The position numbers and the translations under genes were made by a program. 64,000 bases of DNA. It comes from Procambarus clarkii (Eukaryota; Arthropoda; Malacostraca; Decapoda; Cambaridae). The DNA lies in assembly GCF_040958095.1 (NCBI RefSeq), contig NC_091199.1, positions 32,055,041 through 32,119,040 of the forward strand. Reading direction: 5' to 3'. Positions 1 to 64,000 of the stretch are shown in pieces; positions within the stretch are counted from its first letter, which is position 1, and every line of letters starts with the position of its first letter. The notes under the pieces were generated by a model. That model did not search any database and was not told where the DNA came from. It saw nothing but the letters and a program-made list of their open reading frames with translations.

Positions 1-148
1 GTGTGTACTTGTTCACCTTGTGAACTTTCTCGTTTATTTTTATTTTTCTTCTGTTCTTGCTACTTGTTTCATCTGAATGTTGAGCCAGTTAGACCTTTTT
101 TGTCCCATCGACTTGAGTCGTGACTTGTTTGAAGTTTTGTAATGTAGG

Positions 149-150
<2 letters not shown>

Positions 151-234
<84 letters not shown>
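151..234. repeat. (GT)n microsatellite
   Basis: 42 uninterrupted GT units. Confidence 0.98.
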
Positions 235-237
<3 letters not shown>

Positions 238-240
238 CAC

Positions 241-612
241 CTAGTTGTGCTTGCGGGGGTTGAGCTCTGGCTCTTTGGTCCCGCCTCTCTACTGTCAATC
301 AACTGATGTACAGATTCCAGAGCCTATTGGGCTCTATCATATCTACATTTGAAACTGTGTATGGAGTCAGCCTCCACCACATCACTGCCTAATGCATTCC
401 ACCTGTTAACTACCCTGACACTGGAAAAGTTCTTTCTAACGTCCCTGTGGCTCATTTGGGTACTCAGTCTCCACCTGTGTCCCCTTGTTCCCATACCTCC
501 CGTGTTACAATTTATCTTTATCTTTACCCTAGTCAATTCCTCTGAGAATTTTATAGGTGGTAATCATGTCTTCCCTCAACTCTTCTGTCTTCGTGTCCTG
601 AGGTTCAGTTCT
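241..612 (-). mobile_element. LINE 3' end remnant
   Basis: The minus strand reads SHRDVRKNFSSVRVVNRWNA and VVEADSIHSFK, the typical C-terminus of CR1/Jockey-group reverse transcriptases. Only this end is present. Confidence 0.65.
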
Positions 613-884
613 AGTAATCAGTAATGTGTGTGGGCGCGCGCGCGGGGACATGCGTGCCCACTGTCGACCCAAATATAACTTGAATCTAATTCTATAATTG
701 TAGATAGACGACCTTTGCAATCTAGTTCATTGCATATTCCTACTAAGCCTATTCTTACACCAAGAGAGGAGGCTGTTGTATCTCATATCTTTGTCTCATA
801 ATTCACATTGTCGAGGACAGGTAGCCTTTAACTTAGGCTTATCGAGCCCTTTATAAACAACTATTGACTTTCCCCAAACAAATT

Positions 885-1050
885 CAACCCCCACAACAGT
901 TGCATAACTCCCGGGTACCTATTTTCTTGCTAGGCGAATAAAAGCATTGTGAAAATACCAATTTTTGTTCTGTTCTGTCCTACACAGGGATTGAACCCTC
1001 GTCCCTCGGTTGTGAACTGAGAGGGTAGACCACTGTGCTATAATACCCAT
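885..1050 (-). mobile_element. tRNA-derived SINE, minus orientation
   Basis: A B-box-like gggattgaaccctcg (reverse complement) and the body motif cgggtacctattttcttgctagg shared with other copies in this window. Confidence 0.6.
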
Positions 1051-1199
1051 TTACATCTTAACCTTCCACCCCCTCACCCGCACTCTAGTTCTGTTGGTAT
1101 TGGGTGTAAACATCTCACTATGCTGCTTGCAACTGTGTTCCCAGTAGCTGAATCTAAAACAACAGGTTCTGATCTTGACCAGGCTTATGGTGTGGTGCT

Positions 1200-1330
1200 T
1201 GTGTGTGTTTACTATTTGTATCTGCAGAATCGAGTTACTAGCTCTTGGACCCCGCCTTTTTAACAATCGGTTGTCTAATGTACTGACTCCCGGCCTATTT
1301 TCTTCTATGGTATCTAATACTTCTCTCTCG
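1200..1330 (+). repeat. Dispersed repeat fragment
   Basis: The stretch around gtttactatttgtatctgcagaatcgag recurs at about 63486-63540 directly after a GT microsatellite. Confidence 0.45.
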
Positions 1331-1339
1331 CGTACATAT

Positions 1340-1490
1340 CCCCCAGGATGTAGCCAGTAGCAGCTGCCCAACTCCCAGGTAGCCATTTGCTGCAAGGTGA
1401 AGAGGCATCAGGGAAAAGAAACTGCCAATTTGTTTCTGCTTCGACCGAGAATCGAACCCGGGCCTTTAGGACTACGATCCCAGAGAGTCG
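1340..1490 (-). mobile_element. tRNA-derived SINE, minus orientation
   Basis: Reverse-complement B box gaatcgaacccggg with the body ccaactcccaggtagccatttgctgcaaggtg. Confidence 0.65.
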
Positions 1491-1549
1491 TCTGCGAGGA
1501 CCTCGAGTATGCATGCAGTATATGCGTGTGTGTGTACTATTTATGAATA

Positions 1550-1645
1550 TATAAAACACCTTCGGCCTCACACGCATGGGGGGGTCCACAGTTCAAGTCT
1601 CCTACAGCCCAGGTGAATGGTGTGAATATATGTAATTTTGAGGAT
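1550..1645 (+). mobile_element. Second tRNA-derived SINE family (short, ends cccaggtgaatg)
   Basis: Reads cctcacacgcatgggg, a B-box-like agttcaagtct and cccaggtgaatg; similar copies at 33395, 39710 and 58345. Confidence 0.5.
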
Positions 1646-1934
1646 GCATGTGTTGGTGCTACACCACCACCACAACACAACACACGGGTGCACTGTCACA
1701 GCCACTTTCACCCTCCTCTGGTCTTTGTGAATACATTGGTCCCGTCACTCAATATTCCCAGTGTGACACAGTACAACTTTCTACAAACGTGGTAGGCGAG
1801 GGTTCACGCGGGCGATTGCTCTCTTGTTTATGATTGTGCACGGAGAGGAATTGTTCTTGGGTCTTCACCTTCACAGTGCAGTATAGGCCTATGCAAATTA
1901 CTGGTAGTTTGTTATCTTGTAATTGTTAGTAATC

Positions 1935-2330
1935 AACGTGTAACTGTGTACTGGAGTGAACGATATGGAAGAAAATGCAAGATTGAACCTGTGAAGAGCA
2001 GAGGTGCCATAGGCACAATCAGAGAGCACTGTATAAACATCAGGGGTCCGCGGTTGTTCAACGTCCTCCCAGCGAGCATAAGAAATATTGCCGGAACAAC
2101 CGTGGACATCTTCAAGAGAAAACTGGACGGTTTTCTAAGAGAAGTTCCGGATCAGCCGGGCTGTGGTGGGTACGTGGCCCTGCGGGCCGCTCCAAGCAAC
2201 AGCCTGGTGGACCAAACTCTCACAAGTCGAGCCTGGCCTCGGGCCGGGCTTGGGGAGTAGAAGAACTCCCAGAACCCCATCAACCAGGTAATCAACCAGG
2301 TGCACGAAGGCAGACACGTGTGTCCTCCAC
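1935..2330 (+). mobile_element. LINE 3' end remnant (GRKCKIEPVK family)
   Basis: Reads AIGTIREHCINIRGPRLFNV and TTVDIFKRKLDGFLREVPDQ, a reverse-transcriptase C-terminus, then a GC-rich 3' UTR with gcctggcctcgggccgggcttgg. Diverged copies occur at 2575, 4310 (minus) and 6440. Confidence 0.75.
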
Positions 2331-2424
2331 AACTACATAAGTCAAGGTTGAAGTGCTTGCAGGTCATTTGGCTTCCTTAGGGCTGGTACAGTTCTCCTCC
2401 CCCCCCCCCTTCTACAGGCCAACT

Positions 2425-2540
2425 ACTGGTGACCTCCCCAGGATGCAACCCCACAATAGTTACCTAACTCCCGGATACCTGTTTGCTGCTAGGGGAACAG
2501 TGACATCAGATGAAAGGAAACTTGTCCAACTGTTTACATA
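2425..2540 (-). mobile_element. SINE body fragment, minus orientation
   Basis: ctcccggatacctgtttgctgctaggggaacag matches the body of other minus-strand copies; the tRNA head is not clear. Confidence 0.5.
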
Positions 2541-2574
2541 TTGAAGAAAGAACATTAAATATTAAAGAGAGATT

Positions 2575-2850
2575 GTGGGAACAGCCGTGGACATCTTCAA
2601 GAGGAAACTAGCGAGTTTTCTTCAAGAAGTGCCGGACCAACCGGGCTGTGGTGGATATGTGCACCTGCGGGCCGCTACAAGCAACAGCCTGTTGGACCTA
2701 GCTCTCAAGTCTCGCCTGGGTGTCAAACCCAAGATCCTTGGTTGTGAGCCGAGGACATTGACTGCTGCGCTACTGGTCCAATGTGGCACTATTCTCGTGA
2801 ATAGTGGCACTCCCTCGTGCCACTAGCCCAGGCGGATGGAAGTGGTTTCC
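2575..2850 (+). mobile_element. LINE 3' end remnant followed by a tRNA-like minus fragment
   Basis: GTAVDIFKRKLASFLQEVPD repeats the 1935-2330 LINE end; 2725-2810 resembles a reversed, decayed SINE head. Confidence 0.55.
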
Positions 2851-2859
2851 TTTGACGTG

Positions 2860-3400
2860 AGACACTCCTAACCCTTCCGCTGCGGAGGACGCACGCGAGC
2901 GTTATCAGGATTTTCCCGGGAGAGCGCTGACCGCGCCCGTGAGCTCCGAGACCCAGTCCCTACAAGATCACAATATCTAAGAGTAACACCATTGTAGCAT
3001 CCAACGTTCAACCAATGATACTGTGCCCCCCTGGAGGCGTAAAGAACATTATAGATAAAGTTGACAAATGTTTTATCACATTGTCAAGGAATACAGCTTG
3101 TGTGGTTGTGCCCGTGAATGCTGGATATGTCTGGAGGAGATCTTGGCGTTAACTGGATGAACTTGGGACGTTGATGGGTGTCCAGTTAAAGCTTCTGCCA
3201 AGAAAATCAGTTCACCCTCTAGACTCCCACAGCCACGGTTAGGAAGGATATTCACGTTTACTCCGTGTTCTTAGCAAACTCTTTAATTATCTATAATGAC
3301 AATACTATTTTTCATGAGTGAATATTTGACGAATACATGGACTTTTGAGCGAAGAAAAGTGCATTATTTGAGAGCGGAAGTGCTAATTACTCTTGACACC
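2860..3400. other. No feature recognised
   Basis: No gene, tandem repeat or known element was seen in this stretch. Confidence 0.4.
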
Positions 3401-3404
3401 CTGT

Positions 3405-3490
3405 TTCCTGGGGATGTGTAACAAAAAGGAGGCCTGGTCGAGGACCGAGCCGCCGGGACGCAAGGCCCCGAAATCATCTCAAGATAACTC
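3405..3490 (+). mobile_element. SINE tail fragment
   Basis: ggcctggtcgaggaccgagc and ccccgaaatcatctcaagataac, the 3' tail of the main SINE family. Confidence 0.65.
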
Positions 3491-4015
3491 CCCCCCCCCC
3501 CCCACACGCTGACACAGGCCCATTTGGACCAGCGGAACATGCATTCCTTAACCCCCCCCCCTTCCCCACGAATTTGTTAGAACGCAAATCGAAAGTATTG
3601 TAGCTTGATTTGTTTTCGTTAATTTACATACGTTGCAGGTTGCTAATCAGTGTGGCGAGAGACGTCCTCAGGATGTTGCACAAAAGTATCACAGACTAAA
3701 ATGAGAAGCCATAACTTAAACCTACCAGACAGATGTATTGCCTAATTCAATTTAACAATACTAATATGCAACAAATTTCAAAGAAAGGCAAGAGAGTGGC
3801 GCGAAGTTTGCCCAAAGGGGAGGTGGAAATTGTCACAGTACACACTCACTCGCTCTCACTCATTCACTCACACTCACACTCACTCGGGTGTAATGTAAGC
3901 TAAAGTATGGCGGTAATGTCATGGTGGCGACGCAGCGCTGTCTCCTCCAGGTTACACAATGGTGAATGGCAGCGCAAAAAACGTTATTGGTGCGAAGACT
4001 GGTTTGTTGCGTGGC
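3491..4015. other. No gene recognised
   Basis: Contains C-runs and a CACT-rich simple stretch at about 3840-3888; nothing else is supported. Confidence 0.4.
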
Positions 4016-4017
4016 CT

Positions 4018-4140
4018 AACCCCCCTCTCCACCTTCCCCCTCTCCACCTTCCCCCTCTCCACCTTCCCCCTCTCCACCTTCCCCCTCTCCACCTTCCCCC
4101 TCTCCACCTTCCCCCTCTCCACCTTCCCTCTCTCCACCTT
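4018..4140. repeat. 15-bp minisatellite (ccttccccctctcca)
   Basis: About eight tandem copies. The period is divisible by three, so open frames on both strands (LHLPP, KVERG) are artefacts. Confidence 0.9.
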
Positions 4141-4309
4141 CCTCGCCTTCCCTCTCTCCGCTTCTTCTTACCTTTTAACCTTCCTCAATGTGCTATCTTC
4201 CTGGCTCCCTATCATCATCTTCCAGTTGGCCCCGGCTACCACCACCAGGCTAGACGTTACAGACCCGCTGCTCATTGCTGCCTCTTGTCTCTGCTGCTGG
4301 CTGGCTTTA

Positions 4310-4590
4310 ACAGGGTCCACTTGTGATAACTTGGTCCAACAGGCTGTTGCTTGGAGCGGCCCGCAGGCCTACATACTCGCTACATCCCGGCTGGACCGGC
4401 ACTTCTTGCGTGTGTTTATCTAATTGCTTCTTAAGAATATCCACTTTTGTTCCGACAATATTTCTTATACTTGCTGGAAGAGTATAAACAGCCGACCACC
4501 CCCTGATGTTTATACAGTGTTCTCTGTGCCTAAATCGCCTCTACTCCTCACTAGTTTTATTCTGCATTTCCTTCCCTAACTTTCGCTTCA
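4310..4590 (-). mobile_element. LINE 3' end remnant, minus orientation
   Basis: Reverse complement of the 1935-2330 family, including the gcttggagcggcccgcagg UTR piece and the tataaacatcaggggg coding piece. Confidence 0.65.
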
Positions 4591-5019
4591 GTATGTTATT
4601 TTACTGTGCAAATTTGGAACCTGACCTTCCAGTATCTTATATGATATTTCTCTCGTCTCCTTTCCAGAGACGGAGAGGGCTTTGAGACGGTGCCAGTAAT
4701 TTAGGTGCTTTATCGTGTCTGTGCGTGCCGTATATGCGCTCCCTATTGTTTACGAAATTTCTCCTGCTCTGAAATGGGAAGCGAGTACCGAGCAGTATTC
4801 AAAGCGGGACAGCACCAGCGATATAAGTGGTAACATTGCGGGTGGGATCCCAGGGTGTGAACGTTCTCATAATCCATCCCATCATTTTCCTGGCTGCCGC
4901 TATATTTGCTGGGTTATGCTCACTGAACATCAGGTCGTCAGACCTCATACTTCCCACATATTTTACATGCTGTTTTACTTTCGTCAGGAAGTCTGAATTG
5001 TCTTGTGCTACCCTGACGC

Positions 5020-5280
5020 CTGACAGCTGGGTGGACAGCGCTTCGGATTCGTAGGCCCTAGGTTCCGGGTTCGATTCCCGGTGGAGGCGGAGACAAATGG
5101 GCAAAATGTTTCTTTCACCCTGGTGCCCCGGTTACCTAGCAGTAAATAGGTACCTGGTAGTTAGACAGCTGCTATGGGCTGCTTCCTGGGGGGGGGGGGG
5201 TTGTAACAAAAAGGAGGCCTGGTCGAGGACCGGGCCGCGGGGACGCTAAGCCCCGGAAGCACCTCAAGGCAAGGTATGTT
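5020..5280 (+). mobile_element. Full-length main-family SINE
   Basis: tRNA-like head (tggacagcgcttcgg, B box gggttcgattcc), body tacctagcagtaaataggta, and tail gaccgggccgcggggacgct. Confidence 0.8.
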
Positions 5281-5339
5281 TGCAACAGGTGTCTCCAGAT
5301 GAAGGTGGGTGCATCTTGCTCGGAAGCTGAGTGATAGGG

Positions 5340-5580
5340 TGAGGGGGATCTAGTCTGTAGGCGCAAATACCTCAGAGTGTTGAGCACATCAGCCTTGATA
5401 TTTACTATTCTTTTTCCGGGGGAGTGACGTTTAGCTTTTCCCTGGGGTGAGTGGCACCTAGTTTTTTTTTCCCCGGGGGGGGGGGGGGGGGGGAGTTTCT
5501 TTCCCGGTGAGAGGTGGAGCGGAAGTGGTGTGACCCAAAACTTTCTGCTTTGGGTCCATTTCATTTGCAAAATTTATTTT
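5340..5580. repeat. Dispersed repeat, copy 1
   Basis: Starts aggcgcaaatacctcagag and ends ctgctttgggtccatttcat; a second copy lies at 6786-7020. Long C/G runs differ between them. Confidence 0.7.
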
Positions 5581-5909
5581 CATTTTTGTTTAAATACCAA
5601 TAATGCAATTTTTGGCCGTAGTGCATATGAGCGAAAAGCGACGTAATTTGTAAGAGGACGGGCTGCTCCATGGGTGTGTGCGTGTTGTGGTGGGGGGGGA
5701 GGTGTCACGTGGTTACCGAGCCGCGGGTGGTGTCAGGTGACAGTGTCAAGTGATTGGTTGGTCTCTTGTGTAACCGTCCACTACCACCACCAACACCACC
5801 ATTAAAACAAACTAAAAATACCTGTGAGTGGAAAGACCTCCATAGAGCATGTAGAACGTCTGCCTTGTTCAACTTGTCACTTGTACCCAGACGCAGACTT
5901 ATAATGTGT

Positions 5910-5937
5910 CTTAAGTGTGTCTCAAGACACACTTAAG
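5910..5937. repeat. Perfect 13-bp hairpin
   Basis: cttaagtgtgtct, two-base loop, then its exact reverse complement. Confidence 0.85.
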
Positions 5938-6439
5938 GTGGTGTCCGTATCTCGTACTTCAGATTCTGCATCTCCGCCTCCTCAGCTGTGGTTTTCATCC
6001 CGAATTTCCCTCTGCCGCGAGTATCCATGACTTGGTGTTACGTATCGTCTCCCTCGTCCACCTGCCTTTCGTCCATAATGATCCAGGCTAAGACATCATT
6101 CTACCAGTGTATAGATGCACTGACTTCTTCTGTCGTTCTTTTCTCAGACACATTGTCACGATGCTGTTGTCTGACAGCTCTAACTTGTAGATGTGTCTTC
6201 TGTATGATGGTCTCCTTCAGCAGACAAGACTCGAACGTGAAAGGAAGTTAACAGGAACTTGAATTCCCTTTCCTTGATAATTTAGCATTGAGGCGGGAGT
6301 TGAAGATGATGTCTGACGAAATGACGAAAAATGTATCTTGGGTTGTCGATCTTCAGTAAGCTTAGGGTATAATATAAAATAATATACACATAGAAAATAT
6401 TAGAGGGGTCAGGTCCCAAATTTACACAGTAAAATAGCA

Positions 6440-6780
6440 ACGTACTGGAGTGAACGATTTGGAAGAAAATGCAGAATAGAATCAGTGAAGAGCAGGGGTG
6501 CCATAGACACAATCAGAGAACACTGTATAAACATCAGAGGTCCGCGGTTATTCAACATCCTCCCAGCGAGCATAAGAAATATTGCCAGAACAACCGTGGA
6601 CATTTTCAAGAGAAAACAAGATACTTTTCCTCAATAAGTGCCGGACCAACCGGGGCTGTGGCGGGTATGTGGGCCTGCGGACCGCTCCAAGCAACATCCT
6701 GTTGAACCAAGCTCAAACCTGGCCTCGGGCCGGGCTTGGGAAGTAGAACAACTCACAGAACCCCATCAAGAAGGCATCAA
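6440..6780 (+). mobile_element. LINE 3' end remnant (GRKCKIEPVK family)
   Basis: Closely similar to 1945-2300 (cgtactggagtgaacgat, then agaacactgtataaacatca), with frame-breaking changes. Confidence 0.7.
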
Positions 6781-6785
6781 GCAGG

Positions 6786-7020
6786 CAGGCGCAAATACCT
6801 CAGAATTTTGAGCACATCAGCGTTGATATTTACTATTCTTTTTCCGGGGAGTGGCGTTTAGGCCTTCTGCAGTTACCTTTGTTCTCATGTTTAACTTTTC
6901 CTCGGGATTAGTGGGGGCCTCCCTCCCCCCCTTATGAGTGTCTTTACCGGTGAGAGGTGAAGCGGAAGTGGTGTGACCTAAAACTTGCTGCTTTGGGTCC
7001 ATTTCATTTGGAAAATTAAT
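6786..7020. repeat. Dispersed repeat, copy 2
   Basis: Second copy of the 5340-5580 repeat, in the same orientation. Confidence 0.7.
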
Positions 7021-7258
7021 TTTAATTATTTGGAAAATTCCAATAGTTTTCCACTCTTTGTGTCATTGATGAAAGTTCCGTCTCCCTTGCCCCCCAAGGC
7101 CTCTTGGGTGGACTCTGGAACACTCTGGTTTGGTGGTGGTTGGTTTAAGGCCTGTCAACCACACACACCGGTTGTTAATGCAATAATTTACTGACCAATC
7201 AGCAAGCATACATTTGTCCAGGACATGTTTAAGGACAAAAGTAAACTGCGTGTGTGTA

Positions 7259-7296
7259 TATACCAAGAAGCAGGAATATTCTACTTCTTGGTATAC
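7259..7296. repeat. Near-perfect inverted repeat
   Basis: taccaagaagcagg and its partner ctacttcttggta around aatatt; about two mismatches. Confidence 0.7.
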
Positions 7297-7461
7297 ACGT
7301 CTTGGTGTATGTGTTCCTATATACACCGTGGTGAAGGCAATCTGGTTTTCCGATATCTTCCCCCCACCCCCCACCCTCATAAACTGCTTACGTAATGACC
7401 CGAGTCACCTGACTACAACAGGGCTGGGTAAATGACCTATGACTTGCGACCTAACGACCTG

Positions 7462-7670
7462 CCTAGAATGGCTTTAATTACCCATTGCTTAGCTAGATGA
7501 TGGCTTTAAACTACCCATTCCTTAGCTAGACGATGGCTTTAAACTACCCATTCCTTAGCTAGATGATGACTTTAAACTACCCATTCTTTAGCTAGATGGT
7601 GGCTTTAAACTACCCATTCTTTAGCTAGATGATGGCTTTAAACTACCCATTGCTTAACTAGATGATGCCT
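7462..7670. repeat. 33-bp minisatellite
   Basis: About six copies of tagatgatggctttaaacta plus cccattccttagc; copies start 33 bp apart (for example 7494 and 7527). Confidence 0.9.
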
Positions 7671-7679
7671 GAACTATCA

Positions 7680-8425
7680 CCATGTTGAATGACAACTTGA
7701 TGACCCCACTCGATAATGGTGAGCTCATTGGGTGTTGAGCAGTTGCTAGCCCACAAGCCGTCCGGGAGATCCATCTCATTTTCCTGAAATGAATGTACAT
7801 GTAGTAACTATTTGACCGCAAGTACAAACATGTAGTGGTGGACCACCAGAAAGTTGACTTCTATTATTGCATTTGGACAAACCGGAAACTTTCTTTTAAC
7901 CGCGACATACATAGATACAAGACCTAACCTGGCAAACCTTGGCCTTTATACACGCTGACGTAGGACTAATATAATGCATATGTGGTATACTAGGTCTAGG
8001 AACATTTAAACATTTGGTTTTAGTTTTTCTTTCGGACTCTGTCAAATTAATAGTACAAAAAGTGGTGTACCGGTGGACCGGTAAACACCTACCTAATGGT
8101 GCTTTAGCTCAAATAGTTACTTTTCTATCATTTCGGGAGGACGGGTTGTGTTCATGTCTCCATCACGACTTTTCCAGCGTCTGAACTGAAATGCTTTCAC
8201 TTGACTATAATTTACGGAGGCCGATGTTCATTAGTTCGTGAAGCGCCCAAGCTGAAGTGCTTTAAAACCCACGAATGTACCCCATTCTTGACGTTGGTAT
8301 TAATAGGTAACCAATTGATTTAAAGTGTGAAGGTCGAGCTGGCGAGCAATGGTCGTCCATTTATAATTGTGACTCGTAGGGTGGGGTAAGGGGGAGGGGG
8401 GTGCTGGTCTGGGGCTTCCAGTAGA
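7680..8425. other. No feature recognised
   Basis: No coding, repeat or RNA signal that I can support. Confidence 0.4.
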
Positions 8426-8429
8426 GATT

Positions 8430-8490
8430 TTGTGGCTGCTCAGGGACCGGGCCGCGGGGACGTTGAGCCTTGAAATCAACGCAAGATAAT
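8430..8490 (+). mobile_element. SINE tail fragment
   Basis: gggaccgggccgcggggacg, then a decayed copy of the aaatcatctcaagataa end. Confidence 0.6.
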
Positions 8491-8595
8491 TGCTATATAA
8501 AGCACACAGTAACTACAGCGGCATATGCCATGCTGACCAGTGTCCACTAAGCATTCAGAAATTTCGACATAACTTTTAGGTCCCCCCCCCCATAT

Positions 8596-8880
8596 ACAAC
8601 CTATGAGATACCAATTCTTGAGTATGCAGCTCCAGCATGGAACCCTCGCATGCAAAAGCTCAAGATAAAACTAGAAAAGTTCGATATACATTCATTAAGG
8701 TTTATTTCAGAGCAGGAGAGCCTGAAGTACGGGGAAAGACCGAATCAATTGAATATAGAGGTGGCAGCATATTGGGAGACATGGTAGCAACGTACAAGAT
8801 TCCAAGAATTGACAAAAAGTAGATAAAAGAAGCATTGCTTAAAGTTAGGAGCAGCAGAATGAGGAGTATGGATTGAAATC
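8596..8880 (+). mobile_element. LINE reverse-transcriptase remnant
   Basis: Reads ILEYAAPAWNPRM and, after frame changes, LKYGERPNQLNIEVAAYWE, the LEY/WNP and SYEERL regions near the C-terminus of CR1/Jockey-type reverse transcriptases. Confidence 0.65.
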
Positions 8881-8984
8881 CCACACACAGATGTCTATAA
8901 CAACTTATTCAGTGTTAATGGCTTGCAGTGGCCAATGTAGAATTATTTCCTGGCCGTGCAATTATTTCCGACATCTTCAACTAG

Positions 8985-9062
8985 TTCCGGCGCCTTCAAT
9001 TATCTCTGGCGCCTACAATTATCTCTGGCGCCTACAATTATCTCTGGCGCCTACAATTATCT
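8985..9062. repeat. 19-bp tandem repeat next to a myosin acceptor
   Basis: About four copies of cctacaattatctctggcg, ending about 33 bp upstream of the exon at 9096. Confidence 0.85.
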
Positions 9063-9095
9063 CCTGTTCCTACGATTGTTATTGTTGTGTTGCAG

Positions 9096-9202
9096 GTTTA
9101 ATGGCGGGAAAATCTACACGTACATCGGGGAGGTGTGCGTCTCGGTCAACCCCTACAGGACGGTCACCTTCTACGGCAAGGACTATGTCAACCAGTACAA
9201 AG
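9096..9202 (+). CDS. Myo31DF: Myosin exon 1 of those seen: start of motor domain
   Basis: Acceptor tgttgcag and donor gtaagt. Encodes the [15 protein letters not shown] segment that is near-invariant in class I myosin heads. Its first base completes an Arg or Lys codon begun in an unseen upstream exon; it ends in phase 1 (Gly split with the next exon). Confidence 0.95.
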
Positions 9203-12200
9203 GTAAGTCACCCCTGTTAGGGGTGGAAGGGAAGGGGGTGGGGAAAGATAGGCGAGTTTTTTACCACAGACGTGGCCATACATTTACATTGGTTAATCAG
9301 CATATTTTTTTTTGTCTGTCTGTCATGGTTAGGGTTAGAGATCTGTTAAAATATATAGTTCAGTGCGAGTGGGAGGTATGCTGGATAAGGAAGTGGATAG
9401 GTATACATAGTTGGATAGGAAAGTGGGTAGATAGGTTGGATAGGGTTCGAGTAGGTCTACAAAACACATACAGGTTCTTCTCAACTGTAAAAGTTAATGC
9501 AACAATTAATTTCGGAAAAGATAGTGCTCTCGGAAAAGAGTTAAATTAAAAGCCACTTGAGTTTTCATAATTGTATTGCTGAGCCTGGCCTCAGGCCGGG
9601 CTTGAGTAGAAAAACAACTCCCAAAATTCCCTCCAGGGTATACTATGTTAGCTGTGGGCGTGTATTGCCTGTGGACGATATACATAGTGGTTCTATCGTA
9701 GCCTTCCCTGGTCAATACCTGGGCCAAGGTTTATCAAGCACTTACGAAAATTTTGCATCTTTCCCTTAATCATAGCGGCTTTGTTTATATTTATGAAACG
9801 GTATACGAGCTCCGAAGTAATACGAGATTGTTACAACAATAATAACCTTGAGTCGTGAAATTCCAAGCTTGTTAACTGCTTAATGGTTGTAAACAAAACG
9901 GGCATAATTAAGGAGAGCTATACAGGTATCGCCAGGGGTTGGGTCAGTCCTTGATGAATCCCGGGCCTGGCCTGTGAGGTTACTGGTCTTCATATACTGC
10001 GTGGTGGTGGTGGTGGCAGCGGCGAGGGGCACCCAACACTGCCACAAACTTCTCAAGTTCTCTCTTGCAAGATCTTACCGTAGTTCTTGTTAGGAGGCAC
10101 TATAGTTACTGAAAGTGAAAGGTGCCCGAGAAGGATGGACAAATATAACTAAACACGAGGGTTATGTAATAGAATCGGTGCCTTAAGACGGAATAAGTTA
10201 AAGATAAAACAGGTAGTTTTTCCTAATGTACTTGTAATGCAAAGCACAGCTAATTAGAGGACTTTATGCGTACTGTAGGCTAATAGTTTTGAACCATCTG
10301 TAACAAGATCTATACGGGTAACTCTTGCAGTGGCCTATAATGAACACTAGACTCATGGTAATCCATTTTAGGATCCAGGTAGTACCAGGGTTCGTTCTCG
10401 ACGCACACTCGAGAATTCCGGGTTCGAATCCCGGCTGGGACAGAAATGGCTGGGCACATTTCCTGTCTTCAATGCATCTGTTCACCTAGAAGTAAGGAGG
10501 TACTCAGGAGTTAGTCAGCTTATTGTAGGGTTGCATCCTGGGCGAGGTTAGTAATTTAGCCTTGGGGGAGGGGGGGGGTCTTTGATATAAGCCAAACGTG
10601 TATGAAAACACTCAGGCTTCCTGTCCCCTAACACAATGAACTATTAATATTATTATTTTGACTCGCCAGGTCGGGAGATCTTCGAGCGACCGCCGCACAT
10701 CTTCGCCATCGCGGACGCGGCGTACAAGGCCATGAAGCGACGGGGCAAGGACACCTGCATAGTTATCTCTGGCGAGTCGGGCTCCGGCAAGACCGAGGCC
10801 TCCAAGATCATCATGAGATATATTGCTGCCGTTACCAATGTTGCCGGCCAGCAGGAGGTGGAGAGGTGAGAAAGGGAAGGAGACTGGCTTAAGGAAATTT
10901 AGGATATGGCTTGACCTAAGTACAAGAAACGGTTAAGACCATAGGAATTTGTAAGTGTTTTTAATATGCTGAGATATGACAGCCTTTCTTGATCAGTTAT
11001 GATCAAAACATATCCTGTTAAGTTTAGGTATAATGTACACATTATACCTAATGCATTATCAAGCATTATCCTTTTGTATAATGTACACATTATGCAGTAC
11101 ATATATATTTTAAGTGTTCTTGGTTAAATCCCATCTTTGCCCTTATTTTAATTAAACAATACACTTGTCTATTGCTGTTGATTAAATTCATTAATCTACA
11201 TTCATTTATTTTAGAGTGAAGAATGTTCTCCTGCAGTCGAATGCCATCCTTGAAGCGTTTGGTAATGCTAAAACCAACAGAAATGACAACTCGTCCCGAT
11301 TTGGAAAATACATGGACATTAACTTTGACTTCAAGGGTGACCCAGTCGGCGGCCATGTCCAAAACTATCTTCTAGAGAAGTCTAGGGTTGTCTTACAGCA
11401 GCAAGGAGAGAGGAATTTTCACTCCTTTTATCAGGTAAGATATTTTTTGTCTCGCCTTTAATAATTATGTGAATACATGCAGTACATTTCAAAGATATGA
11501 ATCGACATAATCGACTTGATAATGGTCCAGGACGGACTGAAACATTGTCGTCTATTCAGTTTCTAGTGTGTGGTTTGGTCAACACTTTCAAAGTACTCTT
11601 CTATAAAACACCAAATGCTAACCCTGTGTTTGCTTATATCTATACTGCTTTCCTACCTGCCAGCCAGCCTTTTACTGTGCCTGGTTTACTCATAAGTTCT
11701 TGGAACTTTAGGCAGGAGGAGGTATGGGGGGGGGGGTGTTTATGGTATAAAAGCATAAGAAACTGTAGTAGAAGAGTTGGCCCATTCAAGGCAACTTTTA
11801 TTTACACCCACCCAAACTTATTCATATGCATGTCTAACTTTCACCTGAAACAATCCAGTCATACCATTTGTTAAATAAATCAACAATTATATTGCCTAAT
11901 AAAATTTTACCTAGATTCTTTCTGTATCAAAATTTATCCAATTTGTATTCATTGTCTTGTGTTCTATTTGGGTTTATATATATAACACCTTATTAATATC
12001 CTCATTGTTACACCTCTTCATCCATTTGTATACTGTACTTCAACTATGGTACTTTCCAGAGAATTAATATCTTCATAAGAAAAGGTTTCTAATTCCTGGA
12101 ATTAATTGTCATCCTTCTCTGTACTCGTTCAAGTGAATTTATGTACATTCTTTAGCATAGCTACAAAAACTAAACTACATATATTAAGACTTGGAAAATA

Positions 12201-15200
12201 TGATTATCATATTTTCCAAGTTTTGGGATATTTGGGAAGAAATTTGGCTTAAATGGGCATGAATACTGCATATTGGAATGGAAAATGTTTGTACAGTAAT
12301 TTGCATTTTTGTAAATGGGCTTAAATTGTGTTGTAAAGTTTGCAATTAGTAGTTGTACTAGTGATATAATTGGACAACATAAGAGTTTATCGTCTTTTAC
12401 TAAAATGTCATGGTCATTAAGGTCTTTTGTCAACTATCTTTTCACATGTGACAGTCATAGGAAAGTATGTTAGTTGTATTGTGAGAAACATGTACCAAAC
12501 CGTGTATTGTTTTCTATCAACTTGTGCAGGTTCTTTTCGGAGCAACAGATTCGGAGTTGTCACGCCTGAAACTGAAACGGGATGTCAATGCATATCACTT
12601 CATCCGTCAAGGTGGTACTCCCAGGGTAGACTCCATCGCTGACAAGGCTGACTACAAGACTTGCCAACAAGCATTTAAGACGTTAGGGTTCACACCTGAC
12701 CAAATTGATGCTATTTGGCGAATCGTTAGCGCAATTTTACACTTGGTATGTATTGCTGGGCAAGTCTGAAAATGCAAGTCAGCATTTATGTTACTGTTTA
12801 AAGCCTTTTATCATCACTACCGCTGTTATTATTATTAACTAATATAATTCCTATTATCCACTCTCATGGGGCTGAGTGAGGTCCACCCCATAGAAAAAAG
12901 GAAGTAATGTACTGTAGCTAAAGATGGTCATAGATGTTGCAAAATAATGCTTGTTCATTCAAAATTTCTAACCTATATTGTATAGTTTTATGGATGAGCA
13001 AATACCATCACACTCCAACGCTCGACCATAACATGACCCATCATGTTTTGTATGACCAAGAGTGGCCTGACATTGCTCTTTGTGCAATGTTTTTCAACCT
13101 CATTCATTGTAATAAGCAATTTGCTTGCATACAGTACAGACATGCATTGTTGTATTTGTGTATGATTAGTGTTTGTACTTTTAAATTAATGTAATTACCT
13201 ATGCTGTATTTTTTACTAGGTCAAATAGTTTTGGAGAACATAGTATAACATTTCATTAATAATTTGTTCTTTGTTGAAAGTTTCTTTGTTATTAAAGCTA
13301 ACCTTACCTGGATCTTACTTGGAGGAGGTTCTAGGAATTCTTTTACACCCTGTGCCCAGCCTCGGGTGAGGCTCGACTTGAGACCTTGATCCAGTTGACT
13401 GTTGCTTGGAGCGACTCGCCGGCCGCTCCAAGCAACACTACAACATGGCGGTGGACCAACCGCTCCACTACAATGGTGGTTGGTCCAGCATATCTTGCCG
13501 GAAACTGTCTAATTTGATTATGCTACTTGAAACTACTGTTCTTCAAAACCATGAAACACTCCTAGTGAGAAATACAGCAAAGATAAATGATTACTTTAAA
13601 TTGTATTAATAATTGTAATTCAATTATAGAAATCCAACAATATTATACCTGCATACATAAACTGTATGCACACACAAGTATACTGTGGTACAGAGCACCA
13701 CTTGGTTTACGAACTTTAGTTATCCGAAACTTCCAGTTTCCCGATTGGGGTTGGGGAGTCATGTTACACGAACTAAGTTCGGGTAGAAAGTAGTCCGCCA
13801 AGCTTCATGCCGGCCGGGGTTGGGGTTATCCTACACGAACCAAGTTCGGGTAAGGAAGCGGTCAGACAAGCGTCGTGCCGGCCCGTGGTGGTGGGTGGGG
13901 GGGTGGGAGATGGTTAACTCAGTTTGCTCACTGACCGTTTCGGGCGCCGCCTGCTACCCTGTGACGTCACAGACTCACGGTCTATTGTTCCCATTGTTTG
14001 AATTTGTCACGAGACTGGAGTGTTCATTCCGTGACTTTGTTTTACATATCAGCACAATCAAGGAACATCCGTGCACCATATCGACTCCAAATGCACGCAT
14101 TGTATCAGTGAAAGCATCTACAAGCGGGTTACATAAAAGAAAGAGGTCATGCAGTGATGACATTTGAGAAGAAAGTTGAAATAATTAAGAAGGTGGAGAG
14201 TGGTGTCCCGAGAAGTGTCGTGTGCGCTGAATATGGCATTAGTAAAAGTACTGTTTCTGGGGGGAGCCCCGTCGGCTCCCCGGACCTTTACCGGCTGATA
14301 TGCTAATGTCAGACTTTGGCATCAGTCATGTGTATGGATTTCTAGGGCCTACCGTGGACCACGAGCCAGAACCTGGCCCCCTCAGAGAGGCAAGGGGAGC
14401 AATGGCCTATAGAAACCTCCGTGTGGTTGGAAGCATTCTATGTCTGCCATCGACCGGGTCAAGCATCCAGAAAGGTAAGCATTCCAAAACAAACCCCTAT
14501 TCTGGTGAAAATTGCTACCTAAGCCGACCTAGTGGATACAACTCTTCAACAGAAAACAAGGAAACTAGTATGACGTCATACGTCACCGCGCCGCTGTCTG
14601 CGCAGCTCCCCCCTCCCCGGGAGGGGGAAGGGGAAGCCCCAGACCTCCCACGCCGGCTATCCACCCATCAGTTCTTCGGCTGATGCTATAGGCAATGGTT
14701 ATGTGCTCCGGCTCCAGTGGTTGTTTCAGCACTGTACCTAGAGTGTGGTGTCTGTTTTCAAGGTGGTGCGTGAGCTGGGAGTGATTCTTCAGTACTCGGG
14801 CTGCGTGCGCCTAGGGTTCCCTTCCCTAGGTGCCCTGTAAGTACAGCCCTTGGGGCTTGGGGCCACCTTCCACAAGTTCCTTGGGTCCTGCCCCTACTTG
14901 GCCTTTTACTGCTTGGTTTTCGGCCGCTCTTTGTGTGCTCGGGTGTTCTGTCTCCCTTGTTCGCCTTAGAGTAAGGAGCAGTGTTTGCACTGGTGGGGCG
15001 CGGGGTACTGTGCAGCTTGTCTTTACCAATCATAGCGGCCGGCTCTGTTCCGCTTGGGTACGCTGTCCTCTTGCGGGGTTTTCTTTTTCTTTTTGTTTAT
15101 CTACCTGGTGGGGGGGGGGGGTCTGCCTTCGATCTTGCCCCTTGTGTCCCTTGTGTTCTGAGTATTTTCTGGTGGTACCCCCTGCTAGGTCCCCGTGAGT

Positions 15201-18200
15201 GTACACGTCCCGGGGGTTCAGCTCTTAGAAAGTTGTTTGGTAGCTTTGGGTGCCGGTTAGCAGTACACTGCCTGGGATTACCTGAGCGCGAGTCCTCCTA
15301 AAGTAAACGCTCGGGACCCTGGGAAACCCCTGGGGGCGCGCGGGTCCGATGGATGTGACCACAGAGTCCCCCCCTCGCTTCCAGCGAGTTTGAGGGTTGC
15401 TCTCAACTTTTGTCTCTGGGTGACTCTCTGTTTTGCCTCCATCTGCTGCCTGTGGGGTCGGTGACACCTTTGACCCGGAGTCCTGCGAGTTTGGTTGCTC
15501 GTTGTGGCTCGGTTCCCCAGTTGTGCTAACAAAGCGGGTGCGGGCAGCAGGGGCGTTGCACTTGAGCCTTGGGGGTGGCAACGTTCTCGTGGTTTCCTCC
15601 CCGGGAGCCCCGGGGCTGCCCCGTTGTAGTTCGTTTTGGGACTTGGGGGTGTTGGTTGCTTCGGTTCCATCCACGCCCCCTTGTCTTTCCCCTGGTTCAC
15701 CCTTCCTGCCTGCATCCGGTTCCTTACCGTCTGTAGGTTCGGAAAAAGAAAACCCCGCAAGAGGACAGCGTACCCAAGCGGAACAGAGCCGGCCGCTATG
15801 ATTGGTAAAGACAAGCTGCACAGTACCCTGCGCCCCACCAGTGCAAAAACTGCCCCTTACTCTAAGGCGAACAAGGGAGACAGAACACCCGAGCACACAA
15901 AGAGCGGCCGAAAACCAAGCAGTAAACGACCAAGCAGGAGCAGGACCCAAGGAACTTGTGGAAGGTGGCCCCACGCCCCAAGGGCAGTACTTACAGGGCA
16001 CCTAGGGAAGGGAACCCTAGGCGCATGCAGCCCGAGTACTGAAGAATCACTCCCGGCTCACGCACCACCTAGAAAACAGACACCACACTCTAGGTACAGT
16101 GCTGAAACAACCACTGGAGCCGGAGCACATAACCATTGCCTATAGCATCAGCCGAAGAACTGATGGGTGGATAGCCGGCGTGGGAGGTCTGGGGCTCCCC
16201 CTTGCCCCTCCCGGGGAGGGGGGAGCTGCACAGACAGCGGCGCGGTGACGTATGACGTCATACTAGTTTCCTTGTTTTCTGTTGAAGAGTTCTATCCACT
16301 AGTTCGGCTTTAGGTAGCAATTTTCACCAGAATAGGGGTTTGTTTTGGAATGCTTACCTTTCTGGATGCTTGACCCGGTCGATGGCAGACATAGAATGCT
16401 TCCAACCTCCTCTAATCTTACGTCTTACGTCCTCTAATTACTCAACACAAAGCTGCTATTAGGACAATATCCAATTCTGGCCCCAGACATCACTCGGTAC
16501 CCCTACTTAAATCTCTGAATATGTTAGACATTAAGTCACTGCACATTCTCTCATGTGTATTATACATATATAAAACGCTAAACTATAATGCCAATCCTGA
16601 TCTCAAAAGCTTCATAGAAGGTTGTATCAGAACCCATGAGCATCACACCAGAAATAAATACAGTTTTGATATTCCTAGAGTACGACTTAATCAAACTAGA
16701 AATGCTCTACAAATCAAGGGGCCCAGAATGTGGAATGACTTTCCCAACCATGTTAAAGACTGTACCTCTCTCAACCAGTTTAAGTTAAAAACGAAGCTAT
16801 ACCTAATAAATTCCCTGTAACCTACCTTACCCTTCTATTGTCAACCAATGTCTGTTTTTTTCTTTAAAGAGCGCTGTTTGTCGACATAATTGTATTTGTG
16901 CTGCTTTTTCATCTATGTTTTCATTTCTTGTTTTCATTCTACTCATTATGCTCAATTAGTATTAAGCTTGTCATTTAAGTTTATCATGCCCGAAACGCTT
17001 TGCGTAATAGTGGCTTTAGGCATTGTATGTACTAGCTATACCTATAAGTTAAACAATCCTTGTAAATATTTATTGTATGTATGTACCTTACCTAAATAAA
17101 ATTGTATTGTATTGTATTGTATTGTATTGTAACCACACGGGGGTTTCTATAGGCCATTGCTCCCCTTGCCTCTCTGAGGGGGCCAGGTTCTGGCTCGTGG
17201 TCCCCGGTAGGCCCTAGAACTCCATACACATGACTGATGCCAAAGTCTGACATTAGCATATCAGCCGGTAAAGCTCCGGGTAGCCTCCGGGTCTCACCCA
17301 GAAAATGGCGTTTCATTACATTCAACGCTGCTTTTTTGATCTTCTTAAGGCTAAACCTATCATTTTTTACTATTTCTCTAGAAGTGAATGTGATAAAGAA
17401 ATACGAAATAGGAAGGTAGTAAGTAAAGCAAAGGTGGAGAGTGTTGATAACGCAGTGTGGGAGTAGTACAAACAGAGACGTGAGGTTTGATGACGAAGAA
17501 GATAGTGGCAGGCTGGCTGCTCATGGAAAAGGCGCGTGAATTTCACCAAGCAATGAAAATTACTCAAAAGTGTGTATACAGTGATGGATGGCTCAGAAGT
17601 TTTAAAACCCTGCACTTTAATGAACCTAATGCTCAGGTTCATTAAAGTGCATGGTGAAAGACAATCTGCTGATATTGCTGGTGCTGATGAGTATGTAAGT
17701 AAATTTGCGGAGATGGTGCAGGAACAAAATTTATCTTCAGTGCAAACTTATAATGCTGATGAGACAGGTTTGTATTGGCGTATGCTTCCCACAGAAACGA
17801 TGGCTCATAGTGGTGAGGACGATTAAGGTGGTTATAAACAGAACAAACAGAGAATTTCTTTGTTGTGCTGTGCAAATGCAGCTGGCATGCACAAATTAAT
17901 ATTACTTGCGATTGGAATTAGTAAAAACCCGAGGGCTTTAAAGTCAGCCAGTAATATATGTCGAGTGGTTTAATAAGAACTTTGTACCCGAGGTGAAGGA
18001 GCACCTGAAAAGTGTTGGTTTCCCACAAAACAGCAAAGTTGTGCTGCTGTTAGATAACAGTTCAACGCATCCACGAGGTGATGAGCTAGTAAATGGCAAT
18101 ATTATTGGAACGTTCTTGCCACCCAATACAACTTCAGTGATTCAACCCATGGATCAAGGAATAATTAAGAACCTTAAACACCACTACAAGAGGATGTTTG

Positions 18201-21200
18201 CCAGACGTCTTAATAATCAGCTTGGAACACTTAAGGACTTTTATAAAGTCTTCACAATAAAGTCAGCTATCTGGACTATTGCTAGTGCGTGGGATGAGGT
18301 AAAGCAGACAACACTAAGAAATGGTTGGAAAAACTTTGGCCCACGTCAAGTCTGTTTCCTGACGAAGATGACGAGGCAGATTTTGAAGGATTTGCGGTGA
18401 AGAAAGTTAGCGAGAAGAAAAAATTAAGAGAGGAACTCCTAGCCTATGTCAAGGGGATTTAGTCCCCTGAGCTGAGAGCAGAACTGGTAACTGAAACAAT
18501 AGAAGATGACATCGATAGATGGATAGATTTTGATGAAGAAGCCCCAAACAATCGAAACATGACTAATGATGAAATTATAGAATTAGTATGTACAGCAAAA
18601 AAGCCAGACGAGTGCAATGAAGAAGATGGAGAGGAAGAGGAAGAGGATGAAGAAACGTTAAAGGAAAATTGTAATGTGGAAAAAATTCAGAATTTTTTTT
18701 AAGAAATTCTGGCATTTATGGACACGAGTAACAGCGAGTTTGAAATTAAGGACATGATGACTCAGTACAATTTGTATATGAAGTTTTTAAAAACAAGAGC
18801 CAAGGGAATGAAACAAATGTCAATTGCAGAGTCTTTTGCAATGGCTTCCAAGAAAGCTCGCATTGCATCACCTGCACCTGACTCATCGCATGTTGACCCA
18901 GTCAACCCAACAACTTCAGTCAACCCAAAAACTTCAGTCAAACCAACACCATCAACATCCACCACTACCTCTTCCATGTAAATAACTATGCTTCATCAAC
19001 ATCAGTCATCAACATAAGCAGATCAGAACTTCAATTATTGGTGAGTACAAACAAAATATGGTCGCATTTATGCTATGAACCTGTCGATTTTTCCCCTAGA
19101 TTTTTTCACACATTTTTTTTATATTTTTCCTCCATTTCTCGTATACGAACTTACATGTTAACCGACGGGTCTCGTCCCCAAGGGGTTCGGAAACCAAGTG
19201 GTGCTCTGTACATACAATACTTCGTACATACATCTTCATTTAGTTAATAAAAATACATTGTGTATTGTCATTGTAATACAATATAAATACATCATCAGGG
19301 CAATATTGAATTCTCCTCTGGTGGAGACGAGACTCAGATCCAGAACCCCAAAGTTGTGCGGAACATTGCGGAGCTGTTGCACGTTTCTCCAGATGACGTG
19401 ATTAAGGCACTGTGCCACAGGGTCATAGCGGCGCGGGGAGAGGTAATGGAGAAGCGTCATACAGAGAGTGAAGCCAACTTTGGTCGAGATGCCTTTGCTA
19501 AGGTAAGAATCTATACTGATTGGTGGGGACTTTGTGGTCAACTCCAAGTGTTAAATGGGGGACTACCTTATGCACTCAAATCCCCCCCAAGAGAGATTTT
19601 ATTGTATTTTGATTTATATATATATAGTGTTTATTTTTCATGTACATAGTTGTTTAAGGGTTAATAGAGGAATGTGGCTTGTTGTTAACATTGTATTTGT
19701 CAAGTGTTTTCCTTGTTACTCGTTTCTTTTTAAAGGATCATCATGTTATGCAGCTATTGGCATAACTTTATATGAACTTCTTAACATTTTCATACTCTTA
19801 TGGTTGTACATATTTTTATCATTAATATTTGGGCTATTGTACAATAAGTCTCTTTTTTTTTTTTTTTTTTTTATTCATATCACTTTTGATATCTTGTGCA
19901 GTGTCCCCCACACCGATTTATAATTGGAAGTACAGTGTGTCACCAAGCACACTCATGGAGCTGTACAGTCCACGTGAATGCAACACTCATGATAAGGTCT
20001 CTTCATTAGTCATAATTTTATTCCAACACTTCCTTCTCTTCATTATCAATTCCTCCTGTCATATATCTCGACCCACTCTTCTGTGCTCTTTAAGATGAGG
20101 TTAATTATTCCACCATTTTAAAACTTCTAATATTTACTATTTTCATGGCTATATGTCTGTTGATTGCTTTCCAAATTGTTAGCCATCCTTTCTTAATTCC
20201 TTGCACAGAACAAGAGAAGTGTGCAAGTAGTGTTACATTGTAGATGCAGTGTGGTGAGTATTACAAATGGCTACCACCAGTCTTCTGTCATTGTGGCATC
20301 CTATCAATTTATTCATATTCTGTTTATTTTCTTTCTAACATGTATATTGTAATCATTTCGCCTTTGGTGGGTCTTTCTCCAAGTACCATATATTGTTAGG
20401 TTAACTTTTTTAAATCTCATAACTTTCTTATCTGTGGTACTGGTCTCTTAGCAAACATGAGGACTTCTCTTTACTGCTTGTGCTTCACAAGGATGGGATT
20501 CGATGTGTACTGCGCGTTTTAGGGCTGACCTGATAAGAGCTATTTATGATGTTTCGAATGATTATTTATTTATGCCTCTAAATCCAATTCTTAACTCTCT
20601 CCAGTGTGTCATCAAAACTACAGCTCAGGCTGCGTGTAAAATAAGAAATTATTCTTGTTTTTTTATAGAATAGTTGATCTGTTCTCAAAAGTATGTAAAT
20701 ACTGTAGTTGTACCCTTATTCTGGCCTAGGCAGTGGTCAAAATTCCTTCTAGTATTTATTGGCATTATGTTTTCATGGGAGCCAGGCCCAAATAATAAAT
20801 ATGTATTTAAAAGTCAGAAATCTATGTGCAAAAGTCTAAAGAATATCCAAATATTGTGAAGACATTTGTAGTCTTAGGGAAGTATTACATTTATCACGTG
20901 ACAATGCAGGACTAGGAGCTGAAGTTACCCTTACTCCAAATAATGTTGTGTCCTCCCATGACTACTGGGAGGTTATATTGGGCTTATTGTAACTATACAG
21001 GCACCTTTGATATTCAAATATTGATACAAAACAAAAAAAATCACGTGATGACTTCACTGCAGTAGAACTAGATGATCAACATATGTGACTGCACTTTGAT
21101 GGTTAAGTTTGCCAATTATGCATAAATAGCTAATGATCTAAGCTTTAAAATGGCAATAAAACCAAATGTTATAAAATATTGGATTGACAAAGACTTGTTC

Positions 21201-24200
21201 AGGCCCCCCGTAAATTTTAATTTTTATCATTTGGTATTTCTTTTTAATGTAAATTAAAAATGTTTTACTCATTAGCATGAACACTGGCCTAAATGTCAAT
21301 GCATTGCAGGCCATCTATGAAAGACTCTTCTCCTTTATTGTGGATGGAGTCAACAAGGCCATCGAGGTTCGTTACGAAGGCACAGCTGCTCGCTACAAAT
21401 ATAACACCGTCATTGGTGTGTTGGACATCTATGGTTTTGAGATCTTCGAACAGAACAGTTTTGAGCAGTTTTGTATCAACTATTGCAATGAAAAACTACA
21501 ACAGCTCTTTATTGGTAAGTTTATATAATGAACAATTCAGATGAACCATGTTAAATACATTCATCATCTATAATTTGATTAGAATTAGCCTATTTATTGT
21601 TAGTTCTTGCAGAAGCCCTAGTTATGTTGGAGTTGCTCACAACCCCAGTTGAGAAATGCTGCTCTAATGGAAAACTCTTTACCATAAAACATTTTCCCTG
21701 TACCAATTACAATATAAACTTGAATTTTAACCTTCCCTGTTGATATACTCTTTCATTGCCTGTGCATTACAAATTTCTGTAATAGGACACTTGTAAAATA
21801 TTAACATTTGCAAAATAAAGTATGCATTATCCCCAGAACTTGTACTGAAGCAAGAGCAAGAAGAGTACAAGAGGGAAGGCATTGCCTGGCAGAACATCGA
21901 ATATTTCAACAATCAGATAATATGTGATTTGGTTGAGCAGTCACACAAGGGAATTATTTCAATCACAGACGAAGCCTGTCTCAATGTTGGTAAAGTCACA
22001 GACCAGGTAAAGTCACATAATATATTTTTATACTTGTGCTTTATCATCACTTTAAAGAATTAATGTATTTTTAATGATGCAATACTGTAGTATGTATTGT
22101 GCATTATAATATTGTTGAGAGTCAGAAGCTAGGAACTACATTATAGTTTTCAGTTTCATTGCTCATTTGATTGTGGTGTATACAAATACAGTAGATGTTA
22201 TTTATCATGCAGGCTGGGTGGGTCACTGGTGGTCTCCTCAACTTGTGATTATAGGCGTTGCAACATTTTCATCACACTGCTCGGGAGACTGGTCCACTCA
22301 TTAGTGGAAGCGAGACTCGGTTGGGAGGGGGTCATGCGAGCTATACTGTACTGTGTATGGGAATTGGTATGCATAATCATAGGTCTAATACAGTTTAAAC
22401 TTTTTATTTTTCATAGTGTGTGTGTGTAGACTAAAAAAGTAATCAGTTTCTTCCAGTAGAGGTTTATTGTTCTGAGTAATGATTTGCTAGAGTTTTTATA
22501 TCTAAATTAACTTAGCTTTCCAGTCCTTGTTGTGTTCTCTTCTTTATGGCATGTGCAGTTTGCTTGAAGGATTCCTTCTCCTGATGACTGCACATTTTCA
22601 TATTCTCAGATGCTTCTTGAGGCCATGGAGAACAAATTAAAAGGCCACAAACACTTCACTACACGCAAACTCTCGCCAATGGACAAAGAGCTCAAACATG
22701 TGGAAGAATTCAGAATCAAGTGAGTAAAACTAAGACTTAATATGAACTTTACACTACACTACACTTAATATGAACATTGTGTGCATCAGAATGAGGCAAA
22801 GAAGAGCACAACTGAAATATTTTAACCGAGAAAGAGTATTTGTGCTCATTCTGGCTGTTCCGGGTAATACACCAATAAGCATTTTAGTAAATATAATGAT
22901 GCACAGTCGAATCACTAATTTGGACATTCTTTTATGGTTGAAGATACTGTATGTAGATTAAAGAAATTTATTTCAAATTTCAAGATTTAAATGATACTGC
23001 CGAATGAATCTTAGGCATGCAAACAGGAAGCAAAGGTTGAATTACTATTTTGTGAGGGGCAAAATAATATAGTAGTTATGATTTCCTTTTCTTGCTAGTA
23101 CTTCCTGCCAGATTATACAGTAGCTCAATTTATTTCAGTGTTCTCAGATCCAAAAACATCCGTACAAAGTCTCTTTGTCCATTTAGTTACCTTGCGGTGG
23201 TTCCGGGGGTTGAAAGTCCCTGTGATTGTCTCGTATTTTTTATTATATAATACCTGATTTTTAACTTTACAGACACTATGCAGGAGATGTGGTGTATAGC
23301 ATCAATGGGTTCTTGGATAAGAACAAGGACACACTGTTCCAGGACTTCAAAAGATTGATGTACAGTTCGTCTGATCCTGTGATCTCCAATATGTGGCCAG
23401 AAGGTGCGCAGGACATCACTATGGTAGGTTTTGTGGGGAGCATCTAAGCTAAATTGAGTTAGAGGTGTAACCCTCAATGAAATCACAGGACCATGATGCA
23501 CCTGTGAGAAAATATTGAGGCCATACAATGGCATTGATGCCCCATCCCTGGGGGAGTACAGTAATGTAATGTTGAAGGCCATGATGTATTCTAAGTGGTT
23601 TTAATTCAGTTTTATTGATCTTGTTGTCAGCTATGCACACTGTACTTGTTTTTGTTTATTAGGTGTTGACATGTGGGTGAGAGGGTGTAGTACGATTAAT
23701 TTTTACACCAATTTATATCTGCTACCATGTTGAATAGCCTTTCAGGCTGGCTACCTTTTTTTGATCATTATTTATAGTATAATATTTCAAGACTGCATCT
23801 TTAGAATGGCATAAAACTTGAAACACTTGTGTATGGTAATAATGCAGAGCTCTGTATTAAGCAGTGTAGATCAAAAATGGCCTTTTTCTGACATACGAGA
23901 CATCTTTGCCTCCATACAATGTTATGGCAATACTTGATAGATGATCTTTAAACTTACTGGTGACATTGCACTAAATGAGCTAAATATAAAAAAATAGAAT
24001 AGTCTCAGTTGAAATGGTATTCTGAGTTTTTTTTACAATGACAATTAATTGCAATTATTTTTAGCATATTTGTGAATCACTAAATTGGTCACAAGATTTG
24101 CTTAAAATGTTTATACATATGGCTTAGGTTTATATTATATAATTCAATTTTGTCATGTACAGTATTTCCCATTAGGCATTTTGAGTAATACATTACCAAG

Positions 24201-27200
24201 TTTCATTTTAGTAAAATAATAAGTGTATTTGCAGGCCTGAATGTTGCACATGATTTTCAAGCCATGCAGAACACTTTATTTAATGAAGCACAAATTTACT
24301 TGCAGACAACAAAACGTCCCCAAACAGCAGGAACTCTCTTCAAAAATTCAATGGTTGCTCTAGTGAAAAATCTTGCCAGCAAGGAGCCATATTATATTCG
24401 CTGTATCAAACCCAACGACCAGAAGTCTCCTGTAATCTTCGACCAAGAGAGAGTCATTCACCAGGTGAGGTTGTATATTTGTGCTCTAGTTGCTCGTTAC
24501 TCACTCGTGCATTTACCTGGATTTATCTAGAGTCAGTTCCGAGGGTACCTCTACTCCACAAGCACAACCTGGGGCCAGGCTTATACCGTAATAACAAGAT
24601 CTGTGTATAGCTGTTACTTTTACATTTTATGCAATTTTGTACTAATGAAGGAAATGTGAACTGTGGAAGAGTATTGATGCATATGTTTCAGTTCTACAAG
24701 TTCACATGTGTTTGTAACTGATAACTGAAGGATACTAATGATTAATAAACAATCTTGCCTCTAACAGGTAAACTATCTTGGTCTAGTGGAGAACTTAAGA
24801 GTGCGAAGAGCTGGATTTGCATACAGGCAGAGTTATGATCGCTTCCTCAGGAGGTAAGTTTAATCAGTTATTCTAGTAAAGTATTTCATTAGCTATAAAT
24901 TCAAATGTAAGCATAAAAAATAAGTGTTAGTGGCTTTTTAAGACTGCATTTAATGACCAAAATCTATACATAAACAACTCATTGTATCTTTTGATATATA
25001 AATTGGAATAAATAACTGCAGAAGGATGCTAGGATAATAAATAACATGCTATGGCAAATAAACCTGATAATGGTCCAGGACTGACCGAAACGTTGTCGTC
25101 GTCTCTTCACTTTCTAGTGTGTGGTTTGGTCAATATTTTCCAGTCATGTTATTGTGACTCATCTGCATGCTATAGCAAAATTTGGAAGATTTTAATGGCT
25201 GAAAATCTAGACAACAACAATTATTCTTGAGAGGACAAGACCACTAAAGTGTCTGGAGGCAGAGTTTAAGTGCTCGAAGCTTAAAACGTAATCTTGTGCC
25301 ATGTTTGATTTTTCAACAAGCGTTATAGGAGAGCTTATTCAATTTGCTTAATAAATGTTACTTTTATATGTAGTTCATTGTCATGTATGTTTTGAAAGCT
25401 GATTCTTAAGGTATAAAATTCATATAGCTTAGCAAAAATAGGAATGGGGTCATATTTTTTGTTAATTTTGTTAATCTTTATATTGTTATATTTTATAATT
25501 GTTTGATTATTGTTTTTATGTAATGCTATTACTGTACTGTATTAATAGTAATCATACCTTCATGAATAATAGATGAAAATGGATTGACGTGTTTTGTTAC
25601 AATTATGTTTCAGATACAAGATGATCTCTCAGTACACTTGGCCCAACTTCCATGGTGGTACAGACCGAGAGGGTACCAAGATCCTAGTAGAGGAGCAGGG
25701 CTTCACCAATGACGTCAAATACGGCAACACTAAACTCTTCATTCGCTCTCCCCAAACACTCTTCGCTTTGGAACAGGTATCGGTTATTTTTTAATAAAGA
25801 ATAATTATTTTTGACAGGTCTGCTTGATATAATTTTATATTAACAAACTATTATATAATTGTTTTAATAATTGGGGACGACAGGATTAGATAATTTATTA
25901 GCGACGTTTTATTAGGCTACAACCGAAAGGTCCCCAGGATTGATTCTGACAGCAGGACAGAAGTGTTTATGTAGTTTCCTTTCACCTGATGTATCAGTTC
26001 ATCTAACAAATACATATCTGAAGAGTTGGGCAACTTTTGTGGGCTCCATCCTGGAGAAGGTCAATAATTGGCCAAGGGGAGTCCTCAGTAATTACAGGCG
26101 GCCTGTCGCAGACTTCGGGAAGCCAACCCATGCTAAATATTCTCACTTGCTAACTATTGCACGTGTCCACCCAAATTATTTAGCCTGAACAAATATTGAA
26201 TCAAGAATTTTCTGAATGGTAGCTGTAAATTTTTAAATATAGCCGTGTTAATGACAGTGTGAAGGTACTACACTGTAACTGTATAAACAAGTGAATGTGA
26301 TATAGGCTGATTGGTTGTACATGAAAGAGAAATTACTGTAAAAAAGGAAGTTCTGATAATTTTCCCTGTTTTAGATTATTTCATTTTGAAACTTCCTAAA
26401 CATGATACGTTAGTATAAATTTATTTCGTTATTATAACAATAATGGATTAGGACTGTAATGATTATCAGTGCTTGAAAAAATGTACTGTATATGGTTTAA
26501 TTTATGCTTTAATAACTATGCTCTCTGAATTCTCTCTTATAGGGAAGAGCAAAACTGATCCCAGGAATCGTAATTTTCCTGCAAAAAATGTGGCGTGGAG
26601 CCATTTGTCGGATGCACTACAGACGCATGTGTGCGGCCATCACCATTCCTGCGACACTACAGGCTCTACAAGATGCGATCCTACATACTCGAGCTCAACA
26701 GAGTATTTAGGTGAGTCTTTTGGATTGAGTATTGGTGTGTTTGGCATTTATTGTATACTAAATACTGTTGGTTCAGATTGTCAAGTATCAAGTAATAAAC
26801 GTTGCATTGGATTTTTAGAATACAAGTACAGTTTAAATATTTTAGGTCCTTGTTTTAGTACAGTGCCATTAAAAAAACAGCAGTATTTGATTTCATAATT
26901 GGGCAGTGGGGTCAGTTTTTTAAACATTGTATCAGATTTAATAGAATAGAATTGAATTCTATTCTATTAAATCTGATATAATGTTTTATGTAAATCTTAT
27001 GTAAGGCCATAAGAGGAGGATAAGGAATGAAAACGTACAAAATACTATTGCAAGTTTGTTTCATCAGAAATGTGAGGCAAATGCAGGACTTCGGTAAGCA
27101 TGTGCGATGGCCCGCCCCTCCCCTAGTGTTACGCTCGACAGTGTCTGATTTTCAGAGCATACACAGCCGGTGGAGGGCTCACATGATCCTCTCTAATATA

Positions 27201-30200
27201 GACAAGGCAGAATGGCCTCAACTTCGCATCAAGGTAATCTATTTATACTCATATTTGTTAAATTGGTGTAACTTGGGGTGGTGTGTGTTGATGCTTGACC
27301 CGTACTGGTTAGCCTAGGGTTACTGTAGGTCTGCAGATAACACGGTCAGCACCATTTTTCTCAATCATAAGTATATTTTACCATGTTCTTTGTTGTTAAA
27401 GTGAATCAAATATTTCTCAGTACAAGCGTGATTATGAGCACAAATTCCTGTTTTAGCAATTATTCACCTTTGGTATTTAAATTGATCAATTATTTTTTAT
27501 CCTTAACGGTTCAGCTTTGTTTCACGCACACCTTTACCTTCTTCCTCGACTTCCGTAGCTTAATTTGTGTTCACATTCAGTTTGAACAGTGTTCTCACAT
27601 ACCTCAATTACATTTTAACATTAGTGAGATGGTAGCCCTCAGGTAATTAGTCTATATAACTCTCTTCACTCTTGATAAAAGAACTACATCATCTGTATCC
27701 ATAATACTTGGTGTATATATATATGTATATAAAATCTACCATCAATTTCTTAAACAAATTTTGAATATGGCAGATAATCTTTTTATAAATACTTTTATGG
27801 GTTCAAATTTGCCTAAATATATAATAATTTTGGTTTATGACAGGTCATTGCTGGAGATGCTTTGATGGGTAAACGAGTAGATTGGGGTGTGAGGGAGAGC
27901 TGGGTGGGCAACTACTTGGCAACTACAAAAGAGAATCCTGAAGCTTCAACCTTTGAGTCTGCCGTCAGAAACATGCGTAACAAAGATGGATTCAGAGAGG
28001 TGAGTGTACGGGCTTCAAGCATACGAAATAGTGGTGGTATAAAACGGAGGGTGTGGTGGTGGGGAGTATTGAACAAGAGAAAGATGGAACAAGAGGAGTG
28101 TGTGGAAGATGGGGAGGGGGGGGTGTGGAAGAGGAGGAGGCAGGCTGGTGTGGAAGAGGAGGAGGGGGGTGTGGAAGAGGAGGAGAAGGAGGGGGTGTGG
28201 AAGAGGAGGAGGAGGGGGTGTGAAAAAGGTAGTGGTGAAAGAAGAGGAGGAGGATGATTGGGGGTGAAAGAGGAGGAGCAGGAGAGGGTGGAGATGTATG
28301 AGAACAAAAAAGTGGTGCACGTGTGTATGATAATATATACAGTACTGTATACATATAAATAAATACAGGATTGTGGGAGACTCTTTATTAAAGAGTCAAT
28401 AGAATGTCTTAAGTAGCATCTTCTGCAGTGCATGTTGGAAGCATGGCTTGTGATAGTGAATGGCTTGGAATAAAGATGGGGATATCAGTATAGTAACGTG
28501 CATTATTGTGGCTCAATCGTTTAATATACAATGTGTGTTTTTTTTTTAGGTGTTGTTCTCCAGCTTGGTGAGAAAGATTAATAAAAAGGACAAGATGGCA
28601 GAGCGTGCAATTATGCTGACAGACAAACAGATTTACAAGTTGCACAGCAAGACTTTTAAGCCTCTCAGATCACCCATTCCCATTTTGGAGGTACAGTATC
28701 AGTGTGTTTTGTGGACAAAGGACAGGAGCTGCCAACAAATTGTTAGAGGAATTGCCAGTCAAGGAATTCAGTTTTAATTAGGCATCGTCTGTATCAATTA
28801 ATACAAATGATGTTTTACTAGGTGAAGAGTTTCGTTAGTAAAACTTGGTTGGTCATGAAGGCTTGTCCTTGACTGATGTTCGTGTTGAACTGATGGCATT
28901 TAATACAGTTGTTGTTGTTTTGTACTGGTGCTCTTTTTAAATAGGTGTATATATATAATGCCTAAATTTAGCCATTAAAATTTTCATCTATTTTGTCAAT
29001 ATGTATCACCACTTTAATTATATCTTTCATTAAATTTGTTTACTAGCTAAAACTTTAACAATTTGTATGAGTTATGAATAAATCTTATAATGCTGGCTCT
29101 GACTTCTTAGTTTGATTTGTATTTTTTAGTAAGAAGCTTAATTCTACTTGGGTTGTTGCCCTGTTCCATTACAGGTGAGCGGAGTGAGCGTCAGTCCTGG
29201 TCAGGACCAGTTGGTGATTATCCACTTAAGAGGCGGCAACGATCTAGTTATCTCCCTCTCATCACAATCCAATGCTAATCGTGTTGGAGAATTAACAGGA
29301 CTCCTCCTCAGACAGTATCAACTGTAAGTGAAAACCATACTGGCCCTTATTAGTTTGAATTGTTTAAACATATTTTCTAGAGGGGTCTTGCCCCTGTTCA
29401 CTTTTTCCCATCACCACTCTTTCCCCCCCCCCCCCTGTCCAACCACTTGAGCTGGACGGTAGAGCGACGGTCTCGGCTTCATGCAGGTCGGCGTTCAATT
29501 CCCGACCGTCCAAGTGGTTGGACACCATTGCCTGCTCCCCCGTCCCATCCCAAATCCTTATCCTGACCCCTTCCAAGTGCTATATAGTTGTAATGGCTTG
29601 GCGCTTTCCCCCCTGATAGTTCCTTCCCTCCTTCCCCTCCCTTCCCCCCCTCCCCCTTAAAATCCCCCATATCTTTCCCTTTTCCCCCTCTTCTTCCCAT
29701 CTCCCCTCTTCCAACTTCTTCCCCTCTCCTTCGCTCTTCACCCTCTCCCACCTTTAAAACTCTATGGAAAACACATCTCTGATCCAATTTCAGACTATGA
29801 AAATTGCAGAGGGGTCACTATGGATGCTGATATTTGTTAAAGGGTGTCACTGGAGCTGACTTCAACTTGCCTAATACACTAATCTATCCCCCATGTGGCA
29901 TCTTGGAAAGTTGAGTGAGGCTAGCTGCAACCTTCTGGCCTCCTACTTTAAATATACTCAGACTAAGACATTCTTTTTCATAGACATTGATTAATTCAAA
30001 TTAAAAATATGTTCATAAATATTTGTAGTTATAATTAATTTACACAAAATTGCAGTACATTTATTTATTTATAACAATTATGATCTCTCTTGAAATCATA
30101 AGTGATTTATATATTTTTTCTATGAAAATATGACTAGCATATTGTTGGGTGTCGATACAAAGATTTGCAATGTTTTTTGTCATGAATGTTTCTCTCCAAC

Positions 30201-32378
30201 AGTCTTAACCGCTCAGAATTGCGTGTGGTAGTGGGTCCGACTCTGCAGTGCATGCTAGGCAGCAAGTCCCGAGTGGTGGTGGTTGAGGAGAGTGATGTTA
30301 GCACGTTTGCTGCATTTAGGTAAGTATACTTTTTTTCTTAAATATTTATAACTCTCCACAGCATGGAAGTTGGAAACTGGGTTATGATAATGTATAAATG
30401 TACAGTATATATAAGTGTAATCCTCACTCTAATGAATTCCTAGAGGGGGTCCGAATAGGTTATATTTGGTACAAATTGTTCAGTGTAATACACAAATGTT
30501 CCATTAAAATGAGGATTGTTCATCCAAACCATCGGTGAGGCCAAGCGTCCTGGGGGTGGCTTTGTTAATATCATCCACGACTGACCTAATCAGAGTGTGA
30601 ACTATTGAACTTAAAAATCCACTTAAAAACTTTTAATCAAACTCAAATATGACATAATTTACAAAATTATATTGTAAAATAATATATACACAAAATATTC
30701 ACAAAACAGTCAAAAGTGAATATTATTGTTATCCTGCGACATGTTGTCCTGCTACATGTTCATCATGGGGTCATGAATTTTAGTTCAAATATAAAATTTC
30801 AATATAAAACATAATTTTTGGTTAATACGGCAAACTATTGTACAAGTACTGTACTGTATTGTCACTCGACAAAAATTGGAAGATATACATAAAATTAAAT
30901 TTAAGATATAAAGGTGGTTCCAAGCGTGTGTAGTCAGTACACACATACATACACCATTGCTGGTTGGTGACTTAGTCAGAGATGGTATTGTCAATTATTG
31001 CATTATCATCACTGTAATTTGCCTGATTTATTAGCTACATGTCTTACTGGAGCATTCATCATGCTGAAGATGTTAAATGAAAATGCATTTCAGCTTTTTT
31101 ATCGAGTGTAAAAGTGACGACAATGGCTTGTGCTGTAAGCTACCTCCTGGCATGATGAAGCAGCCATCAGCTGATTAGCACACCAGAGGCAGGATGATAG
31201 TGGATGCCCCCAACCCCCTCCCTTCTTCCTTACCAGTTTGATAAGAAAATTCTATAATTTCACATGCTTGGTTTCAATACCTGCTTAATACATGCTTGTT
31301 GGAGTTTTGGGAGCTCTTCTTCTCCCCCTCTCCTCTTCTACTTCTACTTGATTTGTGAGAACTACTCTCAAGTTTATTTGTGATAATAATAATGATTTTA
31401 TATCACAATAATCGATCACAATAATGTTATATCACAATAATCACAACGATCACAATAATGATCGTATATTTAATTTTCATACTAAATTTTGGGCAAATAA
31501 TTGATCTATCATATGCTATATTAAAAATGAAGATTGCATAATAAAAAAATTTTGGTGAATATATTGAGACTGGTTAATGAGTAAATCCTTGTCATTATGT
31601 TAATATTAAGTTAATATATTAATATTAAGTTAATATATTGATCCCCTGTGTGCAGTTTTGTTTATTTTCAAATACAGTAGTATTGAAAAGACCTCATTTT
31701 ATTTTGGCAAAAATATTATATTTTGCTTTTTAAGATTGCAAAAAGTGACACGGCATCTAGTACAATAAATGAACAGTTGCCAGCCAGGCTCCAACTCATC
31801 AAAAACATCATATTTACTTGGTTAATGCCAGACTGTATCCCAGCATTCAATACTGATGATTGCTTACAAAATGTTGGTAGCATTTGTAATAGTAATTCCT
31901 ATTTTATGAGTACATGGCCATCATTTAATAAGTATAGTACATCTTTTCATATCTCTTTACAACAAAACTTAGTAATGCATGTATCTAATACTGTATCAGT
32001 ATGTTTTGGAATTCCTATTTTGCTGTGTTTCACTTCATATAAATGTGTCTTTCTACAGTAGCTAGTGGGTATTTTAGTATTGGTTCTTTCAATAACAGGA
32101 AAGGTACCAAGCGTGGCGACATGGTGTACTCATGGCCGATCTCCCTCAACAAGGAACTTCCTCCACCAACCAAAACACACGGCAGACAACCTCCTCCGCC
32201 ACCACCTTCTCGTTCTGCTGGAGCTAACAGCTATGGCAATGGGAATGGTTATGGCCATGGCAATGGAAGTGTTCCTGGCAATGGACACATCAAGGACAAT
32301 GGCTACACAAGCACCAGCAACAGCTTCATTCATGGAAATGGAAATAGTCGTGTTTATGCAAATACTGGTAGATATTAG
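9096..32378 (+). CDS. Myo31DF: Unconventional class I myosin, Myo1D/Myo31DF type (19 exons seen, 5' end missing)
   Basis: Single-headed actin motor that links membranes to actin; the fly orthologue Myo31DF sets left-right chirality. Coding exons: 9096-9202, 10670-10865, 11215-11434, 12530-12745, 19299-19502, 21310-21514, 21837-22006, 22610-22719, 23273-23423, 24306-24464, 24768-24853, 25614-25776, 26543-26710, 27068-27233, 27844-27999, 28550-28690, 29175-29323, 30203-30319, 32099-32378. All introns are GT-AG and phases join to about 1,053 codons if one extra C at 26648-26649 is discounted. Visible: P-loop GESGSGKT (residues 70-77 counted from the first full codon here), switch I NRNDNSSR (122-129), switch II DIYGFE (353-358), two IQ motifs (about 674-712), then a TH1 tail and a Gly/Asn/Pro-rich end. 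Wording such as [12 protein letters not shown] and RTLFALE-like stretches is closest, from memory, to fly Myo31DF. The first ~35-40 codons (start Met to FMxNLRKR-like) were not found and may lie upstream. Confidence 0.95.
9570..9650 (+). mobile_element. LINE 3' UTR fragment
   Basis: gcctggcctcaggccgggct and aacaactccc match the 3' UTR of the 1935-2330 family. Confidence 0.5.
10365..10575 (+). mobile_element. Main-family SINE in myosin intron 1
   Basis: B box gggttcgaatccc, then tgttcacctagaagtaagga and ttgcatcctgggcgagg. Confidence 0.65.
10670..10865 (+). CDS. Myo31DF: Myosin exon 2: P-loop
   Basis: Encodes [16 protein letters not shown] and the ATP-binding P-loop GESGSGKT at 10771-10794. 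The usual myosin P-loop is GESGAGKT, so the Ala is Ser here. Acceptor cgccag, donor gtgaga, ends in phase 2 (Arg split). Confidence 0.96.
11215..11434 (+). CDS. Myo31DF: Myosin exon 3: switch I
   Basis: Encodes [16 protein letters not shown], the switch I nucleotide-binding loop, and [10 protein letters not shown]. Acceptor ttttag, donor gtaaga, ends in phase 0 after FHSFYQ. Confidence 0.97.
11500..11595 (+). repeat. Dispersed repeat ending in tttctagtgtgtggtttggt
   Basis: gataatggtccaggacggac then agtttctagtgtgtggttt; a second copy lies at about 25068-25150. Confidence 0.65.
11745..12165 (-). mobile_element. LINE remnant, minus orientation, myosin intron 3
   Basis: Decayed copy of the decapod repeat whose other orientation encodes a reverse-transcriptase C-terminus; cgttcaagtgaatttatgtacattct is typical. 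A related piece lies at 60420-60610. Confidence 0.6.
12530..12745 (+). CDS. Myo31DF: Myosin exon 4: upper 50K region of motor
   Basis: Starts [10 protein letters not shown] and ends [11 protein letters not shown] in phase 0, matching the class I motor between switch I and the GN(I/V)xF block that opens the next exon. The following intron is 6.5 kb because of nested transposons. Confidence 0.95.
13330..13500 (-). repeat. LINE 3' UTR fragment with two small inverted repeats
   Basis: cagcctcgggtgaggctcga and gttgcttggagcg match the LINE 3' UTR. gcttggagcg pairs with cgctccaagc-like sequence, and ggaccaacc pairs with ggttggtcc. Confidence 0.5.
15225..16001 (-). other. Long open frame in the inverted-repeat spacer and right arm (258 codons)
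   Basis: GC-rich DNA with long open frames on both strands, so openness alone means little. The minus frame reads low-complexity Ser/Pro/Gly-rich protein with no recognised motif. Part of it ([12 protein letters not shown]) also occurs on the + strand of the left arm because the arms are inverted copies. A transposon-encoded protein is possible. Confidence 0.2.
16408..17130 (+). mobile_element. 5'-truncated CR1/L2-like LINE with (ATTGT)n tail
   Basis: Encodes the C-terminal end of a non-LTR reverse transcriptase: [16 protein letters not shown], then [45 protein letters not shown] to TAA. It ends in ATTGT repeats, the microsatellite type of tail used by CR1/L2 elements. AACC at 16404-16407 and 17131-17134 looks like a target duplication, and the interrupted sequence is intact in the left arm of the host element. 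Confidence 0.8.
17611..17651. repeat. Perfect 17-bp inverted duplication in the Tigger ORF
   Basis: tgcactttaatgaacct, seven-base loop, then its exact reverse complement at 17635-17651. Confidence 0.9.
19299..19502 (+). CDS. Myo31DF: Myosin exon 5: motor, ends at FGRDAFAK
   Basis: Starts GNIEFSSGG and ends GRDAFAK in phase 0. The acceptor atcatcag lies only 90 bp downstream of the right end of a Tigger-type transposon. Confidence 0.95.
19600..21270. other. Myosin intron 5, no element recognised
   Basis: AT-rich intronic DNA with a T-run at about 19852-19872. No open frame or repeat family is supported. Confidence 0.5.
21310..21514 (+). CDS. Myo31DF: Myosin exon 6: switch II and [15 protein letters not shown]
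   Basis: Encodes [10 protein letters not shown], switch [10 protein letters not shown], and the relay-helix block [17 protein letters not shown]. Acceptor attgcag, donor gtaagt, ends in phase 1 (Glu split). Confidence 0.97.
21837..22006 (+). CDS. Myo31DF: Myosin exon 7
   Basis: Encodes [15 protein letters not shown] and [15 protein letters not shown], the conserved relay region of class I myosins. Acceptor ccccag, donor gtaaag, ends in phase 0. Confidence 0.96.
22610..22719 (+). CDS. Myo31DF: Myosin exon 8
   Basis: Encodes [16 protein letters not shown] to EEFRI, with a split Lys. Acceptor ttctcag, donor gtgagt, ends in phase 2. Confidence 0.94.
23273..23423 (+). CDS. Myo31DF: Myosin exon 9: HYAGDV block
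   Basis: Encodes [19 protein letters not shown] and LFQDFKRLM, conserved in the lower 50K domain. Ends [10 protein letters not shown] at donor gtaggt, phase 0. Confidence 0.96.
24306..24464 (+). CDS. Myo31DF: Myosin exon 10: actin-binding and SH1-helix region
   Basis: Encodes [16 protein letters not shown] and [13 protein letters not shown], the conserved end of the lower 50K domain. Acceptor cttgcag, donor gtgagg, phase 0. Confidence 0.96.
24768..24853 (+). CDS. Myo31DF: Myosin exon 11: converter start
   Basis: Encodes [20 protein letters not shown], the SH helix/converter block. Acceptor taacag, donor gtaagt, phase 2 (Arg split). Confidence 0.96.
25068..25150 (+). repeat. Dispersed repeat, second copy
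   Basis: cctgataatggtccaggact, then ctttctagtgtgtggtttgg, as at 11500. Confidence 0.65.
25614..25776 (+). CDS. Myo31DF: Myosin exon 12: converter
   Basis: Encodes [12 protein letters not shown] and [17 protein letters not shown], ending the motor domain. Acceptor tttcag, donor gtatcg, phase 0. Confidence 0.96.
26543..26710 (+). CDS. Myo31DF: Myosin exon 13: neck with two IQ motifs and an apparent +1 frameshift
   Basis: The first part reads [17 protein letters not shown] (first IQ motif) and AAITI in the incoming frame. The second part, [20 protein letters not shown] (second IQ-like motif), is in the next frame. Removing one C of the CC at 26648-26649 joins them and restores the phase needed by exon 14. 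Read as given, the frame hits TAG at 26708-26710, the last three bases of the exon. Confidence 0.93.
   Translation, partial: GRAKLIPGIVIFLQKMWRGAICRMHYRRMCAAITIPATLQALQDAILHTRAQQSI
26924..26984. repeat. Long AT-rich palindrome in myosin intron 13
   Basis: Perfect 21-bp arms (26931-26951 and 26957-26977), extended to about 28 bp with one mismatch, around ttgaa. Confidence 0.9.
27068..27233 (+). CDS. Myo31DF: Myosin exon 14: start of TH1 tail
   Basis: Encodes [18 protein letters not shown] and SRWRAHMIL, matching the KHVKWPSPP block that follows the IQ motifs in Myo1D proteins. Acceptor catcag, donor gtaatc, phase 0. Confidence 0.94.
27844..27999 (+). CDS. Myo31DF: Myosin exon 15: TH1 tail
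   Basis: Encodes [20 protein letters not shown] and [11 protein letters not shown], corresponding to the basic lipid-binding TH1 region. Acceptor gacag, donor gtgagt, phase 0. Confidence 0.94.
28085..28260. repeat. GA-rich degenerate minisatellite in myosin intron 15
   Basis: Repeats of gtggaagaggaggagg. It produces long spurious open frames on both strands. Confidence 0.85.
28550..28690 (+). CDS. Myo31DF: Myosin exon 16: TH1 tail
   Basis: Encodes [20 protein letters not shown] and the [10 protein letters not shown] strand of the PH-like TH1 fold. Acceptor tttttttag, donor gtacag, phase 0. Confidence 0.94.
29175..29323 (+). CDS. Myo31DF: Myosin exon 17: TH1 tail
   Basis: Encodes [17 protein letters not shown] and [14 protein letters not shown], matching the SVSPGRDQL block of fly Myo31DF. 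Donor gtaagt, phase 2. Confidence 0.95.
29390..29640 (+). mobile_element. tRNA-derived SINE (different family) in myosin intron 17
   Basis: Head ctggacggtagagcgacggt with B-box-like gcgttcaattcccgac, body caagtggttggacaccattg and ccaagtgctatatagttgta, flanked by C-rich low complexity. Confidence 0.7.
30203..30319 (+). CDS. Myo31DF: Myosin exon 18: TH1 tail
   Basis: Encodes [16 protein letters not shown] and [17 protein letters not shown]. It ends in phase 2, which both candidate last exons (31094 and 32099) accept. Confidence 0.93.
31094..31178 (+). CDS. Candidate alternative last exon of the myosin
   Basis: After atttcag the 85 nt continue exon 18 in phase (AG+C = Ser), then read [20 protein letters not shown] and MKQPSAD before a TAG stop. 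The segment [11 protein letters not shown] resembles the last TH1 strand of Myo1D proteins. It lies in the last intron before the Gly/Asn-rich final exon, so it would be a mutually exclusive terminal exon giving a tail without that extension. The polypyrimidine tract is weak; no transcript evidence is available here. Confidence 0.45.
32099..32378 (+). CDS. Myo31DF: Myosin last exon: TH1 end plus Pro- and Gly/Asn-rich extension
   Basis: Acceptor aataacag; completes Arg, then reads [17 protein letters not shown] (last TH1 strand), [18 protein letters not shown], and a Gly/Asn/Ser/His-rich stretch of repeated GNG triplets to TAG at 32376-32378. Fly Myo31DF and vertebrate Myo1D end soon after the TH1 strand, so about 70 residues are an added low-complexity tail. 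Confidence 0.9.
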
Positions 32379-32409
32379 TTCCGATCAAAAGAATTAACTG
32401 ATGTGCTTT

Positions 32410-32415
32410 AATAAA
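32410..32415 (+). terminator. Candidate polyadenylation signal AATAAA
   Basis: First AATAAA after the myosin stop codon. Inferred from the hexamer and its position only. Confidence 0.35.
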
Positions 32416-33394
32416 TTATCGAAATAGAGATTTATTAGTTAGAGCAGAGATAGTGAATGCGTGCCTTACTTGATAGTGCTCGTAACATATTGTGTGCTAG
32501 AGATAATCAACTGATACAATTCTATATATTCTTGTATATTTTCTCTGCAACCATACAGATAATGGCAATGCATTTTTCACATTCATTAAGTAGTTTGCAT
32601 TTAATATCATCACCATTCATTTCACATGTTAATAATAGTCATTCTTTTTAATTCATCTCATATCTCTTGATACCATAATCTGCTTTACTCTTTCTTGCTT
32701 CATAAACGTTTTAAGTAATGCCTTGTGAAATCTGTCTGGTACAATAGCTTATAAAATATTTAATAAAATTTCTACTAAATATTAATATGCAATACTTCCG
32801 TATCTTCAGATTTAAGGGTTTTAGGTACATATTATACTTGTTTTCCAGTGCTTTGTATATTATTATTTCTACTACATATCTGACTTTTTTGATTCTTAGT
32901 TTAAGAAGGCCATCCTATTTTTTATATAGGGTGAAGCTTTTCATGAGCATAATATTTTTCGAGACTTCAGCCGAGTTGTCATGGGTTTCATATGATGAGA
33001 TCGTTAGTGACAGAGAGGCAGCATGAGCTATGGTATTCATGTTAAAGCTGAAGTTAAACCACTTGCTGGTTTTAATTTGTTTAGTTTTGTCTTGAAGGTT
33101 TGGTCACTATTCTTCTTCATATTAGCATGAATAAATAGCTTGTTGCCTTATTGTTCGACCATGATTCAACCTTTGGTTTGAAGATCAGAACATCTTTTCT
33201 TATGCTTCTGTTCATTGTGGGATAGTAACTTATAAATTAGAGCACCCTACCAATGAAAATGGAATATAATGGATTATAACAAGAAAAGGATAACCTGTAC
33301 AGGTTGTGTATGTTGGGCAAGATATAGCATTAACTTGAATAAATTGTCATTAGTTGTCATATCAACTACTGTCAGTTGTCAAACTGTCATGTCA

Positions 33395-33490
33395 TCCACT
33401 CATAACTGAGTAGATAGAGGTTCTGCCTCACACACATGAGGTCCATGGTTCAAGTCTCCTAAAGCCCAGGTGAATGAAATTAACTTATAT
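33395..33490 (+). mobile_element. Second-family SINE copy
   Basis: gagtagatagaggttctgcc, B box ggttcaagtct, cccaggtgaatgaaat. Confidence 0.55.
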
Positions 33491-34526
33491 ATTATCAAAT
33501 AATTTTATGGATTCAAATATTCTCTGAAGTTTGGATAAATAGAATGCTTCAGTTTTCCTGTTTATCACATACAAGATGTCTCGTTAAAATATATAACTGT
33601 AAATAAGTAAAATGATTTAAATATAATTAAGATTCTTATTCTGTCTTCATTTCTGATGCCTTGTTATTCCTGGGAAAACTTCTTCAATGGGAGTTAGGCT
33701 GTATACAGAAGAAAAGCTCCTTGTTATTCCTATCCAAACACAACCTTTTAGCTTTTTCTATTGCCCTCAGTGTTAGAATTTCTATTTGTGATTATTTTGT
33801 ACTGTGCTTTTATCAAGAATGAGTCCGAAACAATTTATTTTTAAATAAAACAAATTGATTAATCTAGAACTAATCGACAGGGAGACCTATCACGTAATGA
33901 ATGATGTGTGGAAATTTGAGGCTATCTCACTATAGATCGCAGTAAGTAATTGTTCAAAAGATTCTAATAAACTATAAAGTTGTAAATATGACTGACTGGT
34001 ACTTCTGCCAAGATCTATCTGTAGCATTTTAGAGAGGCAACCATTGTATATAATTATGAGACTACAATATGTGGAAACTGCAGAAGAGGAAAATTTGTGT
34101 AATGTTCCTACAATCTTGATCAGATAATGTAGTGATGCTATAATAAGCTCATTCCAAGAGGTGTTCAGTCAAATTGCCTAGTTATCTTTATGTACTTGAG
34201 AATTTATCCTTGAAATATATCATACATATTTTATCAACTGGACAACATAGCCAGTTAATAACATGGTAGATGTTCATCCCTTAAAGAATAGCTTCATTAT
34301 GGTGGTAGAGAAAGTACCTTTGCAACAAACTTGAAATTTATTTAGCCCTTTTAAAGATTAATTCATGAACATTGCACAATGATTTGAGACTGTAGAAGCA
34401 CATTTTTTCAGATAATTAGTGGAAAAGCAATGTCTGAAGTTTTACTGCCATTGTGTTCAGAGTACCACTGAAGAAAGAAACTTGTTTCTACTAAACAACT
34501 AAAGTTTTGTTTTGTATTGTTTACTT

Positions 34527-34608
34527 TAGTTTCTTCCAACTAAAGAAGGCTGTTGGAAGAAACTACAGTAGTGGTGCAATCATGCGTTTCAGCTGAAACG
34601 CATGATTG
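34527..34608. repeat. Two adjacent perfect hairpins downstream of the myosin
   Basis: First: 14-bp arms 34527-34540 and 34552-34565 with an 11-base loop. Second: a perfect 32-bp palindrome at 34577-34608 centred on cagctg. Confidence 0.92.
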
Positions 34609-36629
34609 TATACTGTATGGAACTGTATACTGTATGGAACTATATTTACTAGTTGTGCCATTGTATTGGGTGTGTAATTTGTTCTGAGTGTAGAGATATT
34701 TTGTATACTGTACATACATAGAAATAGTTATTGTCTAGAGTTTTCTTGCCATACAGCAAGAGTAATCCATTTTATTTCAAATATTATTGGGGTGGGGAGA
34801 GGGTTAGTATTTTTGTGATATACTCTGATAATTCTGTGCTCGTGCACTATTGACGTATATAGTTTATATTTTTGCAATAACAGTATATTTGATGATCAGT
34901 GAGGTATAGAAAGCATAATCAGTGTTTAGACAATTGTTGAGTATTTTTAGATATGATGTTAATTTTCTATATTGCCGTATTTTTATTTTCACGATTCATA
35001 TCCAGGCTGTTAAATTATTTGATTTGTTAATTTTGAATAACTGCATTGTTTACAATAATGCTGCAAGTTCATAAATTAAATATAAAATGCATAAACAAAC
35101 ATTCACTGGCAAGTATACAACCAAATATATATGTAAATGTCAAATAATATAACATTATAACTGTTATACTTATAAGGCAAGCAAAGAAAGTCATCATTGC
35201 TTATGCTTGATTGCCTTAAGTAAATTGTATTATTTTGTTAACACTGTCCGTTATTTACATTAATGGTGCCAGTGATTTTTAAGTTATTTCTTCCGATGGC
35301 TAAACTTCTAATTTGAAATGCTTAACAAATATTACTTAAATCTTGTGTATTTTTTTTTTTTAACCACTTTAAAGCACATTTCAATATAAAGTAAGATTTT
35401 ATTCTTGTTATTTGGCTAAGTTTTACCGTGTAGCTGGAGGAGATTACTGCCAGTTGCTGCTATTGCTTCACATGATGCACCCTGCAAGGGCATTACGATC
35501 CCTTGACAATTTGTTAACGAGACAATTTAAATTATTCTGCATTATGAGTACTGTAATAGTTTGTTGTAATTTTGTATATTACATGAATATTTATGAATAA
35601 AATGTGTACTTCCTTTTCCTCTGAATTGTTCCTATGTACTTGCAAGTCATTTTATGATGATTCTCGTAGTGTAATGGGTTAGGTAGTCTAAACCGGACCT
35701 CCTTTTGATACTGTAGCACATGTATGGTACATGCTCATATATATCTTCACAATGCAATGGGACTCTGATCATACTGAAACACATTTTACAGCTCTTGATC
35801 AAAATATTTTAATTTTATTTTTTTGGCAATTTAGGAATCAAAATGTGGACTAAAATGTGTTCCATATTCTCAACTAATAGAAAATAATTGTGGACAAATA
35901 CGAGCTAAAAGTAATGAAGACTAAGGATTGCCCAAAAAAAGTTGAGATTATTAATTGATCTTGTGCTGCTATGGAGAGAAGTGTTATTTCAAGTTAGTTT
36001 ATGCATGACCTGAAACATGTGTGATGTGTGTTTTATTGTCTGCAGTCAGGCTTCATACACATTTGCAAGTTTGAAGCTCACTTTAGTTAGTCCCGCTCCT
36101 GTGCCAGGTAAGTCCACAGTAAGCTTTTTGTTCCAAGTAGCAAATCTTAAACAACAACAACAGCTCAAATTTTTTCGAAATGGATTTCATAAATTTAATT
36201 CTTAGTGCTTCAATATGCTTAAAAATCATGAACATACGAACAAAAGTATGCAGAAGGCATGCGTTGAAACTTTCCTTTGTAAAATGAAACAGTATATGGA
36301 TTAATTGTTCAACTATAAATAATCTTCTGTTGCAAGGTCATGAGATTCTCAACAGCTGTAACACTGCTTAGAGACAAACTACTGGTGCCATCAGAAGGCT
36401 GGTAAGTGCTGCTTCAACAAAAGATGCAAGTTATATATAAACTGGCACAGTAGAAGTTTTGCCAAGCTTGTCAAAGTTAAAATCTATTCCCTGAGTATAG
36501 GAAAAATGTCCCCAAAATTTAGTCACTTTTCAAAATTGCAGATGGTTACTAGAGACCTTAAATACTGACTTGAGGATTCAGTGTACTGTACCTGCAGGAC
36601 TTTCAACTATTGCAAAGTTCTTTACTCGC

Positions 36630-36775
36630 AATCAGAAATGGTTTGGCACATTTCCATTCACCTAATGAACTGTTCACGTAGCAGTAAATGGGTACACATG
36701 AGTTGTCAACTGTTGTGAAGTTGTATCCTGGGAAGGATCAGTACTTTGACCTTAGGGACCTCGATACAAGCTTAT
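36630..36775 (+). mobile_element. Decayed SINE body
   Basis: ttcacgtagcagtaaatggg, gttgtatcctgggaaggatc, accttagggacctcgata follow the main-family body. Confidence 0.55.
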
Positions 36776-37257
36776 CACACAGGCTGCTGCTTCCCCAACA
36801 AATTTAATAAATTTTGCATATGTGCACCATTGGTTGAACATCATGATAGTATGTGCATTTCTAAGGCTAAAGTGTGGCCATTATTATAAGTGACCTTAAC
36901 GAACATTAAGACCACCCTGGGAATATTAGAACTTACCGGTAGCTAGCTTGGGAAGCACTATTGTAAAGTGATGAAAACTTAAGCTGGTTAATCATTTGCC
37001 TCTCAATAGAATCTTTAGTGAATATAATACCTTTGATATCACTCGCCTTATGTTCTGTCCTCACATTGATGTCTTGGGTGATGTTAAGTGTCATTTGAAT
37101 ATCTAGCAACATAGTGCAAGTCTCTTTAGCTTAATGTCTTCTCTTAATACATGGGCCGGTTAATAAATAAAAAAAAAGTTACTTTCTATAAAGACATCCC
37201 AGTATTATCTCAGTCTAATTAATATCTTGGCCCTTCACTGTTAATTTTCTTCTGATA

Positions 37258-37260
<3 letters not shown>

Positions 37261-37292
<32 letters not shown>
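37261..37292. repeat. Poly-T run
   Basis: 32 consecutive T. Confidence 0.98.
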
Positions 37293-37369
37293 CTCCCAAT
37301 TACAGTATCAGGAGCAGACACTTGGGTTTACATATAGAAGTTCCCCCTAGAGCTTGACCAACATTTGAC

Positions 37370-37560
37370 CATTCCATAGTATGCAACCCACAATAACTGC
37401 CTAACTCCTGAGAACCTAGTTCCTGATAGGCGTGAAGTGGTATCAGATCCAAGTAAATTTGCTAGAATATCTTGTCCTATTTGTGAATTGAACTCAGATG
37501 CGATTGGTTGTTCCCTCTGCACCACAGAACACAATGGACTGTTCTTTACTGTTAGTTGGG
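37370..37560 (-). mobile_element. Decayed SINE, minus orientation
   Basis: atgcaacccacaataactgc, gagaacctagttcctgatag, and reversed B-box-like tgaattgaactcagat. Confidence 0.5.
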
Positions 37561-38249
37561 ATAATTTTAAGAATTTATATACAGCCACAAAGGTCAGAAT
37601 ATGAATCGCTCCTAACCATGAGTGTTAAAAACCTGAAAAAAAGATAAGTTCCTTATTGTGCGCAAACTAATTATACTATATCAATCGGCACGAGCAGATT
37701 GTAACAGTTTACCATCAATAAATATTTCGTGCATCGTTTTCTTTTATTGTTAACCACAGAAAATGATATGAATTGTATTTTCTACATGAACTGAAGAATA
37801 GCATTTTTCTCCCCCCCCCCCCCCCCGAGTTTATCCCATTACATATGGCATCAGACACCTCTTACAGTATATAGCAATTATTGGTTTTGTTAATTTGTGT
37901 CCTTGGGTTAAATTAGAATATAATAAAGATTATCGATGGACGCAAAATGGTATATCGTTTAGCTCTATTGAATCCCCGTTAATTCGTTTTATCGGGAGAC
38001 AGGCAGCCTGTGAATATATGTACGTTAGGCTTATATCGAGATTCCCTTAAAATCGAACTTCTTGACCTTTCCCAGGAGGCAACACCACAACAGTTTTTGA
38101 GATTGAGATATATACAAGAGTTGTTACATTCTTGTACAGCCACTAGTCGCATAGCGTTTCGGGCAAGTCCCTGGAATACGATCCCCTGCCGCGAAGAATC
38201 GATTTTTTCATCCAAGTACACATTTTACTGTTGCGTTAAACAGAGGCTA

Positions 38250-38420
38250 CAGTTAAGGAATTGCGCCCAGTAAATACTCCCCGGCCAGGATACGAACCCA
38301 TGACATAGCGCTCGCGGAACGCCAGGCAAGTGTCTTTACCACTACACCACGGAAACTGTAAACCAAATCCCGGATGCTGCTAGGTGAACAGAGTTATGAG
38401 GTGAGAGGAAACGTGCCCAA
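38250..38420 (-). mobile_element. tRNA-like SINE pieces, minus orientation
   Basis: Reversed B box ggatacgaaccc with ttaccactacaccacgg, a tRNA-like 5' end reversed, followed by a body piece tgctaggtgaacag. Confidence 0.5.
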
Positions 38421-38533
38421 CAACGTGCCGCGATAGCAGCCACATAGTAAGGACTGACAGTTTAAATGTGAGCTCAGTATACAGTATATCAATGAATGTG
38501 ACCTTTTACGATCACATTCACTCCAAACATCTA

Positions 38534-39571
38534 CCACTTACGGGCTATTCATGCTCGTGCCACCTTTTGGGTGGCTTAATCTTCATCAATCACTTGTAAC
38601 TTCACAGTAACAAGGTTATCGCAAATAACCGAACTCGGTTATTAATATAACTAATGGTTATATTATTATTATAATAGTAATTATAATAATAATTGTTGTA
38701 ATTACTCATTATTACTCCTGCTGGGTCATGAAGGAAGCGGGCCTCGGGTGCAAGAGGGCTGTGACGATCTGTCAGGAACCCGTAGGTGCGGGACCGGGCC
38801 GTCCACCTCCTGGGGCTCGTGCGGCCCCCCCAGGCCCTGCTTCAGGAAGCTGGGGTGGTTCATGCCCTTGCTGGGGTGGTTCTTCTCCGGCCCCGACTTC
38901 GGCGGTCTCCGGGTCTGGGGTCCCTGTGTCTTCTTTTACCAACTTCGAGGTTAACTCCGGAGCTGGAGCCCCTGGGGGGCAGTTCGTTGTTGCCTTCAAC
39001 CTCGTTCTGACAGTTCCTGCGACGGCGCTGGAACCAATCGTATTGGCGTTTGTCTTTCCATTGGAGACTTTCGGCGCCGTGGAGAGGGAGAGGGGGGGGG
39101 GGGGCGCTGCATGGGTAACAGCTTCTCCCTCCATATCAACCTATCCTGGCTTTGCGCCCTGGAGAGGTCACTCCAGACCGACAACCAGAGCGCAACGCTA
39201 CAGTCTCCCAAGACTGATGGATGCCTACTACTACCTGTTATCCAACTTGTACTCTAAGCCTTTCCTAGGGTGACACTCTGGCATGAGGGAAAATGTGGCC
39301 ACGTCCTAATCATTAATTGTATTAAGGCCTAACACTAAGAAATGTAGATTCGTTATCCCAACACCGCCCGAAAAGCTACTGCGTGCTAGTGGCTTTACAA
39401 TAATGCAAAACTTCGTCTTTGTACTCTCATGAACCCAATGTACCTTCTTGTATATAAATAATACATAAATAAATATTAAAAGCAGAGTTCAAATATTTGC
39501 AAGTGATTGATTGATGAAGATTAAGCCACTCAAGAGGAGGCACGGGCATGAATAGCCCGTAAAAGTTACAA
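38534..39571. mobile_element. Composite element bounded by ~65-bp inverted repeats
   Basis: Left cttacgggctattcatgctc (38540s) and right gcatgaatagcccgtaaaag (39545s) are inverted copies, extending through the taatcttcatcaatcac and gattgatgaagatta parts. Between them lie GC-rich DNA and a 3' end (aggcctaacactaagaaatg, then ttgtatataaataata and AAATA units) typical of a LINE tail. Confidence 0.5.
38728..39273 (+). other. GC-rich open frame, probably transposon-derived
   Basis: 181 codons, Pro/Gly/Ala/Ser-rich, no recognised motif, with overlapping open frames on the other strand. It sits directly before a LINE-like 3' end, so a worn ORF1 is possible. Confidence 0.2.
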
Positions 39572-39709
39572 GTTATTGTTGATGAAGATTAAAACTTTTG
39601 GAGTTACAAGTTGTTGATTTTCAAATTCAGCTCCTGGGACAACATTTCCATGAAGCTCGAGCTATGGGTAAGGTGCCTGTAAATTCCTTACACTTTGAGG
39701 GGTGTTAAA

Positions 39710-39800
39710 GGCTTAGTAGGTAGAGCAGCGGCCTACCGTTTATGTGGTCGACGGTTCGAAGCTCCAAGGTGAATGAAATGTGTGTGTGTATATATATACA
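39710..39800 (+). mobile_element. Second-family SINE copy with GT/TA tail
   Basis: aggtagagcagcggcctacc (A-box region), cggttcgaagct (B box), then caaggtgaatgaaatgtgtg. Confidence 0.6.
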
Positions 39801-40140
39801 ACTGCATACATTTTGGATATATACTTCTAACAATTTTTACTCATACAATGAACTTGCAACAGTATGTGTCTGTTGTACTGTATTTTATATATTTTGTACA
39901 GTAAGTAATCATCAACAGAAGGCTCCAGCCCCGAAAGATTAATTAGCAAAATTTTGTGAAGACGACGATATATTTATTTACAAATTTATTCACAAAATAG
40001 GGATGTAATTATAAACAAAATATTTGCAATTCTTTAGACTATTTTCCTCTGTATGTCTACACTTTTTCTGGAACAAATGAGCATCGTTGAGTATCCCATG
40101 TTTACAAACTGGGAAGGTAATGAAGCAGTGTCTCCCACAG

Positions 40141-40200
40141 GCGGCACAGCGCCCAACAACTGCCTCCTCTACAGCCTTGACGGACACATGAAGAGGCTCT
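40141..40200 (+). CDS. Orphan exon-like segment, 60 nt
   Basis: Bounded by tctcccacag and gtgagtat, both strong splice sites. Only one of the three frames is open, reading GTAPNNCLLYSLDGHMKRL. The open protein-like frame and good sites suggest a real internal exon of a + strand gene, but no partner exon is visible and I do not recognise the family. An exonised repeat is an alternative. Confidence 0.3.
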
Positions 40201-40939
40201 GTGAGTATCCAATAACGGCCACACACACACATACACACACCCTTCCGCCTGATAATGAACAAAGGAGGAGAAATGGTGAGAAATCTCTAGCGTGCTCCCT
40301 CTTAGGCCCAGGTCAGTAGCCATTCTCATTACGGGTCGAGTGACAACACCGTCAGTCATGTTTACTTCCTCGCGATTTCTACCAAGTCTTCATAAAGCTC
40401 TTTGTTGCATCATCTAAATGTTGATGGAAACCTCAAATAAATTTCCACGCTGATTTTAAAATTGTTTCCCGAGTGCGTAAGTGATATCAAGAGAGAGAGA
40501 GAGAAGTAAAATAAACAGTGGCGAGAACAATGGAAGCCTTGCGCCACAAGGAGACACACCAAATGACAGTCGACGATCGATTACGTCACAACATGGCATC
40601 GCGCGCACGTGATGTAACGATTGTTTGGTTAATGAGGCAAGGGAGAGAAGGGGGCAGAAACAGAGGGAGAGACAGACAGAAGCCCGAGGTATAAGGTATA
40701 AGATGCTTTTCTACAACCCGTCCTCAGACCAAGGCCATTCTATCCAGCGGTCGACCTCAAATACGCATTTATCGATTTTATTAACATGCTGTTCATTCAA
40801 AGCAGGAATTTTATCATATATAAATTAATGTTATCATATATTTAGTGTACTGTGCATATTTAGGCACTGGTTAGGTTAGGTGTTTAGGTTCTGTTGACGA
40901 TTATTTGTATTTGTTGTACGTGGGTGAAGCATTTACTGC

Positions 40940-41630
40940 GTTGTGGTTCGAACAAAATTCGTTAATGAAGCACTTGTTCCGGAAGTGTTCGAACGAAATC
41001 ACTTGTGAGTCGTGTGGAAACCGTTTTTCATTCATAAACAGCTGGGGGTTTGGCGGGTGCATGGAATCACTTTTGGGTCTTTGTTTGGAGGACCCACCAG
41101 AAATACCACCATTTTCAAGTCTCTGAGGACCTCCCAGCCGCACTCATACTTCAAGGCGTCCAGCAATGTTTTGATGCTGTTGTAATCCTCTTTGAGGTGC
41201 ACTGAGTGATTCAGGGGAAGAGACGGGTCGTTGATCAAATTATGAAGCACCACAGCTTGAAGGCTCCTGGGTGCACTGTTAACGAAGAGGCGCAACTTGC
41301 AGGCAATTCCGATTGCCTCGAACAATTGGTAATCTTACCTTCTCTTACCGGCCAGTGTTTTTGTGTAGTGTTCGTAAGTGAAATGAGGTGGCCAGAGTTT
41401 GCCTTGATTCCCAGCAGGCATGCCGAATGTGGTTTGTAGGCCTCACAGATCCTAGCAGATGTTTCCACGGTGTACTTTGTCCCTCTTGATACGTTGGCCC
41501 CGGACATAGCAAAATGCATTTGTCGGATGCTTGCCATCTTAATGCTATCGCTGAAAAACACATTTGTATTCGCTCTGATATAGTTGATATAGTTCTCTCT
41601 CGGCATAACTATTGCACCTCTGCGTTTCAA
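40940..41630 (-). pseudogene. Remnant of a widespread arthropod transposon-derived ORF
   Basis: Two minus frames read in order: TQKHWPVREGKITNCSRQ, then FEAIGIACKLRLFVNSAPRS, LQAVVLHNLINDPSLPLNHS, VHLKEDYNSIKTLLDALKYE and LKMVVFLVGPPNK. From memory this resembles a family repeated in many arthropod and cephalopod genomes (LKAVLLHNGN, HSVHMKE and DLKMVGMLMG). A frameshift near 41300 and lost ends make it dead. Confidence 0.55.
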
Positions 41631-41689
41631 TAGGGCACTATGTTATATATATAGATTTATATATGAATATATATAGACAATATATTTTT

Positions 41690-41965
41690 ATAATATACCA
41701 CTCCTCACTATCACTCCCTTTCCTCGATGAACCCCTTCCCTCCCCTCTATCATTCCCTCTCCTATTATCATTCACTCCCCTCCCTTCAGTCACCCCCCCC
41801 CCTCCCCTTCCCACCGTCACCCCCCTCCTCATAGTCAGCGACTCCCTTTCCTAAGGCCTGAGGGCAAGTGTGTGCAAATGAACAGTTTCGAGTATTCCTC
41901 CTAGTCCCCCCCCCTGGTTCCCTGCCCCTCCTGCCCCCCCCCCCCACTGTCTTCCCTGCCCCCTC
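41690..41965. repeat. CT-rich low-complexity stretch
   Basis: Imperfect tcccctccc-type repeats and C-runs; open frames here are artefacts. Confidence 0.7.
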
Positions 41966-42099
41966 CCTGTCTTCCCTGCCCCCCTACCCTCAGGCTTTGA
42001 TCCGCCGCTCCAATTTAGAGCTGTCAGGGCAAGGCCTACCCAGGGACGGAGAGGGGGGGAGGGGGGGGATGATGACACAAGGAGCATGACACTTGGCTA

Positions 42100-42150
42100 C
42101 AGAGACTGGGCCGCGGGGACGTTGATCCTCGGGATCACCGCAAGGTAAGA
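42100..42150 (+). mobile_element. SINE tail fragment
   Basis: gactgggccgcggggacgtt and gggatcaccgcaaggtaaga. Confidence 0.55.
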
Positions 42151-42439
42151 TAGTTGGGTAGTCGAGTCGTGGAATGACTCCAGGCTTTCGTGTCCTATCA
42201 TTAAGGTCAGGCTGTGTTCAGCGACGATAGTAAGAATCTTTATTCATAAAGTAGATCGGGTCCCCGGCGTTGCCCGAGTCGACAGGTCTCCCCCCCCCCC
42301 TGGTCACACACTACCTTCCCCATTACGCCTCATCAACCATTGAGAAGAAACAGCAGAGGTAACATGATTGCAACGTCCAAAATACTGACGGAAACAGACA
42401 AGGTGGACAAGGATTCTCTTTTAAATTGAGAGAAAGTAG

Positions 42440-42725
42440 GAGAGGACATAAGTGAAAGCTGGAAATGAAAATTAATAGAAGGAATGTAAGGAAATACTCG
42501 TACCCAGTACGGATGGTCAACAAGTGGAATGCACTGAAAGTAGTAGTTATAGAAGCCACCTCCATCCACAACATTACGGCCAGATTCGACAAAGAATTTG
42601 AATATCATAATAGTTCAATTACACAACTATCACCTCCACCTCCACCTCCATCCACAACATTACGGCCAGATTCGACAAAGAATTTGAATATCATAATAGT
42701 TCAATTACGCAACTATCTGTCAGGT
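42440..42725 (+). mobile_element. LINE 3' end remnant with internal duplication
   Basis: Reads RRNVRKYSYPVRMVNKWNAL and SIHNITARFDKEFEYHNS, a reverse-transcriptase C-terminus. About 75 bp (around 42560-42632) are repeated in tandem at 42645-42717. Confidence 0.7.
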
Positions 42726-43280
42726 GCAGCACAAAGCCACCGGAAAAAAAATCGAAAAAGAATTTCAGAAGAAAAAGAATAGGAGAAAATGGAAGAATAG
42801 AAGATGAGGATCAAGAAGAAAAAAAGCTGAAGGAGGAACAGCTTCAGGAAACAAGCAGATTTAGTAGCCGCAAGCGGCAGGCGCAACAGAGCGTAGCCTC
42901 CATATTTGTAACCCGACACCGGCAGGTCTGAGCAGGGCGGCATAAGGCAGCTGTGGCTGACAACGGCCATTCCCGCGCTCGCTTCTCATTGGCTGGATCA
43001 CCGTTTTTGTTTACATTTCTGGAGCGATGATTGACTGTAACACCTTCTAGCCCTTTATCTGTCAAAGAAATACAAATACATATGAACAAATCCACAAGGG
43101 CAGTGATGATGCATCACGCTATTGTGATTTCTGTGTGTAACAAATACATATATGTGCTCACCTTGTGCTTTCTGGGGGATTGAGCTTCGGCTCTTTCGTC
43201 ACAGTACATAAAATATGGGAGCGTTATCTGTTGTTATCTTCATATATTTTAAAAGGTAATTATATAATATACTGTATATA
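42726..43280. other. No gene recognised
   Basis: Includes a GC-richer 42880-42990 with an inverted CCAAT (attgg). No supported gene. Confidence 0.35.
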
Positions 43281-43287
43281 ATCACTT

Positions 43288-43401
43288 TGTATATAATTCA
43301 GATTGAATTATATACAATCTGAATCTCAATATGAGAGGAGGAGGATTATATGAGAGAATGTTTGTCTGTCCAAAGCTGGAGTACTCGTTCTCCAGCTTTG
43401 G
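43288..43401. repeat. Cluster of hairpins
   Basis: gtatataattcagatt pairs with itself in two alternative ways near 43289-43327. ccaaagctggag (43370-43381) pairs exactly with 43390-43401. Confidence 0.75.
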
Positions 43402-43639
43402 TACCATTACCAAAGGTACAGTATAGCTGGAGTACCAGTTACCCCTCCAGCCTAGAGGGGGTACGCTTAGGACTAGCCTCACCCAAATTGGCAGACGGAA
43501 TGGTCTGCGGTATGGGATGAACATAGGCGAATCAGATTCGCCTGAGTTTAAAAACGGGAACAGCATGCCGGGGTCACATTCAGGACCCCCTCCGACGAAT
43601 TTTGTCCCTGCCTGCCAGTACACCTACGAAAATATTTAG

Positions 43640-44390
43640 AAAAAACTTTTCAAAACATTTTTTCTTATAGGAAATATTGACCATTATTCATTGATCCTGT
43701 GGGGAAAATTAACAGATATTTCCTGCTATTTAAATTAATGTTATAATCCCATTAAAACGCACTCATTAAACTCTGCCTCCTCCCACTATAGAAAACTGAA
43801 GACCAACCCCACAACTCAAAAGGGCAAACTATTATATCCTTTATGAATGTCATAATATAAAGACATGTTGGCGCTTGTATTTATTATGCAATTAGTAATA
43901 TTGTAGGATTGAGAGAGATTGAAAGTGGTAAAGATAGAGACAAGGAAGCGGGAGAGGTGGAGGGGCAGTGCGTGACTAAGGTGGTGGCGGAGAAGGTGGG
44001 AAAAAGAGACTCATACATTTTCTCAGAGCAGCAGGAAATAGGGGAATGAGGGAAAGCGGGGGACAATATGAAGGAAAGGGGTGTGTGTGTGGGGGGGGGG
44101 GGAGGGAGGAGAAGGCCAGGGGCATGGAGACGAGAGAGTCACCGGGAAGGGGGGGGATAAGGGTTAGAAGAGTGACAGACTATTCCGGGCACCGCCGGTT
44201 ATCCCCCCCCCCCCACTCACCCTAAGGATAGATGGCTGGATAGACTGATGAATGAATGAATTGATAGGCGGATAAATGGATAAGTAGATGGACGGATATA
44301 TGGGAGACAGACCAGAGCAACGCTGGGTACCTCCACCAGTGGTACCCAGATAATATATATATATATATCGCTACTTTGGCGATATGAAAA
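43640..44390. other. No gene; low-complexity DNA before the satellites
   Basis: GA/G-rich stretch at about 43910-44160, GATA/GGAT-like repeats at about 44225-44300 and a TA run at about 44350-44368. Confidence 0.5.
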
Positions 44391-44391
44391 T

Positions 44392-47300
44392 ATTGGCGAT
44401 ATTTTCGGTATGAAACGTCGTAATTTGAAACTGAAAATAGGTGCAGAGAGTCAGAATTCCGCTCAAAAATCACGCTCAGGAGTCAAATTTCCGACATTTC
44501 GGACATTTTGTAAACTGCGGGGGGGTTTGGGCGAAATATGACCCATCGCCGTTTACAGTAATTGGCATATTTTCGGAATGAAACGTCGTAATTTGAAACT
44601 GAAAATAGGTGCAGAGAGTCAGAATTCGGCTCAAAAATCATGCTCAGGAGTCAAATTTCCGACATTTCAGACATTTTGAAAACTGCAGGGGGGTTTGGCC
44701 AAAATATGACCCATCGCCGTTTACAGTAATTGGCATATTTTCGGTATGAAACGTCGTAATTTGAAGCTGAAAATAGGCACAGATAGTCAGAATACGGCTC
44801 AAAAATCACGCTCAGGAGTCAAATTTCCGACATTTCCGACATTTTGAAAACTGCAGGAGGGTTTGGGCAAAACATGACCCATCGCCGTTTTCAGTAATTG
44901 GCATATTTTCGGTATGAAACGTCGTAATTTGAAACTGAAAATAGGTGCAGAGAGTAAGAATTCGGCTCAAAAATCACGCTCAGGAGTCAAATTTCCGACA
45001 TTTCGGACATTTTGAAAACTGCAGGGGGGTTTGGGCAAAATATGACCCATCGCTGTTTACAGTAATTGGCATATTTTCGGTATGAAACGTCGTAATTTGA
45101 AACTGAAAATAGGCGCAGAGAGTCAGAATACGGCTCAAAAATCACGCTCAGGAGTCAAATTTCCGATATTTCAGACATTTTGAAAACTGCAGGGGGGTTT
45201 GGGCAAAATATGACCCATTGCCGTTTTCAGTAATTGGCATACTTTCGGTATGAAACGTCGTAATTTGAAACTGAAAATAGGCGCAGAGAGTCAAGATTCG
45301 GCTCAAAAATCACGCTCAGGAGTCAAATTTCCGACATTTCAGACATTTTGAAAACTGCAGGAAGGGGGTTTGGGCAAAATATGACCCATCGCCGTTTACA
45401 GTAATTGGCATATTTTCGGTATGAAACGTCGTAATTTGAAACTGAAAATAGGTGCAGAGAGTCAGAATACGGCTCAAAAATCACGCTCACGAGTCAAATT
45501 TCCGACATTTCAGACATTTTGAAAACTGCAGGGGGGTTTGGGCAAAATATGACCCATCGCCGTTTTCAGTAACTGGCATATTTTCGGTATGAAACGTCGT
45601 AATTTGAAACTGAAAATAGGTGCAGAGATTCAGAATTCGGATAAAAAATCACGCTCAGGAGTCAAATTTCCGACATTTCAGACATTTTGAAAACTGCAGG
45701 GGGGTTTGGGCAAAATATGACCCCATCGCCGTTTACAGTAATTGGCATATTTTCGGTATGAAACGTCGTAATTTGAAACTGAAAATAGGCGCAGAGAGTC
45801 AGAATTCGGCTCAAAAGTCACGCTCAGGGGTCAAATTTCCGACTTTCAGACATTTTGAAAACTGCAGGGGGGGGGGGGGGGTTGGGCAAAATATGACCCA
45901 TCGCCGTTTTCAGTAATTGGCATATTTTCGGTATGAAACGTCGTAATTTGAAACTGAAAATAGGTGCAGAGAGTCAGTATTCTGCTCAAAAATCACGCTC
46001 AGGAGTCAAATTTCCGACATTTCGGACATTTTGAAAACTGCAGGGGGGTTTGGGCAAAATATGACCCATCCCCGTTTACAGTAATTGGCATATTTTCGGT
46101 ATGAAACGTCGTAATTTGAAACTGAAAATAGGCTCAGAGAGTCAGAATACGGCTCAAAAATCACGCTCAGGAGTCAAATTTCCGACGTTTCAGACATTTT
46201 GAAAACTGCAGGGGGGTTTGGGCAAAATATGACCCATCGCCGTTTTCAGTAATTGGCATTTTTTCGGTATGAAACGTAGTAATTTGAAACTGAAAATAGG
46301 TGCAGAGAGTCAGAATTCGGCTCAAAAATCATGCTCAGGAGTCAAATTTCCGACATTTCAGACATTTTGAAAACTGCAGGGGGGTTTGGGCAAAATATGA
46401 CCCATCGCCGTTTACAGTAATTGGCATATTTTCGGTATGAAACGTCGTAATTTGAAACTGAAAATAGGCGCAGAGAGTCAGAATTCGGCTCAAAAATCAC
46501 CCTCAGGAGTCAAATTTCCGACATTTCAGACATTTTGAAAACTGCAGGAGGGTTTGGGCAAAATATGACCCATCGCCGTTTTCAGTAATTGGCATATTTT
46601 CGGTATGAAACGTCGTAATTTGAAACTGAAAGTAGGTGCAGAGAGTCAGTATTCTGCTCAAAAATCACGCTCAGGAGTCAAATTTCCGACATTTCGGACA
46701 TTTTGAAAACTGCAGGGGGGTTTGGGCAAAATATGACCCATCCCCGTTTACAGTAATTGGCATATTTTCGGTATGAAACGTCGTAATTTGAAACTGAAAA
46801 AAGGCTCAGAGAGTCAGAATACGGCTCAAAAATCACGCTCAGGAGTCAAATTTCCGACGTTTCAGACATTTTGAAAACTGCAGGGGGGTTTGGGCAAAAT
46901 ATGACCCATCGCCGTTTTCAGTAATTGGCATTTTTTCGGTATGAAACGTAGTAATTTGAAACTGAAAATAGGTGCAGAGAGTCAGAATTCGGCTCAAAAA
47001 TCATGCTCAGGAGTCAAATTTCCGACATTTCAGACATTTTGAAAACTGCAGGGGGGTTTGGGCAAAATATGACCCATCGCCGTTTTCAGTAATTGGCATA
47101 TTTTCGGTATGAAACGTCGTAATTTGAAACTGAAAATAGGTGCAGAGAGTCAGTATTCTGCTCAAAAATCACGCTCAGGAGTCAAATTTCCGACATTTCG
47201 GACATTTTGAAAACTGCAGGGGGGTTTGGGCAAAATATGACCCATCCCCGTTTACAGTAATTGGCATATTTTCGGTATGAAACGTCGTAATTTGAAACTG

Positions 47301-50147
47301 AAAATAGGCTCAGAGAGTCAGAATACGGCTCAAAAATCACGCTCAGGAGTCAAATTTCCGACGTTTCAGACATTTTGAAAACTGCAGGAAGGGGGTTTGG
47401 GCAAAATATGACCCATCGCCGTTTACAGTAATTGGCATTTTTTCGGTATGAAACGTAGTAATTTGAAACTGAAAATAGGTGCAGAGAGTCAGAATTCGGC
47501 TCAAAAATCATGCTCAGGAGTCAAATTTCCGACATTTCAGACATTATGAAAACTGCAGGGGGGTTTGGGCAAAATATGACCCATCGCCGTTTACAGTAAT
47601 TGGCATATTTTCGGTATGAAACGTCGTAATTTGAAACTGAAAATAGGCGCAGAGAGTCAGAATTCGGGTCAAAAATCACCCTCAGGAGTCAAATTTCCGA
47701 CATTTCAGACATTTTGAAAACTGCAGGAGGGTTTGGGCAAAATATGACCCATCGCCGTTTTCAGTAATTGGCATATTTTCGGTATGAAACGTCGTAATTT
47801 GAAACTGAAAATAGGTGCAGAGAGTCAGAATTCGGATAAAAAATCACGCTCAGGAGTCAAATTACCGACATTTCAGACATTTTGAAAACTGCAGGGGGGT
47901 TTGGGCAAAATATGACCCATCGCTGTTTACAGTAATTGGCATATTTTCGGTATGAAACGTCGTAATTTGAAACTGAAAATAGGCGCAGAGAGTCAGAATA
48001 CGGCTCAAAAATCACGCTCAGGAGTCAAATTTCCGACATTTCAGACATTTTGAAAACTGCAGGGGGGTTTGGGCAAAATATGACCCATCGCCGTTTACAG
48101 TAATTGGTATATTTTCAGTATGAAACGTCGTAATTTGAAACTGAAAATAGGCGCAGAGAGTCAGGATTCGGCTCAAAAATCACGCTCAGGAGTCAAATTT
48201 CCGACATTTCGGACATTTTGAAAACTGCAGGGGTGGGGGGGGCGGGGTTGGGCAAAATATGACCCATCGCCGTTTACAGTAATATGCATATTTTTGGTAT
48301 GAAACGTCGTAATTTGAAACTGAAAATAGGCGCAGAGAGTCAGAATACGGCTCCAAAATCATGCTCACGAGTCAAATTTCCGAAATTTCAGACATTTTGA
48401 AAACTAAAGGGGGGGGGGTTGGGCAAAATATGACCCATTGCCGTTTTCAGTAATTGGCATATTTTCGGTATGAAACGTCGTAATTTGAAACTGAAAATAG
48501 GTGCAGAGAGTCAGAATACGGCTGAAAAATCACGCTCAGGAGTCAAATTTCCGACATTTCAGACATTTTGAAAACTGCAGGGGGGTTTGGGCAAAATATG
48601 ACCCATCGCCGTTTTCAGTAACTGGCATATTTTCGGTATGAAACGTCGTAATTTGAAACTGAAAATAGGCTCAGAGTGTCAGAATAAGGCTCAAAAATCA
48701 CGCTCAGGAGTCAAATTTCCGACGTTTCAGACATTTTGAAAACTGCAGGGGGGTTTGGGCAAAATATGACCCATCGCCGTTTTCAGTAATTGGCATATTT
48801 TCGGTATGAAAGGTCGTAATTTGAAACTGAAAATAGGTGAAGAGAGTCTGAATTCGGCTCAAAAATCACGCTCAGAAGTCAAATTTCCGACATTTCAGAC
48901 ATTTTGAAAACTGCAGGGGGGTTTGGGCAAAATATGACCCATCGCAGTTTTCAGTAATTGGCATATTTTCGGTATAAAAAGTCGTAATTTGAAACTGAAA
49001 ATAGGTGCAGAGAGTCCGAATTCGGATAAAAAATCACACTCAGGAGTCAAATTTCCGACATTTCAGACATTTTGAAAACTGCAGGGGGGTTTGGGCAAAA
49101 TATGACCCATCGCCGTTTTCAGTAATTGGCATATTTTCGGTATGAAACGTCGTAATTTGAAACTGAAAATAGGTGCAGAGAGTCAGAATTCGGCTCAAAA
49201 ATCACGCTCAGGAGTCAAATTTCCGACATTTCAGACATTTTGAAAACTGCAGGGGCGTTAGGGCAAAATATGACCCATCGCCGTTAACAGTAATTGGCCT
49301 ATTTTCGGTATGAAACGTCGTAATTTGAAACTAAAAAGAGGCGCCGAGAGTCAGAATTCGGCTCAAAAATCATGCTCAGGAGTCAAATTTCCGACATTTC
49401 AGACATTTTGAAAACTGCAGGGGGGTTTGGGCAAAATATGACCCATCGCTGTTTTCAGTAATTGGCATATTTTCGGTATAAAAAGTCGTAATTTGAAACT
49501 GAAAATAGGTGCAGAGAGTCAGAATTCGGCTCAAAACTCATGCTCAGGAGTCAAATTTCCGACATTTCAGACATTTTAAAAACTGCAGGGGGGTTTGGGC
49601 AAAATATGACCCATCGCAGTTTTCAGTAATTGGCATATTTTCGGTATAAAAAGTCGTAATTTGAAACTGAAAAAAAGGTGCAGAGAGTCAGAATTCGGAT
49701 AAAAAAACACGCTCAGGAGTCAAATTTCCGACATTTCAGACATTTTGAAAACTGCAGGGGGGTTTGGGCAAAATATGAGCCATCGCCGTTTTCAGTAATT
49801 GGCATATTTTAGGTATGAAACGTCGTAATTTGAAACTGAAAATAGGTGCATAGTGTCAGAATTCGGCTCAAAAATCATGCTCAGGAGTCAAATTTCCGAC
49901 ATTTCAGACATTTTAAAAACTGCAGGGGGGTTTGGGGAAAATATGACCCATCGCCGTTTTCAGTAATTGGCATATTTTCGGTATGAAACGTCGTAATTTG
50001 AAACTGAAAATAGGTGCAGAGAGTCAGAATTCGGCTCAAAAATCATGCTCAGGAGTCAAATTTCCGACATTTCAGACGTTTTGAAAACTGCAGGGGGGTT
50101 TGGGCAAAATATGACCCATCGCCGTTTTCAGTAATTGGCATTTTTCA
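44392..50147. repeat. Satellite A: 168-bp monomer tandem array (about 34 copies)
   Basis: The start of ggcatattttcggtatgaaa recurs at 44564, 44732, 44900 and 45068, exactly 168 bp apart. Conserved parts include aaacgtcgtaatttgaaact and gtcaaatttccgacatttc. Length varies mainly in the G-run after actgcag. Open frames here are not genes. Confidence 0.98.
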
Positions 50148-53100
50148 TTAATTGGTCGATTTTTGCCGCTAGCGGCCAAAAACCGCGCGATTTTCGCTGC
50201 TAGCGACCAAAAACCGCGCGATTTTTGCCACTAGTGGCCAAAAATCTGGCGATTTTTGCTGCTAGCGGCGAAAATCACCCGATTTTTTCCCTCCAGCGGC
50301 GAAATTCGCCATATTTTTACCCGCTAGCGGCCAAAAATCGCACGGTTTTTGGTCGCTAGCAGCGAAAATCGCGCGGTTTTTGGCCGCTAGCGGCAAAAAT
50401 CGACCGACTTTCGCCGCTAGCGTCGAAAATAGGGGCTATTTTCGCCGTTAGCGCCCAAAAACGAGCGATTTTCGCCGTTAGTGGGCAAAAATCGCGCGAT
50501 TTTCGCAGCTAGTGGCCAAAAAAGGGGCTATTTTCGCCGCTAGCGGCCAAAAAACGTGCGAATTTCGGCGCTACTGGCCAAAAATCGCGCGATTTTTGCC
50601 GGTAGCGGGCAAAAATCGGGCGAATTTCGCCGCTGGAGGGAAAAAATCGGGCGATTTTCGCCGCTAGCGGCCAAAATCGCTCGATTTTTGGCCGCTAGAT
50701 GCGAAAATCGCGCTGTTTCTGGCCGCTAGCGGCGAAAATCGCTAGATTTTTGGCCGCTTGCGGCGAAATTCGCACGATTTTTGGCCGCTAGTGGCAAAAA
50801 TCGAGCAATTTTTGGCCTTTACCTGCGAAAATCGCGCGATTTATGGCAGCCAGCTGCGAAAATCGCGCGATTTTTGGCCGCTAGCGGCGAAAATAGCCCC
50901 TTATTTGGCCGATAGCGGCCAAAAATCGTACGATTTTCGCATCTGGCGGGCAAAAATCACATGGTTTTTGGCCGCTAGCGGCGAAAATCGCGCTGTTTTC
51001 ACCGCGAGCGGCCAAAAATCGTGCGAATTTCGCTGCTAGCGGCCAAAAATCGCGTGATTTTCGCGGCTAGTGGCCAAAAACCATGCGATTTTCGCAGCTG
51101 GCGGGCAAAAATCGCGCGATTTTCGCCGCTATTGGCCAAAAACCGCGCGATTTTCGCCGCTAGCGGCCAAAAACCGTGCAATTTTCGCCACTAGCGGCCA
51201 AAAATCGCGCGATTTTCGCCGCTATCGGCCAAAAACCGCGTGATTTTCAAAGGTAGCCTCCAAAAATCGGGCGATTTTTGCCGCTAACGGCCGAAAACCG
51301 CGCTATTTTCGACGCTAGCGGCCAGAAACCATGCGATTTTTGCAGCTGGCGGGCAAATATCGCGCGAATTTCGCCGCTACCTACCAAAAATCGACCGATT
51401 TTCGCAGCTAGCGGCCAAAAAAGGGTCTATTTTCGCCGCTAGCGGCCAAAAATGGGGCAATTTTCGCCGCTAGCGGCCAAAAATGGGGCAATTTTCGCCG
51501 CTAGCGGCTAAAAATCGTGCAAATTTTGCCGCTAGCGGCCAAAAATCGTGCGAATTTCGCCACTAGCGGCCAAAAATCGCGCGATTTTCGCCGCTAGCGG
51601 CCAGAAACTATTCGATTTTTGCAGCTTTCGGGCAAAAATAGCGCGATTTTCGCCGCTACCGGCCAAAAACCGCGCGATTTTCGCCGCTAGCGGCCAAAAA
51701 CCATGTGATTTTCGCAGCTGGCGGGCAAAAATCGCGATTTTCACCGCTACCAGCCAAAAATAGCGCGATTTTCGCCGCTAGCGGCCAAAAACCGTGCGAT
51801 TTTCGCCGCTAGCGGCCAAAAATCGGGCGATTTTTGCCGCTAACGGCCGAAAACAGCGCTATTTTCGACGCTAGCGGCCAGAAACCATGCGATTTTTGCA
51901 GCTGGCGGGCAAAAATCCTGCGAATTTCGCCGCTACCTGCCAAAAACCGCGCGGATTTCGCCGCTAGCGGCCAAAAACCATAAGATTTTCGCAGCTAGCG
52001 GGCAAAAATCGCGTGATTTTCGCCGTTACCGGCCATAAACCGCGTGATTTTTGCCGCTAGCGGCCAAAAACCGTGCGATTTTCACAGCTGGCGGGCAAAA
52101 ATCGCGTGATTTTCGCCGCTACCGGCCAAAAACCGCGTGATTTTCGCAGCTAGCGGCCAAAAACCGTGCGATTTTCACAGCTGGCGGGCAAAAATCGCGC
52201 GATTTAAGCCGCTAGCGGCCAAAAATCGTGCAAATTTCGCCGCTAGCGGCCAAAAATCGTGCGAATTTCGCCGCTAGCGGCCAAAAAATGCGCGATTTTC
52301 GCCGCTAGCGGCCAGAAACTATGCGATTTTTGCAGCTGGCGGGCAAAAATAGCGCGATTTTCGCAGCTACCGGCCAAAAACCGCGCGATTTTCGCCGCTA
52401 GCGGCCAAAAACCGCGCGATTTTCGCCGCTAGCGGCCAAAAACCATGCGATTTTCGCAGCTGGCTGGCAAAAATTGCGATTTTCGCTGCTACCGGCCAAA
52501 AATAGCGTGATTTTCGCCGCTAGCGGCCAAAAACCGTGCGATTTTAGCCGCTAGCAGCCAAAAATCGGGCGATTTTTGCCGCTAACGGCCGATAACCGCG
52601 CTATTTTCGACGCTAGCGGCCAGAAACCATGCGATTTTTGCAGCTGGCGGGCAAAAATCGTGCGAATTTCGCCGCTACTTGCCAAAAATCGTCCGATTTT
52701 CGCCGCTAACGGCCGAAAAAGGGGTTATTTTCGCTGCTAGCGGCCAAAAATGGGGCGATTTTCGCCGGTAGCGGCCAAAAATCGTGCGAATTTCGCCGCT
52801 AGCGGTCAAAAAATGCGCGATTTTCACAGCTGGCGGCCAGAAACTATGCGATTTTTGCAGCTGGCGGGCAAAAATAGCGCGATTTTCGCCGCTACCGGCC
52901 AAAAACCGCGCGTTTTTCGCCGCTAGCGTCCAAAAACCATGCGATTTTTGCAGCTGGCAGGCAAAAATCGCGATTTTCGCCGCTACCGGCCAAAAATAGC
53001 GCGATTTTCGCCGCTAGCGGCCAAAAACCGTGCGGTTTTCGCCGCTAGCGACCAAAAATCGGGTGATTTTTGCCGCTAACGGCCAAAAACCGCGCTATTT

Positions 53101-54510
53101 TCGAAGCTAGCGGCCAGAAACCATGCGATTTTTGCAGGTGGCGGGCAAAAAATCACGCGAATTTTGCCGCTACCTGCCAAAAACCGCTCGATTTTCGCCG
53201 CTAGCGGCCAAAAACCATGCGATTTCCGCAGCTGGCGGGCAAAAATCGCGTGATTTTCGCCGCTACCGGCCAAAAACCGCATGATTTTCGCCGGTAGCGG
53301 CCAAAAACCGTGCGATTTTTACAGCTGGCGGGCAAAAATCGTGCGATTTACGCCGCTACCGGCCAAAAACCGCGCGTTTTTCGCCGCTAGCGGCCAAACA
53401 CCATGCGATTTTCGCAGCTGGCGGGCAAAAATCGCGATTTTCGCCGCTACCGGCCAAAAATAGCGCGATTTTCGTCGATAGCAGCTAAAAACTGTGAGAT
53501 TTTCGCCGCTAGCGGCCAAAAATCGTGCGACTTTGTCCGCTAGCGGCCAAAAATCGTGCGATTTTCGCCTCTAGCGGCCAGAAACTATGCGATATTTGCA
53601 GCTTGCGGGCAAAAATAGCGCGATTTTCGCCGCTAGCGGCCAAAAACCGTGCGAATTTCGCCGCTAGCGGCCAAAAATCGCGCGATTTTCGCCGCTAGCG
53701 CCCAGAAACTATGCGATTTTTACAGCTGGCGGGCAAAAATCGCGCGAATTTCGCTGCTACCTGCCAAAAACCGCGCGATTTTCGCCGCTAGCGGCCACAA
53801 GCCATGCGATTTTCGCAGCTGGCGGGCTAAAATCGCGTGATTTTCGCCGCTACCGGCCAAAAACTGGGTGATTGTCGCCGCTAGCGGCCAAAAACCGTGC
53901 GATTTTCACAGCTGGCGGGCAAAAATCGCGCGATTTAAGCCGCTACCGGCCAAAAATCTGCGATTTAAGCCGCTAGCGGCCAAAAATCGTGCAAATTTCG
54001 CCGCTAGCGGCCACAAATGGGGCGATTTTCGCCGCTAGCGGCCAAAAATCGTGCAAATTTCGCCGCTATTGGCCAAAAACCGTGCGATTTTCGCCGCTAT
54101 CGGCCAAAAATCGGCGATTTTTGCCGCTAACGGCCAAAAACCGCGCTATTTTCGACGCTAGCGGCCAGAAACCATGCGATTTTCGCAGCTGGCGGGCAAA
54201 AATCGCGCGAATTTCGCCGCTACTTGCCAAAAATCGACCGATTTTCGCCGCTAGCGGCCAGAAAAGGGGCTATTTTCGCCGCTAGCGGCCAAAAATGGGG
54301 CGATTTTCGCCGCTAGCGGCCAAAAACCGTGCGATTTTCGCAGCTAGCGGGCAAAAATCGCGCGATTTTCGCCGCTAGCAACCAAAAATCGGGCATTTTT
54401 TGCCGCTAACGGCCGAATACCGCGCTATTTTCGCCGCTAGCGGCCAAAAATCGGACGATTTTCGCCGCTAGCAGCCAAAAATCGCCCGATTTTTGACCGC
54501 TAGCGGCAAA
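50148..54510. repeat. Satellite B: about 31-bp doubly palindromic array (about 140 units)
   Basis: Units alternate two self-complementary cores, GCCGCTAGCGGC and AAATCGCGCGATTT. Unit starts at 51191 and 51222 are 31 bp apart. The flanks mark orientation (cgCCGCTAGCGGcc versus ggCCGCTAGCGGcg), and it changes along the array. Open frames on both strands follow from the symmetry. Confidence 0.97.
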
Positions 54511-54519
54511 CTAATCTGC

Positions 54520-54912
54520 AAACTACTTTACAAAGTAGCGAAAGTAGCCCAATTTTGGGCTACAATGTAGCGAATGTAGCCCAATTTTCGAGTTCAAAGT
54601 AGCCAAATTTTGGGCTACAAAGTAGCAAAAGTAGCTCAATTTTAGGCTACAAAGTAGCCCAATTTCGGGCTACAAAGTAGCGAAAGTAGCCCAATTTTGC
54701 GAAATTTTTGCGCAAATTTAGCGAAAGTAGCCCAATTTTGCGAAATTTTTGCGCAAATTTAGCGAAAGTAGCCCAATTTTGGCCTACAAAGTAGCCCAAT
54801 TTTGGGCTACAAACTAGCGAAAGTAGCCCAATTTTGGGCTACAAAGTAGCGAAGTAGCCCAATTTTGGGCTACAAAGTAGCGAAAGTAGCCCAATTTTGG
54901 GCTACAAAGTAG
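54520..54912. repeat. Satellite C: about 32-bp palindromic array
   Basis: About twelve units of aaagtagcgaaagtagccca plus attttgggctac; the core gtagcccaattttgggctac is almost a perfect palindrome. Confidence 0.95.
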
Positions 54913-54914
54913 CT

Positions 54915-55715
54915 ATATATGATTATACACTGAGGCGCTGGAAAAGGAAGCTGGCAGCTCTAGGGTCTCTTGTTGTTTCAATTAGCCTAGAACCCAGTTC
55001 CTTAAAAAAAAAACTGGTGGCACTCTTATCCCCAGTCGCCGTGTGTCTCAGAAGCAATAGGGACAAAATTTTAATGGTGATCCAGTTCTCTGTAATTACA
55101 GGACTTGGCTGATTTCCTTTGAGTGGCAGCGCCACCTGGTTGTGCAACACTGAAGTTAATGTAGGTGTTAGCCCTGGTTGTTAGGCACCTGTAGTCCCAT
55201 ACCAACTGCTTGCTATTCTTTCACTTTACTGTTCTCAGCTGTGACAAATTTCACTACATAAAAAAGGAACAAGTGAGGAAGATATACCTCTTACTCCTCC
55301 TCCTTCCTGTACAACTAACTACACACAAAACCAATCTCTTGCAGCAGGATAAAGTCAAAACACAATCAAAGCTCAAATGTAATATATATTTTGTACTTTA
55401 GTTAAGACTTATACCTAAAATATGTATGACTTTATTAAGCACTTTAAACCATTTTTCTTAAAGAAAAAAATATATATCCTAGATCCTGGCAGCAATAAAG
55501 TTGAAGTAATACATAGAGAGAGAGAGAGTGGTAATACAATTATAATTTAAACACATGTAAGCATGTGTTTAGGCTTACAGTAAAAAAAATAGTTGCAATA
55601 AGTATGTCTTGAATTGAACGTCAGTCTTAATATTTGTAGTAATGATTGAAGTAATCACAACAGTTTTCAAATTATTGGTAAAATTATTGGTTTGTACTAC
55701 AAAAGAAGTCCCTGT
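54915..55715. other. No gene recognised
   Basis: AT-rich DNA with a short GA run at 55516-55529. The minus strand of 54920-55150 resembles repeat DNA, but I cannot place it. Confidence 0.4.
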
Positions 55716-55719
55716 ACTT

Positions 55720-56208
55720 GTCCTCCAACCTGGAGGGGTACTGTACGTGCTCCTCCAGGCTGGAGGGGTACTGTACGTGCTCCTCCGGGCTGGAGGGGTA
55801 CCTGTACGTGCTCCTCCGGGCTGGAGGGGTACCTGTACGTGCTCCTCCAGGCTTTAGGAGTACCTGCACGTGCTCCTCCAGGCTGGAGGGGTACTGTACG
55901 TGCTCCTCCGGGCTGGACGGGTACCTGCACGTGCTCCTCCAGGCTGGAGGGGTACTGTACGTGCTCCTCCGGGCTGGAGGGGTACCTGTACGTGCTCCTC
56001 CAGGCTGGAGGGGTACCTGCACGTGCTCCTCCAGGCTGGAGGGGTACCTGCACGTGCTCCTCCAGGCTGGAGGGGTACCTGCACGTGCTCCTCCAGGCTG
56101 GAGGGGTACCTGCACGTGCTCCTCCAGGCTGGAGGGGTACCTGCACGTGCTCCTCCAGGCTGGAGGGGTACTGTACGTGCTCCTCCAGCCTTGAGGAGTA
56201 CCTGTACT
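55720..56208. repeat. 30/31-bp minisatellite
   Basis: About sixteen copies of gtacctgcacgtgctcctcc plus aggctggaggg. ctgtac/cctgcac variants give 30- or 31-bp units. Each unit holds cctccag...ctggagg and cacgtg, so all six frames stay open. Confidence 0.96.
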
Positions 56209-56209
56209 G

Positions 56210-57265
56210 CAACTAATAGAAACTCATTTCACCAGTGGAAATTACTAAAAGTAGGTACAGAATAATGAAATATCACTTATGATCAATCACAGCAATCATA
56301 TAGAGGAGAGGGAAGGATACAGGGAATGAAGGAGGGAGATAGAGAGGGAGCGAGGGAGGAAGGGGAAGAAAGGAGAGGTGGGGAAAAAGTAATAGAACCA
56401 GGAGGCGGATTGAAATGCCTTATCTAGCATAATAGCCTTCAATATAGCTCTATTTTCCTATAGGAAAATAAGCACTGAAGATCTTGCAGGTATAGAATGT
56501 TCATCTTTCTTCACTCACACTACTACTTTATAATATAAAATATAATGTATATATAATATACTCATACATGCTTTTTACAAAAATAGTTTAGGCGAAACTT
56601 ACAATTTCTCAAAGTTACGAAAGCTTTCTCGGTAAAACTGTCTCATTTCACCAAATTTGGCTGGCGAGGATTTGATGAAAACGAGCACTTGCCTTCCCAT
56701 ATGCGGGGATCTGACTGCTGAAAGCTCTCAATGTTTTCAAACTAATGGTACAACAGCTGGGTGTATTAAAATGGAAGTCAGGCAACTGCTTAACACCGGG
56801 ACGCAGTTTTGGGCAGCTTGGAGCACAAGACCGCAACTTTTCAATATATTTCTTCAACTTCTCTACATTTTGACAGTATTCGTTATGAGGGAGTTTCTAT
56901 GCGATGCCGCTTGATACACTCTTAAATTATGGGTTTTTGAGGTGATGATAATATACGTAATTGAGAGAGAGAGAGAGAGAGAGAAGGAGAGAGAGCGCAC
57001 TGAGACTAGCAGAGGTTGAGTAGATCTATATCGCCAGTATAGTTAAAAAACACATTTAAATGCTCATCGAGCCGGCGTATGTGTAGGATCATCTGGTGAT
57101 CTTCTTCATCTGGTGTTCGAGAGGAGAATCCATGAATTGGAGCCGATTTGGTTGATCAGAAAGTTCGGCATTAAGCTTGACGTTTAACAGCGATTGGCTG
57201 ACAGGTTTACGGGCTGACGGATGATTGACGTCTGATGTCTGGAGTGTCAATCATTCCATTGGTCT
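56210..57265. other. 3' flank of the cysteine-module gene, no other gene recognised
   Basis: GA-rich stretches at 56300-56390 and 56963-56995. 56600-56900 has an 85-codon open frame without recognisable content. No clear AATAAA on the minus strand close to the gene's stop was noticed. Confidence 0.4.
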
Positions 57266-57267
57266 GG

Positions 57268-57305
57268 CTAGTAGTTCACAGGGTTCTTCTCGAAGTAGAA
57301 GGGAT
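57268..57305 (-). CDS. Cysteine-module gene, exon 6: PFYFEK C-terminus and stop
   Basis: Acceptor tttgacag; a split Asn then PFYFEKNPVNY and TAG at 57270-57268. PFYFE mirrors PFSFE at the start of exon 3. Confidence 0.7.
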
Positions 57306-60300
57306 CTGTCAAACAAGAACGCAAGTTGAACACATTTTAATACTAAAAAATATTCCCGTTATAATCGCCAATTTATAACTTATCACCATCCGTTCTCCTG
57401 GCCAAATGTTCACTCACTATGAAGCCGCTTCATAGAGGAACAATCATTAAATTAGTATAGAACCGAACAAACACCTTTTAGGTCTTTCAACACTGAAAAA
57501 TCCTAAGAGATTCAACGATTAAAACTCGGGGTCATCATTTGCAATACTTAACCAACAAATACTAATACAATTAAACATTAAATTCTAAATTAATGGCCAA
57601 GTATAAGAGAGAAAAGTTGAGATGTTGTTCAACTACTGTAACCTTGACCCCCATCCCCCCACAAGCACTGACCTACCACTTTAACAAGACCAACACCTCC
57701 TCGTCCCTATAATCCACGAGCACAGACTCCTGGAATCCTGGAGCCGGTCGGCCGAGCGGACAGCACGCTGGACTTGTGATCCTGTGGTCCTGGGTTCGAT
57801 CCCAGGCGCCGGCGAGAAACAATGGTCAGAGTTTCTTTCACCCTATGCCCCTGTTACCTAGCAGTAAAATAGGTACCTGGGTGTTAGTCAGCTGTCACGG
57901 GCTGCTTCCTGGGGTTGGAGGCCTGGTCGAGGACCGGGCCGCGGGGACACTAAAAAAAGCCCCGAAATCATCTCAAGATAACCTATCTCAAGACTGCAGC
58001 AAGGCCTGCCCCGTCCTGCCCTCTACAAGGGGGGTCGACTTACTGTTGCTGTGAGGGAGGTTGGCGTAGGCGCAGCACTGGCTGTACACGTCGCAGCAGC
58101 GCCTCTGCTTGTCAGCTCCCAGCAGACTACAGTACTTGGCCTTGCAGTGCATCGCGTCCACCTTCCTGATGCTGTCGGTAGAGACGAGAAATGAGGTCAT
58201 GTTAAGCGAGTCTACGTGAGGTGATTAAGTGACGTGAGGGGGAGGTGGGGTGATATGTTGATGTGATGCGATATGTTGTGAGGTGATGTTAGAATATGTA
58301 ATCTGTTTGGCAGCCGGATGCTGTATTTGGAAACTTTCCTTATCAAGACTACTCATATCCCAGTCGATAGAGCTACAGCCTCACGCACGTGGGGTCCACG
58401 TTCGAGACCCGCACAACCCAGGTGAAAGCCCCCTACAGGAGGTTAAAACCCCCCCACAGGAGATTTAAACCCCCCCACAGGAGGTTAAAACCCCCCCACA
58501 GGAGATTTAAACCCCCCACAGGAGGTTAAAACCCCCCCACAGGAGGTTAAAACCCCCCCACAGGAAGTTAAAACCCCCCCACAGGAGGTCAAAACCCCCC
58601 CCACAGGAGGTCAAAACCCCCCACAGGAGGTTAAAACCCCCCACAGGAGGTTAAAACCCCCCACAGGAGGTTAAAACCCCCCACAGGAGGTTAAAACCCC
58701 CCACAGGAGGTTAAAACCCCCCACAGGAGGTTAAAGCCCCCTACAAGAGTTTCAAGACCCCCACAGGAGGTTAAAAAAAAAAAACCCACGAGGTTAAAGC
58801 CCCCTACAGGAGTTTCAAGACCCCCACAGGAGGTTAAAGATCCCTACAGGAGGTTAAAGCCCCCTACAGGAGTTTCAAGACCCCCACAGGAGGTTAACCC
58901 CCCCCCACAGGAGGTTAAAGCCCCCTACAGGAGGTTAAAGCCCCCCACAGGAGGTCAAAACCCCCCCACAGGAGGTCAAAACCCCCCCCCACAGGAGGTC
59001 AAAACCCCCCCACAGGAGGTCAAAACCCCCCCACAGGAGGTCAAAACCCCCCACAGGAGGTCAAAACCCCCCCCACAGGAGGTTAAAACCCCCCCACAGG
59101 AGGTCAAAACCCCCCCACAGGAGGTCAAAACCCTCCACAGGAGGTTAAAACCCCCCACAGGAGGTCAAACCCCCCCCCACAGGAGGTCAAAAACCCCCCC
59201 ACAGGAGGTCAAAACCCCCCCACAGGAGGTCAAAACCCCCCACAGGAGGTCAAAACCCCCCACAGGAGGTCAAAACCCCCCCCACAGGAGGTCAAAACCC
59301 CCCCACAGGAGGTTAAAACCCCCCACAGGAGGTCAAACCCCCCCCCCCCCCCCACAGGAGGTCAAAACCCCCCACAGGAGGTCAAAACCCCCCACAGGAG
59401 GTCAAAACCCCCCACAGGAGGTTAAAGCTCCCTACAGGAGGCACAACAGACGATGACCTCTCACGCACACGTCATTGTAGGTCCTCGGAGGTTGTTTAGA
59501 AGCGCCGGACGGTGGTCGAGGCTTGACCAGTGAGTAGCTAATGGGCGGCGGGCGCCTGGCTTGGGGCCTGGCTTGGGGCCTGGCTGTGGGCCTGGCTGTG
59601 GGCCTGGCTTGGGGCCTGGCTGTGGGCCTGGCTTGGGGCCTGGCTTGGGGCCTGGCTTGGGGCCTGGCTTGGGGCCTGGCTTGGGGCCTTGGGAGAGCTC
59701 CGGGTTGGGGCTGGTCCGCCTGAATGCGTGATGTCGAGGCTTCCTGGAGCGGCAAAGACCTGGAGGCCAGAAATGAAAGTTAGAATTAACGAACTTGGGT
59801 TGGATATATATACATGCGCCCACAGCAGACACTCCTCCCTCCCCCCTCCCCCCCTTCCCCTGTAGGTGTCTGCTGGGACACCAGAGTTAAGCAGATACAG
59901 GTAAACTCTCACCTTATTCCCAAGTGAACTTTATGATATACTGATCTAAATCAAAATATGGGATCAGTTAGTCTACAGGCGCACATGAGAATATTTTCTC
60001 CAACAACGAAATCTTGTTAACAAGAACGTGGTAACTGTTAATGAGACACCTTGATGGGGGATTTCTTGCTACTGCTGAAGGCTTTTGTGACGCCTCTGGA
60101 GGTTTTATCGGCACTAAGAACAGCTCTTGAGTATTTGACAGTGGTTCCTCGAAGGAGAACGGACCTGAAGATTAAAGAACAAAAATTATATTATAAATGT
60201 TAAAGGCATTATTTATATATTTTAAATAACTTAACCAAAGATAATAATAAATCATAATGTTTTCTATTTGCGACTGTTCTCTGACTTACCTGCTTTTTAA

Positions 60301-61745
60301 TTAATACTAATATGACATGTTAAATTGTGCTGATATGTAAGTACAAATGTGACTTACCACGTCGATAGTCAATATTCAGCATGAAAATTCTGTACGTTTA
60401 ATTTTCTAAACAAAAAAAGTTAAGAACATAAGACTGAAGGTAAATGCAGAAGGCCTATTGGCCCATACCAGGTAGTTCCTCTTTATCATTCCTTTATTCC
60501 TACCTTATCTCATTCATATACATGTCCAACCTACTCTTGAAACAATCAAGGAATCTTACTTTTATTATGTTACGCGGCAATTTGTTCCACACAAATCAAC
60601 AACCCTGTTACCGAAGGCCTTAGTTAAGTGAGGGTGTTGGACTGGCTGAGGTGAGTGAATGGACCACGTCTTGACCGGAATCTTCGAACGTAATTAAGTT
60701 CATATAAGTACAAATGTGACTTATCCCGCTGCTAGTAAGTTAGTATTAAGTTAAACCTTGCGAGCCATGAGGATGAAGCTGATTTACGCGTGCGCAGGAG
60801 TCGAACTCTTCTCTCCGAGATAAAAAAAAAACCAGACAGACAGGTTGGCAGACAGGGAGATTAACGGACAGACACACATACATGTTGCATATATTCATGT
60901 AAATATATGCACGCTGTTGCACGGTCACCTGCATCAGTGGGCGAGAAGAGCTGAAATACCTGCCACGAGGCACGTAATACCCATCCCAGGAAGCTGATAT
61001 ATTAGTCAAGATATACTATTGATGCATTGGTCATGACATACTTTCCATGCAAATGCGATATAGCCCAAAAGGGCTTATATGCATCCTTTAAAGTGCTAAT
61101 ATATCCACCATAGGGCCGTTATACTCACCGTGGTGCCGATACACTCTCAGTGGAGCTTGGCATACCCGCCTTGGGACTGATATACTCACCCTGGGGGCTG
61201 ACATACTCGACGTAGGCGCAGCAGCGGCGGTAGGTCACACAACAGCCCTTCCAGCGGGCAGGGGGCATGATCCCACAGAGTGAGGCGCGGCAGAACTCCT
61301 CTCCCCAGCTGTCCACAGCTCTGAGTACAAAGAAATTTGCGTGAGAGGGCATAGGAATGTATGATAAAACAGGAACAGGCATGACAAGGCATGGGAGGGC
61401 GTAGGAAGAACACGAGATGGTGTGAGAGAACATGAGAAAGCATGGTAAGAAAATAGAAAGGGTGGAAAGAGGGTATGAGAGGGGTGAAAGAGGGTTAATG
61501 GCATATAGAAGGAGAGAGAGAGAAAGGTAGTCGAGTAATCGACCGGATGACGCAAAGATTATTTTAATGGGAAAATGTTTTTTTTTTTAAATTGCCAATT
61601 TAAATGTGGATATTTCTCTGACACTTTATCATCAATTTTTTTGAACATTATACCAAACATTGTCTCATGTCTGTTCTCCTTTCTTCTCCTCTCCTCTGTC
61701 CTCTCTGTCTGTCTCTCTCTCTCTCCTTCCCCCTTTCTCTAACAC

Positions 61746-61778
<33 letters not shown>

Positions 61779-61879
61779 GCGCGGATGGGATACGAGGTCA
61801 AGGAGCTGAGATACGAGGACAAGAAGGTGATATACGTGGAGAAGCAGCTGGAACATAAGGTCAAGGAACTGGGATACCA

Positions 61880-61953
<74 letters not shown>

Positions 61954-62401
61954 AGGGGCCTCGTAGCCTGGTGGATAGCGCGCAGGACTCTTAATTCTGT
62001 GGCGTGGGTTCGATTCCCGCACGAGGCAGAAACAAATGGGCAAAGTTTCTTTCACCCTAAGTGCCCCTGTTACCTAGCAGTAAATAGGTACCTGGGAGTT
62101 AGTCAGCTGTCACGGGCTGCTTCCTGGGGTGTGTGTGTGTGGTGTGGGTAAAAAAAAAAAAAAAAAAGGTAGTAAACAGTTGAGAGGCTGGGCCGAAAGA
62201 GCAAAGCTCAACCCCCGCAAAAACACAACTAGTAAACACACACACACACAGTTCCTTTACTCATTGAGTAGCGGCAAGACTCACCAGGCGAGCTCAGGCA
62301 CTCACCATTAACCCTCACGAGAGCTCAGACACTCACCTTGCTGGCTGTAGGACCTGGAGGGAGGTGGTGATGGTGAGGATGGTGCCTATGACGCTACGCA
62401 T
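57268..62401 (-). CDS. Predicted secreted protein with two six-cysteine modules and an RPQA-repeat linker (6 exons, 255 aa)
   Basis: Exons in transcript order: 62401-62337, 61320-61190, 60164-60050, 59759-59469, 58171-58044, 57305-57268; lengths 65+131+115+291+128+38 = 768 nt, exactly 256 codons with TAG. Every intron is GT-AG and every phase fits. Residues 1-21 are a likely signal peptide. C32-C56 and C210-C234 both follow C-x4-C-x10-CC-x5-CC-AY. Each module is followed, after a phase-1 intron, by PF-x-FE. Residues 67-200 are a cysteine-free Pro/Ser-rich linker with eleven RPQA/RPTA units. All twelve cysteines are in the modules, so a disulphide-rich extracellular protein is likely. I do not recognise the family; a cuticle, immune or signalling role is only possible. 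The model rests on phase logic, one weak donor (gtgtct) and one unusual donor (gtgcgt). Confidence 0.75.
57740..57990 (+). mobile_element. Full-length main-family SINE, intron 5 of the cysteine-module gene
   Basis: tRNA-like head ggagccggtcggccgagcgg to cctgggttcgatcccaggcg, body tacctagcagtaaaataggt, tail ggcctggtcgaggaccgggc and cgaaatcatctcaagataac. Confidence 0.85.
58044..58171 (-). CDS. Cysteine-module gene, exon 5: second six-cysteine module
   Basis: Acceptor accgacag, donor gtaagt; phase 2 in, phase 1 out, as in exon 2. Encodes IRKVDAMH, C210-KAKY-C215, ten residues, CC, DVYSQ, CC, AY. The cysteine spacing is identical to that of exon 2. Confidence 0.78.
58345..58430 (+). mobile_element. 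Second-family SINE copy
   Basis: cagtcgatagagctacagcc, ccacgttcgagacccg (B box), cccaggtgaaag. Its tail runs straight into the minisatellite that follows. Confidence 0.55.
58425..59445. repeat. About 21-bp minisatellite in intron 4 of the cysteine-module gene
   Basis: About 48 copies of ccccccacaggaggttaaaa, with ttaaa and tcaaa variants and length changes in the C-run. No unique spacers, so it is not a CRISPR array. Confidence 0.97.
59469..59759 (-). CDS. Cysteine-module gene, exon 4: proline-rich repeat linker
   Basis: Acceptor cctccag. Encodes SLPLQEASTSRIQADQPQPG, eleven RPQA/RPTA units, then RRPPPISYSLVKPRPPSG and RTYNDV. The next exon needs a phase-2 end, which only the donor GT|gtgcgt at 59468 provides; the frame itself stays open to a TAG at 59432. 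Confidence 0.68.
59560..59692 (-). repeat. 12-bp coding minisatellite (RPQA/RPTA)
   Basis: Eleven in-frame units of cgccccaagcc-type (plus strand ggcctggcttgg). The period is a multiple of three, so copy-number change keeps frame. Confidence 0.92.
60050..60164 (-). CDS. Cysteine-module gene, exon 3: PFSFEE tail and start of linker
   Basis: Acceptor atcttcag; a split Gly is followed by PFSFEEPLSNTQELF and a Pro/Ser-rich stretch. Phase 1 in, phase 2 out. The donor gtgtct is weak, but the phase and sequence character support it. Confidence 0.68.
60420..60615 (-). mobile_element. LINE-derived repeat, minus orientation, intron 2 of the cysteine-module gene
   Basis: aagaacataagactgaaggt, gcagaaggcctattggccca, ttacgcggcaatttgttcca are hallmarks of a dispersed decapod LINE end. 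Confidence 0.65.
61190..61320 (-). CDS. Cysteine-module gene, exon 2: first six-cysteine module
   Basis: Starts in phase 2 after tactcag and ends in phase 1 at gtgagt. Encodes C32-RASL-C37, ten residues, CC, VTYRR, CC, AY. 131 nt, one codon longer than the homologous exon 5. Confidence 0.78.
61747..61777. repeat. (CA)n microsatellite
   Basis: About 15 CA units. Confidence 0.95.
61780..61882 (+). repeat. 21-bp minisatellite (gggatacgaggtcaaggagct)
   Basis: About five imperfect units; the same family occurs at 62997-63137 and, inverted, at 63600-63690. Confidence 0.75.
61882..61951. repeat. (CA)n microsatellite
   Basis: About 34 CA units lying directly before a SINE. Confidence 0.97.
61953..62130 (+). 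mobile_element. Main-family SINE with a tRNA-Lys-like head, intron 1 of the cysteine-module gene
   Basis: ggggcctcgtagcctggtgg to gggttcgattcccgcacgag folds like a tRNA, with loop ctcttaa (CUU anticodon). The body tacctagcagtaaataggta follows; the 3' tail is replaced by a GT run, so it is a SINE and not a tRNA gene. Confidence 0.8.
62337..62401 (-). CDS. Cysteine-module gene, exon 1: signal peptide
   Basis: Start ATG at 62401-62399 in context acaccATG, then MRSVIGTILTITTSLQVLQP, a short N-terminus with one Arg followed by a hydrophobic run. Donor gtgagt, phase 2. An upstream atcatcacag could be the acceptor of a 5' UTR intron. Confidence 0.7.
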
Positions 62402-62409
62402 GGTGTCTG

Positions 62410-62870
62410 CTGTGATGATAGTGAGAGAAGTGGTTAGTGAAGGTGACCTAAGGGGAGTACATGTATATACATACACACAGTTCCTCTAGTATATACATAC
62501 ATGTATGTACTAGAGGAAGTTCACGTTTATGTAAAACTAAATTTTGTTTATAAAATTATATGTTTTCCATTTACGTAAAATAATTAAACTCATAACGACT
62601 ATTAAAACTATATAATTATCTAAAAAAAATCTCCGTGCAATGATTAGTGTTGTGGTTTACTCACTATTACGTCGTATGGATTAATCAGTGTGGATTAATA
62701 TAACTTTCTGGAGTACTGGCGTATACCCACCGGCTTATGGTTAAATCCACATTGTTTCTCTTAAATCCACACAGGGGAGAGAGATTATCCTTATTATCCA
62801 ACAAGAGGTTATTGACTCCAGACCCCAACACTGAGTGAGTGACTCCAGAGTGGTTTAGAGACGTTCAGGT
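62410..62870. other. Upstream region of the cysteine-module gene
   Basis: AT-rich and without a gene. catacacacagttcctctag and the following tagaggaa form a small inverted repeat at about 62472-62520. No TATA box can be assigned with confidence. Confidence 0.35.
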
Positions 62871-62875
62871 TACCT

Positions 62876-62948
62876 TACCTTGAGGTGCTTCCGGGGCTTA
62901 GCGTCCCCGCGGCCCGGTCGTCGACCAGGCCTCCTTGGCCTGGTTAAC
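62876..62948 (-). mobile_element. SINE tail fragment, minus orientation
   Basis: ccttgaggtgcttccggggc and gtccccgcggcccggtcgtc, the reversed main-family tail. Confidence 0.7.
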
Positions 62949-62996
62949 GTAATTATCAGAACAAAACTATTTGACCAGAACAGCCGTACTTACGAT

Positions 62997-63137
62997 ACAT
63001 GGAAGGGATACGAGGACCAGGTGCTGGGATACGAGGTCAAGGCGGTAGGATACGAGGACAAGGCGGTAGGATACGAGGTCAAGAAGGTGATATACGTGGA
63101 CAAGGCGGTGGGATACGAGAACAAGGACCTGGGATAA
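62997..63137 (+). repeat. 21-bp minisatellite
   Basis: About seven copies of gggatacgaggtcaaggcggt. Confidence 0.85.
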
Positions 63138-63418
63138 GGAACTAGGTCACAAGGACGGTGTGAAGAAACTATGCCCAATCTTCAGGGATTGAACACCAAC
63201 TCTTCATGAAGGGCGGCTGTCGCTGTACCCAACTGTCCAAATGAATGGAGTTTGGCGGAAACGAACGCACCTGATTTGGCAGAGATGCATACAAGAGAAG
63301 ATGGTCGAGAGGAAGAACACGCAGCCAGGTAACGTGCGGACGAGTGAGTTGCGGACGAGCGAGTGTATTGCGGACGAGTGAGGGAGCAGCAGTATACACA
63401 ACACACCGGATATCCACA

Positions 63419-63420
<2 letters not shown>

Positions 63421-63487
<67 letters not shown>
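63421..63487. repeat. (TG)n microsatellite
   Basis: About 33 TG units. Confidence 0.98.
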
Positions 63488-63489
<2 letters not shown>

Positions 63490-63599
63490 TTACTATTTGT
63501 GTCTGCAGAATCGAGCTATTATCTCTTGGACTCTCGATACAAGCCTAACGTGTATATGTATTTACTGTGTATATGTATATATGTATACACTGATCTTTT

Positions 63600-63690
63600 G
63601 TCCAGGTATCCAGTTCCTTCACACCGTTCTTGTGACCTAGTTCCTTGTCCTCGTATTCCAGGTCCTTGTCCTCGTATCCCAGGTCCTGTC
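63600..63690 (-). repeat. 21-bp minisatellite, inverted copy
   Basis: ccttgtcctcgtatcccagg-type units, the reverse of the 62997 array. Confidence 0.7.
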
Positions 63691-64000
63691 GGGGACTGGC
63701 TGCCTGTCCCCCCGAAAAATTATTATTACGTAACGTGTATTCATCAAGTATTTCCACGACCACTTACGAAACATTTAGATCCTTTTTTTCGCCCCAAGCA
63801 CTAAGAGGTTGAAGACATTTTGCTAAGAAAAAATGCATTGGCTATATATTGGGTTGCATTTCGCATCAGTTGTGTATGTACTCTTCAATATGGACTCGCC
63901 TAAATGTGCTTCTAGAGTCGTGCGATAGCTCCTGAGCCCAGTGTGTGTCACATCTGGCCGGATACACAAAAGTGTTCTAGCTGCGCTAATCTCTGGAGCA

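Follow-up and report, generated by a model that had tools for sequence, protein, structure and literature searches.

A 64,000-nucleotide stretch of genomic DNA from the decapod Procambarus clarkii (the window) apparently contains a real and intact gene whose predicted product carries two cysteine-rich heads of identical spacing, one on each side of a Pro/Arg-rich repeat arm. As far as we searched, this two-head arrangement would be new compared with shrimp and crab antimicrobial peptides of like build. By analogy with such peptides, it is quite possible, if short of probable, that the product is a secreted, cationic host-defence protein, one that most likely would "work like" a penaeidin rather than be one.

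The gene lies on the minus strand and has six exons, which splice into 768 nt, i.e. 255 codons plus stop. Exon 1 (62337..62401) holds the start codon and a signal-peptide-like stretch, leaves in phase 2 and has the donor GTGAGT, exon 2 (61190..61320; phase 2 in, 1 out) encodes the first cysteine module, and exon 3 (60050..60164) opens with GPFSFE, after which comes a Pro-rich stretch. Exon 4 (59469..59759; symmetric phase 2-2) encodes the cationic Pro/Arg linker with its (ARPQ/T) repeats, including a minus-strand 12-bp tandem repeat (59554..59689, 11.3 copies) that codes for the RPQA/RPTA repeat. The second module is found in exon 5 (58044..58171; phase 2 in, 1 out), and exon 6 (57268..57305) contributes NPFYFEKNPVNY and the stop codon. 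All five introns have GT-AG borders, the exon end phases are 2, 1, 2, 2, 1 and 0 for exons 1 to 6, and no frame break occurs; the six-exon, 255-codon model of the preliminary description thus stands. Donors of exons 1 to 5 match 9, 8, 7, 6 and 7 positions of the nine-position consensus, that of exon 4 being the weakest, with a score of six or more also reached by 53 of the 387 GT sites within the gene. Skipping of exon 4 would keep the frame, and by phase arithmetic single-module products (exons 1-2-6 or 1-5-6) are permitted as well. The possibility of a second gene starting in exon 4 was rejected, barring an unseen exon upstream, the open stretch there (59432-59779) having no Met ahead of the repeat.

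In the spliced translation all 12 cysteines (residues 32, 37, 48, 49, 55, 56 and 210, 215, 226, 227, 233, 234) fall in two C-x4-C-x10-CC-x5-CC modules, each trailed at equal distance by CC-AY and PF-x-FE, and the repeat exon 4 lies between them. This bears out what had been claimed from the letters alone, namely twin modules of equal spacing, a count of 12 cysteines, PF-x-FE tails and a Pro-rich linker. The exact motif occurs twice in the window's six frames, both times in this gene, and a looser six-cysteine pattern gave nothing in the window beyond the same two modules. The mature chain has a computed pI of 9.85 and the linker one of 12.0; module 1 is near neutral (charge +0.7). The start region shows moderate hydrophobicity, with a Kyte-Doolittle mean of 1.65 in its best stretch of 11 residues, and has an AxA-like site, with signal cleavage predicted near ARA/VDSW. 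Secretion, expression in haemocytes and disulphides (by analogy three per head) are inferred.

The two halves of the protein appear to share an origin. Module exons 2 and 5 have the same phases, exons 3 and 6 both start with PF-x-FE, and a gap-free alignment of both units spans 45 residues, of which 15 are identical. Among 20,000 cysteine-fixed shuffles, only 0.12% matched the alignment of the module core and none matched that of module plus tail, and the sequence comparison therefore shows, as we read it, that an ancestral pair consisting of a six-cysteine module exon and a PF-x-FE exon was duplicated within the gene.

Searches of the host genome (4.03 Gb) gave one full copy and a partial duplicate of exons 5-6 on another contig (C83), in which exon 5 has 96.9% DNA identity and exon 6 is identical. 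Exon 2 has a single full match in the genome, at its own locus, and no second copy was found there for exon 1 (query 62280-62450), exon 3 or the non-repeat end of exon 4 (query 59469-59552); nor were exons 1-4 found in 240 kb of sequence inspected at the partial copy. The likeness to C83 ends within a 20-bp minisatellite of intron 4 (58420..59441, 49 copies), and the SINE-like insert of intron 5 (57729..57990) is missing at that place in the duplicate, with most of it (57740-57982) matching C83 elsewhere at 92%. Exons differ from the duplicate at 4 of 166 bases (2.4%), intron 5 at 2.8% and the 3' flank at 2.2%. Three of the exonic changes are synonymous and one is nonsynonymous (binomial P 0.022), but support for selection is weak, because exon divergence equals that of the flank and the three synonymous changes fall in adjacent codons.

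One may therefore ask whether there is a working gene at all, rather than a decayed or chance run of open stretches among repeats. The repeat-rich surroundings, the weak exon 4 donor, a partial copy that lacks exons 1-4 nearby and exons as diverged from that copy as its flanks would all fit such a scenario. We nevertheless regard it as highly improbable, given two modules that agree in phases and tails, an unbroken frame, a motif that never arose in 60 first-order Markov windows and the predominance of synonymous differences (3 of 4) in the duplicate.

The preliminary description could match the spacing to no named family, which goes too far: it is one residue off the penaeidin/hyastatin array C1-(X2-3)-C2-(X9-10)-C3-C4-(X5)-C5-C6, as given in PMC4954822. 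The x10 and x5 loops fit, whereas the first loop, x4 rather than x2-3, falls outside, as does the x1 loop of PEN1 as printed in PMC11678341; formal membership finds no support. The order of parts differs too: in penaeidins and hyastatins a Pro/Arg region is followed by a single C-terminal cysteine domain, whereas here module 1, linker and module 2 succeed each other, and only the second half of the chain, taken alone, follows the penaeidin order.

Penaeidin (PF05927) is the only weak Pfam match: with different choices of ends, module 2 reaches 11.9-13.2 bits, against a gathering cut-off of 25 bits, and neither module 1 nor the whole chain matches it at E up to 10. As positive controls, PEN1 scored 63.3 bits, its cysteine domain alone 31.6 and MjPen-II 33.5; the cysteine domain of MjPen-II alone scored 21.4, under the cut-off, and the published SpHyastatin domain matched no Pfam family, so that a Pfam miss says little. 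Four of 40 frame-preserving shuffles also matched Penaeidin, the best with an E-value of 0.0004, stronger than the 0.16 of the real module, as opposed to none of 40 altered-frame shuffles. The weak match reflects the cysteine frame, and as a sign of homology it is ruled out by this control. The next family in the shuffle control was DUF2650, matched by 3 of 41 members. Between its cysteines, neither module resembles five published domains more than shuffles do (p 0.18 for module 1, 0.17 for module 2), whereas each of those five gave p of 0.028 or less in a leave-one-out test, with Ala put in place of the one gap in SpHyastatin when that domain was tested.

These data bear directly on the possibility of a true, very diverged penaeidin/hyastatin member, in which the domain was doubled and the C1-C2 loop lengthened, an origin that is compatible with a defence role. 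The frame (x4/x10/x5 compared with published x1-x3/x9-10/x5), a central aromatic residue in the CC-x5-CC loop, shared by both modules with four of five published domains, the Pro/Arg-rich partner segment and the fact that Pfam overlooks the SpHyastatin domain as well are in its favour; yet there is no residue similarity beyond the cysteines, and the Pfam match is reproduced by shuffles. We consider such descent somewhat unlikely.

A search for the Penaeidin family over the crayfish genome gave nothing above the cut-off and five weak places, whose translations lack the six-cysteine module; it did not list module 2 itself and would therefore miss relatives of like divergence. A weak match of module 1 on another contig (C93, E 3.5) was discarded, its translation lacking a cysteine module, and the SpHyastatin domain had 17 equal weak matches (E 6.59), each on a different contig, which looks like the pattern of a repeat. 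Searching PDB by sequence with module 2 alone and with a two-module profile gave only unrelated chains (E 0.74 or worse), and with the SpHyastatin domain one plant-peptide match (E 9.3). Scans of viral and prokaryote contigs gave 40 and 21 pattern stretches, respectively, none confirmed, and exon 5 had no match in phage DNA. A crustin was rejected, there being no WAP among Pfam matches at E up to 10, where HMMER filters drop most weak matches. Granulins carry repeated CC pairs in an order of their own; neither module matches Granulin, and the CC order differs, so a granulin half-domain was also set aside. The sole Granulin match came from one of 40 shuffles.

Small cysteine modules are common among secreted signals and inhibitors, and a cytokine-, hormone- or protease-inhibitor-like protein with two cysteine heads may be considered, all the more since the phases permit single-module products. 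Neither Pfam nor NCBIfam, the latter built for bacteria and archaea, returned an inhibitor or hormone family (the whole chain had two weak, low-complexity NCBIfam matches, E 0.43 and 0.56), and a basic repeat arm would be unusual for such proteins. This explanation seems very unlikely.

Several known systems come close. The penaeidins PEN1-5 of penaeid shrimp (structures 1xv3, 1ueo) share the six cysteines with x10 and then CC-x5-CC, the Pro/Arg-rich partner region and the cationic nature, but have one module with a C1-C2 loop of x1-3, against two with x4 here, and neither a module ahead of the Pro-rich part nor PF-x-FE tails. Hyastatin (Hyas araneus) and SpHyastatin (Scylla paramamosain) likewise combine a Pro-rich region with a penaeidin-type cysteine domain, in non-penaeid decapods, but lack a second head, their single cysteine domain being C-terminal (x3/x9/x5 in SpHyastatin); both are multi-domain and antimicrobial when tested (PMC4954822, PMC2866484). 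BigPEN of Litopenaeus vannamei (269 aa) is large, of similar total size and has a repeat region, although this is followed by one penaeidin domain (PMC7048182), and MjPen-II of Marsupenaeus japonicus joins to a single cysteine domain a low-complexity region said to agglutinate bacteria, which is Ser-rich, unlike ours (PMC11678341).

The Pro/Arg region plus cysteine domain of these published relatives, a cysteine frame next to theirs and the high pI of chain and linker count for the defence reading. So does the helix modelled at residues 19-29 of module 2, running from between C2 and the CC pairs into the loop, since penaeidin domains are reported to have a helix held by three disulphides (PMC2866484, PMC11678341), with the limitation that the AlphaFold2 model (helices 3-8, 11-16 and 19-29; mean pLDDT 64.7, pTM 0.39) is of low confidence. 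Against it count the nearly neutral module 1, the moderate signal-peptide-like start, the absence of a kappa-B-like site in the 1.6 kb from exon 1 to the window's end, a module 2 Pfam score of half the cut-off and the lack of between-cysteine similarity. If the protein does act in the manner of penaeidins and hyastatins, the arginine-proline arm would attach to chitin or to the surface of microbes, the heads would confer compactness, protease resistance and extra binding faces, and microbes could be bridged or agglutinated by a single molecule. Full activity of SpHyastatin needs both its Pro/Arg region and its cysteine domain, and the latter alone affects only three of the microbes listed, at 25-37 uM, without binding chitin (PMC4954822); the heads need therefore not be binding faces.

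The same features can be read as those of a chitin- or matrix-binding structural protein of cuticle, gastrolith, egg or gut lining, in which a Pro-rich rod bearing two small disulphide heads would cross-link chitin or other matrix. Like heads on a repetitive rod fit cross-linking, chitin is bound by penaeidins and SpHyastatin (PMC2866484, PMC4954822), the missing kappa-B-like site agrees with a non-immune gene, and PF-x-FE tails and a near-neutral module 1 are, in our judgement, atypical for a pure antimicrobial peptide. In contrast, the linker is strongly positive, and Pfam, within the same filters, returned no chitin-binding or cuticle family. We think such a role unlikely.

The label of an undescribed protein also holds for the literature covered, no two-headed form being found among open-licence papers, searched mostly by title and abstract. 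None is present in the excerpts of PMC2866484, PMC4954822, PMC7048182, PMC11678341, PMC5437397, PMC9902875, PMC9774249, PMC6165390, PMC12842422 and PMC8155518; the last, a review of crayfish immunity, contains neither the word penaeidin nor hyastatin, and penaeidins are described as confined to penaeid shrimp in PMC7048182 and PMC11678341. It is conceivable, if doubtful, that we are dealing with a two-headed family of separate descent that came to have almost the penaeidin cysteine frame, a bridging or agglutinating crayfish defence protein in which the module-plus-tail exon pair would have been duplicated to either side of a rapidly evolving Pro/Arg repeat exon and single-head products would be permitted. 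The two-headed protein would either carry this kind of defence peptide, in a new architecture, into another decapod lineage or represent the same frame arisen twice. Decapod transcriptomes that already exist would allow both origins to be tested directly, and simple predictions about isoforms follow from the arrangement of the exons.

Spliced together, the six minus-strand exons form an open frame of 768 nt, i.e. 255 codons plus a stop, with 12 cysteines. Exon 1 (62401-62337) supplies a short hydrophobic start, exon 2 (61320-61190) the six-cysteine module 1, exon 3 (60164-60050) PFSFE and then a Pro-rich stretch, exon 4 (59759-59469) a Pro/Arg repeat arm, exon 5 (58171-58044) module 2, and exon 6 (57305-57268) PFYFE and the protein end. 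The exon end phases are 2, 1, 2, 2, 1 and 0, with GT-AG at every intron. When two ends of exon 2 were tried with two ends of exon 4, only one of the four combinations left the frame open, and this is the exon set put forward in the preliminary description. Scored against the donor consensus, the donors of exons 1-5 agree at 9, 8, 7, 6 and 7 of 9 positions; since the exon 4 donor matches the fewest, that exon end is the least certain. Intron 1 contains, on the plus strand, a tRNA-like match (61958-62028; Rfam tRNA, 42.7 bits, in a scan of 54500-64000) that is probably a tRNA-derived SINE.

Six-frame translation of the 64-kb window shows the exact module pattern, C-x4-C-x10-CC-x5-CC, at two places, each inside the gene, and 60 first-order Markov windows do not show it at all, while CC-x5-CC alone is found twice in the window vs eight times summed over the 60 Markov windows. 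The tail motif, PF-x-FE, appears three times in six frames, twice in the gene and once elsewhere, at 6244. The two units align without gaps over 45 residues, from the first cysteine into the tail, with 15 identities, nine of them non-cysteine, a score reached by none of 20,000 shuffles with cysteines fixed in place (for the 22-residue core, by 0.12% of 20,000). The pattern count and the gapless alignment agree with the earlier description of two like-spaced modules with PF-x-FE tails. Entry and exit phases are also identical for both module exons (2 in, 1 out). Judged from their sequence, the twin units are an internal duplication of an exon pair; the duplication and the gene structure are both observed features of this DNA. 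Because of the shared phases, single-module products of 76 codons (exons 1-5-6) and 77 codons (exons 1-2-6) are predicted to be in frame, and since exon 4 has phases 2-2, its skipping would join exon 3 to exon 5 in frame (158 codons).

The chain following ARA has 232 residues, with a computed mass of 26.0 kDa, pI of 9.85 and charge of about +20; computed values for the exon 4 linker are pI 12.0, charge +14.5 and 23.7% Pro, and the charges of module 1 and of module 2 with its tail are +0.7 and +3.9. In the DNA, the linker repeat is a 12-bp tandem array of 11.3 copies, whose number likely differs between animals. An AlphaFold2 model of module 2, for which module 1 was the only partner sequence in the alignment, has helices at 3-8, 11-16 and 19-29, at low confidence (mean pLDDT 64.7, pTM 0.39).

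The penaeidin/hyastatin cysteine array, as given in PMC4954822, is C1-(X2-3)-C2-(X9-10)-C3-C4-(X5)-C5-C6, vs x4, x10 and x5 in the crayfish modules. The first loop is the variable one in penaeidin-type domains, since it measures 1, 2, 2, 3 and 3 residues in five domains of published sequence (PEN1, MjPen-II, 1xv3, 1ueo and SpHyastatin), and the aromatic mid-residue of the CC-x5-CC loop is found in both modules and in four of these five. In Pfam, only module 2 had a match, a single weak one to Penaeidin (12.7 bits with the tail, 13.2 for the exon alone, 11.9 trimmed; cut-off 25 bits), and a 98-residue piece comprising module 2 and part of the linker had none. As controls, PEN1 and MjPen-II scored 63.3 and 33.5 bits, falling to 31.6 and 21.4 when reduced to the cysteine domain, and arasin-1 had no Pfam match. 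The SpHyastatin cysteine domain alone had none either, so an accepted relative escapes Pfam. Module 2 shuffles that kept the cysteine frame matched Penaeidin in 4 of 40 cases, the best with an E-value of 0.0004 vs 0.16 for the real module, and frame-changed shuffles in 0 of 40 (one-sided Fisher about 0.06, with small numbers). Evidently the match reflects the cysteine frame, not the intervening sequence, and as a sign of homology it is undercut by the frame-keeping shuffles that also match, the best of them more strongly than the real module. Membership of the penaeidin/hyastatin group is unsupported by the inter-cysteine residues, which match the five domains no better than shuffles do (p of 0.18 for module 1 and 0.17 for module 2), a comparison in which each published domain passes against the rest when left out in turn (p from 0 to 0.028).

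We searched the window's own assembly (4,027,284,227 bases, 2,308 contigs; window at C50:32055041-32119040) with a method that scores few candidates, and distant paralogues may exist unseen. No second copy of exons 1, 2, 3 or the non-repeat end of exon 4 was found there, and exon 5 has one, on another contig (C83:8892021-8892146). This copy matches window 54883-58576 piecewise at 89.6-96.1% identity (exon 5 96.9%, exon 6 100%), the similarity ending inside the intron 4 minisatellite array; exons 1-4 were not found in the 240 kb around it (6,000 of those bases being N), and only the window copy carries a SINE-like insert (57729-57990). The coding sequences of the two copies differ by four changes: three are synonymous (30.2 sites) and one, a Leu-to-Val replacement, is nonsynonymous (131.8 sites). 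A nonsynonymous count this low has a binomial probability of 0.022. These counts hint weakly at selection on the exon 5-6 protein sequence, since the synonymous changes sit in adjacent codons and the exons (4/166 bases) have diverged no less than intron 5 (2.8%) and the 3' flank (2.2%, in an alignment with 292 gap columns).

Two big adjoining tandem arrays, one with 34 copies of a 168-bp unit and the other with 141 copies of a 31-bp unit, occupy window 44392-54913, and the 31-bp array also adjoins the C83 copy. About 100 kb from that copy, at about 8788500-8798300, lie several open stretches with CC repeats (CCPDxxHCC), which we take to be granulin-like. Elsewhere in the window, at 10648-28774 on the plus strand, pieces of an unconventional (class I-like) myosin gene are recognized by six open stretches that match Myosin_head and by a Myosin_TH1 match at 28550-28774, with transposase pieces (CENP-B_N and DDE_1 domains) on the same strand between its exons, at 14112-14303 and 17942-18397.

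The gene product is most likely a secreted host-defence protein, on the model of hyastatin, SpHyastatin and the penaeidins, whose antimicrobial activity comes jointly from a cysteine domain and a Pro/Arg-rich region (PMC2866484, PMC4954822). The same papers describe chitin binding by all three, and by SpHyastatin of LPS and LTA as well; penaeidin chitin binding is credited there to the cysteine domain (PMC2866484), and the SpHyastatin cysteine domain by itself is described as weakly active and not binding chitin (PMC4954822). Bacterial agglutination is reported in PMC11678341 for a penaeidin that carries an additional low-complexity region. The main functional rival is a matrix or cuticle protein, and the immune reading gets no help from the 1.6 kb that separate exon 1 from the window end, where no kappa-B-like site was found on either strand. 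Common descent with penaeidins is a question separate from function, and can be true or false whether the protein serves defence or matrix. We infer that the protein is expressed, secreted, disulphide-bonded and active; in host defence, its arm would bind surfaces, and its two heads would add stability and two-sided binding.
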